DNA from: Lamellibrachia satsuma
Taxonomy: Eukaryota > Annelida > Polychaeta > Sabellida > Siboglinidae
Direction: 5' to 3'
NCBI GenBank assembly: GCA_033239005.1
Contig: BSQZ01000026.1
Location: 4,610,001-4,674,000, forward strand
DNA length: 64,000 nucleotides
In this document: positions 1 to 64,000 of the stretch, in pieces
How the letters are laid out: each line of letters starts with the position of its first letter
Numbering within the stretch: the first letter of the stretch is position 1
Program-made: the position numbers and the translations under genes
The notes under the pieces: model-generated
Databases searched by the model: none
What the model was told of the DNA's origin: nothing
The model's input: only the letters and a program-made list of their open reading frames with translations

Positions 1-382
1 AGTCATACGTGTGTCTCTGTATATAATTGGCAGGCATGTATGCATTGTTGTATTCAATATATATTTCTGCTGCCGTATTTTAACTAAACTATCAGTAAGT
101 AGTGGAACATTGCAACACGCATATGTTGACAATGTTTGATTATAATTATGTTCTACGTTGCAACACTGGGTGTCTTTCATGTTGCCCTTGCCAAATTGGT
201 TATCGCACATTTGTCATTTAAAGACTGCCAGTTCACACTTCAATTGCAAAGTCTAAGCGCCATAAGAAAATAATCATGAAAATAAGACCGCCAAACGGAA
301 CAATGCACAACAAGAAACCGCTAAAGATAATGCACCAGTCAACCAGATGAGATGGCGCCATATTTTCATCACTCGACACAGC
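1..382. other. No gene recognised
   Basis: AT-rich sequence without a convincing open frame, repeat or tRNA-like element. I see nothing annotatable here. Confidence 0.4.
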
Positions 383-790
383 CTAACCGTTTGTCTGCGT
401 ACTCGTTTTTACGCGCGTATTTATCGCTGGCGGTTTGTCCTCTCCTTCTAGCGAGGTCATCACATCCGGGATTCGCTTGTCGCGACCCATCTCGTATTTT
501 CTAACCATTTTTATTGCAGCGCCGCCAGGTAGCCGATCCGCAGAACTGATGCTCCGTTTCTTCCGAGGACGATTGGCGTGCTTCTTCCGAGATAGCACAC
601 GGGCAATTCGTTCGAGAGCAGTTATCTTGCTCTTACCGCTAGGTGGGTCCGGCGAAGCGGCTTTGTTCCGCCGTACTTTTGCGTCGATTTCATTTTCTCG
701 CACACTATTTACCTTGTCAATATCATCAACAATCTTTTCTATTTTTGATACCGAATTCTTACGTAAAGAAGCAAGTTTGTGTCTTGTCAA
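383..790 (-). CDS. Unassigned basic 135-aa ORF
   Basis: An open frame in a locally GC-richer island. The predicted protein is rich in Lys, Arg and Ser, with basic clusters such as RKKHANRPRKKRS that would fit a nuclear localisation signal, and a charged helical stretch near residues 15-45. I do not recognise the family. The opposite strand is also open over much of the same stretch, so coding status is uncertain. It could be one exon of a larger gene or the ORF of a decayed mobile element. No splice sites or flanking exons could be tied to it. Confidence 0.25.
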   Translation of the reverse strand: MTRHKLASLRKNSVSKIEKIVDDIDKVNSVRENEIDAKVRRNKAASPDPPSGKSKITALERIARVLSRKKHANRPRKKRSISSADRLPGGAAIKMVRKYEMGRDKRIPDVMTSLEGEDKPPAINTRVKTSTQTNG

Positions 791-1138
791 AGTGGAAGTG
801 TGATATTGCCTGGCTGGATTCAGATCATACAGTTCCGGGTCGAGCGCTGTAGGAGAAAGAACAATGCGTTTGACTAGTACAGCTGTGGCAGCGTGTCGTT
901 CTTGAAGTCTACATTAGTGGGCTTAACTATTTGTTAAATATTACAAAGCGTCAATGTTTGAGACTCACAATCGAATTGCCATAACAACATGCATTCTCCA
1001 CATGTAGGTTGGAAACTATGGTCATACGTTATGCATATCCGAAAACGCGTGTGATAATGACTCGTTCTAGTAATGTTAGAAGAGCTATGCGTATTATTAA
1101 ATTCACAGCAAGTGCGACTGATTAATGTTGTCAATTAT

Positions 1139-1608
1139 ATTAAAGCGAAACAAAAATCATGGTTTTCGGCATATGCACCTATAAGAGGTACACAAACATA
1201 ACCATTTGTAACTACAATTGACAATATCACTCCAGTGGTTTACGAGGAAAACCTTGTTGAAAACACATCTTAATTTCATGGTCTTCGCCATGTTGTTGTA
1301 TAACCCTACGTCAAGTGTGTGGTATTCTGGCAATATTCGCTCGCCAACATATTGTGACTATGTGAACATTTCACTACAACATTAAAGCGCCTATCGGTCG
1401 CACTGGTCAACATGTCATCCCTCGGTCCTTCGGGGAAAGTACTGGAATCTTCCACTTCTATAACACATTCTGAATTAACACTCGCGTGATATTCTTGATG
1501 TTAGCAGCACGTCGTTAGTTTTTATTACAGGTGTATCTATTTTAGGCGCATAACCTCAAAACCACGACTTTTGTTTCGCTTTAATGTTATAGTGAAATGT
1601 TCACATAG
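1139..1608. mobile_element. MITE-like nested inverted repeats
   Basis: Two inverted repeats are nested here. An outer pair (1139-1167 with 1557-1585) begins ATTAAAGCGAAACAAAA and matches at most positions. An inner pair (1358-1389 with 1577-1608) matches at 31 of 32 positions, with one arm beginning CTATGTGAACATTTCAC. The outer right arm and inner right arm overlap by 9 bp at the shared word CGCTTTAAT. There is no coding capacity. This suits a non-autonomous DNA transposon, or one inserted beside another copy of its own family; no target-site duplication is clear. Confidence 0.6.
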
Positions 1609-1784
1609 AAACAATTGTCATGACACACGTTCCATTATGAACGGACGCAAATTCAATGATTTGTCGTTTTGTTTAAAGCAGTTGTATGGGAGAAATGCAG
1701 TAAGATAAAGGTCGGCCGCACACTATTATTAATAATATTAAGAGGAAAAAAGAAGGACTACGTTAATGCCAAATGTGTATGTAC

Positions 1785-1856
1785 GTGTGTGTGCGTGCGT
1801 GCGTGTGTGAGCGTGCGTGCGTGTGTGTGAGTGTGTGTGTGTGTGCGCGCGCGCGT
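1785..1856. repeat. TG/CG-rich microsatellite
   Basis: Degenerate (TG)n and (TGCG)n run of alternating purine-pyrimidine sequence, a potential Z-DNA former. Confidence 0.85.
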
Positions 1857-2080
1857 GATATACGCATATTACATACGTGTTGTGTACCAACAATGAGTTG
1901 TGGCGAATGGATGGATGGATTGAAGGCACTATAATATTATATAGTTTGCAATTGAATGTGGTTTAACAACACTAGAGACAAGGAGATCATGAGATCAAAT
2001 ACAAGTTTCTTAATACATTGAATGGTCATAAACATCATCGATACATGTATTTTCACACGTAAGCTAGAGGACAGGAAGTA

Positions 2081-2340
2081 GCGTTAGTAAAGGCACAGTG
2101 TTGACTGGATACAAGAGGGTACTCTTTTTCACAGCGGATGATAAATGAATGAAACAAATTATCTACATATTGTGTTAATGTCAGTCTTGGGAATATGTTT
2201 AAAAATAAAACTGACAGATCTATATCTGGTAAGGGCGGGCTATACACAGATGACATTTTTCTATCAATAAGCCAATGGCGTCCTTGTCCACTTGCCATCA
2301 AGAGCTTGTTACTTTTGGTGCCTATCTTGCTAAATTTTAA
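2081..2340 (+). mobile_element. LINE family A, 3' fragment (RT C-terminus + 3' UTR)
   Basis: Plus-strand translation gives the C-terminal tail of a CR1/jockey-type reverse transcriptase (pattern YSFSQRMINEWNKLS, with stops), followed by a non-coding 3' segment containing TTGTCCACTTGCCATC. The same tail and 3' segment recur at 4061, 13771 and 23413, all on the plus strand. It is 5'-truncated and decayed by in-frame stops. Confidence 0.7.
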
Positions 2341-2736
2341 CTGTATATAAGTTATTATTTTTGTGTTCGCCTGTTGGTCTGCATATACCCTCAACATGTT
2401 GAGGCCTGGCCGAATTTTGGAAGAAGAAGAAATCTACGTAACCAACAAAAGCCAAAAAACCGTTCCTTTCGTACGTCGGTTTGGCGGCAGCATTCCTTGT
2501 TTATACGGCGTAGATGTTCTGGCGGGGTTATCTCGATAGTAACGGTATAACGGCAGTGTCGTCTCACAGAGAAACATGCTGAACAGAAAGAAGAGGAGGA
2601 ACTCCTTCGACAACAGTATGACGACGAGGACTGGTGGCTTCCATTCAACCGGCGCCGCCATGTTCTCGGATTCTCTACAGCAAGCATCATGTGACCGTAA
2701 CGGTGAATTGCGGCGCGCCATCCGCTTTCCATCCAG

Positions 2737-2766
2737 TGACGTCATCTAGGTGGAAACGTATTTAAA
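2737..2766 (+). promoter_or_regulatory. CRE followed by TATA-like box
   Basis: A perfect CRE palindrome TGACGTCA (2737-2744) lies about 15 bp before TATTTAAA (2759-2766), next to a small GC-rich island that contains GCCGCCATG. The arrangement resembles a core promoter, but no plus-strand gene is evident before the GT microsatellite. Confidence 0.25.
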
Positions 2767-2848
2767 CTCGCGTGTTATATTTGACATGTGCGCATTGTCG
2801 GGTCAGATTCTTCTTCTTCTTCCTGTCAAGGACTGGGCTCCTTAAGAG

Positions 2849-2849
<1 letters not shown>

Positions 2850-2942
<93 letters not shown>
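2850..2942. repeat. (GT)n microsatellite
   Basis: About 46 uninterrupted GT dinucleotides. The Cys-Val open frame read through it is an artefact. Confidence 0.95.
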
Positions 2943-2944
<2 letters not shown>

Positions 2945-3039
2945 ACTAGTAGTTCCGGTTTGTGTCTGGGGTTCAATTTAAAATACGTTGCACCACTATC
3001 GAGGCAACGATAGTTGTTGGGGTTAAACCTATATTAAGA

Positions 3040-3585
3040 AAACTATATACAGGATCTGAAGTTATTTATGGAATGGTGAAGACTGGCTCCAGATTGCGGA
3101 GACTGCGGCCTAGTCGACTTTGGAAGGACTCCAGTGAAGGGGCTGAGGATATATAGGTTGGGAGGCGGTTCCACTCGACACTGTACGGGGGAAGAAAGAG
3201 TGAAAGAGGGCAGGGTGTTGGATCTGTCCCTGATGCAGGCGTTGTGCTCCCCTGGGCCTTGGGTCAGAGTGGTGGAAGACACTCGCTGGGTTGATGTCTG
3301 CAAGGCCTTTGTTGATTTTGTAGAGCATCCCCAGGCGGATATGTCGTCTTCGAAGTTCCATTTAACATTTTTTAGAATAGATGTTACACTGCCTGGTGAT
3401 CTGTCCGAGTAGTTGGTGTTCACGTATCTGGCTGCTCGGCGTTGGACTTTTTCAAGGAGTTGGGCTTCCCTTTGCTTGTGCGGATCCCAGTCAGCTGAGG
3501 CGTACTCCAATGTGGGGCTGGCATGGTGTGTCTTCAGTTGTCTGCTCGATCGATGATTATTGTTTCACTGTAGGCCTACGATAGA
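3040..3585 (-). mobile_element. LINE family B, RT C-terminal remnant
   Basis: The minus strand encodes the thumb and C-terminal portion of a CR1-like reverse transcriptase: a segment like EYASADWDPHKQ, then LEKVQRRAARYV, then in another frame RRRHIRLGMLYKI and HSFFPRTV. At least one frameshift separates these parts, so the copy is dead. A larger piece of the same family lies at 18380-19432, also on the minus strand. Confidence 0.75.
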
Positions 3586-3678
3586 GTAAGGCTGCCACGA
3601 ATCATTCATAGACCCATATTGACGATTTACTACGAGCTACGGCTCGTCATTTGCAGGAAGACTACAAAACGTCATCGT

Positions 3679-3752
3679 GGGCGGTGTAGCGTAGCGGTTA
3701 GAACGTCGGGTTCTCAGTCGAGAGAACCCGGGTTCAAATCCTGGATACTATA
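3679..3752 (+). mobile_element. tRNA-like SINE head
   Basis: Pol III-type A box (TAGCGTAGCGGTTAGAACG) and B box (GGTTCAAATCC) are about 30 bp apart, around a strong hairpin, GGTTCTC-AGTC-GAGAACC. It resembles the tRNA-like heads at 55291 and 62603 (TCTCAGTCGAGAGAACCCGG). The SINE body does not follow, so this is a truncated SINE or a tRNA pseudogene rather than a working tRNA gene. Confidence 0.6.
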
Positions 3753-4014
3753 CTATATTAGGACGTACTTTTTTAAACTGAGGAGTTGAGTTCTCTCCAA
3801 TATGTGATGTGGCTCAGAAAGCAGGCTTATGACGGACATACAACTGCCAACCTTCTACACTTAGTACCTTTGAAATGGCTTTGATACATAACGCGAATGT
3901 TCTGGCCACAACATATTACTAGCAAAGAACTGCTGAAACTGATCGAATATCTTGCTCAACGCAAGAAGATGACAATGGATGGGCCGTGTTTTGCAAAATG
4001 AGGATGAACACCTA

Positions 4015-4060
4015 CACCCACCCACCCACCCACCCACCCACCCACCCACCCACCCACCCA
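4015..4060. repeat. (CCCA)n microsatellite
   Basis: About eleven CCCA units directly before a LINE family A 3' fragment. Confidence 0.95.
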
Positions 4061-4190
4061 GAATTGACAGTTATCTGATAAGGTTGGGCTATACATAGAT
4101 GATAAAATTTTTGAACTCTCGATAAGCCAATGGCTTCTTTGTCCACTTGCTATCTGGAACTTGTTTGGGAAGGCAATCTTGTTAAATCTC
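4061..4190 (+). mobile_element. LINE family A, 3' end only
   Basis: Starts in the last RT codons (RIDSYLI..LGYT then stop), runs through the family 3' segment with GATAAGCCAATGGCTTC and TTGTCCACTTGC, and ends in CTTGTTAAAT. A short 5'-truncated insertion, immediately preceded by the CCCA microsatellite. Confidence 0.7.
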
Positions 4191-5605
4191 GTTAAAAAGG
4201 TCCCTCCTCAATACGATGTTTTCCTCGTCTCACTTCACTCATTTTGCAAAAAATCAAACCTAGCATCAACTATGACATGCTAGCTTGTTCGTGTGCAAAT
4301 GTGTGTAGTTTTTGCGAAGTCATCAGACAAACTATTAAATTATATAATTACGTATCCAGATTTTATTGAAGTGAAAACAGAAACTCCCGAATTTCGCCCT
4401 TGGTGAAATTTCATAACTTCATAATGTGACCAGCGAGAGGATGGACGTCCTGCCCAGTCACGCCTTGACCACACAAACTGTTTACAGTTTTGGATTTCCG
4501 CTATTTTGAGCTTTACCAGATATAACGACTAAAGAATTTTTTTCTCTCGATGATTTGAAAAAAACCGACTGCAAATATTACTTAAAATATTCACACACTA
4601 CATATTAGGACATCAACGAACTGGATTCGCGGTAGACTAAATCAGTTGAGGATGGAGTTTTAAATGTATAAATTATGCAACAAGCAGAAAGAGATTCCCA
4701 ATTATATAGCATCGTGCAATTAGAGAAGTGTGCTGGTAATAATTTCATTTTTTAATAATGTACAAAACCACACATTTAAACAAGGTTTCTTGAAATAAAG
4801 AATGCTGGCTGTGCTTGGTTACTGTACCAATGATTTGTTTTAATACATATTTGTATGACAAAAACATAACATCAAACGCACAAATAAGAACACTTGAATG
4901 ATCAAAAAAGGAATGTTAATAATATTCCTGTATGCATGTGACACCAAAAAAGAAACAACATAAATGGCAGAGCCCAAAGCAGTTATAACTCAACACAATA
5001 ACAGTTACCGTAGACACTACTAAATATGCCATACCACAACTCAAATTAGTCATCCAAAATGACATTAAACAAAGAAGACCGTGCAAGATAACAAAACGCA
5101 TGACTACACAGCGCATGGAACCTGTGTGCACAGCAGGGTCCTATCAGTGGGTGCAAACACATATTTTAATCAACCAAAATCAGTTTAGGCCACAACCTCG
5201 TCTCTCAATGTAGTCACCTGCCTTCGCTGCAGTTTGCGAGGTCTGTTTTTATTGTAATAAATTACATTATAGTCAAACACTATTTTAAGACTAAACATAA
5301 TTGCGTCTTGCAGGGATTGTATTAAATCCTTACTAATTACAATCATACACATTTTTAGCATAACCTGAACGAAATGTACAACTCACAATGGGTTCAGACA
5401 TTAATTTTGTCCATATTTCTTGCTCACGTACCAAAAATGTAAAACACAGCTATTTACCTTTAGTTTCATCAGATTCAATAAACTTAATGTAACATTTCTG
5501 TAATCCTATTATATTTTGGATAGTTGCGATATGTTGTGGTGTTGAGTTGCAATCGCAGTCTCTGTGTTCGAACACAACTACGAACAGAACGTATTTCAAC
5601 AACTA
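4191..5605. other. 3' flank of the minus-strand coiled-coil gene; no other gene seen
   Basis: AT-rich sequence with no supported ORF. Several minus-strand polyadenylation-like words occur (TTTATT on the plus strand, for example near 5250). They could serve the gene that ends at 5606. Confidence 0.35.
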
Positions 5606-8600
5606 TCACGCGAGACTTTGCCTAACGTTGTCCTCCATAGCTGTCAGCTGACTGATAACTTTGGCTGTTCCTGGCAACTTGTCCCTTACCACGTCCAGGA
5701 CTGAACCAAACACCTCATATGCCTGAAACATGTGGGTATTGTTGAATATTACAGTCATTCAGATTTAACACCAACTTGCGTTATTTTTAGCATTATAATA
5801 TCGGTGGTTTCTTATTTTGCGTCATTGAAACCAATTGTGTTATACATAGCATTTCGTAGAAGTCATCGTAGTTGCATTTCAAGATAATAATTAATGAAAC
5901 AAGACAACAATGATTCTTTATCGTTGCAACTAAATAAAATTTAATTATTTTTATAAAATTATTTTGGTCCTAAATCACATCAGTTTTATCAACCATTTCT
6001 CCACATTAAAGTATAAACAAATATTTTGTTACGTTTCATGTATAATCAGCAGGAAAGCCTTACCATTCTTACATTATGCTGTTTTAAATGCAAGCTTTTG
6101 GAACATTTAAAATATAGTTTCCCGATGGACAGTATACCACTGCAGTTGTTTATTTTAATGGACATCATAACAGACAGGTGTCTTCACAATATTATTTTAC
6201 TGGTGTCTTCAGGATATAAAAATAATCATTATTGGTTCTACATTCTTATTACCCCAGATTGTGTCATCTTGCTGGCTGAGAAGGTTTGTTGAAGCTCTTC
6301 TAATTTATTCAGGAACTTTGTGATCTGTTTCACGTTCTGTGAGCTTCGACTCTTTTCTTTCCGTTTAAATGCTTGCTCCGCGTGATCTGATTTCAGCCTA
6401 AAAAACCAGATCAAACATAATTCTAAATCGATGCCAATATAGCATCTTCTAGTAGAGTTATTTAGAAAGCATTGATTTGATACATGGCTAAAGAACCCTT
6501 TCAACGGCTGTTGTACCCTCTGTCTGCTAAGTGCCTCACAGGCACCCTACCGGAAGTAGCTCTGGACACAGCCTCGCAACCAGAGAGGAGGGAGCAAAAA
6601 TATAATATGGCAATGTTTAGTAATACATTCCTGATTCTAACTGCACATACATGGTTGTTCAGATTACACACAAATGATGCAAAATACAGTGGGTTTTAAA
6701 ATGAGGGTTCAACAAAAAACCGGATAATCACAATGTACCAAATTCTTTACAAAACCCCATAGCATTGTAGAAAGCACCAGAAGCTTAGTGATACAACTGA
6801 TCCGACTGAGACAAGAAGGAAGTCAAAGAAGAATGAGGAAGTATTCTGTCACCCAACAGCCACAGAACCTAGATGATGGATTTGATGAACATACCCTGTC
6901 AGTTCTTGTTGGAGACTTAATGTTTCTGCTTTTATCTTCCTGATTCTTGACCGTGTCTGGAATCAACATACGTGTTTTTAATACGTTTTAATAAAGGCTA
7001 TCTGGAATAACCTGTGGCGCCTTAGGAGGGTAACATGGCATAATGGTGGGGTGTTCACAGGTTTTGGTGAACGGTGGCGTTATGGCCCCACCTTTTAGGT
7101 TACTAAAATATATAGAGTAGGAATTTTAGCAAGTAGGGTAGTCCAGTGATGCAGTATATGCAAATAGGTATTATGTCGAGTATTGTCGGTGTTGGGTTAA
7201 TGTTTTAATGTGCTGGTGACGATGCCATGAATTGTCTTGTGTTGTAGGAATATTACTACATGTACTGTATTGCTATGTCGAAGTGTGGGCTCTGGGAGCA
7301 TTGTGTCCAGGCGGCTTAATATGATGCTCAGCCACAGGCTTGGCATGTGTTACAGGGTCCACATTTCATGCTCTTAATCGGAATACTATGCCATTAGGCA
7401 TACTCTTAATAAACGTCATTCATTTGGCCTTTTCATATCTTTACATCTGGCTTGCGTTGTTGATTGCATAAAGGTGAAATTGCGTGAATCTTTTGCCATG
7501 CGCTGAAATAATTGCATGCCCAATCGTGTTCAAAGTTATTTGAACACCAGATAGCAGATTTTTGCGTTTCGATACTAGCATTGTTTCTGTTTAATATCAG
7601 TAAGCATTATTATTGGTACAATGTAGTCTTTACTGAAACAGTAATTCTTTCCGACTCTAATTTGACGAACAAGTTGTACTTCCATCGACAATCGATCCAG
7701 CATGTTTATACACACCTGCCACCTAGCGATCAAAACGGGTAACGAATATTGTGAAATAAATCAAATCCACTTAGCATAGTGAAGCTCTACTCCAGTGATA
7801 ATCATACTAAGTTTACATAATTGAAATATATATATACAATATATAAAACATATTCAGTGCTGCATAATAATTAAATGGCAACTGTTTAACTTACTCGGAA
7901 TATGCCCAGTTTCAGTCGTTTCTCTTTCAGTTCATACCCAGACTGAAATATTCAAAATGCAGTATTTACGACTAGAATTACACACATACAGGTTGAAAGT
8001 TGTGCAACAAAAGTTACCTTAAAAATAAAAAAACCGCAGTGGGTTGCATTTTGAAAACAACGGGTACGTAAAATGCACATGCCACCACATATTTCTTTTT
8101 GCCGCTGGCATTTTGACATGCTGGTATTTTTGACAAGCCGTATCGAATTACAGCAGTTAATTGTTAGTTAGTAGCTGTACTAAACAATATGATGGGTGCA
8201 CCAAAACACATTATATAATTATGTATGTTACATTGGTTTGTATTTTTTCAAAGAAGAATTTTTGAACTTACAGCTTAATTGTCTGGGCCCTAGTGGATTC
8301 CTGGATTGTCTGCTAGGTGCTGCTATGACACCAGTGGTCATCATGACCTTTGGTGTATACTGGTACACTGTACATTGAAGGCATATCACGAGAAAAAATG
8401 ACTTGATATACTGGTAATATTGTGTGTAAACACTGTACTGTAAGCAGACAATCCCACTTATTTGATAAAAACAGACAAAACATGGTAACTATTTTTTTTT
8501 ACCACAGCAACAAATTAGTATGTAGTGTTACAATATCATACCTGACTTGACCGAGAATCTAGCCTCTTTTTCCCAGTTGTTTGATTAGAAGATTTTCGAG

Positions 8601-11600
8601 TTGTTGGGGCTCCAGCTTTTAACCTGAAATCAATAAAATTTATAACGCAACACTGCCTGTTATTTTTAAGCCACAGGTGTGTAATACTGGATGCCTTCAT
8701 TCTGGTTCATATGTGATCTCTGGGAAAATATGAACTGAACTGGCCTGGTGTGTCGGTTTATTTCTTTAATATAGAATTTTTCATGGCAGGGCATACATTT
8801 TTTAACAACAGCAATGATGGAAACAAACAATCACCAAGTACTACACTTCGCCATTAGGTGGCTACATATCTCTATATTTGCACTGGCAGGCAACGTTTTT
8901 GGTGTGGATGGATCAATATTATTATTCTTTGTAAAAAAATTGCTCTCCTCGTCCCCCCTAATAACAGGGCATAGTACTGTGACAGGTTAGGAAATGCAAG
9001 TATAACACTGATAAGTTGTTACATATTAATGGTAAGTTGTTACATATTAATGGTAAGTTGTTACATATTAATGGTGAATTGCAGCAATTTTGATGTTTAG
9101 ATTGCAGATAATCACTAACAATGCTACACTTACCTAGCATGTTCGTCTTGCAGACTTAGTAACTCAGAATTTTCATCCTCCATTTTGGCTCGGTTCTTAA
9201 AAACGACCGCAAATCACATGAAACTTATTCTAGGATTTTCAAATGGAATAAAAACATAGTGTAACGTACGCAGTGCAATATCAACAAGTGTATACCCGGT
9301 AATTAAACACAAGAGATTTATCAGGAACAGTAACAATGATACACTCACCTAAACACCAACCGCACCCACCAAAGTTGAGTTATGGCAGAATAATGAGTTA
9401 TCAACACCAAATCAAACTTATACACATTTCAAGCATACCTTAATGAAAAATAATTTATTATGAAAACAGTATTATTAAACAAATATACTTTTTATAGCAG
9501 CATGTTCTAAACTTACTTCAGATATTTCTGATTCAAGTCGTTTTGCTTCCTCAGCATAGTCAACCTGAAATATTAAACAATCAAATATTTCATCTTTGTT
9601 TGTGGGAGAAGTTAATGTTCAAAAAGTAATCAATTAATAAAAAAAGAATACAGTATTTTTTTCTGGGATTCTTTTCTGCTTGGGAAGTACATTTACATTC
9701 AAAAACCTTACTATTTTTTTGTGCATCAAACATTTGAGAAGAGATCATATCAACAGTGGATACAGTAGCAGGTGAAAATATACCTGCTTTGTTTGATGCG
9801 ATTCCTGCTGCACGAGGATGGAAGACTTGGTTTGACGCCCTTTTGCCCTGCGTGCCCCAGTAATTGCCCTGTTTCGTGTCCTCGATGTGGACATTTGACT
9901 TGCTCGTCTTGGTGACAAAGCAGAAACCGGCTTGGCAGACGCTGGCCTGAAATTGGTTTATTAGTTCATTTGTATGCCATTGTTCACAATTACTTTTTAA
10001 AGACAATTTCTAATGTAATCTTCAGTACCAAAACGGATAATTTTTCTTAAGGGGAAACAGCCTCCCCCGAAATAACGTTTGAAAAAAATTATTCCACCAT
10101 ATTCCTATAACTTTGAATGTTTACTATTTATAAAGTTCACTTTTATAACAATTACATATATATATATATAAATCACTTTTATTCATGGATAATGTGTGCC
10201 TCTATCAAGTAATCAATCCTATTATTCAATCTTTGATGGCCATTTACAAGAAATCACGTTTTTGGCAACAAGAAATTGCAACACTCTGGATGTAAAAATT
10301 ATATGCTCCTTTGGAATGGATTGTTGTGTTCGCATTAAAAATTTCTCTAAAACGTGTTTTGTCATGTGCAACATCTTGGGAGTAGTGCATAAAAATGTGT
10401 TGACAAATATTGCACTAACAATAATATAACTTTTTATTTGTTGCATGGGAATGGGGGTCCAGTAGAACAATTTTCAATCTATTTTTTACTCAGCAAGAAC
10501 CACGATATAGTTTGGACTGAAAAATTGTATTAGCTATGTAATAAAAAAAGCTTATCTGGGTGGGTTGTCTCTCGTTATGTGAATTAAACAACTGAAAAAG
10601 TTGACAAATGAGTTTTTGTAGGGTTAACCTCTTATTCTTCCATTATAATTCCTCAACAATTTGGCATACTTTTAATTGCTAGATAGTGAGTAATGCAAGG
10701 ATTCCTAGGATTGCTGCAGATGTTGCATGTCGTATGCATGAAATATTTACACTTGTGTTTTAGAAGTTGATGAAACTGGTGCGCACATTTAAATTTTGCC
10801 CCAAATTTTTGTGTGACCCAAACATTAAAATTTTTTAAACAGAAGACATGGAAATTATATTAACCACAGAGGAAATGTTTTTGGTCAAAATGAAGTTGTA
10901 CTAACTTGCGAATGGAGGATTTCCCTGGTGTAGTTGGGTGGACGCCAGTCAGTCTTGCCCGTCCGTCCACTCCAAGTCTGTGTAGGCTACTCAACAGCTT
11001 GGACGGGTCACCTAAGGGACCACGGGGGGTGTAACCGTGAAAACGGGGGGTGTCACTTGGTTGATCACGGGGGTTGTCATCTGGTTGACCACGAGAGGTG
11101 TCACCTGGTTGGTGACATGATGATGCGTCACCTTGTTGATGATATGATGCATCACCTGATTGATGACGTGACACGTCACCTGGATGACAATGTGATGTGT
11201 CACCTGGTTGACGACATGACGCATCACCAGTTTCATTGATGTTCAGCATGGGAATGTCAACACTGACCGGGTGAGATGCATGGTCAGACTCTGCCACATC
11301 ACTTTTATGACGGTCAGATGTCCAGTTGACTTCTGGTGCCCCCCAGACCGCAGACTGGAACGAACTAACCAAAGGTACACTGGGCCGAGTACACGTCACT
11401 TGACTGATGTCCTTACAAGACTTGTTGGCATTACGTAGTCGCGACCAAGTCGAAGCATTTGACATGTTCCCTTGTGACTCTCCCGTGTCATACTGATGAA
11501 GATTACTCAAATGATGCTGACCCCCATTGGTCGCAGGTTCACTGACACCGTCTTCTGGCTGACTGCCATCATTCTGCACATCTTCAATTCGTTCATCTTC

Positions 11601-12213
11601 TCCTGTGTTGTCATTGTGTGAATACCTGGTTTTCCTTTGCCTGTTGTGATCACGAGTAGGACGGTCCGTTTGTCCTGGCGGACTGGCATCAACTACATTT
11701 TCTGTTTCCGCAAAACAGAAAAAAAGAAGAAATAATTACCAGTCACAGTGATATATTTATATTTTCATGTGCTATTAATAAACAATGTGAGAACAGAGAC
11801 AAAAAGATACTCTTATATTAGCTATGCACTTTGTATTATCATATTTATGTGGTATTTTGTTTACAAAAGTGTCACTAGAGGAACAATCTATTTAATATTG
11901 TGAGACTATGTCCAATCTGTTAACAATTGTGACTTACAAAGAACTGTTTCCAATTAAATCATAATAGTAGCTAAACGATCGGTTTCCTAAGTAAAAGTTA
12001 GATTCCCATTAGGATATACACTGTACTTACATTCAAGAGTATTCACTTTAATAGTGTACAACAGAAACAAAATTAATGACAGCAACATATATAGTGTCTT
12101 ATGAGGTAGCTACCTTCGTGTGAGCATGTAGATGACATGGACCTCGTCTCGCGCCTGTAGGAATGGTACAGAGGCTGTTGACTTTCACTGACACTTGGTA
12201 CTGCATCAACGCT
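5606..12213 (-). CDS. Multi-exon host gene, repeat region plus coiled coil, unknown function
   Basis: Nine minus-strand exons carry GT/AG signals: 12114-12213, 10906-11701, 9784-9946, 9517-9564, 9134-9195, 8542-8623, 7895-7942, 6253-6397 and the terminal 5606-5722 (TGA at 5606-5608). Reading phase is continuous at every junction except 7895/6397, where one base is in excess. The product has a polar N-terminal half with a GDxS-type repeat, then a Ser/Arg/Lys-rich basic segment, then charged helical stretches (DYAEEAKRLESEISE; MEDENSELLSLQDEHA; YELKEKRLKLGIF; KQITKFLNKLEELQ) that predict a coiled coil. The C-terminus is about 38 residues with VFGSVLDVVRDKLPG. No first exon or start codon was found; it should lie above 12213. 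I do not recognise the protein. The basic tail plus coiled coil would suit a cytoskeletal, centrosomal or chromosomal protein, but that is a guess. Confidence 0.7.
9012..9075. repeat. 21-bp tandem repeat, three copies
   Basis: Three copies of TAAGTTGTTACATATTAATGG in an intron of the minus-strand gene. Confidence 0.85.
10906..11701 (-). CDS. Large central exon with GDxS repeats
   Basis: A 796-bp exon of the minus-strand gene. It is entered after one carried base from exon 12114-12213 and leaves with two, which complete a Lys codon with the first base of exon 9784-9946. It encodes about 265 residues of low-complexity, Ser/Asp/Gln/His-rich protein. The middle holds eight or so degenerate units of 9-11 residues around QPGDTS, HPGDVS, QSGDAS, QQGDAS and QPDDNP, suggesting expansion of a roughly 30-bp unit. 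No catalytic motif is visible, and the region is probably disordered. The plus-strand ORF over the same repeat is a shadow. Confidence 0.65.
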
Positions 12214-12539
12214 CTGAAAATTGAAACTCTGATATTTTCCTCCAGAAATTTCCTTCGTGACTTTTTAAAAGTAAAGTTTCTCCACTTGGCTTAATGTGCA
12301 TTATTCACAACTGAGTATTCTTGGTCAATGACACATGACAAGACACAGATTTACCCTGTGTGGGGTATTTTAATTCACCTGGCACCTAGACTTCAGGAAA
12401 GAGGAGGAACATACCTAACCAGGCATTGATTTACATGGGAAGTTGGTGATGCATAATGCATACTTAAGATGAATCCTACAAATTAGATGGCCATACGTTG
12501 TATCAAATCAAGATATTCTTGCAAAAACAAAATTGAAGA

Positions 12540-12805
12540 GAATCAGCACTGAGTTAAGAAGATGGAAATGGGTAGGATATATCCTACGAACAGGACAAGA
12601 ACAGCAAATGTGAGATGGTGTTGACGTTGATGCCCAAAGGTAGAAGAAAGGTTGGTCGGCCAAAGACAACGTGGTGATCAACTGTTGAAAATGAAAGACG
12701 CATACTGGGTGGAACCGCCGGAATGAGGCCAGACACATAGCAGCTGACAGATCAAGCTGGAGGAGATGCACTTCGGCCTTACGGGCCGCTGGGCCAGAAG
12801 AGGAT
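12540..12805 (+). mobile_element. Non-LTR retrotransposon RT C-terminal remnant
   Basis: Across several frames the plus strand reads RRWKWVGYILR, then KGRRKVGRPKTTW, then ENERRILG and ADRSSWRRCTSALRAAG. This is the terminal motif series (W-hG-h-hR ... GRPKTTWRRT ... DR..WR..V.AL) of a widespread class of invertebrate LINE polymerases. Several frameshifts and stops make it a relic. I cannot assign the clade from this tail. Confidence 0.6.
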
Positions 12806-13770
12806 AGGTCAGGTGATGATGCATAAACTGAACAAACCCCCAAACCTCCATTTCCTGCGATCAACTAGTAAACGTTTGCTACTACGAATATTAGTGATGC
12901 AAGCCAGATTAAATCTACTTGCCTGTGCTTTGTCATTCCAGTTTCGTGTAAATGTGCAGGGTCGCAAAGTTGTTTTACGCCTCCTACAACAAAAGATTCG
13001 TTATCACTTGCAATTCACCAGTGTCCCCGTGGCGACGTACAACATTTTGATATTATCCATTCTATGTTACACATTTTCATTGAACTATAAATAGCAGTCC
13101 CACAGTAACAGGCCTGTTACTTCCATTCATTCCATAACACTACATCGTTTGTGTTACGTAACGGGCATAAAAGTGACAAAATGTCACATGTCTTATGTCC
13201 AAATGGCACTCCGAATTGCATTACCCGGTAGCCGTCACATGCTGATGCAATTTGTCAGAACGCTATTTTATAGAAAATAATGAAAAGTAAAGTGATGTGG
13301 CGTGATAATGGAATGAACATTTTGTAATTTGCGTCATGACTGACTCGCCTACAGACCATTTGTGAAGCCATGTTTGTGTCGCTCGATAATTGTTTTCACT
13401 AAAAACAACTTTCGACAGTTATTATATAAGCGCATTTTGAAACTACTGGCCTGCCGGTGATTTTTTGCGATTGTTTCGATGTGGTCTGCTCCATGTTTAG
13501 GCGTACCTACTTCAATGCCAACGTGGCACTGGATCTCGACACTGTTGTGATATATCAAATTAAAGCGAATATAATAAACTTATTACATTTCGAAGTGGTA
13601 TGGTAGCAGTTGCTTGTAAAATACAAAAGATGGCAATGAAATCAATTGTCGCCTTGTTCCCATCATGATAATATTGTCAAAAAGTTGCAGTATCTCTAAC
13701 TATAACACTACTGCTTTTAACATCAAAACTAAATTATAGGGCTAATTAGGTGAACTATCACGCATAAGGA
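12806..13770. other. No supported feature
   Basis: No exon could be phased onto the neighbouring minus-strand gene, whose missing first exon and promoter may lie here. No repeat was recognised. Confidence 0.3.
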
Positions 13771-14345
13771 GAAACAGCTAATTGTATCCCTGTACAAAGC
13801 AATAGTCAGACCACATTTGGAATATTGTATACAAGCATGGAGGCCGTATCGTAAGAAGGACATAGACAAGCTAGAAAGAATACAATGAAGAGCAACTAAA
13901 ATGATTCCAGAATTGAGAGACCATTGTTGTGAAAGCCACTTATTACAATATGGTTTTACACTAGAGACCAGGAGACTAAGAGGAGACCAAATAGAAGTGT
14001 TTAAAATAGTGAACGGTTATGAGGATGTTGATAGGAATATGTTCTTCAAACTTAAAGAAGGCAGTAGAACCAGAGGACACAAAGCAGCATTAGTTAAGGA
14101 ACAGTGTAGGTTGGACATGAGAAAGTACTCTTTCTAACTGAGGGTGATAAATGAATGAAACAAACTGCCAAATGATTGTGTTAATGCTAGTGTGACTATA
14201 TTTAAAAATATAATTGACAGATATCTAATAAGGGCGGGCTATACATAGGTGATAAAATTGTTGAACTCTCGATAAGCCAATGGCTTCCTTGTCCACTTGC
14301 CATCTGGAACTTGTTGTTTGGGTTAGCAATCTTGTTAAATATTCG
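13771..14345 (+). mobile_element. LINE family A, RT thumb to 3' end
   Basis: The frame reads LIVSLYKAIVRPHLEYCIQAW, RKKDIDKLERIQ, a stop, then RATKMIPELRD, TRRLRGDQIEVFKIVNGYEDV and RKYSF, followed by the shared 3' segment ending CTTGTTAAAT at about 14340. This is the longest 3' piece of family A here and shows how the RT C-terminus joins the 3' UTR. Scattered stops and indels show it is inactive. Confidence 0.8.
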
Positions 14346-15055
14346 TGAAGATCATCACTATTGGACCACGCAGATCCAGTGCCGCAAGAGCTTCAAAGAC
14401 ACCCATCCTCCTAATTTGAATGCTCGGGAGGTTCCGTCATTGTCTTTGGGAAAGATTGTTCAGACAAATGTAATTGGGTCAGCTTAGTCCACCCTTTGTT
14501 CGTTCACGGCACCGATGAGTGACAGCTGAATTTACTTTGCGAGTGAATTTAGTATGAATTTCAGGTCAAGTTCAGGCTTCTGTTTGTAACATTACAAGAA
14601 TTAATCCAATTAATTGAATTACTTAACTTCCATGAAAACCATGCACATTTATGCAAATTTGGCCAATAAAGATTGGTAAAATATTATGGTTTTTGACATG
14701 TTTGAATTCCATAACTATAAATCTACAAATGCGCCACATTTCAGTGACAAACATTAAACAGTTTTTTATTACAGCTTCAATAAAATATGCCCCAATTTGG
14801 GTGTCATTTTCTAGTTCATTGTTACTATATGAAAGATTAAATTTTACATCTTCAAAACATCCTATCTCAGAAAGTACTTCTGCTTTAACATTTTTGAAAT
14901 TTGTTTCACAATAAAATTTCTCATGACTGCAGCCATATCATAAAATATATAACAAAACAGATTTGCAATTTGAAATTTTGATTGACATCCCTGATCTAGA
15001 AGGGTCCTGGATGGTTTGGCCCATGATGGGTTCCAGACCTGGGTTCGAAACCGCT
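14346..15055. other. No supported feature
   Basis: AT-rich, with short ORFs without protein-like character. Nothing recognised. Confidence 0.3.
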
Positions 15056-15059
15056 TCAA

Positions 15060-15690
15060 TGATTCCGACTCTGATTCCTACTCCAGCAGATCGTTTCGAT
15101 TCTGATTCCAACTCCAGTTGTCTCTGTTTGATTCCGATTCCAGTGCAGTTTTTGATTCCGGTGCTGACTCCAGCACAACTTTTTATTTAATCCTTTAGAA
15201 GGGTTTGTATGATTCTGTGCAAACACTAGAAGTGAGAAACCAGTAAAACTAAATTGCAATTACCCATGGTCTAGGTATGACCACGCCAGATCTGAACCAG
15301 GCATATGAAGACTCTTCTGATGAACTGCCAATAAAACCAAAGGATTTAATCCTTCAAAGGGATATGTGGCTTTTCTGACCAAACACTAGCAGTGACTGGC
15401 CAGTGAGCAGTAAGATATAAATAAATTGTAATTAGCCATGTCCCATGTGGAAGGACCTGTGGCTTTTCTGTGCAAACACTAGTAGTGACATTCATGACGA
15501 TTCCGATTTCACTCAATGTGATTCCGATTACAACTCCACTCCAAATGATTCCGGTTCTGATTCCACTTCCACTAAATTAACTCCAAACGATTCCGACTCC
15601 AATTCCAACTCCACTAAATTAACTCCAAATGATTCTGACTCTGGAATCGGAGTCGTCCTTTGATTCCGATTCCGGAGTTGGAATCACCCC
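15060..15690. repeat. Degenerate GATTCCGA/AACTCC minisatellite with interleaved ~100-bp repeats
   Basis: Two blocks (15060-15180 and 15496-15690) consist of degenerate 6-12-bp words such as GATTCCGATTCCAACTCC. Between them a segment containing TTCTGTGCAAACACTAG recurs at about 15213, 15374 and 15465. The Ser/Asn/Asp ORFs through this stretch are products of the repeat. Confidence 0.7.
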
Positions 15691-15937
15691 AGGTCTGATG
15701 GGTTCGGCCCACTTTATGAAAACCGTGTGACTGTCGCTACTGAATTCAGCTACGGTCGATTCGGCCCATGCTAGTAGAGGAATTTTAAGTTGTGGAATTC
15801 TAAGAATAGTTGTTTCGGACAACGTCCTAATTCGAAAAAAAGAAGAAATTATAGTTGCACACATAAACATATGCACATGCTCACATGCTAATATTATAAT
15901 ACTAATATATAATTATTAAACAGCAATATATATCCAC

Positions 15938-15939
<2 letters not shown>

Positions 15940-16008
<69 letters not shown>
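15940..16008. repeat. (AT)n microsatellite
   Basis: About 34 AT units. Confidence 0.95.
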
Positions 16009-16013
<5 letters not shown>

Positions 16014-16508
16014 CAAATATATTAGTTTTTATTGATAGACAATTCCTTCAGTTTAGATCATTATTTTATTATGTCAAACGCTTTCCGTTATTGGTGGATA
16101 TTGCACTGAATGAAACTGTTTTTATTAAATATAAATATAGACACAACTAAATGGTAAGCCAAATATATATGGATATCTGTTTATTTAAAAATTATTTTAT
16201 TTTCAGTTGGTTAGAATTAGCTATAATTTTTTTTAAATGGTAATAATTTCCCACAGGTCGCACCTAGTCAAGTCGGTCAAATCAGCGAAAATAACGAATG
16301 TTAAGGTCCACATAACCCATTTCCCAGTTAAAATACGATAGTCATTTCGGCTCATGGAGCCTGTTGGCACTGGTTGCATTCACAGTTCACCGATTGTGGA
16401 AACTGTTGGTTCAAACATCCGACGTCCATCAAGTGATATTGTATGTAAAGTGATATAACCAGTAATAATATGCTTCGCCATCGTTTGACAGAAATAAGCA
16501 AACATCTA

Positions 16509-16625
16509 CACCTCTGCAACCTGCGGCCTGCGGGCCAACTGCGACCCGCAGAGCTATTTCATGTGGCCCGCGGACTGATAGCGAGATTATGCATGACGCG
16601 GCCCACGCCCGCAATATTGATATAT
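16509..16625 (+). mobile_element. hAT-type left terminus
   Basis: CTGCAACCTGCGGCCTGCGG followed by GGGCCAACTGCGACCCGC and TTTCATGTGGCCCGCGG is typical of one end of animal hAT elements, which carry GC-rich GGCCCGC arrays just inside the terminal repeat. A transposase fragment follows at 17320 in the same orientation. The extreme end is degraded, so the boundary is approximate. Confidence 0.45.
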
Positions 16626-16941
16626 AAAATAAAAAATAGTACGTCTTGTCTAGACTAAATTCTAGACGAGACGTCTATGCTATATCGCATAATGCAACTC
16701 GGTAATACCATTTCCACGTGATGAACATATGAAACATTTCTCACATCCTTTAAACTTTAATTAATTCACTTTTGCCAACATGCAGACATGAATGTTCTAT
16801 CTTTTTGTCTATGAGTGATAATGTGTTGTTTTAAATAACACTCGTCATCACTCGTTAAATTACTGGCAGTTCGAACACCTTCTGTCCGAGAGGAATGTGC
16901 AATATTAACAATTCCTGCACTAAACCGAAGTGCCCTGGCTT

Positions 16942-17333
16942 GGTTGGGTTACCATGCTGTGCCACGTGTACGAGCTGAGACATGAGACTAGGTTGGGCTG
17001 CCATGCTGTGCCACGTGTACGAGCTGAGACATGAGACTAGGTTGGGCTGCCATGCTGTGCCACGTGTACGAGCTGAGACATGAGACTAGATTCGGCTGCC
17101 ATGCTGTGCCACGTGTACGAGCTGAGACATGAGACTAGGTTGGGGTGCCATGCTGTGCCACGTGTACGAGCTGAGACATGAGACTAGGTTGGGCTGCCAT
17201 GCTGTGCCACGTGTACGAGCTGAGACATGAGACTAGATTCGGCTGCCATGCTGTGCCACGTGTACGAGCTGAGACATGAGACTAGGTTGGGGTGCCATGC
17301 TGTGCCACGTGTACGAGCTGAGACATGAGATTA
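16942..17333 (+). repeat. 49-bp tandem array, eight units, derived from hAT transposase codons
   Basis: Units begin at 16942, 16991, 17040, 17089, 17138, 17187, 17236 and 17285, with an exact 49-bp period. Each contains GTGCCACGTGTACGAGCTGA. Variant units run in a fixed order (GGTTGGGCTG, GATTCGGCTG, GGTTGGGGTG), so units 3-5 repeat as units 6-8, a 147-bp higher-order period. The last unit reads in frame into the hAT transposase fragment that follows (VYELRHEI then SVFMEKKG), so the monomer comes from coding sequence. Because 49 is not a multiple of 3, each added unit shifts the frame. Every unit carries a CACGTG E-box. Confidence 0.85.
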
Positions 17334-17600
17334 GCGTATTCATGGAGAAGAAGGGTGCAGAAGTACCGGCATTCACTGACCCCTTATGGATGCGCGATTT
17401 TGCATTTTAGTCTACGTCACGGAGCAACCTCACTCTGCTGAACGCCAAACTCCAGAGAAGAGAACAACTAATCAATGAACTGTGCCAGTTTGTCTCTGCT
17501 TTCGCGACAAGGTTTCGATTGTGGGAAACACAACTGCAGGATGCAAATTACTTCCCGACAATCATAGAAAACAATCCAGCTACTCCGGACATGTAGACCA
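17320..17600 (+). pseudogene. hAT transposase fragment (GTF2IRD2/FAM200-like)
   Basis: The plus-strand frame reads RHEISVFMEKKGAEVPAF, then DPLWMRDFAF, a stop, then LTLLNAKLQRREQLINEL, FVSAFATRFRLWETQLQ and DANYFPTI. This matches the conserved middle of hAT transposases of the group that also gave rise to domesticated vertebrate genes such as GTF2IRD2 and FAM200. One stop plus the 49-bp array upstream show it is dead. It is cut off near 17600 by a LINE 3' fragment. Confidence 0.75.
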
Positions 17601-17868
17601 ACTCTGTGGAATTCACTCCCTGACAGCGTAAAATCAGCAAGAAATATAGCTTCATTTCGCCGTAATCTGAAAACCTATCTTATCAAAACTGCCTATCCTC
17701 CTTAGCATCTTGGCACCTCCATCCACCTGTTGACGACTTTTTGCATTGTACATGGTCACGAGAATGCCTAATCCTTTGGTTTTGTTGCGCCACTGAGCTT
17801 GGATTTCCGAGGATATTGACGCCAAAGAAGTAATTTTATCATTATTATTATTATAAGATGAACTTCGT
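17590..17868 (+). mobile_element. L2-like LINE 3' end inserted in the hAT remnant
   Basis: The frame LWNSLPDSVKSARNIASFRR followed by LKTYLIKTAY and a stop is the C-terminus of L2/CR1-like reverse transcriptases. About 150 bp of 3' UTR follows, ending in an (ATT)n-type tail near 17868. It is a 5'-truncated insertion next to the transposase fragment. Confidence 0.7.
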
Positions 17869-18157
17869 ATAATGCAATCCATGAACGCATCTAACAGATG
17901 GATATTTGGATGACATGCTGAGGCTCGCAGTGTCAAGTCTGCAGCCAGATGTGGGACACTTGGTGGTGCAGCAACATCTCTAGCATCAGACATCAGTGGC
18001 ACACGGGTCAACATGGCATCAGCAGCATGCCAAGAACACGTAACATGAATAATGTGTGTTTTTAAACAGCATAGTGACCATCGAACAGTTGTTCAAAATC
18101 AGACCTATTTACAACAACACTCGATACCACTGCTACACACAATGTATATATGTTGCA

Positions 18158-18160
<3 letters not shown>

Positions 18161-18217
<57 letters not shown>
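18161..18217. repeat. (AT)n microsatellite
   Basis: About 28 AT units. Confidence 0.95.
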
Positions 18218-18219
<2 letters not shown>

Positions 18220-18289
18220 ACGTGTTACAAGAATGATGATATCCTTATGTGCGTGCATGTTTGCATGTGCGAATGTGCGTGTATGTGTG

Positions 18290-18351
18290 GCCCGCTGACC
18301 TATTCCAAGTCACTAATTTGGCCCTCCGTTCAAAAAGGTTGCCAAACCCTG
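18290..18351 (-). mobile_element. hAT-type right terminus
   Basis: On the minus strand the end reads CAGGGTTTGGCAACC then TTTTTGAACGGAGGGCC and a distal GCGGGCCACAC, a common hAT terminal pattern. The 7-mer ATCTACA directly outside (18352-18358) also occurs beside the left terminus at 16504-16510. That would suit a degraded target duplication of a ~1.84-kb element, but the two ends are not good inverted repeats of each other. Confidence 0.45.
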
Positions 18352-18379
18352 ATCTACAGGGTTCAGCCTACAGTTACGT

Positions 18380-19432
18380 TTCCCATTGTTGGCCATGTTA
18401 ACGTTTTGCATGATTATAAGAAAACGTGACAATAAAATTTTTTTGCCAGCCGCTGGCATCATCCCACTGACACGCTGGTCGAGTTTTGTCAAAATTAGAC
18501 ATTTCTAAAATTCTAACTCTTGTGTTACACACCCCTATACCTTCATCTTCCATGGTTACATTTCCATTTTTTTCCTGACCAATTTTTAGATATCTTCGAA
18601 GGATGAATTTGCTTTTTTGTGACACCATTTATGTGGTCATTCCGGGGCAGAGTTTTATTTATGGCCACATCAAGATATTTTGCGTTGTCCTTCTTTACGA
18701 GTATGTGGCCGTGAAGAGTGTATTGTTTGTATTTGGGGTTACGGGATCTGGTTATGTGGAGTACACTACACTATATTTCTGGGGATGGAACTCCATTTGC
18801 CATGTTTCTTCCCACTTGGCCAATTTGTCTAGAAATTACTGAAGGGCTGTCGCGTCAGTACCATTGGATATTTTTATGCAGATAATACTAAATGGTGTCA
18901 TCAGCAGAGTCGGACAGTTGATTTGAGGTTGTTAGGTAGGTCGTTTATATAAATAAGAAAGAAAGAAAGACTGAAACTTGTGGGACTCCACAGATTACCG
19001 GAGCCCAGTTCGAATACATACTTTCACATACCAAGCGCTACTTTCTATCCTTCAAGTATTTCTCAATCCAAGTTTTTACAGGGCCAGTGACACTGCATCT
19101 ATCAAGTTTCTGGATTAGCCTGTAGTGTGATACTTTGTCAAATGCTTTGGCGAAATCCATAATAATTACATCAGTTTGCCTTCTGCCGCTTAGATTGGCC
19201 AGGATGTCTTGTGTGAAGGCTAATCGCTTTTTTCGAAATCCATGCTGCTTGTCGAAGAGAATATTGTTGGCTTCTAGGTGGTTTAGTAGGAGTTCTGAGA
19301 TTGTGTTCCATTAGTTTGCTGCACACACACACACGTGAGCGACACTGTGCGGTAATTTGATGGGCAATATCATTCATCTTTCTTGAAGATTAGTGCTATA
19401 TTTACTTGTTTCCAGTCGTCTGGACCTTTATT
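18380..19432 (-). mobile_element. LINE family B reverse transcriptase remnant
   Basis: Reading leftward from 19430: DDWKQVNIALIFKKD (RT block 1), TDVIIMDFAKAFDKVSH (block 3), CGVPQ (block 4), INDLPNNLKSTVRLCADD (block 5, a Cys where Tyr/Phe is usual), then FLDKLAKWEETWQMEFHPQK, YTLHGHI and a weak LRRYLKIG. Multiple stops and frame changes make it a relic. The upper end meets an oppositely oriented family A fragment at 19426-19432. Confidence 0.8.
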
Positions 19433-19760
19433 ATTCTTAATATACGCCGATGAGTTTGACAACAACATAACAGGCAACGTATTGAAATTTGAGGATGACA
19501 TAAAAGTGTTTAGAAAGGTTAACACTGATGGTGATAAACAACATTAACAATTTATACACGAAAACGAACTAGACAAATTAGTTAAATGGTCTGAAAAATG
19601 GCAGATGTTATTCAATTTTGGGAAATGTAATTGCTTACATACAGGACACAGGAACTTGTATATACATTATAATTTGGGAGATAAGGTTCTAGGTACTACA
19701 GTAAAAGAAAACGAAGAAAAGAAAAAACAATAAGTGCTAATATGAAAGTTTCATAACAGT
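19426..19760 (+). mobile_element. LINE family A reverse transcriptase fragment
   Basis: The plus strand reads GPLLFLIYADEFDNNI, VLKFEDDIKVFRKVNTDGDK (the catalytic box, with Glu in place of Ala before DD), then ELDKLVKWSEKWQMLFNFGK and VLGTTVKE. It is the upstream neighbour, in family terms, of the C-terminal fragment at 13771. It stops near 19760 at an unrelated repeat (19762-19960) containing GTAAAGGTAAA. Confidence 0.75.
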
Positions 19761-19761
19761 G

Positions 19762-20058
19762 TGGTAGGTAAAGGTAAAAAAAGGTAAAGTCATCCCCCAG
19801 GAATTACGCCTTAGGAAGCCATGAAGGCTTATATGGCCAGTGCTTAAACCTGGTTTCTATAGTGCGAAGCAACTTAGAGTGCAGTAGGCAAAGTCAATCG
19901 CCCTACAATGTTTTTCTATCTGGCTGTTCCTACTAGTACGGCGAAGATCTCGCTCGGCCGAAACGTAAGTATTTTCATGAAACGTGAAACCTTACAAAAA
20001 CGCCATAAACAGAGCAATAAACACGTCTTTCATATCTGTATGCATTCTTATATGTATA
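19762..20058. other. Unassigned repeat-like sequence
   Basis: Starts with GGTAAAGGTAAAAAAAGGTA and has a SINE- or MITE-like look, but I find no Pol III boxes and no second copy in this window. Confidence 0.2.
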
Positions 20059-20580
20059 TCACTAAAGTTATCTGACAATAACCATGTAAAAGTGTGAAAT
20101 TATTACCTTTTTGTCAGAACGCATGTGATTGTCAAGGTTTGTATATAACCGGATGTTGTTGTGAGCGAGATTAGCAAGCGGGATTTCCATAGATCTATAT
20201 AAGGTCACGCTAAGAATTGCCGTCTGCTGGCCATAGAGTTACATCATTAATAATGCCCCTATAAACTACTAACTTACTAACGGGTGTTTTATTTATGTCT
20301 GTGCTGCTGGCCCATTCTGGCCTCATTCTACACGAAATCGCGTTTGATCATGTGACGCAAAGGCAACATCACGTGCACAGTATGGCGGCTAATTGTGAAA
20401 TGTTTTCTATGTCACCGATAAAAGTACTCATAAGTAATTATTTGGAGCACATTTTTCAGTTTCTTGACGCCCAATCGTCGGTTGTATGTCACGGAATACA
20501 CCTGTGAAACGGTTAGTGCGTATAGGTTTTAAAACTTAAGTTATTAGTTCCGTAGCCAAATGGCTACGGAACTGCCAAAA
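20059..20580. repeat. Long inverted repeat IR1, left arm
   Basis: Matches the reverse complement of 24331-24847 over about 500 bp, with scattered substitutions and small indels (for example CTGACAATAACCATGTAAAA and GGTCACGCTAAGAATTGCCG). It ends at CCGTAGCCAAATGGCTACGG, itself a palindrome. Weaker similarity continues to about 20650. The ORFs inside are not protein-like. Confidence 0.8.
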
Positions 20581-20649
20581 TGGCGAGTTAGCAAATGCCC
20601 GTCAGGACTTTCGCCCCAGAGACGAAGAGCAGGGCGAACATTTTTGCCT

Positions 20650-21060
20650 AAGAGTGCAGTTATACTGACTCTCCCGGAACGGGACACTAGTCCATCGCAG
20701 GTACCTTCCAAACAGTGTTTGTACTCATTTACAACTGAGTAGACTGAGGTAGGTATATTACAAAAAAATTCAAAATTGTCTTATAATAATTTAAACACTT
20801 CTATCTGATAGAGTATGTTATGCCATTTATCACCCTTTTTAATTTTTTTCAATATCTTTATTATTTGCAAAGTTATTCCACTTTTTGGCTTCAAAAAAAG
20901 GGTCTATTTTGTACATTGGAATCGAGTCCATTTCTTGTGACCATTATGTTTGGTGGCTGAGCTACCATTGAATGCAGGGGATCATGGCATTGTGTGAACT
21001 AATGTGGCATTATGTGAACTAATGAAGATATTGAGGTGTAATAAAAAGACCCTAAGATGT
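20650..21060. other. No supported feature
   Basis: AT-rich sequence between the inverted-repeat arm and the half-site cluster. Nothing recognised. Confidence 0.3.
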
Positions 21061-21075
21061 TTACCTAACAATGTG

Positions 21076-21420
21076 TGACCTTGACATGACCTTGTAATGA
21101 CCTACTTATATTGACCTTGACCTACAATGACCTATTTATGCTTAAAATGGCCTAATTACTAATATAGTAATTATGCATGACATGTGGGATCAGGGAGGGG
21201 TGTAAGGGAGAATTAACGTACATGTTCACGTGGACCTTAATACAAATTAATGACCTAATTGATTACATCGTGACCTTTGACCTAATTACGTGTCTTAATG
21301 GCCTATTCATTTTTAATTAAGTCTGGAATGGGATCCTATAAAGTCAATGGAGGCTGTAATTGTTGAATATAATATTGACCTTAGTGACCTGATTATTTAA
21401 CTTCCATTGACCTTTGACCG
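21076..21420 (-). promoter_or_regulatory. Cluster of nuclear-receptor half-sites with perfect DR1
   Basis: Twelve exact TGACCT words (AGGTCA on the minus strand) occur in 345 bp, at 21076, 21087, 21098, 21112, 21118, 21128, 21251, 21271, 21278, 21376, 21385 and 21408. 21271-21283 is TGACCTTTGACCT, the canonical DR1 used by RXR, HNF4 and PPAR-type receptors. 21408-21420 is a one-mismatch DR1. Several sites have the extended TGACCTTGA form of monomer-binding receptors (ERR/SF-1). The order could also come from decay of a simple tandem repeat; activity is inference. Confidence 0.4.
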
Positions 21421-21429
21421 ATTTGTTGG

Positions 21430-22057
21430 TAAATTACATATTTCAGCCATAATGGATTTTGCATGACAGTGGTGTTCGAAAATTTACTAAGGGAAATGGT
21501 GTATATAATTACCTTTACTACAATATATGTTGATGACAATTGATTATAATGTGACATTTGCATAATTACAGGTATTAGTGGCCTAACTATGTATAATTAA
21601 GTTTAACAATATATTCATGCATGGTGAAATAATCGCTTGGGGAAAAAACACAATGTCATTGCATAAATATAACACAATTTATTATATATTGTGAGAGCTT
21701 TGTCATCTCCAGCTCAGCTTGGCACATCAATATTCACTGTTTCATGAAATAATATCCTGCACTTTAACATGAAGTAATGTTTATATATTGTTCACAGTAT
21801 GCTGATAGGGAGACATGGAAAAGGACAATACCCAAAACAATGCAGCAGTACAAGAAGTAGTCAGCTTCAACCCGTTATAAAAGGAACTATGAGGCGAACC
21901 ACAGAGTACACTCCTGGCTCAGTACAGCAAATATTCACAGTTCACTGTTTCATAAGTCCATGCCAATGCATGTGTCAATGTTTGCAGGGCATTGCCGACT
22001 CAGTGCATGAATGTTCATATGTCAACGTCTCATAAATTAATGTCACGAAGCAATATA
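21430..22057. other. No supported feature
   Basis: AT-rich. A 78-residue plus-strand ORF at 21799 lacks protein-like character. Nothing recognised. Confidence 0.3.
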
Positions 22058-22258
22058 TTAAAGTGGTTCACATGATACTGTCGGTTGAGTGTACACATCT
22101 TCAGAGATCAGTTTCGTAAATCCATGCATGTTTAATGTGTCAATGTTCACTGGACCCTGTAGGCTCGGTGTACATGTATTCAACATTTTCACATAGTCTT
22201 TGTCTGTCTTTTGATGTGTGTATGTTATCCTTTTAATCTTCAAATGTATTGTGGAATC
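22058..22258 (-). CDS. Terminal exon of a small unassigned gene
   Basis: The acceptor TTTTATTTTCTAG precedes a 201-bp open exon of 66 codons plus TAA, read in phase 0 from the splice site. The encoded tail is basic at first (KIKRITYTHQKTDKDYVK) and then polar. I do not recognise it. An upstream donor at 23017 (GAG/GTAAGC, minus strand) beneath a promoter-like segment could be the 5' exon of the same transcript. A short coding gene or a lncRNA with an incidental ORF are both possible. Confidence 0.35.
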   Translation of the reverse strand, partial: DSTIHLKIKRITYTHQKTDKDYVKMLNTCTPSLQGPVNIDTLNMHGFTKLISEDVYTQPTVSCEPL

Positions 22259-23016
22259 CTAGAAAATAAAATAAAGAATATTATATTACACACACATATA
22301 ATATACATACACATACATACATACACATGTTGTGCATTAAAAGTACGCGTAGAAAGAATACAAAATATATAATATATGCACGTCGTACATCAAGTAATTG
22401 CTTAACAAAACTCTCATTTTCTTAATTTATTTTTGTTGTAAATGTAATATAAAGGAAGGAAACCAAAAATAATAGACATCTTATTTATTGTATACATTCA
22501 AAATTATCAGCACATAATTGTAAAAGTGCAGATGGCATGGATTTAAATGATGAAATATCACGACGTCAGACCGTCAAAACTGTGCCAAGTCACGCACAAA
22601 CCGGAAGTTAGGAATACAGCATTTAAATTGTGAAAATATAACATTTTAACAAGAGCAATCTTAATGATTATTAATGCCATGCAACATTGATATGTCTATA
22701 ATTACTTGTTCCCACTAAATCTAGCCGCAGTTGGTTGCAAACATTTCGATTGCGTGGACTTTGAATCGCGGAAAATGACTTCGCCGCGGAGCGATGTCAA
22801 CAACGCAAACGCACTGTTAAACGCTAAACAGCGTGCGCATAGCTAATTTTCCGAACGACGCTGTACTCGGGCGAACAAACTCACATTCATAATACGCACA
22901 TCATTATAAACCTGAAATATTGCAGATTTCATTTATCGACATGCTAAAGTTGTTCGATGATTATTTACCATTATTTTTAACTACTATTCACAAGGCAAAA
23001 GTTAACACGAGCTTAC

Positions 23017-23177
23017 CTCGGTCAAAGTCAATCCAGGAACGCCCGCGAAAGTTCCACATGCTTCGTCAGTCTTCCATTGGTTGATATATGTATCAGTTAA
23101 GGTCACACGTTCATTTGCATAATGTTATGATGCAAATCTGCATGACCATCAAAACCAGGCGGAGCCTAAGATGGCGG
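23017..23177 (-). promoter_or_regulatory. YY1 / twin octamer / CCAAT promoter-like segment
   Basis: Reading toward lower coordinates: a YY1-type element (AAGATGGCGG on plus, 23168-23177), an inverted pair of perfect octamers (ATGCAAAT 23130-23137 and ATTTGCAT 23113-23120), CCAATGG (minus strand, near 23076-23082), then a strong donor GAG/GTAAGC at 23017. The order and the CCAAT orientation point to minus-strand transcription. Octamer plus CCAAT is classical for histone and snRNA-type promoters, but no such gene is visible. Confidence 0.4.
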
Positions 23178-23302
23178 TCACATATTCTGGGTCAATTTCT
23201 ACGTCCGAATTTTCCGCAGCGCACCTAGCGGATTGTAATATGCCTAACTGAGGCAAAGTAGGGTAAACGAAATTGCCTAAGCTTCGAAAACGAACCGTGA
23301 AC

Positions 23303-23385
23303 AGTGTGGGTCTTGAACTCACAACCCTTGAATTTAGAGTCCAACACCTTAGGCTTAACCATTAAGGCCATGGCTGCCCCCTGTG
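23303..23385 (-). mobile_element. tRNA-like SINE head or tRNA pseudogene
   Basis: On the minus strand GGCAGCCATGGCCTTAATGG (A box TGGCCTTAATGGTTAAG) is followed by a 5-bp anticodon-type stem around CTCTAAA and the B box GAGTTCAAGACC. It differs from the SINE heads at 3679 and 55291. The anticodon-loop triplet reads CTA (amber-type) by position, so a normal tRNA function is unlikely. Confidence 0.5.
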
Positions 23386-23412
23386 TGGTATCCTTTACTA
23401 ATTTTAATTTAA

Positions 23413-23644
23413 AATTAGTAAAGGATCAGTGTAGATTGGATATCAGGAAGTACTCGTTCTCACAGACACAGAGGACAATAAATGAATGGAACAAACTGTC
23501 TACGGATTGTGTAACTGCTAGCAACGTGAATATATTTTAAAACGAGGCTGACATATCTCAGGAGAGCGGATTACGCGTAGATGAAAATGGCTTCCTTGTC
23601 CACTTGCCATCTTTGCCTTGGCCTTGGACGGCAAATCTTGTCAT
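23413..23644 (+). mobile_element. LINE family A, 3' fragment
   Basis: Reads LVKDQCRLDIRKYSFSQTQR then TINEWNKLSTDCVTASNVNI and a stop, then the family 3' segment with CTTCCTTGTCCACTTGCCAT ending in ATCTTGTCA. It is the least decayed C-terminus of the family in this window. Confidence 0.75.
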
Positions 23645-23944
23645 AAAAAAAAAATTATAATGATTCGAAGTCGGTATTATCGCCCACGAGTAACAGTTGA
23701 AAATACTTACGAGAAACGTTTGTTTGGAATTGGTTGAGATCTATCGGGTATAATCGTTTTCGTTCTGACATCGTTGCTCATACTCCGTGTTGTCATCCTG
23801 TTTGACGGGCTCGTAGATTTAATTAGAAAGTCACATCAGTTTCCGAACTCCCGCCTTGTTGCATCAAAGCGCCACTTGAATGAAGCGGACAAGTCGAGAA
23901 GCAAACTGACAATTGAACTGTGTTGCGGCGCCACATGTAAACCT

Positions 23945-24250
23945 TCGCATCAGTGTTCCGGGCACGGACCATAGTCAGAATCCATCCACCATTACAACGA
24001 TAAAGAGTTCCTAGAATAAAATGAATTGTGCAGTTTGTGTGTATTGGTGAGAGTAGAAATTATGTGAATGAGAGAGTGTAAGTGATGTTTTTGTGCACAG
24101 TAGCATCTAAACTTTGAAATGATGCCATTTGTCAGTTGGTATACCTGTTGCGTAAGGATGCAGTAGCCATCAGGCAGGATGTACTGGTATTTTGGAAACC
24201 GGTGAATTTCATTGCAGAAATGCATGGGTGTCATGCGTCGAAGTACGTAT
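23945..24250. repeat. Long inverted repeat IR2, left arm
   Basis: Pairs with 25690-25980 in inverted orientation. The minus-strand ORF here and the plus-strand ORF of the partner arm encode similar peptides (FPKYQYILPDGYCILTQ against FPKYEYILPNSHCVLTQ), which reflects the DNA similarity. Its inner end abuts the right arm of IR1. Confidence 0.75.
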
Positions 24251-24330
24251 AATCGTCCGCCCCACTCTTGAGCTTGGGGCGTAAGTCGACGCCGGGTTTT
24301 TTCTATACGCGGATTTGGGCTTTCCGCAGC

Positions 24331-24847
24331 CAAATGGCTACGGAACTAATAACACAAGTTTTAAAACCGATACGCACTAACCGTTTCACATGTGTATTCC
24401 GTGACATACAACCGACACTTGGGCGTCAAGAAACAGAAGAACTGTGCTCCAAATAATTATTTATGAGGACATTTATCGGTCACATAGAAAATATTTCATA
24501 AAACAGCCGTCATATACTGTGCACGTGGTGTTGCCTTTGGGTCACATGGTCAAACACGTTTTCGTGAAGAATGAGGCCAGAGTGAGCCAGCAGTACATAC
24601 ATAAATAAAACACACGTCATTAAGTTAGTAGTTTATGGGTGGGTGGGGGGGGTGATTAATAATGTAACTCTACGGCCAGCAGACGGCAATTCTTAGCGTG
24701 ACCTTATATGGATATACGAGAATCCCGTTTAGTAATCTCGCTCACACAACATCCGATTATATCAAACATTTGACATGCACATGCGTTCTGACAAAACAGG
24801 TAATAATTTCACACTTTTACATGGTTATTGTCAGGCAACTTTAGACT
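24331..24847. repeat. Long inverted repeat IR1, right arm
   Basis: Inverted copy of 20059-20580, with a G-rich GGGTGGGTGGGGGGGG insertion near 24637. It lies between the two arms of IR2. Confidence 0.8.
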
Positions 24848-24906
24848 TCGACGCAGAAACTGTTGTTGTGATGGCATCTGGCTTGAGGGAACGCTTACGA
24901 TATCTC

Positions 24907-25165
24907 TTACTCTGCCATCAGATTTATAGCTGCACTTGATGTGGGCTGTTCATCGAAAAACTCAGCCCCAAAGGTAAAGTGCGCAGAGCATATGACACTT
25001 TTAGAGTAGAGAGGATCAGCCCATTCAATGGCATTATCGTGTTTTTCGCTGCACAAACCCACGACAGATGAAGCGACGGAGCTTTTCCTCTGGACGAAAC
25101 CTAGTTTCATTCGAGGTGCGGTTACTACAGCCTCCGACTAGACACCTTTGGCCACTCATTTTTGG
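24907..25165 (-). pseudogene. THAP-type zinc finger, frameshifted
   Basis: In one minus-strand frame an ATG is followed by CLVGGCSNRTS (the C-x4-C start of a THAP finger) and RFRPEEKLRR. In another frame WADPLYSKSVICSAHFTFG gives the C-x2-H closing motif (CSAHF). Spacing suits the C2CH THAP domain, which opens P-element and Kolobok-type transposases and several host factors. At least one frameshift breaks it, and no catalytic region follows. It lies inside the IR2 pair, which suggests a collapsed THAP transposon. Confidence 0.55.
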
Positions 25166-25689
25166 GACTCGAACGTTCCGCTCCTACACGACAACAATGT
25201 CAACGGAGTCACATGAGCGGCCCAAACGAAGTGTGTCTTTACATCACTTAAATCCGCCTTGCTCAATGGCTGGCGACCGACCTAGAAATCGGCGAATTAA
25301 GCGCGTAATTTGAAGGTTAAAATTCGATATGTAACCACAGGTACTCATTTGCCGGCCGATACGGGGACTAACTCGCGCTGTATAAATGTTCTACTTAAAA
25401 GATCACTCGACACAGTCGCACGCCTCATATATTCTTTAACCCCAAATTCCCCACCGGTGGCGCCACTAACCATTTCATTAGCCTCGATTAGGCTGCGGGA
25501 TGTGCATGGCGCCACCGTTTGTCGCAGGACACAGACCACAGTCAATTTTCCCATAGACGACCATTATAACGTTCTTGCGCCTACATTAAAAATTTATCCT
25601 ACAATTTTTTTTTTAATTCACAGAAAATGACAAACTCACTAAGACACCAGGTGTGTAAAATTCGTGAAAATAACATACCTCCTTTTCGC

Positions 25690-25980
25690 ACAAATTGCTT
25701 CAACGCATGATGCCCGTGCATTTCTGCCATGAAATTCCCCGGTTTCCCAAATATGAGTACATCCTGCCTAACAGCCACTGTGTCCTTACGCAACTGGTAT
25801 ACCTACTGACAAATGGCATCATTTCAAAGCTTAGATGCTACTGTGCACAAAAACATCACTTCCACTCACTCATCCACACAATTTCTGCTCTCACAAATAA
25901 ACCGTATCTGCACAATTCATTTTTTCCTTGGGACTCTATGGATGGATTCTGACTGTGGTCCGTGCCCCGCAATCACCACA
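25690..25980. repeat. Long inverted repeat IR2, right arm
   Basis: Inverted partner of 23945-24250. The pair spans about 2.0 kb around the THAP remnant and the IR1 right arm. Confidence 0.75.
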
Positions 25981-26161
25981 CATTCACCAATAATCATCCG
26001 TATATAATTCCGTCCTGGAATATCAAGCAATGTTGTGGGCAATGTTGTTATTAGATAATCGAAAGTTCGTAGAACGGCTCTGAATTCAGAAAACGCAAAC
26101 AAACTGTCAATTAATTTCACAATTTTTGCCACCCGTAAAACTCTGCGTTTGTGTATATTCA

Positions 26162-26348
26162 CCCATTACAGACGGCTTTGACGAACGTCATCACGGCGGT
26201 CGATGTTCCTCCCATCTTGGGCAGACCTACAGAATTCATTGTTGTAAACATCCTTGTCAAAATAATTACCAACGCTATAGAATTCTCTCCACGATTAACC
26301 TTTGTCCACTACGTAACACTGTTAACAAATTATTGTTCCACACATTAG
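26162..26348 (+). pseudogene. Possible Cys-loop ligand-gated channel exon fragment
   Basis: After an acceptor (CCCATTACAG) the frame reads ALTNVITAVDVPPILGRPTE, then FIVVNILVKIITNAIEFSPR, ending in TAG. The pattern P..GRPTE.hV.hhVh.I.....F is reminiscent of the first beta strand of Cys-loop receptor ligand domains. Without the following exons the match is weak. Part of it is duplicated at 30302. Confidence 0.25.
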
Positions 26349-26662
26349 GCATGATAACTATCATAACAATGTTGGTTTTAAATTGTGGAATTCATATTTT
26401 CTCATGAGGGTGTGACCCAATAGAATAATTTAAATTTGTATGAACGGTCGTAATTTAAGACCACTTGTATTATTTAGGTTACTTGTATTATAAAACATTA
26501 TTAATTATGGGACAACGGAAAGACACGGTTTATGTACTCAACTCCGTATTTCCCTTCTCAAAGGTTTTTTCGCTTCTGGGATAGTTGGTTTGCAGCTATG
26601 AAATAAACAAATATCAATAACAGTATTGTCACATCTTTAGCATTAATATACATGGTTTTCTG
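26199..26662. repeat. Duplicated block D1, copy 1
   Basis: Highly similar to 30302-30764 in direct orientation, offset about 4103 bp. It includes TTGGGCAGACCTACAGAATT and TGGGACAACGGAAAGACACG. The 80 bp that follow (26662-26742) match a third locus, 32550-32632. Confidence 0.8.
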
Positions 26663-26814
26663 AAAACGTCGTGCTACTTCACTGAATAAAAGTGTTATCT
26701 CCCCTCTGCAGGCAAATTCCAGATGTATGTTGTCATGAGTAGTATACAATGAGTTTTCATACCCCCAAGGCAAAAGAGCACACCATGGTCATTAATCATC
26801 CGCCATTAGCTTCC

Positions 26815-26975
26815 GGTAAGCGCTCAGCCAATCAGAGAGCGTCCTGAAGGTCACGTGAGCGCTCAGCCAATCAGAGAGCGGCACGTGATTAGCGCAGAGC
26901 CCTCTGGGTAATATCAGCGCCTCCTAGCGACCGTAGCGTGATCTAATATCGATGATTAGCGCCTCCTAACGACTA
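26815..26975. promoter_or_regulatory. Twin CCAAT and E-box segment
   Basis: GCGCTCAGCCAATCAGAGAG occurs twice, 39 bp apart. One copy is followed by GGTCACGTGAG and the other by GGCACGTGAT, so two NF-Y-type CCAAT boxes alternate with two CACGTG E-boxes (the first being TCACGTGA, the MITF/TFE form). AGCGCCTCCTARCGAC then occurs twice, 42 bp apart. It looks like a duplicated promoter module, but the gene served is unclear. Confidence 0.4.
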
Positions 26976-26997
26976 GAGGACGATCGAAACATTATTT

Positions 26998-27127
26998 TAA
27001 CCTTATATTTGGTTATTTTACCCCACACTACCCTATATTTGGTTATTTTACCCCACGTTACCCTATATTTGGTTATTCTACCCCACACTACCATATATTT
27101 GGTTAATCTACCCCACGCTACCCTATT
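26998..27127. repeat. 30-bp tandem repeat, four copies
   Basis: Units of CCCTATATTTGGTTATTTTA plus CCCCACACTA with minor variation. Confidence 0.85.
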
Positions 27128-27829
27128 GAGTTAGTATATTTAGCCCTACGGTAATCAGTGCGACGCGATGTGGTAATCTGTTGTTGTTGTAACTTGATAT
27201 TCAGTGGACTGCGGACGACAGCCCGAAGTGGATTATTATGAACAGCTGTCGCAGGCCGACTTCGTGATGACACGGACTGCATCGTTAATACTGGTGGAGG
27301 AAAGTTTGCGGGAAATAGGCGTGTAGAAACTACGAAGGTTGGTGGATTGTTGCTCAATATTAGAAATACAATATATGGAGACTTCGTGATGACACGGACT
27401 GCATCGATATTGTTAATACGAACGTGTGAGATTTTAAATAGCGTTGTGTAATTGTTGCTCAATATTTAATGGCTATTATAAATAATATGTATACGGACTG
27501 AATCGATTGCGCGAGGTTGTAACTCGATACCTAACCGAAACAGTGGAATCTATATATAGCGTTAGCGGTAGCAGTTAAATCACAGCGTAGACCGATGTTG
27601 TTGACGATGTAACTCGATACCTAACCGAAACAGTGAACTCGGTTTTTAAGTAAACAGCTGCGGTCTGTTGTAGAATGATAATTCGAGTCGTGGCCGTTCT
27701 CAATGGAACAGCGGGCGTACTGCGGTTGGAGTTTATTCGTATTGCGGTTGGACTTTGTGTGATGTATTAAGAACGATCGTGTATAATAAAAAATTATATT
27801 TTTTGTCAAATGGAATGCGTTATTTACCG
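27128..27829. other. No gene recognised; short dispersed repeats
   Basis: GACTTCGTGATGACACGGAC occurs twice (near 27258 and 27380) and AACTCGATACCTAACCGAAA twice (near 27522 and 27611). The block looks built from duplicated pieces; no coding frame is convincing. Confidence 0.35.
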
Positions 27830-28290
27830 AGAACGATAGTGTACACAACAGACATGTATTAACGATGCAAAACAAAATTTAATATTGAAAAGATACATAA
27901 CGAAGCAGCAAATTTAACGAAGCGGCATGTTATAATACATATACATAATGAAGCGGTAATTAATACGTGTTGCAGACAGATAATTATCATCAGTAATAAT
28001 ACAATATGTTATAATACAGATAGATATTAACGAGGCAAAACAACATAATGAAACAGCAATTAATACGTGTTGCAGGCAGATAATTATCATCAGTAATATG
28101 TTATAATACAGATAGATATTAACGATGCAAAACAAAATTTAATGTAGAAAAGATACATAACGAAGCAGCAAATTTAACGAAGCGGCATGTTATAATACAG
28201 ATACATAATGAAGCAGCAATTAATACGTGTTGCATGGATTGAGGCAGATCATCAGTAATACAGATATGATTTAGTTATACATCAGTAATA
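27830..28290. repeat. AT-rich tandem repeat, period about 259 bp with sub-units
   Basis: AACGATGCAAAACAAAATTT recurs at about 27861 and 28120, with the following CATAACGAAGCAGCAAATTT. A shorter partial unit with TTAATACGTGTTGCAGGCAG lies between them. Confidence 0.75.
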
Positions 28291-28311
28291 ATACAGAAAA
28301 GGGAAAAAGTT

Positions 28312-28749
28312 TCATTTTTTGAGGATGGCGGCGTGGATCGACGCGTCGTACGGAAAAAAGCGTAATCTACGATTTCTGTGTCTGACACGTATTGGCAAGG
28401 TCGTTGGTCGAGCGGCGGAGGCGGGCGGCGGCGGTGATGGCGGAGGTGACGACAAGTCGAGCGGACGGACGAAAAGCGGCGGGTCGAATGGGCGAGCGGA
28501 TGGCAGTGACGGAGGCGGTAAGTCCAGTAACTCGTCTTCCCAGTTTTCTGGTTCAGGAGACGGTGGGGGGGGGGGGGTTAATTCGTACGGAGGGGTGATT
28601 TTTTCGAGTAGTTGTTTCATTACGAATGGCCAAATCATGAATTTCGATGGACGTGAAGGTGGTGGTGGTACAGGCGCCGATTTCCCGTCTAGTATGTTAA
28701 ATAATTCAATCATATGTTTACGAAGCATCCGATCCACAAGTTCTGTCAT
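28312..28749 (-). CDS. Pro-rich 145-aa ORF, unknown function
   Basis: Begins MTELVDRMLRKHMIELFNIL, suggesting an amphipathic N-terminal helix. It continues through Pro-rich tracts (TPPPPPSPEPE; SSPPPSPPPPAS) and closes with a basic RVRHRNRRLRFFPYDASIHA. The GC content is much higher than the flanks. The antisense Gly-rich ORF of similar length is probably the shadow, since this frame has structured ends, but that choice is a judgement. It diverges from the NADAR-type ORF at 29314. Family not recognised. Confidence 0.35.
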   Translation of the reverse strand: MTELVDRMLRKHMIELFNILDGKSAPVPPPPSRPSKFMIWPFVMKQLLEKITPPYELTPPPPPSPEPENWEDELLDLPPPSLPSARPFDPPLFVRPLDLSSPPPSPPPPASAARPTTLPIRVRHRNRRLRFFPYDASIHAAILKK

Positions 28750-28779
28750 TACGTTCTCCCATCATTTGTGGGAGTGAAG

Positions 28780-29313
28780 ACTGCAAAGAAGAAAAAAGTG
28801 AGTTAGGAAACAACAGTATTAGCTAGTCATCAGCAAGTTAGGAAACAACATTGCTAACTAGTCATCAGCACTGTAAGGAAGAAAATAGTGAGTTTATCAT
28901 ACATCACTCGGTAAGCAAGGAAACACAAACTTACTGTCGATGGTATTCGTGCCAGTATACTCCCGTGAGTACTCTGCAGACCAAGGAGACATCTCCAACA
29001 TATTGTAAGATGTAACGTATCGTTAGTCTGCTGATAGCTGTAACTATCGCTACCACGGTGCACAATAGGTGCCTGAACATGACGGAGCAACACGACGACG
29101 AAAACATTGTTGATTGAGAGCACGATGCGAGAAGTCTTTATATAGAGATATTGTTGACAACCTCGAGAACAATGGAACTCGTCATATCGGAGAGCTGTCA
29201 GATAACAAACGCAGCAGTCATTCGACAAGCAGTCAAAAAACCGAGGTGAACAGTACTCGTAGTACAACGCATATAACGCAGTAAATGTACATTTTCAACA
29301 TCATAACACAAGC
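28780..29313. other. Intergenic segment between the two divergent ORFs
   Basis: A 26-bp unit, TTAGGAAACAACA..CTAGTCATCAGCA, is duplicated near 28803 and 28839. No gene seen. Confidence 0.35.
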
Positions 29314-29508
29314 ATGAATCGCCCGATTCACTTTAGAGGCGCTAATAGCTATCTGTCTAATTTTTATGCGTGCAGAATACGAGTGTGGAATAAAGATTTT
29401 CACTCCGTTGAAAGCGCTTATCAGTGGAAGAAATGTGTGCATAATAAAGACTGGACGACAGCGAAAAAAAATGATAACCACACGAAGCTGTTGGTCTACT
29501 CACTCTGA
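29314..29508 (+). pseudogene. Truncated NADAR (YbiA-like) domain
   Basis: The 64-residue ORF opens with IHFRGANSYLSNFYACRIRV and continues DFHSVESAYQWKK. This fits the start of NADAR/YbiA N-glycosidase-type domains (FRG...LSNFYP...F.S.E.AYQ..K), including the conserved Glu before AYQ. The family is normally about 150 residues; here it stops after roughly one third, so it is a fragment or one exon. NADAR domains act on ADP-ribose or riboflavin-pathway intermediates in the proteins studied; any activity here is lost. Confidence 0.6.
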
Positions 29509-29509
29509 A

Positions 29510-30301
29510 CTGAATATGCAGCTGCCATGGCATTTTTAATATACAACTATGTGGCAACACAATTTCTGTGTACAAAATATGCAGTACACAACAACATAAC
29601 GCTGAATGCCAATACCATACGATACCCATTAGCATGTTTTACAAATTTGATCCAGTCAATCAAAAATACAAGGAAAACTAAAAAATTAACAAGCACAATT
29701 GCATGGTGAATCTATAGATTTCACCCAGTATAGTAATTATACACTAATTATATCCTTAGTAAATTAATTATCTGATGCATGCAACATACAACGTTTAATT
29801 GAACTTAACTTTGCACAATCATGTGCATAATAACAGTTATCAACTTATAATGACCACGAACTATACAACAGGAAATAACAGTCATTCCCATATTCTTAAA
29901 TGTAGGCTAATTGCAGTGACATTAGCCCCCACTATTCATGCATAAAAAATCAATCAACCAATTCACTTTTTTGTCCTAAAAGGATAGTTATTTTACAGCT
30001 CAAAAAAATCTAATATATATCATGTAAAAAACATTTTAAGATGTGAAAATAGTCGTATGTATTTTTTTTATTAATACAATTTAAAGCATTCATGTATACA
30101 TATGGTAATTATATAATAAATTAGTATCAAAAGCAAGCTTTACATTCAACTAGCAACATATAACAGTCAAATAATTCAGACCAAACGTTTTGTTTATGTA
30201 GCCTACTTGATATATCGCCTACTGAAATATTAATTTTGGTTTATTTGTTTCCTCTCTTACATTTCAACACAGCACAGGTTATAGGTAAAAAACTACCAAA
30301 T
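29510..30301. other. No supported feature
   Basis: AT-rich. Nothing recognised before the duplicated block. Confidence 0.3.
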
Positions 30302-30764
30302 GTCGATGTTCCTCCCATCTTGGGCAGACCTACAGAATTCATTGTTGTAAACATCTTTGTCAAAATAATTACCAACGCTATAGATTTCTATCCACGATTA
30401 ACCTTTGTCCACTACGTAACACTGTTAAAAAATTATTGTTCCATACATTAGGCATGATACCTATCATAATAATGTTGGCTTTAAAATGTGGAAGTCACAT
30501 TTTCTCATGAGGGTGTGACCCAATAGAATAATTTAAATTTGTATGAACGGTCGTAATTTAAGACCACTTGTATTATTTAGGTTGCTTGTATCATAAGACA
30601 TTATTAATTATGGGACAACGGAAAGACACGGTTTACATACTCAACTCCATATTTCCCTTCTCAAAGTTTTTTCGCTACTGGGATAGTTGGTTTGTAGCTA
30701 TGAAATAAACAAATGTCAATAACAGTATTGTCACATCTTTAGCATTAATAGACATGGTTTTCTG
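30302..30764. repeat. Duplicated block D1, copy 2
   Basis: Direct repeat of 26199-26662. It starts at the same word (TGTCGATGTTCCTCCC) but lacks the upstream acceptor, and ends at ATGGTTTTCTG, where copy 1 continues into the segment shared with 32550. Confidence 0.8.
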
Positions 30765-31070
30765 GGATGACTTCTGCAAAATGTGTGTGTGCGTGTGCGT
30801 GCGCGTGTGTGTGATTCCAAGATTCCACCACACCGATCACCACACCGCTTATCAGAAATCATACTTTTGCACGTTATTTATTTTAGTTTGCAGGCCTATG
30901 GTACGTTATAATAGTATCTTCATTTATTGTTATTTTTCCACTTTCTCTATCTTTCTCTCTCTTCTAAGAAGAACTTGATAACATGGTCCATATTTGGTAT
31001 ATCCACATTATTAGACCGTCAAGAAAGCAAGTGTCTCCAAGTGGAAAGCCAATAGTTATGTTTCACCTAC

Positions 31071-31214
31071 CGCATATTTACGGTGTTCATAACGAACTCT
31101 GAGAAGTCAACCAGCAACGCATCGCCGCCTGCCAAGAGGAATGTGTATGCAAAACTTCCATCCCTGTGACGAAACTGTGTTTCAATTGTGCTGTTTGATA
31201 ATGCAGGAACATTT
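31071..31214 (-). CDS. Candidate host exon, 144 bp, unknown gene
   Basis: Acceptor GAACATTCCAG and donor CG/GTAGGT bound an open minus-strand exon, entered with two carried bases and left with two, so its length is a multiple of three. The peptide (FRHRDGSFAYTFLLAGGDAL then LVDFSEFVMNTVNM) has normal protein composition. The family is not recognised, and no neighbouring exon could be phased to it. Confidence 0.4.
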
Positions 31215-31379
31215 CTGGAATGTTCCTTCTTCTCTCGTAGAAGGAATGGGATTATATCAAGGTCTAAGGAATTAAATACGGGCGAATGTGTAGATATTAA
31301 AATGTAAGCGTACGGGCCGCTAGCTACATGTACACGTCCACGTACACTTACATGTTTCACGTGCTGAACCTCTGTTAGT

Positions 31380-32339
31380 ATGTTGTTTAGAGGCGACGTA
31401 CGTCAGTTCAGAATAGTCGTTGGTTTGGACATAATTGTTGACGTTTGCGTCTAAACAACGTTCATGTCTATGTACATTTGTGATTGTTTGGGATATTACT
31501 CAGAACTTCAGAATTATATTATGTGCATTATGTTTATGAAATTGTATTAGTCATGTATTATAATTGCATCGTTGTTTTAAAGATGTCCTTAGACATCAGA
31601 CAAATAAGGGATTGTAGTATAAGTTCGCAAAGTCCTAAGCACTATACGTGTTTTTGACTTTGCAAACTTATGCGACCACCCATAACATGGGTAAATTAAG
31701 ATACGGCGATAGCGGTTTGTTATGTTTATGCATGTGACCGGTTTTCATTCACGGCCATAGACCTGGAAATTAAGTTAGGCCTGCCATTTTGATTTGTTCA
31801 TCATCCTGTTGCGTAGTCACATTATATTATTCTTTGTGGGGTTGACGTTAATTACCGTGTATACTAATTACCGCTTGTCATACGGGTTAACTGGCGGACT
31901 CCATGTCCTTCACCCTTATTATTGTGTCCGTCATGTTAGTCTTAAATAGTATATAACGATTGAAAAAAGCGTATGTGTGTATATCCTTGAATCCGGTTGA
32001 TTTCCTCTCTCCTTGGTCTTCTCTATTTCTTTCCAGGCTTCCTTCTTTTCGCATACTGCCTCTGTACCTTCACAGAGGCAGCCCCTATAGTGAAGTATGC
32101 TAACAATGTATGCTAACAATGCCCCTATAATGAAGAGAGCGTGTGGACAACGACTACGTAATTCGGTTGGGTGGGCAACTAGTTCCTGTAACATTACTGC
32201 ACGTGCAGTTTTATATGGTTTTCAGTCTCTGCTAAGTACAAATCTATTTCGCCAAACACAAATGTTCCAAACCACCCATAGCTCAAAACTGTAGTTGATG
32301 AAACTAAAAGGGAGTACAACATTATACATTATTCTTCCC
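31380..32339. other. No supported gene
   Basis: Short repeats only (ACAATGTATGCTAACAATG near 32102). Nothing recognised. Confidence 0.3.
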
Positions 32340-32432
32340 CTATTGTTCACTTTATACGATTAGATAGGACTTCGCTCTGCTTTGTATTTGTTCTTATTGT
32401 ATAGAGTTACAATAAATTTGAATTGAATTTTT
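32340..32432 (+). mobile_element. LINE 3' end remnant
   Basis: The end ACTTCGCTCTGCTTTG ... TTGTATAGAGTTACAATAAA followed by TTTGAATTGAATT resembles a CR1-like LINE 3' terminus, with polyadenylation-type AATAAA and an ATTGA-type tail. Very short, 5'-truncated. Confidence 0.45.
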
Positions 32433-32549
32433 TAGTACAGTCGACTAAACTGATTCATTCAGACAGAGGTACTTTTATGTGGATTAAATATATCCATTTA
32501 GCAGGTCCATAAACAACTGTTTTATTCAAATTTGTGCTTAGTGTAAGGT

Positions 32550-32632
32550 GAAAACGTCGTGCTACTTCACTGAATAAAAGTGTTCTCTCCCCTTTGCAGG
32601 CAAATTCCAAATGTATGTTGTCATGAACAACC
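32550..32632. repeat. Third block of the D1 mosaic
   Basis: Matches 26662-26742 (GAAAACGTCGTGCTACTTCA, then TCTGCAGG/TTTGCAGGCAAATTCC). The minus-strand frame HDNIHLEFACRGE is conserved between the copies. Confidence 0.7.
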
Positions 32633-32655
32633 TGTTCTTCATTGGCAATCAACTC

Positions 32656-32971
32656 GCAGCACTCAGTAGGACAGGCAAGGTCAGGGTGTGGCACGCCATG
32701 ACACTGAACTGGCAGTTAAATATCTCATGATTGCTGCACTCAGTATGACATGCAAGGTCGGGGTGTGGCATACAATGAAAGAACTTGCAGGTAAATCTCT
32801 CACCGTGGAAGATTTTTCGCTCACATTGGCTCCATTCAATATGACAGGCAATGTCGGGGTATGGCATGGCATGGCACAGAACTGGCAGGTAAATCATACG
32901 GTGGCTGCACTCAACAGGGCAGGCAAGGTCGGGGTGTGCCATGCCATGACACGACACAGAACTGGCAGTTA
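32656..32971. repeat. Minisatellite, four units of about 75-95 bp
   Basis: Units share GACAGGCAAGGTCGGGGTGT, then GGCATGCCATGACACAGAAC and TGGCAGGTAAAT. Lone monomer-like sequences occur near 56000 and 63312 (GCACGCCATGACACAGAACT). Confidence 0.75.
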
Positions 32972-32975
32972 ATGC

Positions 32976-33667
32976 TCCTCGTGATGGCCAATCAGTGGTC
33001 TCTAGGGGGTCGCGGCGGAGATAGTTTTGTATAAGTATATGGACAAATGAAATGTTATGCAAATGAGCAAAATTGCACCAGCAATTCGCTATTTCTATGA
33101 GGATGTTGTTTCATCATATTTTACTTGTCACCTTTTGAATGAAACTGTGATGTGTATTTCATAAATATCTTGCAAACACAGCAGTTTTTGAGATTTGTGT
33201 ATTAAGGTAAAAAGTATTAAAGTATAGCTAATGTGTCCTTGATATGCCCATATTCGTTGTAATAATTAAAAATAACTGAAGCTTTATATTTACTTGTCAT
33301 CACGATTAACATGCTTTGCGTTATAACCGTGACAAAACAGATAAATAAAACACAGTGTGCATGTTTTTTTATGCTAGAAAATAAGAAAATATTAGTAGGG
33401 GCATTGAAAAACGTGTTGTTGCTATTTTTTTAATGATGATAACCAGGTCACTTTTATATAACGTGTATGCACTCTTATATCCACAGTTGTGTAATTTAAG
33501 ATAAAATATACAAGAGAAAGCTTGATTCTCTTTTCAATTAATCCAAATTGAAGCATTGATTATGATTACAGCTAAAGTCATATTAGTCTGGATGGATACG
33601 GTTAGGACACAGCTAATTTCCATGGCATGATCAGCACACAGCCTGGCTTGATGCCCTTGGCATCATT
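32976..33667. other. No supported feature
   Basis: AT-rich flank of the LINE; nothing recognised. Confidence 0.3.
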
Positions 33668-33675
33668 CAAAATTT

Positions 33676-33707
33676 CAAGATGGCGGCAAAAATTTCAAGA
33701 TGGCGGC
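33676..33707 (+). promoter_or_regulatory. Tandem YY1-type sites at the LINE 5' end
   Basis: CAAGATGGCGGC occurs at 33676-33687 and 33696-33707 as part of a 20-bp direct repeat (AAAATTTCAAGATGGCGGCA). This is the consensus of strong YY1 sites. The ATG of ORF1 (33700) lies inside the second copy, so the site doubles as the start codon context. The human L1 5' UTR also begins with a YY1 site that sets its start site; the parallel is inference. Confidence 0.55.
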
Positions 33708-34572
33708 AAGTAATGTAGGGCAGTCGAGAGCTGACACGAGAAAGAATAGAAAAAGAAATGCGAATCGCTTCGAGAACCTTGTAGAAACTGATACAGAAGT
33801 TCACGAAATATCCGTACACGCACAGGTGGAGAAAGCTGTTAGTGACGCATTGAAAAACGTCAAGACAAGCGACGCAACGAAAGGCACCAAATCAAAATCG
33901 AATGGCGATAACCTTCCGCTCGACATCGGCCGCATTATCGCCCAGGTGATCTCTGCCATAGAGCCGCTGTTGGTGAAAGCGGTCGTTAACGCGACGGAAA
34001 CCGCAGTGGCACAGATCTGCGAATCAAATGCGAAACAAAGTGAAGTGAACAATTTGAGGAATGAGGTCCAACTATTGAAATTCGAGTTAGACCGCCAGAA
34101 TCAATATAGCCGTAGAGATTCCGTCAGAATTTCCGGCATACCAGAGTCAGAAGACGAAAACACGAACGACATTGTCAAGCAACTGGCTGCGGATATCGGC
34201 GTTACTCTAACGCCGAATGACATCAGTGTCAGCCACCGACTTCCAGGACGACAGGGAACTGCCAAACCCATCATAGTCAAATTTGTTCGGCGCGACATGA
34301 AGACTGCATTCATGAAAAACAAGAGACGACTGAGGGATCTCAACCGAAAGGGCGTGTTCCTGAACGATGATCTAACACCCTTCCGCGCGAAGCTGACAAG
34401 AGTGTTAAGAAATGATCCGACCATTGGAAACGTGTGGACTATCGACGGCAGGATCTTCTGCATCACAACAGAGAACGGCAAGGAGATGAAGAGAATCGTG
34501 GAAACACCGGACGACCTCTTCAATCTGGGCTGGAGTGAGGAGAAGATAAAGGGACTGAACTTGTTCATTTAA
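33700..34572 (+). CDS. LINE ORF1 protein, 290 aa, intact
   Basis: Opens MAASNVGQSRADTRKNRKR with a basic N-terminus. A helical, coiled-coil-prone stretch (about 115-140, NNLRNEVQLLKFELDRQNQ) is followed by the typical ORF1 motif YSRRDSVRISGIPESEDEN, then ISVSHRLPGR, PIIVKFVRRDMKTAF and FLNDDLTPFRAKLTRVLR. This layout matches ORF1 proteins of CR1-like elements with an RRM-like nucleic-acid-binding core, which package the LINE RNA as a ribonucleoprotein. No stop or frameshift is present. GC content is higher than in ORF2. Confidence 0.85.
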   Translation: MAASNVGQSRADTRKNRKRNANRFENLVETDTEVHEISVHAQVEKAVSDALKNVKTSDATKGTKSKSNGDNLPLDIGRIIAQVISAIEPLLVKAVVNATETAVAQICESNAKQSEVNNLRNEVQLLKFELDRQNQYSRRDSVRISGIPESEDENTNDIVKQLAADIGVTLTPNDISVSHRLPGRQGTAKPIIVKFVRRDMKTAFMKNKRRLRDLNRKGVFLNDDLTPFRAKLTRVLRNDPTIGNVWTIDGRIFCITTENGKEMKRIVETPDDLFNLGWSEEKIKGLNLFI

Positions 34573-34622
34573 ATGGACTGTGCTTGATAGCAGTCACAAT
34601 TGAACATCTTTAACCTAGTGTC

Positions 34623-37598
34623 ATGGATTACCCATGCAGTGTGTGCTTAAAAAAGGTACGTTCAAATGCAATATTCTGTAATGTGTGTAAAAATTGGATT
34701 CATCGGAAATGTGCAAATTTAACTGTTGTAGAACTCGACCATTATTCACATATTGAAAATGAATGGTTTTGTGTTAAATGTACTTCCGACATGTTTCCGT
34801 TTAGTCAAACTAATGACGATGAACTAAATTATCTCACATTAGGTATTGATGATAACCTAGGTGATTTGTTTGACAACTGCTCTAGTCTAAACTTTAAACC
34901 ATTTACATTTACTGATAATAAGGAATATTTTCTGACTGACAAAGCCGATCCAGATGACAATTTTTATAAACATGTGTCTCCGAACAGTTTATATTATACA
35001 GATGAACAATTCAAGCACAAGTTTGCATTAACATCAGAAGGAGTTGCTAACTTCTCTATAATACATTTCAATTGTCGTAGTTTAGCAAGTAACTTTAATA
35101 AGTTGAAAGACAGCATTAAAGCCTTGGGATTGCAATTTGATGTAATTGTAACATTCGTAATAAGACGGTCTACATGTGTGGTGATTTTAATGTTGATCTC
35201 CTACAGTATGATAAACACAATGCTACAAATAATTTCATTGACCAGTTGTACAGTCTTGGTTTACACCCTTTAATAACAAGACCTACTAGGATCACAAGTC
35301 ACTCGAAAACTCTGATAGATAATATATTCACAACAAACTTATCATCAATTATACAGTGTGGTTTAATAATAAATGATATGAGTGATCATTTGCCCATCTT
35401 CCAAATAACTGAATGCACCCATTTCAAATGCAGCAAAGTAGTTTACAACAGAAGGAGAATAGTGAATGAGCAAAAGTTAAATGTGCTAATGAACAAGCTT
35501 AAAGAATCTAACTGGAACAAAATACTGTGTAGTGAAGATGTAAATGAAATGTATAATACTTTTACTGACAACTTGACAAAGATATACAATACAGTATGTC
35601 CCATCGTTAATCAGAAAACCATTAACAAACAGACAGACAAGCCATGGATGACCAGTTCATTAAAACAAGCATGCAAGAAAAAAAATCTGCTGTACAGACA
35701 GTTCTTGAAGAGAAGATCAACTGCTAGTGAAGAAAAATACAAAAGATATAAGAACAAATTGACAGGCATACTAAGGTATTGTGAGAAACAACATTACACA
35801 GAACTTTTGGAAAAAAACAAGGGAAACATCAAAGAAACATGGAAAATAATAAATAGTGTCATAAACAAAAAAACTAAGGGAACTATTTACCCTACAGAAT
35901 TTAGAAGCAATGGAACCACAATTACTGGCAGCAAAAATATTGCAAATTGTTTCAACCATTTTTTTGTAAATATAGGGCCATCCTTGGCTAATAAAATCCC
36001 GAGAAGCAACAATGTTTTTACAAGATACTTATCTGATAAGGTTGAGGACACATTGTTTCTAAAGCCTGTAACCAAAGAAGAAATCATAAATCTGGTGAAA
36101 AACACAAAAAGCAAAAAATCTAAAGATCATGATGATATTGATATGTGCCTAGTTAAGAAAATATTACCTCACATAGTAACACCCCTAGAACATATATTTA
36201 ATATCTCGTTACAGAAAGGTGTTTTCCCAGATGGTATGAAATTGGCCCGAGTTATACCACTATTTAAAAATGGTGAAATGAATGATTTTAGTAATTACAG
36301 GCCTATATCTATACTATCTCAGTTTTCAAAAATTCTAGAAAAGATCTTCCACAACAGGATGATGTCATTTATTGATGACAAACAAATACTGTACAAAAGC
36401 CAATATGGGTTTAGAAAAAAACATGTCTACATCACTAGCAATAATGGAGCTTGTTGAGGAAATTACTACTTCTATTGATGATTGTAAGTCTACTATTGGT
36501 GTATTCATTGACTTGAAAAAGGCGTTTGATACAGTTGACCACAGCATTCTTGTAAAAAAACTTGAGCATTATGGAATAAGAGGACGTGCAAATATGTGGA
36601 TCTGCAGCTATCTCGAGAATAGAAGCCAGTATGTTTGTATTAATGACACACATTCTGAGTGCATGAAGGTAACATGTGGAGTTCCGCAAGGATCTATACT
36701 GGGTCCTGCTTTGTTTATCCTATATATTAACGATATGTGCAATGTGTCTTCATTGATGAAATCAATTGTATTTGCTGATGATACAAATTTCTTCTATTCA
36801 GGAGATGATTTGACAGAAACATGTAATACAGTATCAGAAGAACTGGACAAATTATGCAGTTGGTTTCAAGTTAATAAGCTTTCTTTAAATATTGCCAAAA
36901 CAAACTTTATGATATTCAGTAACAAAAAGTGTGATGGTAATCATTTGGTCAGTATAAATGGTGTGGACATTAATAGAGTGCATGTTACAAAATTTCTTGG
37001 TGTACACATTGACTGCCACTTGAATTGGAGTGATCACATCAACCTCACCAAAAATAAAATTTCAAAGAATGTATCTGTAATGTACAGGGTGAAACATTTA
37101 TTGAATAGTTCTGCTTTGTTCTCATTATATTGTACTCTTATCATGCCATATTTAAATTACTGTTGTGAAATTTGGGGCAATACTTATAAGAGCCGAATAC
37201 ATCCTTTGCATATTATTCAGAAAAGAGCTATTAGAATATGTCAACAAGCTGACTATATGTCTCACACTAAACCAATTTTTTTTCAACTGAAAACTTTAGC
37301 AGTACAGGACATGGTGAATTTTAATAGCATGGTGTTTATGTACAAGGTATATAACAGTCTATTACCTGCTAACATTCTGCTGTACTTCCAGAAAGTTAAT
37401 GCTAGCCACAATCACAACATCCGTAAGAAAAATTGTAATTTTAAAATAAGATACAGTAGGACTACGAAAAAATCTGACTGTATTAGTGTAAAAGGACCAA
37501 AGATATGGAATGATCTGTGTGATGATATTAAGTTGTGCAATTCAATTTATCAATTCAAGAAAAATTATAAAGCTTTACTCTTGCTTAGGTATGAATAA
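34623..37598 (+). pseudogene. LINE ORF2 (PHD-endonuclease-RT), broken
   Basis: Residues 5-53 form a Cys4-His-Cys3 PHD finger (C5, C8, C19, C22, H27, C30, C50, C53). An APE-type endonuclease begins at FSIIHFNCRSLASNFNKL but is interrupted near 35155. The frame then shifts to MCGDFNVDLLQYD and SDHLPIF, the end of the same domain, so the catalytic middle is deleted. The RT follows: NYRPISILSQFSKILEK, GFRK, a +1 frame change at about 36412-36430, then FIDLKKAFDTVDHSIL, GVPQGSILGPALF, FADD, and a long C-terminal region ending LLLLRYE. Family A/B fragments elsewhere belong to different families. Product: target-primed reverse transcription; this copy cannot encode it in one piece. Confidence 0.85.
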
Positions 37599-37628
37599 TA
37601 TCTTGTTTTCATGTTGTGTATATATTTA

Positions 37629-37758
<130 letters not shown>

Positions 37759-38027
37759 CTTATTATTATATCTTGTCGATATGCCAACTACCATTACTTT
37801 TGGATAGTTTAAGCTTAGCTTAGTTAAATCATTTGTCTTATATGTATGGAATCAGTGCAATATAGTATTTTTTAGGGGGAATGCGATATATAAGTTTTTA
37901 ACTTCTTGCATTTCCTTTCAACATTTTCTAATTGTCTATCTATAATTATGTGTTCATTGTTCCACATTTGTGGTAGTTATGTTTACAACTATGTATGATT
38001 GAAAATATACATGTATCGATTATGTTG

Positions 38028-38059
38028 AATAAAATTCAATTCAATTCAATTCAATTCAA
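38028..38059 (+). repeat. LINE 3' terminal ATTCA repeat
   Basis: GAATAAAATTCAATTCAATT.. short tandem repeat, the kind of 3' end used by CR1/L2-type elements instead of poly(A). Confidence 0.7.
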
Positions 38060-38060
38060 G

Positions 38061-38118
38061 GTCATCTCCATAGAGAACGTGGAACCACACCTTCAGTATA
38101 TCCACAGTAACGGCTTTG
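38061..38118 (+). CDS. Candidate host exon beside the LINE
   Basis: An open 58-bp segment (peptide VISIENVEPHLQYIHSNGF) ends in a strong donor, CTTTG/GTAAGT. The AG just before it is the last dinucleotide of the LINE tail (TTCAATTCAAG), so the LINE may have landed at the exon border or may now supply the acceptor. No neighbouring exon was identified. Confidence 0.3.
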
Positions 38119-38119
38119 G

Positions 38120-39060
38120 TAAGTCACATTGAGAGGATCTTGAATTACAAGCATTAGATATTTAAGTAAATTAGTATATATAATGTTACGTAATAATTTT
38201 TTTATATACCTTCCATTGTGCTGTTTTCTAAAAAAAGCTGTCTGTGTGGAAATATGGATAACTATAGTTGCTATTCTTGGTGTTTTATTGGGAAACTGGG
38301 CACCTCTTTGTTGTTAGTGTGGACCCGCCTGTTATGTGAAGAGGAATGCTTTTATTTAAGAAAAAATAACAACTCCTAATAATACTTACATCCGTAAATA
38401 CAAATTATAATAATTATACATACATCGACCAATCAAAAGTGTATAATGGATAGACAAAATCATGGCATGCATTAGGAGCACAAGTTGATAAGACAATAGG
38501 GTCATGAGATACATGAATTTAATAGTAAAATTCGAGGAGCCACCTTAATTTTTATTAACTCAAATTACTGGGCCAGCAATTTGCATTTTTGACTGATGTG
38601 ACTGCTTAAATAATAAATTACTAACTGTAATTCATTGTACGTCTCCAAAGACAGTCAAAATAAACCTCAGTAACTGGACAATTTGCAGACATTCTGTATA
38701 TATATAAAGCAGTAGAAGAACAATATCCAGGATATATTTTGTCTAATAAACAGTATTTCCGGAATAGAGTCCATGTATTTAAAGATAGGATATTGTCCAG
38801 ATAATATTGGTAGGGATACAATCAGGCGGAAACGTTAACTTATATATGGTCCGACTCATGACGTCGGACGGAGCAGGCCGCGTTTCGTTGAGCTCTCGTG
38901 TGACGATGTTCTCTTGTTACAAATGCGACGGAAAATAATGAAGTTATCTAATGGCATCGAACTTCCAACGATCCGTACGATGAATCTGGTGAGATAAACA
39001 TTCACAATACCATAAGATGGGGGTGGATTTGCACATAATCTATGGGTCTGTCAGATTCAG
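38120..39060. other. No supported feature
   Basis: AT-rich; the last 200 bp may be the 5' UTR of the next LINE remnant, with GACGTCGGACGGAGCAGG and CATCTTGG. Confidence 0.3.
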
Positions 39061-39072
39061 CGTGCTGCCATA

Positions 39073-39785
39073 TTGAACGTCCATCTTGGACATGCCACAT
39101 TTGACACACCTATCAGACGTATAACCAACGACAATAAGACATCATGCCGCCCAAGCATCGCCAAAAAAAGCTCGTCAGAGGCTACTCGCTTTAAAGGTAT
39201 TGACAATGAACTACTAAAACTTACCTTTATTGCAACTCTGAGTGACAGTGATGTTATAAAACAATTGAAACGAGCTTTGTTCCCGCAAGAGATTGCTGAC
39301 AAAATGGACTACTTAGCAGCTCAGACTGAGCAACTAAAACAAACTGTGAAAGAGAAGAACGAGAAAATCAAACAACTTGAAAGTAGAGTCGACTTGTTAG
39401 AATCGGCCAACGACAGCATCGAGCAATATTCTAGAAGATCCAATTTGAGAATAGAAGGAATACCCGAATCTGTAGGTATTTGTGAAATTGAAAATGCAAT
39501 CCTAGACATTGTCAATGATCATATGAAGTTAACCTTAGTCCTGCAGTCTCAGAGAGATTGAGCGAGCGCACAGAATTGGCCGCCCTAAAACGGATGGCGG
39601 GCGACCAGCACTAAGATTTTTTACACTAAATAGCGAACGTCGGAGGGACATACACAGCTCGAATCAACCTAAAACATCACAATACAGCCTCGGGTATAAA
39701 CCTTCGTTTATTTGTTAATGAACACCTCACGAAAACTCGTTCTGAACTTCTGTATGAACTTGGAAAAAAATTAACTGATTTCTGA
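39073..39785 (+). pseudogene. Second LINE ORF1 remnant
   Basis: A different CR1-like ORF1. A coiled coil (LAAQTEQLKQTVKEKNEKIK, LESRVDLLESANDSIEQ) runs into YSRRSNLRIEGIPES. A frame change near 39545 leads to IERAHRIGRP, and after a small deletion INLRLFVNEHLTKTRSELLY resumes until a stop near 39784. A candidate original start (MPPKHRQKK at 39144) is out of frame with the coiled coil. ORF2 is absent, so the insertion is broken on the 3' side. Confidence 0.75.
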
Positions 39786-39789
39786 CTGT

Positions 39790-40295
39790 TGGTCTTTCAA
39801 TAGGAATATCTTGTACACAGACACTCAGGGTGTTGTCCATCAAGTACGAAGTAAACAGGACGCATGTTTCAAGGTGCGCAGTGTTTGACGCCTGCGTTAC
39901 GTAACTCCTGTGAACATTCCCGAGACACAGCTGCGTCAAATGACGTAAGCATTGTGTGGCACTTGCACACTTGCACACCTTCAATTAATATAACCTATCC
40001 ATGTTATACGGATAGATGATTTATTACAGAGTATCATTTTATTTTTCAGACTAAATACAATTACAGTAATCTATTTAGTTATGCTGATTTGTAGTTGGTA
40101 CATGCCAAATCAAGGCAGTAGGTTAATATATTACTATTGTTTTTGTTTTAAAAACAATTTTTCGATATCAAGAATATAACCACCTAAGCCTATGTGCGCA
40201 TATCATTTAATGGGCACGTGAGATTATTAATGATTGGCAGACCTATCTCACCATTGTATTGTGACTTGTATTATCACCATTACTCTCGGTACCTC
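39790..40295. other. No supported feature
   Basis: Nothing recognised between the ORF1 remnant and the SINE tail. Confidence 0.3.
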
Positions 40296-40299
40296 GATG

Positions 40300-40365
40300 G
40301 TAAGCACGTTGAACAATCCCAAGGACTGGATAGCGTGCTGTATAACAACGTACCTTTACTTGAGG
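40300..40365 (+). mobile_element. SINE 3' tail remnant
   Basis: GGACTGGATAGCGTGCTGTA then TAACAACGTACCTTTACTT aligns with the 3' end of the SINEs at 55291 and 62603 (GGACCGGATACCGCGCTATA then TAAGAACATACCTTTACTT). Confidence 0.6.
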
Positions 40366-40764
40366 TTTTCTTACAGGTGTTGGGGTAGTTTTTTTGGTGG
40401 ACCGAGAGTAAATAGTATAAAGGATCACTTCAATCGGATCGTTGTTGCCTATCCCCATTTTGTGTGTTTACACAAGTAGGTGTCATAATGTCGAATTTCT
40501 GCGAATTGCTATTATATGAACTATTTTCCTGAATATGGTGAAGTAAATGTTAGAGTGTATATAGACGAATTGCATCGACAAGTTATGCAATAATAGTATC
40601 CAAGTGTGGTGTGGGAGCCCACATTGGAAGTTTATTGTTAGGCATGGGGCATGACCAGGTTATGCAATAATTGTACCCATGATGTTTTCGCTTTTGGCGT
40701 GGTACATTATATTAAAAGGGGTATCAACGTAATGGGACCGTCCACGACACGTTCGTCGTCTCCA

Positions 40765-41065
40765 AGTCATGTTGACGGCCGACTTACAGAGCGTTCAGCC
40801 GACTGTTCAACTGCCTTCCCCGCGCGCGCGACACCAGTGCGTCCGCACGAGCTATCGTCACGACACGTTAGCCGTCGTCACGACACGTTAGCCGTCTCCA
40901 CGACATATTGCCGGCTGACATACTGTACGTCCAGCTGACCGTTCAACTGTCTTCCCCGTGTGTGACACCAGAGCGTCCGCGTCAGCCGTCGTCATGAAAC
41001 ATCGCCGTCTCCACGATCTATTGACATCTGGCTTACTATCGTCCAGCCGACAACAACCTCGACAT
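40765..41065. repeat. GC-rich degenerate tandem repeat
   Basis: Two units of about 150 bp sharing GTTCAACTGYCTTCCCCG, CACCAG.GCGTCCGC and CGTCACGACACGTTAGCCGT; the last word is also doubled locally. Confidence 0.65.
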
Positions 41066-41112
41066 CACTGCGGTCGAACGTATTCTGCTGCCGGTGAGAT
41101 TATGTGACCGCC

Positions 41113-42490
41113 CAGCAAACACATAACATTTTTATAACATTTGATAAAGGTTATATACATGTTATAACGAAAACATTTTTCAATAACATTTCGTAAATGT
41201 AAACAAAATGTTATGTAAAATTTCAGAAACATCATACAGATGTTTTTAAGATAACGTAATTTTACATTTTTCAGTGATGTTTTTAAAACATCATTAAAAC
41301 ATTCCCATCAAACACAATAATGTTTTAAAAACATCAGAAAAATGTTTCCTCAAATGTCATAATAATGTTTTTTTAATGTTATAATGATATCAAAATGTGC
41401 CATCTTGGAAACATTTGAAAAACATTTTTAAACAATGTTTTTTTTAAATATATATACAACATCATGAAAACATGTTTGACAAAGGAACCTAAACATCACA
41501 AAAATGTTATTTTAATGTTGTATTAAAAATTTCACTTTGAAAGGTATAAGAAAAGCTTTGATTTTATGGCTGAGCCCAGCAAACACAATACTGTTTTAAA
41601 AACATCAGAAAAATGTTTCCTCAAATGTCATAATAATGTGTTTTTAATGTTGTAATGATATCAAAATGTGCCGACTTGGAAACATTTGAAAAACCTTTTT
41701 GAACAATGTTTTATTAAAACATATATATAACATCATAAAAACATGTTTGACAAAGGAACATAAACATCACAAAAAAATTATTTTAATGTTTTATTAAAAC
41801 ATTTCACTTTGAAAGGTATCAGAAAAGCTTTGATTTTATGGCTGAACCCAGCCAATACTATACTGCTTTAAAAACATAAGAATTTTTTTTCTAAAATGTC
41901 ATAAAAATGTTTTTTTAATGTTATAATAATAAAAAAATTGCCATCTTGGAAACATTTGAAAAACCTTTTTTGAACAATGTTTTATTAAAACATATATATA
42001 ACATCATAAAAACATTTTTGACAAAGGAACATAACATCACAAAAATTTTATTTTAATGTTTTATTAAAACATTTCACTTTGAAAGGTATCAGAAAAGCTT
42101 TGATTTTATGGCTGAACCCAGCAAACACAATACTGTTTTAAAAACATCAGAAATTTGTTTTCTAAAATGTCATAAAAATGTTTTTTTAATGTTATAATAA
42201 TATCAAAATGTGCCATCTTGGAAACATTTGAAAAACCTTTTTTGAACAATGTTTTATTAAAACATATATATAACATCATAAAAACATTTTTGACAAAGGA
42301 ACATAACATCACAAAAATTTTATTTTAATGTTTTATTAAAACATTTCACTTTGAAAGGTATCAGAAAAGCTTTAATTTTATGGCTGAGCCCAGCAAACAC
42401 AATACTGTTTTAAAAACATCAGAAAATTTTTTCAAAAATGTAATGAAAAATTTTTTTTTGATGTTATAATAATATCAAAATGTGCGAAGC
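41113..42490. repeat. AT-rich satellite, period about 272 bp
   Basis: Units start near 41302, 41576, 41848, 42118 and 42391 with CCCAGCAAACACAATACTGT and carry GGTATCAGAAAAGCTTTGAT near their ends. A divergent leader unit begins at 41113. Internally each unit is made of AAAACATTTT-type subrepeats. The last unit is cut at 42485. No coding capacity. Confidence 0.85.
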
Positions 42491-42499
42491 GAAGCCAGC

Positions 42500-43214
42500 G
42501 ACAGCGATTGATGTCGGCGGCAGCGCAAAACAAACAACACGTTGATACTCGTTCATTGACATTGTTCACCTAATGTTTCTTGAGAATTGTCAAAGCAATT
42601 CTAAGTAGGTTTAAGCAGGCCCAGTTGGCATTTTCCCCTGGCGGCAGAAATTCGGGATCCACGACCGACCGCGTTATATCCGAATCCGCGTAATATTACA
42701 TTACATCGTAAATTTAATCGTTTTCGCGACGCGAAACCAACGAAAATACGAATTCGTCATCCGCATATGAAACGATGTTAAGTGGTGCGTAATAAATGTA
42801 TGCTTCGGTCGAGATCGGTTGAAAGACGAGGTGAAACAATTATTAATTCTACCTATTGTATTTTTCTGCGTTTTATTAGCTTACATACTACGTTTGTCAA
42901 ATCATATACGTTTTCGGCTGCTCAGGTCCAGGTTATTATTTTCGATTCGTAGACCTGTTGGTCCAGTACATCATCATCGTAGTAGATCTATTCCATAACA
43001 AAATACGTACGTGTGTTTTATTCAGTTCAAGAGTCAAGAGGGTGTGACATTTAAAAATAATACACGTTGATGCTAGTATACTCGTTTAATAAATTCCATA
43101 AACTGCATATTGCCGTATAAGATAATGCTGCAAGCGCACGACAGCGTTCTTGGGCTTAGTAGCTCCCTGGTGGCAGATATGGAAACACCTAACGCACCTC
43201 GCTTACAGCCCGGT
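42500..43214. other. Probable interior of a non-autonomous pogo-like element
   Basis: GGATCCACGACCGACCGCGT (about 42655) resembles the GTGGACCCCGACTACCGCGT at 43223 that precedes the terminal repeat. No transposase frame is present and no left terminus could be set. Confidence 0.3.
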
Positions 43215-43262
43215 CAGAAGTCGTGGACCCCGACTACCGCGTTATAACGAGGCTCGACTGTA
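43215..43262 (-). mobile_element. pogo/Tigger-type terminal repeat
   Basis: On the minus strand the sequence begins TACAGTCGAGCCTCGTTATA then ACGCGG, close to the CAGT..AACCTCG.TATAACG termini of pogo/Tigger elements, and is flanked by TA as expected for TA target duplication. Confidence 0.55.
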
Positions 43263-43520
43263 GATGCAACGAGGTATGTAGCTAATGAATAATGATGAAT
43301 AACCAAAAGTCACTTAGAATGTATTAGTATTACAAATGTATTGTTTTTCATTGTTAAACTTGATGTCAAGATCAATCTCAAAATGCAGCACGCTGTCACA
43401 TGTACTTTCCCAAATGTTATCCTTGTCAAATATAAGGCTAATCTACCAACTTAACACTGTGTAGATCTGAGACAGTTGTGTCCAGTGACATTACTTATTT
43501 TGTGTAATCATCACTATAGC

Positions 43521-43552
43521 AAGGGGTGGTATAGTAGTACTACACTACCCCT
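43521..43552. repeat. Imperfect palindrome
   Basis: AGGGGTGGTATAGTA pairs with TACTACACTACCCCT at 13 of 15 positions, making a hairpin with almost no loop. Confidence 0.6.
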
Positions 43553-43705
43553 AGCAGCAACACTAATTAAGTTTCAAGTTTCAACAGGGTTATCTGCCAG
43601 CTAGGGGTACTGACACTGTTGATCAACTGTCCATTTAGTAGGGGATTGGCCAACATATAACATCTGCCATGACTTATCTTCTGCATCATTAGTTATAGAG
43701 GAAAT

Positions 43706-44200
43706 TTGTTTGAGCAGGATATAGACGCGTTGAGTGCCCATATGAAAAGAGCACGGAAACGGGAATATTGCAGAAGATGGATGTCGGAAAAGAGAATAAA
43801 GTCCAAAATAGATGCAGATACACGTGAATTAATTGGAGACACTTCCGAAAATGAAACATCAGAAGATGTGACAGAATTTCAAGAAAGCAATAATGACCAA
43901 GTTGAGCATAACACAAATGCTGAACATGACCACAGTGATGAACATGACCACAGTGTTGAACATGACCACAGTGATGAACATGACCACAGTGATGAACATG
44001 ACCACAGTGTTGAACATGACCACAGTGTTGAACATGACCACAGTGTTGAACATGACCACAGTGATGAACATGACCACCATAGTGACAATGTTACTAATGA
44101 TGATTGTGATGACAATGCATACAGTGATACTATTACTGATGACATCCCTACTGACAGGGAAGTAGAATCATACAGTGAGAGTGAATCATCAGAAAGGTGA
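43706..44200 (+). CDS. His/Asp-rich repeat ORF (EHDHS[D/V] x ~9)
   Basis: A charged N-terminal half (KRARKREYCRRWMSEKRIKS, then acidic SENETSEDVTEFQES) leads into about nine near-perfect hexapeptides EHDHSD/EHDHSV encoded by an 18-bp DNA repeat (43918-44080), then an acidic Ser-rich tail. Such His/Asp arrays can bind Zn, Ni or Cu, but no function is shown here. An acceptor-like TCATTAG lies just upstream near 43687 and a donor-like AAAG/GTGAGG sits at its end, so it may be an exon. It lies 0.8 kb upstream of the DUF4806-type gene, and a link is possible but unproven. The ORFs in other frames are repeat shadows. Confidence 0.45.
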   Translation: MFEQDIDALSAHMKRARKREYCRRWMSEKRIKSKIDADTRELIGDTSENETSEDVTEFQESNNDQVEHNTNAEHDHSDEHDHSVEHDHSDEHDHSDEHDHSVEHDHSVEHDHSVEHDHSDEHDHHSDNVTNDDCDDNAYSDTITDDIPTDREVESYSESESSER

Positions 44201-44570
44201 GGTCTGGCAGAAATCCTGCCGCCCAAATTGTGAAAAGACTCTTCGAAGAAATACAACATGAAGAGGAGTATACAACTCTACAAAGACATATTTATCATAG
44301 ACGGCCAGATAATGCATACAGATCTAGTACTGTGAAGTGGTTTGTGTGGAGAATAGACAAGAAGACACATACAAATGCAGGATTTACCATTCACCAGGGG
44401 CTTTATTTATGCACCCCTGTGATTCTCGGACTATTGGTGGCTGCAAAGTGCGGAGAACAAACTATGAAATGAAAATTGTGGAAGGAAAAGTCTTAACTAA
44501 GAGATGTATAAGGATGGACTCTGGCAGTGACATTGTGTTTATTCAGCTCCTTCATGACTACTGAGGTACA
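44197..44570 (+). other. Two overlapping short frames, unassigned
   Basis: One frame reads GRNPAAQIVKRLFEEIQHEE then YTTLQRHIYHRRPDN. A second frame from 44337 reads RTNYEMKIVEGKVLTKRCIR then MDSGSDIVFIQLLHDY and a stop. Both have protein-like composition, so a frameshifted coding relic or two exons are possible. Family not recognised. Confidence 0.25.
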
Positions 44571-44983
44571 CACGCACACACACATGCTTACTTTGTTAAT
44601 GTCCTTTGTAAAAAATCATATCGTATTATGTTAATAGCCATGGTATTTGAGCCACCTGTTATAGCTAACATATTACAAACATTAAAATATAGAGATGAAT
44701 AAAACATTCATATGTAATTTGTAAGGCATAGAAATGCATGCTGCACATGAAAACAAAATCAGTTTTCCAGAACCTATGTATCAACTGATAGAAGCTTGGG
44801 CTATGCCATTGATTATGTATTAGTATGGGACAAAACTGTGGAATTCGTTGAATGTCAGTGTAATTAATATTAAATTTTTCAATTATTTCAAAGCATAGAG
44901 AAAATATAAGCTTTGCCTGTGTAAAACTGTACAAGCTGATTTGTAAACAGTTTTGATTTGATTTCACATCTCCTTGGTTTCAG

Positions 44984-47900
44984 TGTAGCCATGCCATACT
45001 CTGTGGTTCTTTTCAAAGAAGGTGATGCTGTGGAAGTGGAATGCGTACCAACATCATGGATAGAAAAAAGAGGAGATGGGGTAAGTAATAAAAATGCAAT
45101 TTTTGTGTGGAATACTAATTATGGCTTAATTGGTTATTTGCAGACATTACCCAGGCTGACTACGTAAGAATTTGTTTTAGTGGAGAGGGGGAGGGTTCGT
45201 GTAAAAACATTTGGGTTATATTTTGAGAAAACCCGTGACAGAAAACGCAGCCAAAATATCAAATAGCCAAACTTTTTGTCTCTCAATATGTATACTTAAA
45301 TACATCTACAAATAGACAAAGATAATGTCAGTTTGTTACATTAACTATTTAATTTAATGTTAGTTATCTTTGTCATATTTGTTTAACTTGGCAGAAAATT
45401 TACTACTGGCCATCTGGAAATGACCAGAAGAAGAAAATAAAGAGGAATGAAATGCCTGACAAGGCGCAGTGGACAGCATACAATGTTCGCATCATAGGCA
45501 AAACTGGTAATGCACATTATTCATAGTTACATATTAGATTCATGATATGTAAAGTAGAATATAGGAGGGGTGGTTTGTTGCAGTCATGTTCTCATGATAG
45601 AGAATTGTCAAAATGTGATTGTTTTTAGAATCAAAAACGCACCATTGGCTATTTTATAATTAATTAGAAATGTAAAATGAAAAGGCCGACAACATTGTAT
45701 ATGCATGCTTTACAACAATTTACCAACAAATTAACTCATGCTATTGTCATCAACCCATTTGTGAGTGTGTGACAACAGGCTTCATTGATTCTAAATGTAT
45801 TGTATACTGCCAACCAATAATTGTTAAACATTTGTCCATTTAGGCAAGGAGATCCTTTGTTTTTGTTGTAAGTTGAGACATTTTCCTGATTAATTCAGAG
45901 TACCCCGACTATGAGACAGCTTCCAAGTATGCGAAAAAGGCAGAGGATACATCTAATGTTGAGCCAGATGAAGCACAGGGGAAGCGGCATTGTCAAAAGC
46001 CAAAACGCTACCAATCTCCTGATTCACCGGCAGTAGTTAGTGAGGAGTGTGGAGAAGATGGTAATGAAAATTAAAATGCCCCATCTCATATTTGCTTTTA
46101 TCATCCAATATGTATATCTTCCCAGTAGAGCGGTCTGTAATGAGAGGTGTCTATATGCTACAGAATTTTAAAGATGACCAATACTTTTATCCAAACATTT
46201 GTACATGGCCTTTTTATTCAAATAAAATCAATTGTAAAATTTTATATCCTACATTATTCAACATTCATAAGTATAGTGTGTACATGTGTTTGCAACACAT
46301 TTCTTATTCTACCTTATTTGATGGGAAGTTAATGTGGTGTACATGTTTTCTATTTTCACAAATGATTTTGAAATGTGATTTGTGGACATTCTGTTGTTAT
46401 GAAAGACTTTGGTGTCTGCTTCTGGACAAATATCAATTTGATTGTAGGTTTAACTTCAAGAACATATCGGTATTCTACCAAGACAAACTCTGTACAACCC
46501 TGAAAATAGTTTCAGATTCAGAAGTTGAGGAAACTCCAGATACTGTGGAAACAGTTGCACTCCCTCCACCTCCTTTCAGTTTCTCAGGTAACAATTATAC
46601 AAAAATACATAAAATATAGTTAATGTACAACAAAGGACAGTGGAACTTGGTTAATCCTGACACCTTGATACCCACTGTATGTGTTTGGATTAACGAGCTA
46701 TGATTTTAATATAAAAAGTATCGTGCATTTACTGTACACATGTCTATCACACTTGTTGAATACTATAACATAATGTGGACATTAAATGCCATCTGATTCA
46801 CTTGTACAGGTCTAATGGCTATTTATTGAAGAAGTCTGAGTTTTGTCTGCTTGGTTTCTCTATATCTACTATTGTAAGAATGTGATGTCTCTGTCCAAAT
46901 GTATATCCTAAATATTTCATGTCACTGTGACTTTCATGTCAAATAAACTAATAGATAATAATATATAATTGTAACATTTATGTTCAATACAGCACTGGAT
47001 ACTGAAAGTGGCAGTGATTTGCCCAGAGGTAAATCTTCTAAGCGTACAGAGCCACCACTTCGACCTAGTTGCAGTTCATCCCAGGCCCAACTTAAGCTGC
47101 CGCAAGTTCTCGGCAAACAATAACGTCCACAGGGTGATGGACTGCAAATGGAGAGTCCTGGCAGATCACAGATGATGTCGAGCTCCTTCTGCATTCAAGG
47201 TACTCCTTTATGCTTCTTTACACGTAGGCCGTTTTAAGTGCTAATATACCATTGGTCTTTCCCTACTCAGGGGACCCCATGGGAAAATTTGACACTGTTT
47301 TTATCCTCCTTGTTACCCCATTAAATAAGCATCATTCAATTAAATAAATGCCCCTTTTCTTACCATTTGGGGTTGCTGGCAGGGGAGGACCCAACTAAAA
47401 TTGCTGGCATTGGTCATTCCATAATCAGGGAACCCCAAATGAAGATTTGACACTCTTTTTAGCCTTGGCACAATTCCCATAAATAAATGTACTTCTTTCT
47501 CACCCTTTGGGGATTGCTTGCAGGGGGAAGCCCCACCTAAAATTGATTGCATCGATTCAAGCGGATATAGTTGTCTCAATGTTTCAGTTCTGGCCAAGCT
47601 AGAGAAACGGGAGAAAACACAGCAGGAGATAAAATTATCTCTCGTCACTTCACAGCCAGATGATGACTTGACATTAGACACCATTCTGCCTAATGGCAAG
47701 AAACTGAACACACTCAATGAACTGAGCAATTTTGAAAAACAGTTGGGTGAAGATGATGACATAAGGAATTGATTTAGTATGTTTAAGATATGTTTGAGTC
47801 AATTATAAAGTGGCATTGCTTTTTTACTGTATTTTTGAAGAAACCTTAGAGTCTAAATTAATTTGGAAAGCTTTCTATACAGAACCTATTTCTAGGAATT

Positions 47901-48479
47901 ATTGTGACATTTCAAATTATGCTTAAAGGTGTGAAATATAAATTATTTCATGAATGTATGAATATCAAAATGGTCCAGCTTCATAATTGTTTAGTCAATA
48001 ATGTTTGTGTTCCTTCAAGACAAGTTCACTTCATATTCGACTGTAACTGATTGTTGGTCCAACATTATAACATGGGAAGCAAAAGGTTAAAATAATCCAA
48101 AAGAAAATAAATTACCTATTTATTATTGGTTTAGGAATAAAAATTTGCTTGTGAGTGACAATAATGAGTTTCTGCAAGTGCATACATACATATGTACGTG
48201 TGTGCGCGCGTGCGTGCATGCATGCATGCAAACAATTTTATAATATAGAAATGATCAAACTTTGTTCCTTTAAAATAGAGTTGTCATTTTATATTAAAAT
48301 ATATATTTATTTTACACAGATTCAAATTCTTTCGTCACTAGAGGGTGCAAGCCTTGCTAGATCCTGCAGGGCCATTATGCGGTCACTGATGACTCATGGC
48401 CTTATGAGTTTGTTCAGTGTTATGGGGCAAAAGGGAAAACTACCCTTTCGAGACCATCTGCTGTGCAAAGTGGTCTCAA
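44984..48479 (+). pseudogene. DUF4806-type multi-exon gene, apparently inactivated
   Basis: Exons 44984-45080 (ATG at 44991), 45395-45506, 45899-46060, 46516-46587, 46993-47199, 47588-47772 and 48320-48479. Phases agree at all junctions up to exon six. The N-terminus (MPYSVVLFKEGDAVEVECVP; YYWPSG; W.AYNVRIIGK; YETASKYAKKAED) and the last two exons (NGKKLNTLNELSNFEKQLGE; SLARSCRAIMRSLMTHGLMS; CKVVS) follow the pattern I associate with DUF4806 proteins, a mobile-element-linked family common in cnidarians, arthropods and molluscs. Damage: an in-frame TAA at 47121 where the surrounding sequence suggests CAA (KQ/RPQGDG), no usable donor after exon six (frame ends in TGA at 47770), and no final exon after the donor at 48480, because mobile element E1 starts 120 bp further on. 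Confidence 0.6.
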
Positions 48480-48793
48480 GTAAGTATATTTCCATTGACC
48501 TGTGTGCTTATTATATTATCATGATCTTACTATAAGCAATAGTTGTTTATTGATTACTAAACAAATTTTTTTCTAACAAATTCCCTTAACTTACAAAATC
48601 GTGGGCGCATGAATACACAGCTATTTTTTGTAAATATTGACGGGCATCGCACATGGGGGCATTTTAAAAGAGCTGGAGGCATGTGATTTTGATAAACGTT
48701 GGTGAGCATGTCAATGAGATGATGGCAGTTGCTGCACATTTATTTCAGAATTTTTGATGGTCAGGTTTTCTTATAATCAGACAAAACGTTAAC

Positions 48794-49321
48794 ATGGCCA
48801 CCAATGCAATTCCCAACTGTGGTCTGACTCCAAATAGAGTGTCATGGCAACGGAAACAGAAAACATGGATGTTGATTTTTAAAAAGTACACTGCAAAATT
48901 ACAAGAAAAGGTGGTATTGTCTGCCAATGGGCAGTGTCAGTTGTGGACAGGGTGCAAAAAAGGGAAATTCAGTGACTATGGTGTGATTAATTGCCGTTTT
49001 GAGTGTGGCTACAGAACGGTTACAGTGCATCGTTTAAGTTATATGCTTGAACACAAAATGACACGTGTTGAACCTGGCTTAGATGCCAGTCATCTTTGTC
49101 ATAACAGTCTGTGTCTGACAGCAAGTCATATCTCTATGGAGCCACATTCCATAAATAACAACAGGCAATATTGTGTTAGTCAAAATGTATGCTTTGGTCA
49201 TGCACCATATCCAAAGTGTATGTTGCAATTCAAGGTATTTCAATGGCAATGCAATAGTAAAACTTACATTTTTCTAGATGTGTTGAATCCTTTAGTTTTT
49301 TCAAAGTGTCGTCTGCTGTAG
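48794..49321 (+). CDS. I-PpoI-like His-Cys box nuclease, copy 1 (N-terminus altered)
   Basis: From residue ~36 onward it is nearly identical to copy 2 (52989): the DASHLCHNSLCLTASHISME core, HSINNNRQYC and CFGHAPYPKC. A 2-bp deletion near 48872 puts the copy-2 start (ATG at 48844, MATETENMDVDF) directly into a stop. The core stays open only from a different upstream ATG (48794), giving an unrelated 33-residue leader. So the catalytic domain is complete, but the original start is lost. Predicted activity: Zn-structured, metal-dependent DNA cleavage of the His-Me finger type. Confidence 0.7.
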   Translation: MATNAIPNCGLTPNRVSWQRKQKTWMLIFKKYTAKLQEKVVLSANGQCQLWTGCKKGKFSDYGVINCRFECGYRTVTVHRLSYMLEHKMTRVEPGLDASHLCHNSLCLTASHISMEPHSINNNRQYCVSQNVCFGHAPYPKCMLQFKVFQWQCNSKTYIFLDVLNPLVFSKCRLL

Positions 49322-49534
49322 TCAATCTTATGCAGTTGTGTCTGTCAGCCCATGCTGAGTGATGTCTTCGAATGTCGATTGATGTATAGCTCACAAGATG
49401 GCATCATGGTCCATTGTCTGTTGGTGGTTTCGTGTATTGTGGTTGCAGGTCTATGAGTGATGAAACTGGGAGAAAGTAGAAAGTTCACATTTGTAAGAAG
49501 TGTTCTGTTTTCTGTTTATTTCATAATCTACCCT

Positions 49535-50446
49535 CTAATTTCTGCTGGCATAACTGTGATCAGCAGACTTTCGTGATCGCAATGAAAAAGGATGATCTTC
49601 CCTGTTTGCAGTTGGCAGTGTTGTCTTTCTGCGACGACTCCTTGTGACCACTGGCTTAACTACTGCTGCTGGCGTTTCTGAAGCTGGCCTTTTCTTCCCT
49701 TTACGCGTAGATGGTTTTGGATCAGGCTGACATTTCAGGTATCGATCTTCTGGACGGCGGTTTCTGTTTGAATCGAAGTAGTTCTGCATGCGCTTTAACT
49801 TGGTATGACGGATATGCAGACGCACTGATGATCGACGTTTGTATTGTCTCTGGTATTCCACCTCATGCTGGATTTGCTTGACAGCTCTAGCGACCTGTCC
49901 ACCTCTCGTAATAGGACAATGTACATTCTCCAACTTGCGCAGCATTGAATTCCCCGCTCCATAATTTATGCGATCGATCACTGAACTCACTCGTCCATGT
50001 GCATTTCTACTGAATTTAACATTCTTCGGCAATGAAGCACTGAATGATCGGTTAATGGATTCATTCTTGTCAGTTGTAAGTCTGTGTCGTGTCATCTGGA
50101 GTGCTGAATTTCCAAGTCGCATTTCTATTAATCCTTTAAGTGTTGCTCGGTCTTCATCTGTCATATTGAGTCGTGTCAGGCCACGTGAATACACGTCGGA
50201 AACTGCCAGCAATCCTGAAGGAGTGGTTTGCACCACTCTGTCAAAGTCATCCTGGCTTAGCCGTGGCAACCAAACCCCACTGTTAACCCCACTGGGTTCC
50301 TGTTGGATTGCTGCATCTGATGGTTTGTGGTAACAGTGGCCGGTCTTGAAGCCACCAATTTTCATCTTAATTCCACCAGCAGGTGGACATTTCTCCTCAC
50401 TCTTTCTACTACTACTACTACTACTATCATGTGTTGTCTCCTCCAT
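49535..50446 (-). CDS. Mutator-like transposase-related ORF, internally deleted (keeps C-terminal region)
   Basis: 303 codons from ATG 50446. Common N-terminus: MEETTHDSSSSSSRKSEEKC, then GVWLPRLSQDDFDRVVQTT. At LLAVSD it jumps to VYSRGLTRLNMTDEDRATLK and a C-terminal block HRLTTDKNESINRSFSASLP, KNVKFSRNAHGRVSS, GAGNSMLRKLE, CPITRGGQVARAVKQ, which I associate with the end of metazoan Mutator-like transposases. The tail PASETPAAVVKPVVTRSRRR is basic and may be a nuclear localisation signal. The central region present in E3 is missing, so a full catalytic domain is unlikely. A start upstream of 50446 in the same frame is possible (MSLSLVILLGF) but the shared ATG is conserved in all copies. Confidence 0.6.
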   Translation of the reverse strand: MEETTHDSSSSSSRKSEEKCPPAGGIKMKIGGFKTGHCYHKPSDAAIQQEPSGVNSGVWLPRLSQDDFDRVVQTTPSGLLAVSDVYSRGLTRLNMTDEDRATLKGLIEMRLGNSALQMTRHRLTTDKNESINRSFSASLPKNVKFSRNAHGRVSSVIDRINYGAGNSMLRKLENVHCPITRGGQVARAVKQIQHEVEYQRQYKRRSSVRLHIRHTKLKRMQNYFDSNRNRRPEDRYLKCQPDPKPSTRKGKKRPASETPAAVVKPVVTRSRRRKTTLPTANREDHPFSLRSRKSADHSYASRN

Positions 50447-50935
50447 TTTAAAATCCCAGGTAAATCCAAGTAAAATTACTAATGAAAGTGACAAAACCGT
50501 TATCTGAATGCAAAGACGTCTAATCCACCTGAGAAACCAGATGACAGTGACAGGAGACCAGTATATTGGGGGGGGGGGGTGGGGACATCTTCAAACTAGA
50601 GCAGCCTCCCTCTGATAAGTTACATCAAAGCAGAACAAGTCACATTATAATATAATTACTTAGCAGTCAACTTTTGTTTATTTCAGTTAATTAGACACAG
50701 TCACCTTGAGAAAATCCTTGACAGGCCCAGCTGTTATCTGATATGGCCTAGTGAGCTGACGTAACTGTTTCACATGGAAGGTGAGTTGTTTTTGAGGACT
50801 CCACTAAGTAGGTTATGTAATGTTATGCAATTCGACAAGTTGAGGTGTCTGTCTTTTCAGTAATCCACACTCAAAGGTGATATTTGGATCTGTTTACATA
50901 GGTGTATTGTGGCACCAGGTAAAAAATTATTATAC

Positions 50936-51225
50936 CTTTCAGTATGGAATAACAACTGGCTATATAGAATTTGATTACAGAACACATGTTGGATTATTCC
51001 AAAAATTATGTTACAAGTTCAATCGAGTCAGCTGAAAAAGTGAGTGTATTCGAGTATCGTACTAGAATACAGACTTTCTCAAGCTGAAGTAACTCATATA
51101 TGGGTGTTCTGCCCACCACAGGTGGTGGTTCCTTGTGTATGTAAGCAACTCCAACAACTAGGTAGGACATAGATTTTTTGCATGAATGCATGATTTTCAT
51201 TTACCTTTATGACCAGTATAAATTA
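50936..51225. repeat. Inter-element segment, first copy
   Basis: Repeats at 52263-52555: AACAACTGGCTATATAGAAT, GTTCTGCCCACCACAGGTGG, GGTAGGACATAGATTTTTTG. Part of the tandem unit, non-coding. Confidence 0.7.
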
Positions 51226-51302
51226 AAAAAAAATCTGCACAGTTACCATTTTTACTTGGGGTAAGACCACAGTTGACCTTCCTGTTTACTGTTTCACACG
51301 AA

Positions 51303-52262
51303 TGTAGGGCACGCGAAATTGTGAAATGTGAACTTAATAAATTCATATTATGTGACATGAGTCCCTTTGAGCATGAATATTCACAGGTTTGTTTATAGAA
51401 GCTATTGGCTGTGAAATAGTGCATTTTTTGGAGAGTTTAACTGGCGGAGGGATTTATGGGAATTTTTCTGCTATGGGCCACTTGGGCGCATGAATACACG
51501 TCGGAAACTGCCAGCAATCCTGAAGGAGTGGTTTGCACCACTCTGTCAAAGTCATCCTGGCTTAGCCGTGGCAACCAAACCCCACTGCTAACCCCACTGG
51601 GTTCCTGTTGGATTGCTGCATCTGATGGTTTGTGGTAACAGTGGCCGGTCTTGAAGCCACCAATTTTCATCTTAATTCTACCAGCAGGTGGACATTTCTC
51701 CTCACTCTTTCTACTACTACTACTACTATCATGTGTTGTCTCCTCCATTTTAAAATCCCAGGTAAATCCAAGTAAAATTACTAATGAAAGTGACAAAACC
51801 GTTATCTGAATGCAAAGATGTCTAATCCACCTGAGAAACCAGATGACAGTGACAGGAGACCAGTATATTAGGGGGGGGTGGGGACATCTTCAAACTAGAG
51901 CAGCCTCCCTCTGATAAGTTACATCAAAGCAGTACAAGTCACATTATAATATAATTACTTAGCAGTCAACTTTTGTTTATTTCAGTTAATTAGACACAGT
52001 CACCTTTACTCAAGTCCATGTGAAGAGCACACATCTATTGGGAGTTGAGAAAATCCTGGACAGGCCCAGCTGTTATCTGATATGGCCTAGTGAGCTGACG
52101 TAACTGTTTCACATGGAAGGTGAGTTGTTTTTGAGGACTCCACTAAGTAGGTTATGTAATGTTATGCAATTCGACAAGTTGAGGTGTCTGGCTTTTCAGT
52201 AATCCACACTCAAAGGTGATATTTGGGTCTGTTTACATAGGTGTATTGTGGCACCAGGTAAA
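51303..52262. mobile_element. Element E2: short internally deleted copy
   Basis: Left region (ATGTAGGGCACGCGAAATTG, 51303-51498) joins directly to the N-terminal part of the transposase-like ORF, and the shared right region runs to 52262. The nuclease gene and most of the other ORF are gone. The junction word TGAATACAC is present at both source sites (GCGCATGAATACACAGC in the left region; CACGTGAATACACGTCGG in the ORF), so a 9-bp microhomology explains the deletion. Confidence 0.8.
51437..51748 (-). pseudogene. Transposase-like ORF of E2, N-terminal stub
   Basis: Shares the first ~85 residues with E1 and E3 (ATG 51748, MEETTHDSSSSSRKSEEKC, one Ser fewer) and then runs out of frame into the left region after SDVYS. 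It carries the E1-type junction (SDVYS rather than SDAERR), so it descends from an E1-like deletion copy. Confidence 0.75.
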
Positions 52263-52555
52263 AAATTATTATAACTTTCCGTATGGAATAACAACTGGCT
52301 GTATAGAATTTGATTACAGAATACATGCTGGACTATTCCAAAAATTATGTTACAAGTTCATTCGAGTGAGCTGAAAATGTGAATGTATTTGAGTATCGTA
52401 CTAGAATACAGACTGTCTCAAGCTGAAGTAACTCATATATGTGTGTTCTGCCCACCACAGGTGGTGGTTCCTTGTGTATGAAAGCAACTCCAACAACTAG
52501 GTAGGACATAGATTTTTTGCATGAATGCATGATTTTCATTTACCTTGATCAACAG
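52263..52555. repeat. Inter-element segment, second copy
   Basis: Direct repeat of 50936-51225 with a few substitutions. It passes straight into the left region of E3. Confidence 0.7.
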
Positions 52556-52988
52556 TCTAAATTCAATGTAGGGCACGCGAAATTGTGAAATGTGAACTTA
52601 ATAAATTCATATTATGTGACATGAGTGCCTTTGAGCATGAATATTCACAGGTTTGTTTATAGAAGCTATTGGCTGTGAAATAGTGCATTTTTTTGAGAGT
52701 TTGACTGCCGGAGGGATTTATGGAAATTTTTCTGCTATGGGCCACGTGGGCGCATGAATACACAGCTATTTTTTGTAAATATTGACGGGCATCGCACATG
52801 GGGGCATTTTAAAAGAGCTGGAGGCATGTGATTTTGATAAACGTTGGTGAGCATGTCAATGAGATGATGGCAGTTGCTGCACATTTATTTCAGAATTTTT
52901 GATGGTCAGGTTTTCTTATAATCAGACAAAACGTTAGCATGGCCACCAATGCAATTCCCAACTGTGGTGTGACTCCAAATAGAGTGTC

Positions 52989-53468
52989 ATGGCAACGGAA
53001 ACAGAAAACATGGATGTTGATTTTTGTAAAAAGTACACTGCAAAATTACAAGAAAAGGTGGTATTGTCTGCCAATGGGCAGTGTCAGTTGTGGACAGGGT
53101 GCAAAAAAGGGAAATTCAGTGACTATGGTGTGATTAATTGCCGTTTTGAATGTGGCTACAGAACGGTTACAGTGCATCGTTTAAGTTATATGCTTGAACA
53201 CAAAATTACACGTGTTGAACCTGGTTTAGATGACAGTCATCTTTGTCATAACAGTCTGTGTCTGACAGCAAGTCATATCTCTATGGAGCCACATTCCATA
53301 AATAACAACAGGCAATATTGTGTTAGTCAAAATGTATGCTTTGGTCATGCACCATATCCAAAGTGTATGTTGCAATTCAAGGTATTTCAATGGCAATGCA
53401 ATAGTAAAACTTACATTTTTCTAGATGTGTTGAATCTTTCAGTTTTTTCAAAGTGTCGTCTGCTGTAG
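52989..53468 (+). CDS. I-PpoI-like His-Cys box nuclease, copy 2 (intact)
   Basis: 159 residues. Aligned by motif with the slime-mould homing endonuclease I-PpoI: SHLCHN is shared exactly, giving catalytic His84. First zinc site C32 (or C38), C86, C91, H96. Metal-binding Asn105. Second zinc site C111, C117, H120, C126. HRLSYMLEHK precedes the core as in zf-His_Me_endon proteins generally. The start is the ATG at 52989 (MATETENMDVDF); an ATG in another frame at 52939 does not reach the domain. After C126 a donor-like AAG/GTATTT (about 53380) suggests the tail may be spliced. It converges with the transposase-like gene. Homing-type nucleases of this class normally belong to group I introns in rDNA, so the setting is unusual. 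Confidence 0.75.
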   Translation: MATETENMDVDFCKKYTAKLQEKVVLSANGQCQLWTGCKKGKFSDYGVINCRFECGYRTVTVHRLSYMLEHKITRVEPGLDDSHLCHNSLCLTASHISMEPHSINNNRQYCVSQNVCFGHAPYPKCMLQFKVFQWQCNSKTYIFLDVLNLSVFSKCRLL

Positions 53469-53731
53469 TCAATCTTATGCATTTGTGTCTGTCAGCCCAT
53501 GCTGAGTGATGTCTTCGAATGTCGATTGATGTATAGCTCACAAGATGGCACCATGTGCCAGTCATGGTCCATTGTCTGTTGGTGATTTCTTGTATTGTGG
53601 TTGCAGGTCTATGAGTGATGAAACTGGGAGAAAGTAGAAAGTTCACATTTGTAAGAAGTGTTCTGTTTTCTGTTTGTTTCATAATCTACCCTCTACTTTC
53701 TGCTGGCATAACTGTGATCAGCAGACTTTCG

Positions 53732-54625
53732 TTATCGCAATGAATAAGGATGATCTTCCCTGTTTGCAGTTGGCAGTGTTGTCTTTCTGCGGCGACTCCT
53801 TGTGACCACTGGCTTAACTACTGCTGCTGGCGTCTCTGAAGCTGGTTTTTCCCTCTTCTGCTGTAGGTCATCAGTCGTGGACTGAGAAGTAATTGTGGCA
53901 ACCCGGTTGGATGTCCTTTGCATCCCGCTTCGACTTGGGGGAGGTGTATTTGTTGTGGGCAGAATGTGTCGCAACTTTGTGTTTCCCATCGTTGTATCTT
54001 GTAGTCCTACATGGATGGCTACATTTGAAGCACACGGTTTCTGACCACGACTGCCCGTGTTTACTTCGGAATACAGTTTATACATACGTGACTTGTAGTG
54101 ACAGGCTGTACAGGACAATGACTGTTGCCAACACAAACCAAATTTTTTCTCATGTACTTCGAAGTGTGGAAGAATACATGTGTCCTCTCTGCCAGCATGC
54201 TCTTTAAAGCAATCATTCCACAATGCTGCATTTTTGTCCACACTAAGTAGACGCATTTCAGAAACTGCATGAGTATCTGTCTGTACGTCAGCTTGAAGAT
54301 AGATGTCTGTTAGGTCAGGGCATTGATCAAGCTGTGGCCGTAGAATTTTGCTCGTGCCTGGCCGTCGCTCTGCATCTGAAACTGCCAGCAATCCTGAAGG
54401 AGTGGTTTGCACCACTCTGTCAAAGGCATCCTGGCTTAGCCGTGGCAACCAAACCCCACTGTTAACCCCACTAGGTTCCTGTTGGATTGCTGCATCTGAT
54501 GGTTTGTGGTAACAGTGGCCGGTCTTGAAGCCATCAATTTTCATCTTAATTCCACCAGCAGGTGGACATTTCTCCTCACTCTTTCTACTACTACTACTAC
54601 TACTATCATGTGTTGTCTCCTCCAT
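53732..54625 (-). CDS. Mutator-like transposase-related ORF, internally deleted (keeps central region)
   Basis: 297 codons from ATG 54625, sharing the Ser-rich start and the PASETPAAVV..RSRRRKTT end with E1. After LLAVSD it keeps SKILRPQLDQCPDLTDIY, LLSVDKNAALWNDCFKEH, then FGLCWQQSLSCTACHYKS (a C..C-x2-C zinc-ribbon-like group), MYKLYSEVNTGSRGQKPC, HVGLQDTTMGNTKLRHIL and TNTPPPSRSGMQRTSNR. I associate this series with the Mutator-like transposase domain of cnidarian and mollusc mobile elements. It is then joined to the common tail at QQKREKPASE, losing the region E1 retains. E1 and E3 are thus complementary deletion products; neither is complete. Confidence 0.65.
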   Translation of the reverse strand: MEETTHDSSSSSSRKSEEKCPPAGGIKMKIDGFKTGHCYHKPSDAAIQQEPSGVNSGVWLPRLSQDAFDRVVQTTPSGLLAVSDAERRPGTSKILRPQLDQCPDLTDIYLQADVQTDTHAVSEMRLLSVDKNAALWNDCFKEHAGREDTCILPHFEVHEKKFGLCWQQSLSCTACHYKSRMYKLYSEVNTGSRGQKPCASNVAIHVGLQDTTMGNTKLRHILPTTNTPPPSRSGMQRTSNRVATITSQSTTDDLQQKREKPASETPAAVVKPVVTRSRRRKTTLPTANREDHPYSLR

Positions 54626-55290
54626 TGTAAAATCCCAGGTAAATCCAAGTAAAATTACTAATGAAAGTGACAAAACCGTTATCTGAATGCAAAGGCGTCT
54701 AATTCGCCTGAGAAAACAGATGACAGTGACAGGAGAACAGTATATTTTTGGGGGGGTTGGGGACATATTCAAACTAGACCAGCCTCCCTCTGATAAGTTA
54801 CATCAAAGAAGAACAAGTCACATTATAATATAATTACTTAGCAGTCATCTTTTGTTATTTCAGTTAATTAGACACAGTCACCTTTACTCAAGTCCATGTG
54901 AAGAGCACACATCTATTGGGAGTTGAGAAAATCCTGGACAGGCCCAGCTGTTATCTGATATGGCCTAGTGAGCTGACGTAACTGTTTCACAGGGAAGGTG
55001 AGTTGTTTCTGAGGACTCCACTAAGTAGGTTATGTAATGTTATGCAATTCGACAAGTTGCGGTGTCTGGCTTTTCAGTAATCCACACTCAAAGGTGATAT
55101 TTGGGTCTGTTTACATAGGTGTATTGTGGCACCAGGTAAAAAAATATACTTTCCTTTTCAGATTTTTCAAAATGTTTCTGTCCAACATGACTCCCTCTAC
55201 CTTTCCCCGAGCATTCGCTCCCTGTTGTATCCGGCATCGCATTTCTACCTCTGAATGCTCATCCTCATTAACCATTCCTCTAAGTTACCA

Positions 55291-55626
55291 AGGGGTGCGA
55301 TAGCATACCGGTTAGAAGGCCGGACTCTCAGTCGAGAGAACCCGGTTTCAAATCCCACTGCGGTCGCTTCGAACCTTTGGCAAGTTTGATCACCCCACGT
55401 TGCCACAGTTCACTCAGCTGTATAAATGAGTACCTGGCAATACAGACAGTGGTGGATATATGAACGAATAGCCTTCGCGCAGCAATTGCAGCGTGGCTGA
55501 ATACTTCCCAAAGAAGTTGAGATGGCTTTGGAATGAACAGGTCTGCCAGGGTGTGAAGTGTAAAGCGCTTTGAGCAGTCCTATGGACCGGATACCGCGCT
55601 ATATAAGAACATACCTTTACTTTTTA
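55291..55626 (+). mobile_element. tRNA-derived SINE, full length
   Basis: tRNA-like head with A box (GATAGCATACCGGTTAGAAG) and B box (GGTTTCAAATCC), a central domain with CTGTATAAATGAGTACCTGG, and a 3' region with GTAAAGCGCTTTGAG and CCGCGCTATATAAGAACATA, the sort of tail that SINEs share with L2/CR1-type LINEs. It is duplicated at 62603, present inverted at 61112, and found as fragments at 3679 and 40300. Its 3' end sits 3 bp from an RT fragment. Confidence 0.8.
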
Positions 55627-55629
55627 CAC

Positions 55630-55970
55630 AAAGCCATCCACTTGGTTGAACTCCTCATCATCCAAACTAATGTTCAAGTCCTCTCTCTGATGTCAAACAC
55701 ACATCTCTTCTGTCTTCTCCCGGCTCATTATCGGTCCGTGCTTCTTGAACATCCCCTTCCATTGCTCCAACACTTCCTGTAGTTCTTGTTTTTTGTCTGC
55801 TATCATGGCCAGATCGTTTGCATACATCCCCTTCCTGAGAACATCCTTCATGCTGATCTTCCTGCTGATTAGTGCCACCACCATGATAAAGAGTAAAGGG
55901 TCATTTCCTTGCCTCTAACCGATGTTAACTTGAAACTCTTCCGACAACCCATATCCAACCACAACTCTTG
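55630..55970 (-). mobile_element. LINE reverse transcriptase fragment
   Basis: The minus strand reads PLLFIMVVALISRKIS, GMYANDLAMIADKKQEL (the YADD box mutated to YAND), EVLEQWKGMFKKHGPIMS, REKTEEMCV, then in another frame DLNISLDDEEFNQVDGF. Clade not assigned. It is dead (Asn for catalytic Asp, frame change) and duplicated at 62942. Confidence 0.75.
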
Positions 55971-56179
55971 TTTTTGTTCTCAGGAACATGACAGTTATGG
56001 GTGTTGCACGCCATGACACAGAACTGACTAAATACAACCAACTCATTACAAAGTCAGACTCCCAGATAAGTCAGACTCCCAGATAAGTTATTTTGTAATT
56101 TCTGTAAACTATTATAATGATCAAACTACAACACTGACTGATATGTATTGCCTGTATAGACTTGATGTCATCATTCCAG

Positions 56180-56352
56180 GTGCCACCATCAAACCTCAGT
56201 CACAAAAGTCAGTACACAACATGACTACATCAGTGGACGACACAGAGCCTTTCGATTACACAACAATTGACGTACCAGCAGTAAAGACGTCACGACAGGA
56301 CGGCGTCGGTGTCACCTGGGACAAACCACACAAGGATGAGAACATCGACAGC
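56180..56352 (+). CDS. Host-like internal exon, unknown gene
   Basis: 173 bp between an acceptor (TCATCATTCCAG) and a strong donor (AGC/GTAAGT), open in one phase. The peptide runs ATIKPQSQKSVHNMTTSVDD, TEPFDYTTIDVPAVKTSRQD, GVGVTWDKPHKDENIDS. It resembles a cytoplasmic tail of a membrane protein, but I do not recognise it. A duplicated copy at 63492 has lost one base. Splice signals, balanced composition and the frameshift in the copy argue that this one is the original. Confidence 0.45.
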
Positions 56353-56380
56353 GTAAGTTCTTGGCTCATGCTAATTATTG

Positions 56381-56510
56381 CACTCACAGCCAAGTCAGTC
56401 TTTACGCAGACATTACAGCTTACTTGAAGTGTAAAGTGATTGTTGTACTCACAGCCCAGTCAGTCTTTACACATATATTACAGCTTACTTGAAGTGTAAA
56501 GAGCTCTCTT
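56381..56510. repeat. 65-bp tandem duplication
   Basis: GTACTCACAGCCCAGTCAGT..TTACAGCTTACTTGAAGTGT unit present twice after the exon donor. The pattern is kept in the second copy near 63690. Confidence 0.75.
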
Positions 56511-56813
56511 GCTCTTGCATTAAAAACACGCGGGAAGGAGTTGTAGACCGAACTGCCCCAGGTATATGGGTAGCTGTCTTGCCCCAGGGGGCACCAAGAT
56601 GGCTTTTTGGGGTATTTTTACTGCTGCAAATGTTGATCCTTTTATGGTCGTCGGCACACTGCTTCAAATGTTCATCCTATCATTCCACTAGTATTCAACA
56701 GATGTGTAATATAGATGTAATGTTTGGTCGAATTATATATATTTTTGGAATGGAACCATTGGTTGATTCAGACAGAAAAGGAAGCATTTAAGTAGACAGG
56801 TTTTCTTACACCT

Positions 56814-57065
56814 ATGTGTAACAAGATATTTGTAAAAAAAATGTGTAACATATTCACATGGCCTGCATTAAAAGAAACTGTAGAAAATTTGACCCATTCA
56901 TTTATTGGCTTTTGGGATGATGAAATGACGACATCTGTTAATATCATTGCAGACACAATGGGTCAGCTCTTTACTCCATCTCTCGTGAGTAGTACGTCAC
57001 CACGAAGAAGTGAGTTGGTTGTTGTGCATCAATCAGCTGAGATTTTCCCAGAAGCATATGGTAAG
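56814..57065 (+). CDS. Candidate exon, unknown gene
   Basis: Open frame with IFTWPALKETVENLTHSFIG, FWDDEMTTSVNIIADTMGQL and VVVHQSAEIFPEAYG, ending in a donor TATG/GTAAGT at 57061. Its acceptor is uncertain. A possible next exon after TACCGTTGCAG (57264) would give a short C-terminus. It lies downstream of the exon at 56180 on the same strand and could belong to the same gene; the phases were not reconciled. Confidence 0.35.
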
Positions 57066-57474
57066 TGAGCAAGGAATATATATTTAGACTGAATTAATAT
57101 TACACCATTAATTATTTCAATACTATGAGGGAAAGTTCATTTTGGCAAAAGTGTACCCTGTACGTGAAAACGCCCACATACAAATGTATTTATTATTACC
57201 TTTGTTAAATTTAATTTATATAAATGTTATAACTTATTGTATTATTAAAAAATACCGTTGCAGTCGACGGTCCAACATAATGAAGATATTGCCATATGGT
57301 TTCTCCTGGAAGTGTTTAAGGACAATCAATGCAGACTGTTCTGGCGACACAGCAAATGATCAAGTGTTGACTGAATTAATACCATTCAGTGAACCATGTG
57401 TAGGTGTTAAATCTGTTATTGACCAGACTTGAGCGGATCTACACACTGGGTAGTGGGTCCAGGAAGTGTATGGA

Positions 57475-57905
57475 AGGAGACCATTTTCTTGCTGAAGCTA
57501 TCTGCCGCATTTGATACCATTGGTCACAGGACAACTTATTAAAAGTGTGTCAATGTGGTGTGGCATATCTGGAACAGAGCTGGTTCTCATAATATTTAAC
57601 TGATAGATGCAAAAGAATGAAGATAGCGAATTGTTTCTCAGCTACGCTCCCTACTTCACGTAATGTTCCTCAGGGTGTTTCACTCTCTACGCTACTCTAC
57701 TTGGCTCAGTTATCCAACGTCACAACTTGGATCACCAAGTGTATGCTAATAAATCACAGACCTATGCTATTTTGGCTACATGAGATACAAATCACTTCCA
57801 AAACTAGCTCAGGGATTGTCTCCACAAAATCTTCCATTGCATGACAGAGACCACATTAAAGTTAAATGCAAGTAAATCCGAGTTAGTTATTATTGGTGGG
57901 GTAAA
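57475..57905 (+). mobile_element. L2-like LINE RT remnant
   Basis: Fragments LLKLSAAFDTIGHR, SRNVPQGVSLSTLLYLAQL and, in another frame, LRDCLHKIFHCMTETTLKLN then ASKSELVIIGG are degraded L2-type RT blocks. Heavily frameshifted. Confidence 0.65.
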
Positions 57906-58790
57906 TTTTGCATGTCTATTTGAATCGATTAGGTGCGCACAATATGTTGCAAGACGTTTCCTTATGTGTCAGACTTTAGATTGCATGTAGAGAAGCACAG
58001 TAAAATCAAAACGTGTGGAAAGCATTAGCTTAACAGTGTCGCCTGGCTGTTCTTCGATGAGAACAAATTTGCATGTTTGCTGGAGTGCCATAAAACACTA
58101 ATATTATATAGCCTTTTTGTTTAGGGAGTGACGTAGAGTGATATAATGAAAGCATTGATTTACTAAAATGCAAGGAAGGACATCAACGTAATAATTTACA
58201 TGTAATTGATTACGGATTGACAGACGTTTGCTACGATGACAATAAAACTGATGCCGATTGACCAACTAATGCGAATCGAGAATAATAACCTGAATCTGAA
58301 TATGTAATGATCGATGTACTTTTGTTTAAAAAATAAGAGTCCAATGACGTGAGTGACACTTAGCATTATCTGCTATTTGGTTGCACCTCCTATCGGTCGC
58401 TGGAGAGACCAATCCACAGTCACCGGGTCTCTTATGGTTACATATCGAGCAGCTCTCAGGGGAGAGATTTGTCGGCCCCCAGACCTTCCTGTAGTTCTCC
58501 AGCCAAACTACTGACAATCCCTATATGTTGAGCTTGTAACCTCCTATGACAACACGACAACCCGTTTATATAGTAGGTAAACCTATTTAGCTGAATTTGT
58601 GGTGTGAACTCTTGAAACAGGTTAACTTTACATTTAACTGATATAGCAACTACTAATTAAACAATTTAGTTAATTAGAATGTTTCTTATATGGCATATTT
58701 CATGTTGTAATGCTGCAAAGTGTATAACATGCATAAATAATATTACTAGTCTATGTTATTGATATTGAATTATGCAGATCTAGTGGTGAA
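57906..58790. other. No supported feature
   Basis: A minus-strand ORF at 58326-58517 is not recognisable. Nothing else seen. Confidence 0.3.
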
Positions 58791-58794
58791 ATTA

Positions 58795-58832
58795 TGCGCA
58801 TGCGCCGGAAGTGATCACTCTAAGATGACGTC
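58795..58832. promoter_or_regulatory. NRF1/ETS/CRE promoter-like cluster
   Basis: TGCGCATGCGC (58795-58805, consensus NRF1 palindrome) overlaps CCGGAAGTG (58805-58813, ETS/GABP), with TGACGTC at 58826-58832. This combination marks housekeeping promoters in animals. No first exon could be assigned on either side. Confidence 0.4.
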
Positions 58833-58839
58833 TACTAGA

Positions 58840-60005
58840 ACGTTGGCCGTGTAATTGATATCAACAACCCTACAAAACCCTGTCTTAGGAATACAACACA
58901 GTCCAAGTGGAAAAGGTTTATTATATTGGCAATAGTATCATCGAACAGTTGTGATAACTGGTATGTCTGTTTATTATCTATGCATCTAGCAATTCCCACC
59001 GCCGTTACTTTGTTAACTGTTACGTTAGCCAACAATAAGCCAAAACGCATAGAAAGTGTCTCGTCTCCTTGCCAGCAACAGTCTAGCCAAATTTTCGTGC
59101 GACTAATACACAGTCATGAGTTGCATCAGAAGCAGAAAAACATAGTTGTCACTAATAAGTAATCTGTCCCAATACATTAATCAAAACTCCATATGAAATG
59201 ATCAATCGTTTGTAGAATGAATAAAATATGTATCAGAATTAAAACCATATCAAATATGTGTACTCCGTAGTATAGATATTATTTATCTACAAAGCCAAAC
59301 AATGTTTATACACAAACCTTCCGCATTCTGGTAGGTCACAAAGTCCCTGTTTATAATGCTCCTTTTGTTAGTAGCTGTCTCGAATCATCTCTTTCTTCAC
59401 CAATTTCGTCCGACTGGCTGTCAACGCAATGCATTTCTACCTATCTAGATGAGATCAGCTTTTACAGAGAACACCACAGGAAGCACGCAGCGTGTGCTAT
59501 TGATATACAACGTATGTTGAAGCAGATAACATGCACTCCAACACGGATGTAGCTCACGAAATGCTATCTTGCACACTCCTCCATATTTCTCCAATTGATC
59601 ATTCTTCGGTCATGGTAGGCCGTACACCGTATACCAATTTTTGGAAGAAGAATAACCAACTTCGCTTGGATTGCTATATAAGACACGGTAAATGCAATAA
59701 CTCCCCGCATGCTGGCTGGTAAACAGGAATGAACCATTGTGGTCTGTTGTCTGTGCTGGCAGAAGTAATCAACGAACTACGACACGCATTGTCCATGCGC
59801 TCGGACGGCGTTGTCCTGTTTGCATAACATAATCTATTGCAGCACCACGCCTTTGTCACCTGTCAACGCCCTGAATGATTTTGTAATCCTCACTTAGAAG
59901 CGCAATTTCTATGTCGCAATTATTCTGGTATCCTAATTGTATTGACACATGCGTGTTGTTCTATTGAGGATACGTAATCGTTCTGTTTACAGCAATTTTC
60001 TCAAC
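58840..60005. other. No supported gene
   Basis: Short unconvincing ORFs only. The transcript from the promoter-like cluster, if any, should lie here or on the other side. Confidence 0.3.
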
Positions 60006-60009
60006 ATGG

Positions 60010-61104
60010 TTACACCAAAAAATAATAGTAATTTTGTACTCGTTGGAGTTTAGCCAAGTCTCTTTTAGCAATGTTGTTTAGTAGTGAATTGCAATAGTCA
60101 AGACGACTGCTAATTAGTGCCGTTGATATTGTTTTAGCAGTAGATATAGATATGTGACGCCGAATTCGACGAAGATCACGAATATGATAGAAACAGGATT
60201 TACATACTTGAGAGATATGCTGGCGAAAGTTGAAATCACTTTCAAAGATAACACCTAGATTACGAACAGTATCTGATTGGAATGTATCACTGCCAAGCCG
60301 TTTAACAGGAAAATGGTTGATGACTTTATTTCGTTGTTGTTTAGTGCCAGTAATAATAAGGTCTGTTTTATCTGGATTAAGCTTTAGCTTACTTGATTCC
60401 ATCCACGACAAGATATCAGTAAGGCAATCACAAAAAGTCGAAAGAGATTCTTGTACATTTGATTGTGAAAGTGATATGTAAACCTGTGTGTCATCAGCAT
60501 AAAGGTGATGACTGAGATTACGATTAGCAATAACTCGGTTGAGCGATGTAGTATATAAGCTGAACAGAACAGGGCCAAGGACGGATCCTTGTGGCACTCC
60601 AAATTGTAGGTGTTGTTGGCTAGATAATGTGCCAGATATGTTAATACTTTGATATCTGTCTGATAAAAATGATTTGAACCACCAAAGAGCTGGGCCAGAA
60701 ATTCCAAAATATCTATGGAGGCGTTGTAAAAGGATTGAATGATCAATTGTATCGAAAGCAGCTGAGAGATCAAGCAAAGTGAGTGCTGTGACTTTGCCAT
60801 TGTCCATGTTATCAACTATATCATTGTGTATCTTGAGAAGAGCTGTTTCAGTAGAATGGAATCGTTTATATGCAGACTGTAGATCATTTGATAACTGATG
60901 GTTGTAAATATGTTCATGAAGGCGATTAGCAACTACTTTTTCCAATATTTTTGACAGAAAACTGAGATTAGAGATAGGACGATAATTCCTTAGGTCATCT
61001 TTGCACAAAGTTTGTTTTTTAATAAGAGGATTTACAAGAGCTTGTTTGAAATCCTGTGGAACAACTCCACTCTGCATTGAAAGGTTTATGATAGTAGTAC
61101 GCAT
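60010..61104 (-). mobile_element. L2-like LINE reverse transcriptase, open over 364 codons
   Basis: Reads GVVPQDFKQALVNPLIKK, NYRPISNLSFLSKILEKVVA, LLDLSAAFDTIDHSILLQRL, FGVPQGSVLGPVLFSLYT, HHLYADDTQVYIS (intact YADD), WMESSKLKLNPDKTDLI, RNLGVIF, SRLDYCNSLL and LQRVQN. All RT blocks are present without a stop, but the endonuclease domain and the last ~100 residues are missing. The 5' side abuts a SINE at 61112. The protein could fold as an RT core, yet lacks the parts needed for retrotransposition. Confidence 0.85.
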
Positions 61105-61111
61105 CAGTTAG

Positions 61112-61345
61112 TGTACGTTCAGTGTTCAAAGTGTTTTACACTTCACCCCTAGCACACCTGTTCATTCCAACTCCATCTCGACTTCTGTGGGAAGCACTCA
61201 GTCATGCTGCAGTTACTGCTCGAAGACCATTCGTACGTATAATCACCACTGCTGATAGCCAGATACTCATTCATACAAACGAATGAGCTGTGGCAACGTT
61301 CGGTGAAACAAATTGCCAAAGCTTCAAAACGGCAGCAAGACGGTT
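61112..61345 (-). mobile_element. SINE, inverted copy
   Basis: The reverse complement matches the body and 3' region of the 55291 SINE: GAACCGT..CTTTGGCAA, GTTGCCACAGCTCATTCG, GAATGAGTATCTGGC, AAGTCGAGATGGAGTTGGAA, GGTGAAGTGTAAAACACTTT. The tRNA-like head is missing. More diverged than the 55291/62603 pair. Confidence 0.65.
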
Positions 61346-61349
61346 CAAG

Positions 61350-62065
61350 CTAGGGTTTTCACGACTAGGAGCCTGACGTTCTATCTGGAACGTTGTCACG
61401 CCCCATTCGATGGGAGAGAAGGAGAAGGGTCAGAGAAGAAGCGAGGAAGGGAGAGGAGGCAGCGCGGGAGGGATATGTGCCGTTTGTTTGTTAATGCAGA
61501 CATGTACAAGTGTTTAGCAATATTTAATATGGCCATGGTTCGCACCACGCTGTAGCTTACTCATGCGCGCATCTTACTGCTAACACTAGTACGAAAAGTA
61601 AAATAATAAACCGCGCAAAAACAAATGTTGCAACATAGGCCTCTATAGCTCAATGCGCATACCAGCTCATATCACGGCATGTGGCTTTTATTAAACGTCG
61701 GCAGGGAAGCGTGTCTGCGAATCAGTGTTTGTTACACATGTGTATCCTGGTACAAAGTCAACACTTGTGTCGAACGCGGTGTCTTTGATGGGGAGCGTTG
61801 AATGCTATATCAAAGATGATTGATTGTTTGCTATAATGTTTACATCATCTAACGTGTGTCCTGGAACGAAACTAGCATTGGTATCGCATCAAAGAGACGT
61901 CGGAGTCGTGCATCAGTGCTTCACTTGACCTGGATGGAGGCAGAGTCTTGTAAGAGCAGTTGCTGTAGACGTGGGCGAATGGATGAAGATTGGGTGACGT
62001 CGAGCAAGACAAATATGTATTTGGGCAGCGGTTTGATGCTGCCGAGCGCCGTCGTCATGAGTTCC
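61350..62065. other. No supported feature
   Basis: Includes a purine-rich stretch (GGGAGAGAAGGAGAAGGG, near 61410) and no gene I can support. Confidence 0.3.
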
Positions 62066-62070
62066 CTGTG

Positions 62071-62453
62071 AAAGTGACAAAACCGTTATCTGAATGCAAA
62101 GGCGTCTAATCCGCCTGAGAAAACAGATGACAGTGACAGGAGACCAGTATATTAGGGGGGGTTGGGGACATATTCAAACTAGTGCAGCCTCCCTCTGATA
62201 AGTTACATCAAAGCAGAACAAGTCACATTATAATATAATTACTTAGCAGTCCACTTTTGTTTATTTCAGTTAATTAGACACAGTCACCTTTTCTCAAGTC
62301 CATGTGAAGAGCACACATCTATTGAGAGTTGACTAAGTAGGTTATGTAATGTTTTGCAATTCGACAAGTTGCGGTGTCTGGCTTTTCAGTAATCCACACT
62401 CAAAGGTGATATTTGGGTCTGTTTACATAGGTGTATTGTGGCACCAGGTAAAA
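62071..62453. mobile_element. Element E4: right end only
   Basis: Starts abruptly at GAAAGTGACAAAACCGTTAT, about 20 codons outside the transposase-like ORF start, and continues to CACCAGGTAAAAAA. A 94-bp segment present in E3 (about 54924-55018) is missing. The junction to the unrelated sequence at 62070 marks the edge of the duplication. Confidence 0.7.
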
Positions 62454-62602
62454 AAATATACTTTCCTTTTCAGATTTTTCAAAATGTTTCTGTCCAACAT
62501 GACTCCCTCTACCTTTCCCCGAGCATTCGCTCCCTGTTGTATCCGACATCGCATTTCTACCTCTGAATGCTCATCCTCATTAACCATTCCTCCAAGTTAC
62601 CA

Positions 62603-62937
62603 AGGGGTGCGATAGCATACCGGTTAGAAGGCCGGACTCTCAGTCGAGAGAACCCGGTTTCAAATCCCACTGCGGTCGCTTCGAACCTTTGGCAAGTTTG
62701 ATCACCCCACGTTGCCACAGTTCACTCAGCTGTATAAATGAGTACCTGGCAATACAGACAGTGGTGGATATGTGAACGAATAGCCTTCACGCAGCAATTG
62801 CAGCGTGGCTGAATACTTCCCAAAGAAGTTGAGATGGCTTTGGAATGAACAGTTCTACCAGGGTGTGAAGTGTAAAGCGCTTTGAGCAGTCGTATGGACC
62901 GGATACCGCGCTATATAAGAACATACTTTTACTTTTT
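62603..62937 (+). mobile_element. tRNA-derived SINE, duplicated copy
   Basis: Copy of the 55291 SINE carried by the segmental duplication rather than by a new insertion, since flanks match on both sides. Confidence 0.8.
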
Positions 62938-62941
62938 ACAC

Positions 62942-63282
62942 AAAGCCATCCACTTGGTTGAACTCCTCATCATCCAAACTAATGTTCAAGTCCTCTCTCT
63001 GATGTCAAACACACACCTCTTCTATCTTCTCCCGGCTCATTATCGGTCCGTGCTTCTTGAACATCCCCTTCCATTGCTCCAACACTTCCTGTAGTTCTTG
63101 TTTTTTGTCTGCTATCATGGACAGATCGTTTGCATACATCCCCTTCCTGTGAACATCCTTTATGCTGATCTTCCTGCTGATTAGTGCCACCACCATGATA
63201 AAGAGTAAAGGGTCATTTCCTTGCCTCTAAACGATGTTAACTTTAAACTCTTTCGACAACCCATATCCAACCACAACTCTTG
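62942..63282 (-). mobile_element. LINE RT fragment, duplicated copy
   Basis: Copy of 55630-55970, with GMYANDLSMIADKKQEL. Confidence 0.75.
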
Positions 63283-63491
63283 TTTTTGTTCTCAGGAACA
63301 TGACAGTTCTGGGTGTTGCACGCCATGACACAGAACTGACTAAATACAACCAATTCATTACAAAGTCAGACTCCCAGATAAGTCAGACTCCCAGATAAGT
63401 TATTTTGTAATTTCTGTAAACTATTATAATGATCAAACTACAACACTGACTGATATGTATTGCCTGTATAGACTTGATGTCATCATTCCAG

Positions 63492-63663
63492 GTGCCACCA
63501 TCAAACCTCAGTCACAAAAGTCAGTACACAACATGACTACATCAGTGGACGACACAGAGCCATTCGATTACACAACAATTGACGTACCAGCAGTAAAGAC
63601 GTCACGACAGGACGGCGTCGGTGTCACCTGGACAAACCACACAAGGATGAGAACATCGACAGC
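63492..63663 (+). pseudogene. Duplicated exon with a 1-bp deletion
   Basis: Same acceptor and donor as 56180-56352, but GTCACCTGGACAAACC lacks one G of GTCACCTGGGACAAACC. The last ~18 codons shift frame (WTNHTRMRTSTA instead of WDKPHKDENIDS). Confidence 0.6.
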
Positions 63664-64000
63664 GTAAGTTCTTGGCTCAAGCTAATTATTGCACTCACAG
63701 CCAAGTCAGTCTTTACGCAGACATTACAGCTTACTTGAAGTGTAAAGTGATTGTTGTACTCACAGCCCAGTCAGTCTTTACACATATATTACAGCTTACT
63801 TGAAGTGTAAAGAGCTCTCTTGCTCTTGCATTAAAAACACGCTGGAAGGAGTTGTAGACCGAACTGCCCCAGGTATATGGGTAGCTGTCTTGCCCCAGGG
63901 GGCACCAAGATGGCTTTTTGGGGTATTTTTACTGCTGCAAATGTTGATCCTTTTATGGTCGTCGGCACACTGCTTCAAATGTTCATCCTATCATTCCACT

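Follow-up and report, generated by a model that had tools for sequence, protein, structure and literature searches.

A probable degenerate KolobokP multimer with an open I-PpoI-like nuclease ORF and broken transposases in Lamellibrachia satsuma

By self-comparison of the 64-kb window (the whole stretch of DNA that was analysed), three direct tandem units were found in a row at 48600-55143. The segment 52745-53845 repeats 48600-49687 at 97.3%, 51491-52566 repeats 50186-51227 at 93.3%, and 54375-55154 repeats 51501-52280 at 95.7%. From left to right, the array reads INT-LTDR-INT(deleted)-LTDR-INT, in which INT denotes an internal region and LTDR a long terminal direct repeat. The sense strand of KolobokP, the transposon group with which the array is compared below, corresponds to the minus strand of the window. 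The features of the array, together with one extra fragment of the same element, are as follows:

48600..50908, minus strand: INT1, the internal region of unit 1, delimited by repeat boundaries
48758..49321, plus strand: unit 1 His-Cys box (His-Me finger) nuclease ORF, PF05551 match with E 9.7e-10 and 39.2 bits
49535..50590, minus strand: unit 1 transposase remnant, the N-terminal ~87 residues fused to a C-terminal part
50909..51481, no strand assigned: LTDR1 (573 bp) between INT1 and INT2, placed by unit boundaries and TIR-like ends, left edge inferred
51482..52247, minus strand: INT2 (unit 2), lacking the nuclease as well as the bulk of the transposase through deletion
52248..52745, no strand assigned: LTDR2 (498 bp), separating INT2 from INT3 and likewise with an inferred left edge
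52746..55125, minus strand: INT3, the internal region of unit 3, delimited by repeat boundaries
52983..53468, plus strand: unit 3 His-Cys box nuclease ORF (from its ATG 52989..53468, 159 aa), PF05551 match with E 7.5e-08 and 33.1 bits
53732..54802, minus strand: unit 3 transposase remnant, in which the N-terminal half is joined to the C-terminal tail and the DDE core is deleted
55126..55143, no strand assigned: 18-bp stub of an outer LTDR, GTGGCACCAGGTAAAAAA, placed by alignment, with unrelated flank beyond
62069..62466, minus strand: extra fragment of the same element, running from the transposase leader to an LTDR stub with an internal gap

The likeness between units 1 and 3 begins at 48600, upstream of which their sequences differ, and the LTDR expected to the left of this position is missing. 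The right edges of the two LTDRs were fixed by the left end of unit 1, and their left edges were deduced from the point at which unit 3 stops and from the TIR-like ends. Unit 2 including LTDR2 occupies 51482-52745. The original prediction had described a plus-strand His-Cys box ORF and a minus-strand ORF converging on it in units 1 and 3, the duplication of both genes together, and the origin of unit 2 by deletion; these points are borne out by the PF05551 matches and ORF coordinates, by the direct repeats of 93.3-97.3%, and by the loss from unit 2 of the nuclease along with most of the transposase, respectively.

Both nuclease ORFs (2 of 2) score above the curated cut-off of 27 bits for PF05551 (zf-His_Me_endon), and they share 97% identity over 146 residues. 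The unit 3 nuclease is an intact open ORF, in which S83, H84, H96, E100, and N105 align with S97, H98, H110, E114, and N119 of I-PpoI, the list of I-PpoI catalytic residues being that given in the available part of PMC9587614. For the unit 1 nuclease, the predicted domain is present and its active-site block is kept, but a 2-bp deletion at codon 13 disrupts the native frame, which ends after 12 codons, so that the ORF is open only through read-in from another upstream frame.

The solved structures closest in sequence are I-PpoI chains, with an E-value of 0.0087 when the unit 1 ORF was used alone. With a profile built from the unit 3 nuclease and 17 of 25 relatives, I-PpoI was again the best PDB sequence match (E 0.0025), and the top three I-PpoI chains fell at E 0.0025-0.0037. 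In the HMMER alignment, the catalytic block ASHLCHN...H...E...N is like that of I-PpoI and the other group I intron homing endonucleases of the His-Cys box type; unlike these, the nuclease of the window is encoded by a DNA transposon instead of a self-splicing intron, and the similarity is weak and local. The predicted structure of the unit 3 nuclease is poor (mean pLDDT 57.8), and its best PDB match, an I-PpoI mutant, is weak (E 0.28, TM 0.31) and was not counted as proof.

A protein database search returned 25 clusters of nuclease relatives, one of which (P0001) has 146 members. As read by eye, the catalytic His is kept in 14 of 18 alignment rows and absent from P0003, P0009, P0013, and P0016, a loss in some relatives that would be expected of decaying copies. 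Distant His-Cys boxes, at 29-34% identity, turned up at four loci in a scan of viral contigs; four transposase queries run against these loci produced no match with an E-value below 2.3. In prokaryote genomes, 21 stretches were matched by a scan, and none of them was confirmed.

The minus-strand ORFs correspond to damaged transposases. By tblastn, the unit 1 remnant matches residues 1-87 of the database relative P0047 at 50446-50183 and residues 368-584 of P0029 at 50182-49541; its ORF shows 69% identity to P0029 368-584 and 93% to P0026. The third catalytic residue, E, is kept (DKNESINRS), and both catalytic D residues are deleted. The unit 3 remnant matches P0036 1-305 and P0026 154-204, and its ORF matches positions 6-132 of the 357 in the Pfam model PF20700, named 'Mutator' (E 1.2e-22). 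No catalytic D is present in either remnant of the window, and unit 3 also lacks the third E. By these alignments, the minus-strand ORFs of units 1 and 3 represent pieces of one protein. No Pfam match was obtained for the minus-strand ORFs of units 1 and 2. Since the DDE core is found in no copy, the idea that the element could move by itself from this locus was rejected.

An open nuclease ORF in unit 3 beside a gutted transposase is what might be seen if a host gene pair had been domesticated from a transposon and kept for a cellular function. However, both transposases are broken, and the unit 1 and unit 3 nucleases differ by 2 synonymous changes, 4 non-synonymous changes, and 1 frameshift over 160 codons. 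No sign of purifying selection on the nuclease was found in this comparison of units 1 and 3, in which six substitutions are too few to decide the matter. The probability of domestication is considered practically negligible.

The catalytic signature of the transposase can be read in its database relatives. PF20700 is matched over most of the model by P0029 (585 aa) and P0058 (536 aa). In P0029, the motif order is D (NISMDVRYN), a CCHC finger, D (YVATDGD), DTTH, a DCYxGxCxxC finger, and E (NESINR), so that the second finger lies between DTTH and NESINR. P0058 carries the first five motifs in this order, its DCYxGxCxxC finger following DTTH, and the sequence stops before E. The remaining 42 of 44 transposase clusters, mostly fragments, have fewer motifs or none, and the full six-motif signature is found in one of the 44 (P0029). 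These patterns were drawn up after some of the relatives' sequences had been read and are descriptive, not a blind test. Two of the six patterns were matched in P0064, a distant relative.

The motif order of P0029 is the order given for KolobokP, a group of Kolobok superfamily DNA transposons described by Kojima and Bao in 2022 (PMC9587614; statements on KolobokP here refer to the part of that publication available to this work). The KolobokP transposase is a DDD/E enzyme with C/DxxH, a CCHC finger after the first D, and a zinc finger before E; it is encoded on the direct strand, with an I-PpoI-like nuclease gene downstream on the complementary strand (PMC9587614). The elements have LTDRs and occur also as solo repeats and as multimers of the form (LTDR-INT)n-LTDR, and internally deleted copies are mentioned in the note to Table 2 of the same paper. 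They have been found in seven animal phyla, with bivalves especially rich in them (PMC9587614). It is considered very probable that the array represents a degenerate KolobokP multimer with the structure INT-LTDR-INT(deleted)-LTDR-INT, KolobokP being compared here by its published description.

Several features of the locus agree with that description, as far as it was available. In units 1 and 3, the transposase lies on the minus strand and the nuclease on the plus strand beyond its 3' end; the units form a multimer with shared LTDRs; and internally deleted copies are present in the array. The CCHC finger and the second zinc finger are seen in the relatives. Unlike the published elements, the window copy has lost its full outer LTDRs, and neither of its transposase remnants retains the catalytic D residues. 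The proposal in the original prediction that nuclease and transposase belong together in a single DNA transposon is supported. Contrary to its remark that it knew of no described family with this gene pair, KolobokP is such a family (PMC9587614): the pair is already known from molluscs and other animals since 2022, and the locus is a new copy.

The label 'Mutator-like' used in the original prediction proved to be only the name of a Pfam model, and the relatives carry a Kolobok signature with two zinc fingers. A MuDR (Mutator) element that had acquired its own His-Cys box nuclease, separately from KolobokP, would account for the Pfam label of the PF20700 match, and the available part of PMC9587614 counts Mutator among the related DDE superfamilies. 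On the other hand, the relatives show DxxH and both zinc fingers, which are features of KolobokP and the nearest Kolobok lineages, and P0029 has a zinc finger between its second and third catalytic residues, where MuDR has none (PMC9587614). The gene order, the LTDR architecture, and the multimer structure also match the published KolobokP and not MuDR. Membership of the Mutator superfamily was rejected on the zinc-finger signature of the relatives, and independent capture by a MuDR element is thought very unlikely. MuDR elements have TSDs of 8-11 bp. Target duplications of this size, which the original prediction had named as the feature to look for, are the wrong test for the present element, as the TSDs of KolobokP are given as mainly 3-4 or 4-5 bp (PMC9587614).

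Both gene pairs in the window come from one tandem array and count as one case, which would also fit two unrelated neighbouring genes that happened to be duplicated together once. Against such a coincidence, the longest-contig size is identical for 3 of the 25 nuclease clusters and 3 of the 44 transposase clusters (256023, 288120, and 1070295). Because of these identical sizes, the three nuclease/transposase pairs probably lie on common contigs, which need not mean that they are adjacent. Large clusters are found in both families (146 members in P0001 and 212 in P0035), and the gene pair has been published from the seven animal phyla noted above. Chance neighbourhood is regarded as extremely unlikely.

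At 498 and 573 bp, the LTDRs of the window lie between the published KolobokP length classes of ~450 bp (473 and 480 included) and ~660 bp and belong to neither, being slightly longer than the short class (PMC9587614). KolobokP LTDRs carry their own TIRs of 11-18 bp with the form 5'-RR...YY-3', as described in the same paper. In LTDR1, TIR-like ends GTGGCACC.../...GGGCCAC were observed with 13 of 22 matches; in LTDR2, 14 of 22 positions are identical, and 17 of 400 random placements were as good with the edges fixed. The GG...CC ends of the LTDRs appear only after trimming 2 bp. A free search for TIRs did no better than shuffled sequences: in LTDR2, the best result was 11/14 (shuffled median 10, 95% point 12), and a match of 12/18 compares with a shuffled median of 12. 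The TIR-like ends may be taken as suggestive, with marginal support.

A 16-bp palindrome, CCACCACAGGTGGTGG, with 7-bp arms and a 2-bp centre is present in both LTDRs, at 51113-51128 and 52452-52467. When palindromes were counted with arms of at least 7 bp, a centre of at most 6 bp, and a GC content of at least 50%, the window contained 18 in total, five of them in the array (the two in the LTDRs and three in INT copies). By this count, a palindrome within an LTDR of ~500 bp would be mildly unusual, and to call it a homing site is a guess.

The deletion history of the array was reconstructed from its junctions. The junction of the unit 1 transposase deletion holds non-native filler, where unit 1 reads ...SDVYSRGLTRLN...; undeleted relatives have ...LLAVSDAEGRP... 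on one side of this site and ...LKACGLTRLN... on the other. The filler GAATACACGTCGGA is common to unit 1 and to the deletion junction of unit 2, which indicates that unit 2 arose from a unit-1-type copy through a second deletion. By eye, the second deletion ran between two copies of the repeat TGAATACAC, one lying at the INT edge and the other at the filler. The transposase deletion of unit 3 differs from that of unit 1. The sequence of the locus itself shows tandem units, two transposase deletions that differ from each other, a later deletion from which unit 2 resulted, and a lack of outer LTDRs. The unit-2 deletion type also occurs in the database relative P0031 (LLAVSDVYSCAH), which represents either a further copy or this locus in a different assembly.

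In the model of PMC9587614, a Kolobok-superfamily DDD/E transposase would move the LTDR-bounded unit of a living element, and the I-PpoI-like nuclease, encoded convergently downstream, would cleave an LTDR internally or at its ends. Repair of such a cut from a misaligned copy could then add tandem units. The authors of KolobokP themselves called nuclease-induced unequal exchange speculative (PMC9587614), and it is from their model that the nuclease may be suggested as the cause of multimerisation and excision as the fate of the outer LTDRs. A more specific version, put forward as an improbable proposal, is that the LTDR is a cis target of the nuclease, perhaps cut at the palindrome, and that the resulting breaks drive both tandem growth and internal deletions. 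Support for it is weak in view of the 18 palindromes counted in the window and of the lack of constraint on the nuclease between units 1 and 3, the latter judged from six substitutions. If it were true, copies without a transposase could still grow within the array by means of the nuclease alone. The 9-mer GTGTATTCA in the unit 1 filler recurs at the INT edge beside the LTDR (noted by eye, with ~0.1 chance matches expected by a hand estimate), as if it had been copied during repair, an observation that agrees with action in cis.

The locus adds a well-resolved decayed multimer to the KolobokP lineage and opens no new class. The unusual claim made for KolobokP is that a DNA transposon also multiplies in tandem through a homing endonuclease, and the nuclease ORF that remains open next to a dead transposase, together with the palindrome of both LTDRs, provides concrete and testable material. 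The right flank contains a 7.3-kb tandem duplication, and the extra fragment at 62069..62466, outside the array, sits where the second copy of this duplication starts.

To the left of the KolobokP array, a decayed tandem transposon cluster, two exon-like stretches were recognized by eye, and dispersed and tandem repeats were found on both sides of it:

3687-3741, piece of a ~285-bp dispersed repeat
20546-20573, perfect inverted repeat (arms 13 bp, centre 2 bp)
33652-37598, plus strand, non-LTR retrotransposon remnant (RVT_1 match in ORF 35141-37598)
41304-42485, satellite-like array (unit 271 bp, 4.4 copies, 92% matches)
47443-47772 and 48155-48535, plus strand, exon-like stretches
55292-55576 and 62604-62888, ~285-bp dispersed repeat
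60010-61107, minus strand, non-LTR retrotransposon remnant (RVT_1 match in ORF 60013-61107)
61123-61404, minus strand, ~285-bp dispersed repeat

The exon-like stretches, which had no Pfam match, resemble by eye a C-terminus of the DUF4806 type, and the array may be located within or next to an intron of a host gene. On the right flank, a tandem segmental duplication (55020-56689 and 62332-64000) was observed, with a period of ~7.3 kb and copies that are 98.6% identical, the second of which extends up to the window end. Because the duplication begins within the KolobokP remnant at the right end of the array, its edge is near that of the transposon.

Distant His-Cys box proteins were found on four viral IMG/VR contigs (L001-L004), showing 29-34% identity to the first sequence of the alignment, and four KolobokP-type transposase queries gave no significant match in the retrieved stretches of these contigs.

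Judged solely by eye, the ~285-bp dispersed repeat, which has a tRNA-like head, is probably a SINE. No tRNA gene was detected in the window with ARAGORN. Within the first retrotransposon remnant, the domain search of ORF 33652-34572 returned nothing over the curated cut-off. The inverted repeat at 20546-20573 is the longest among the 18 GC-rich palindromes in the window.
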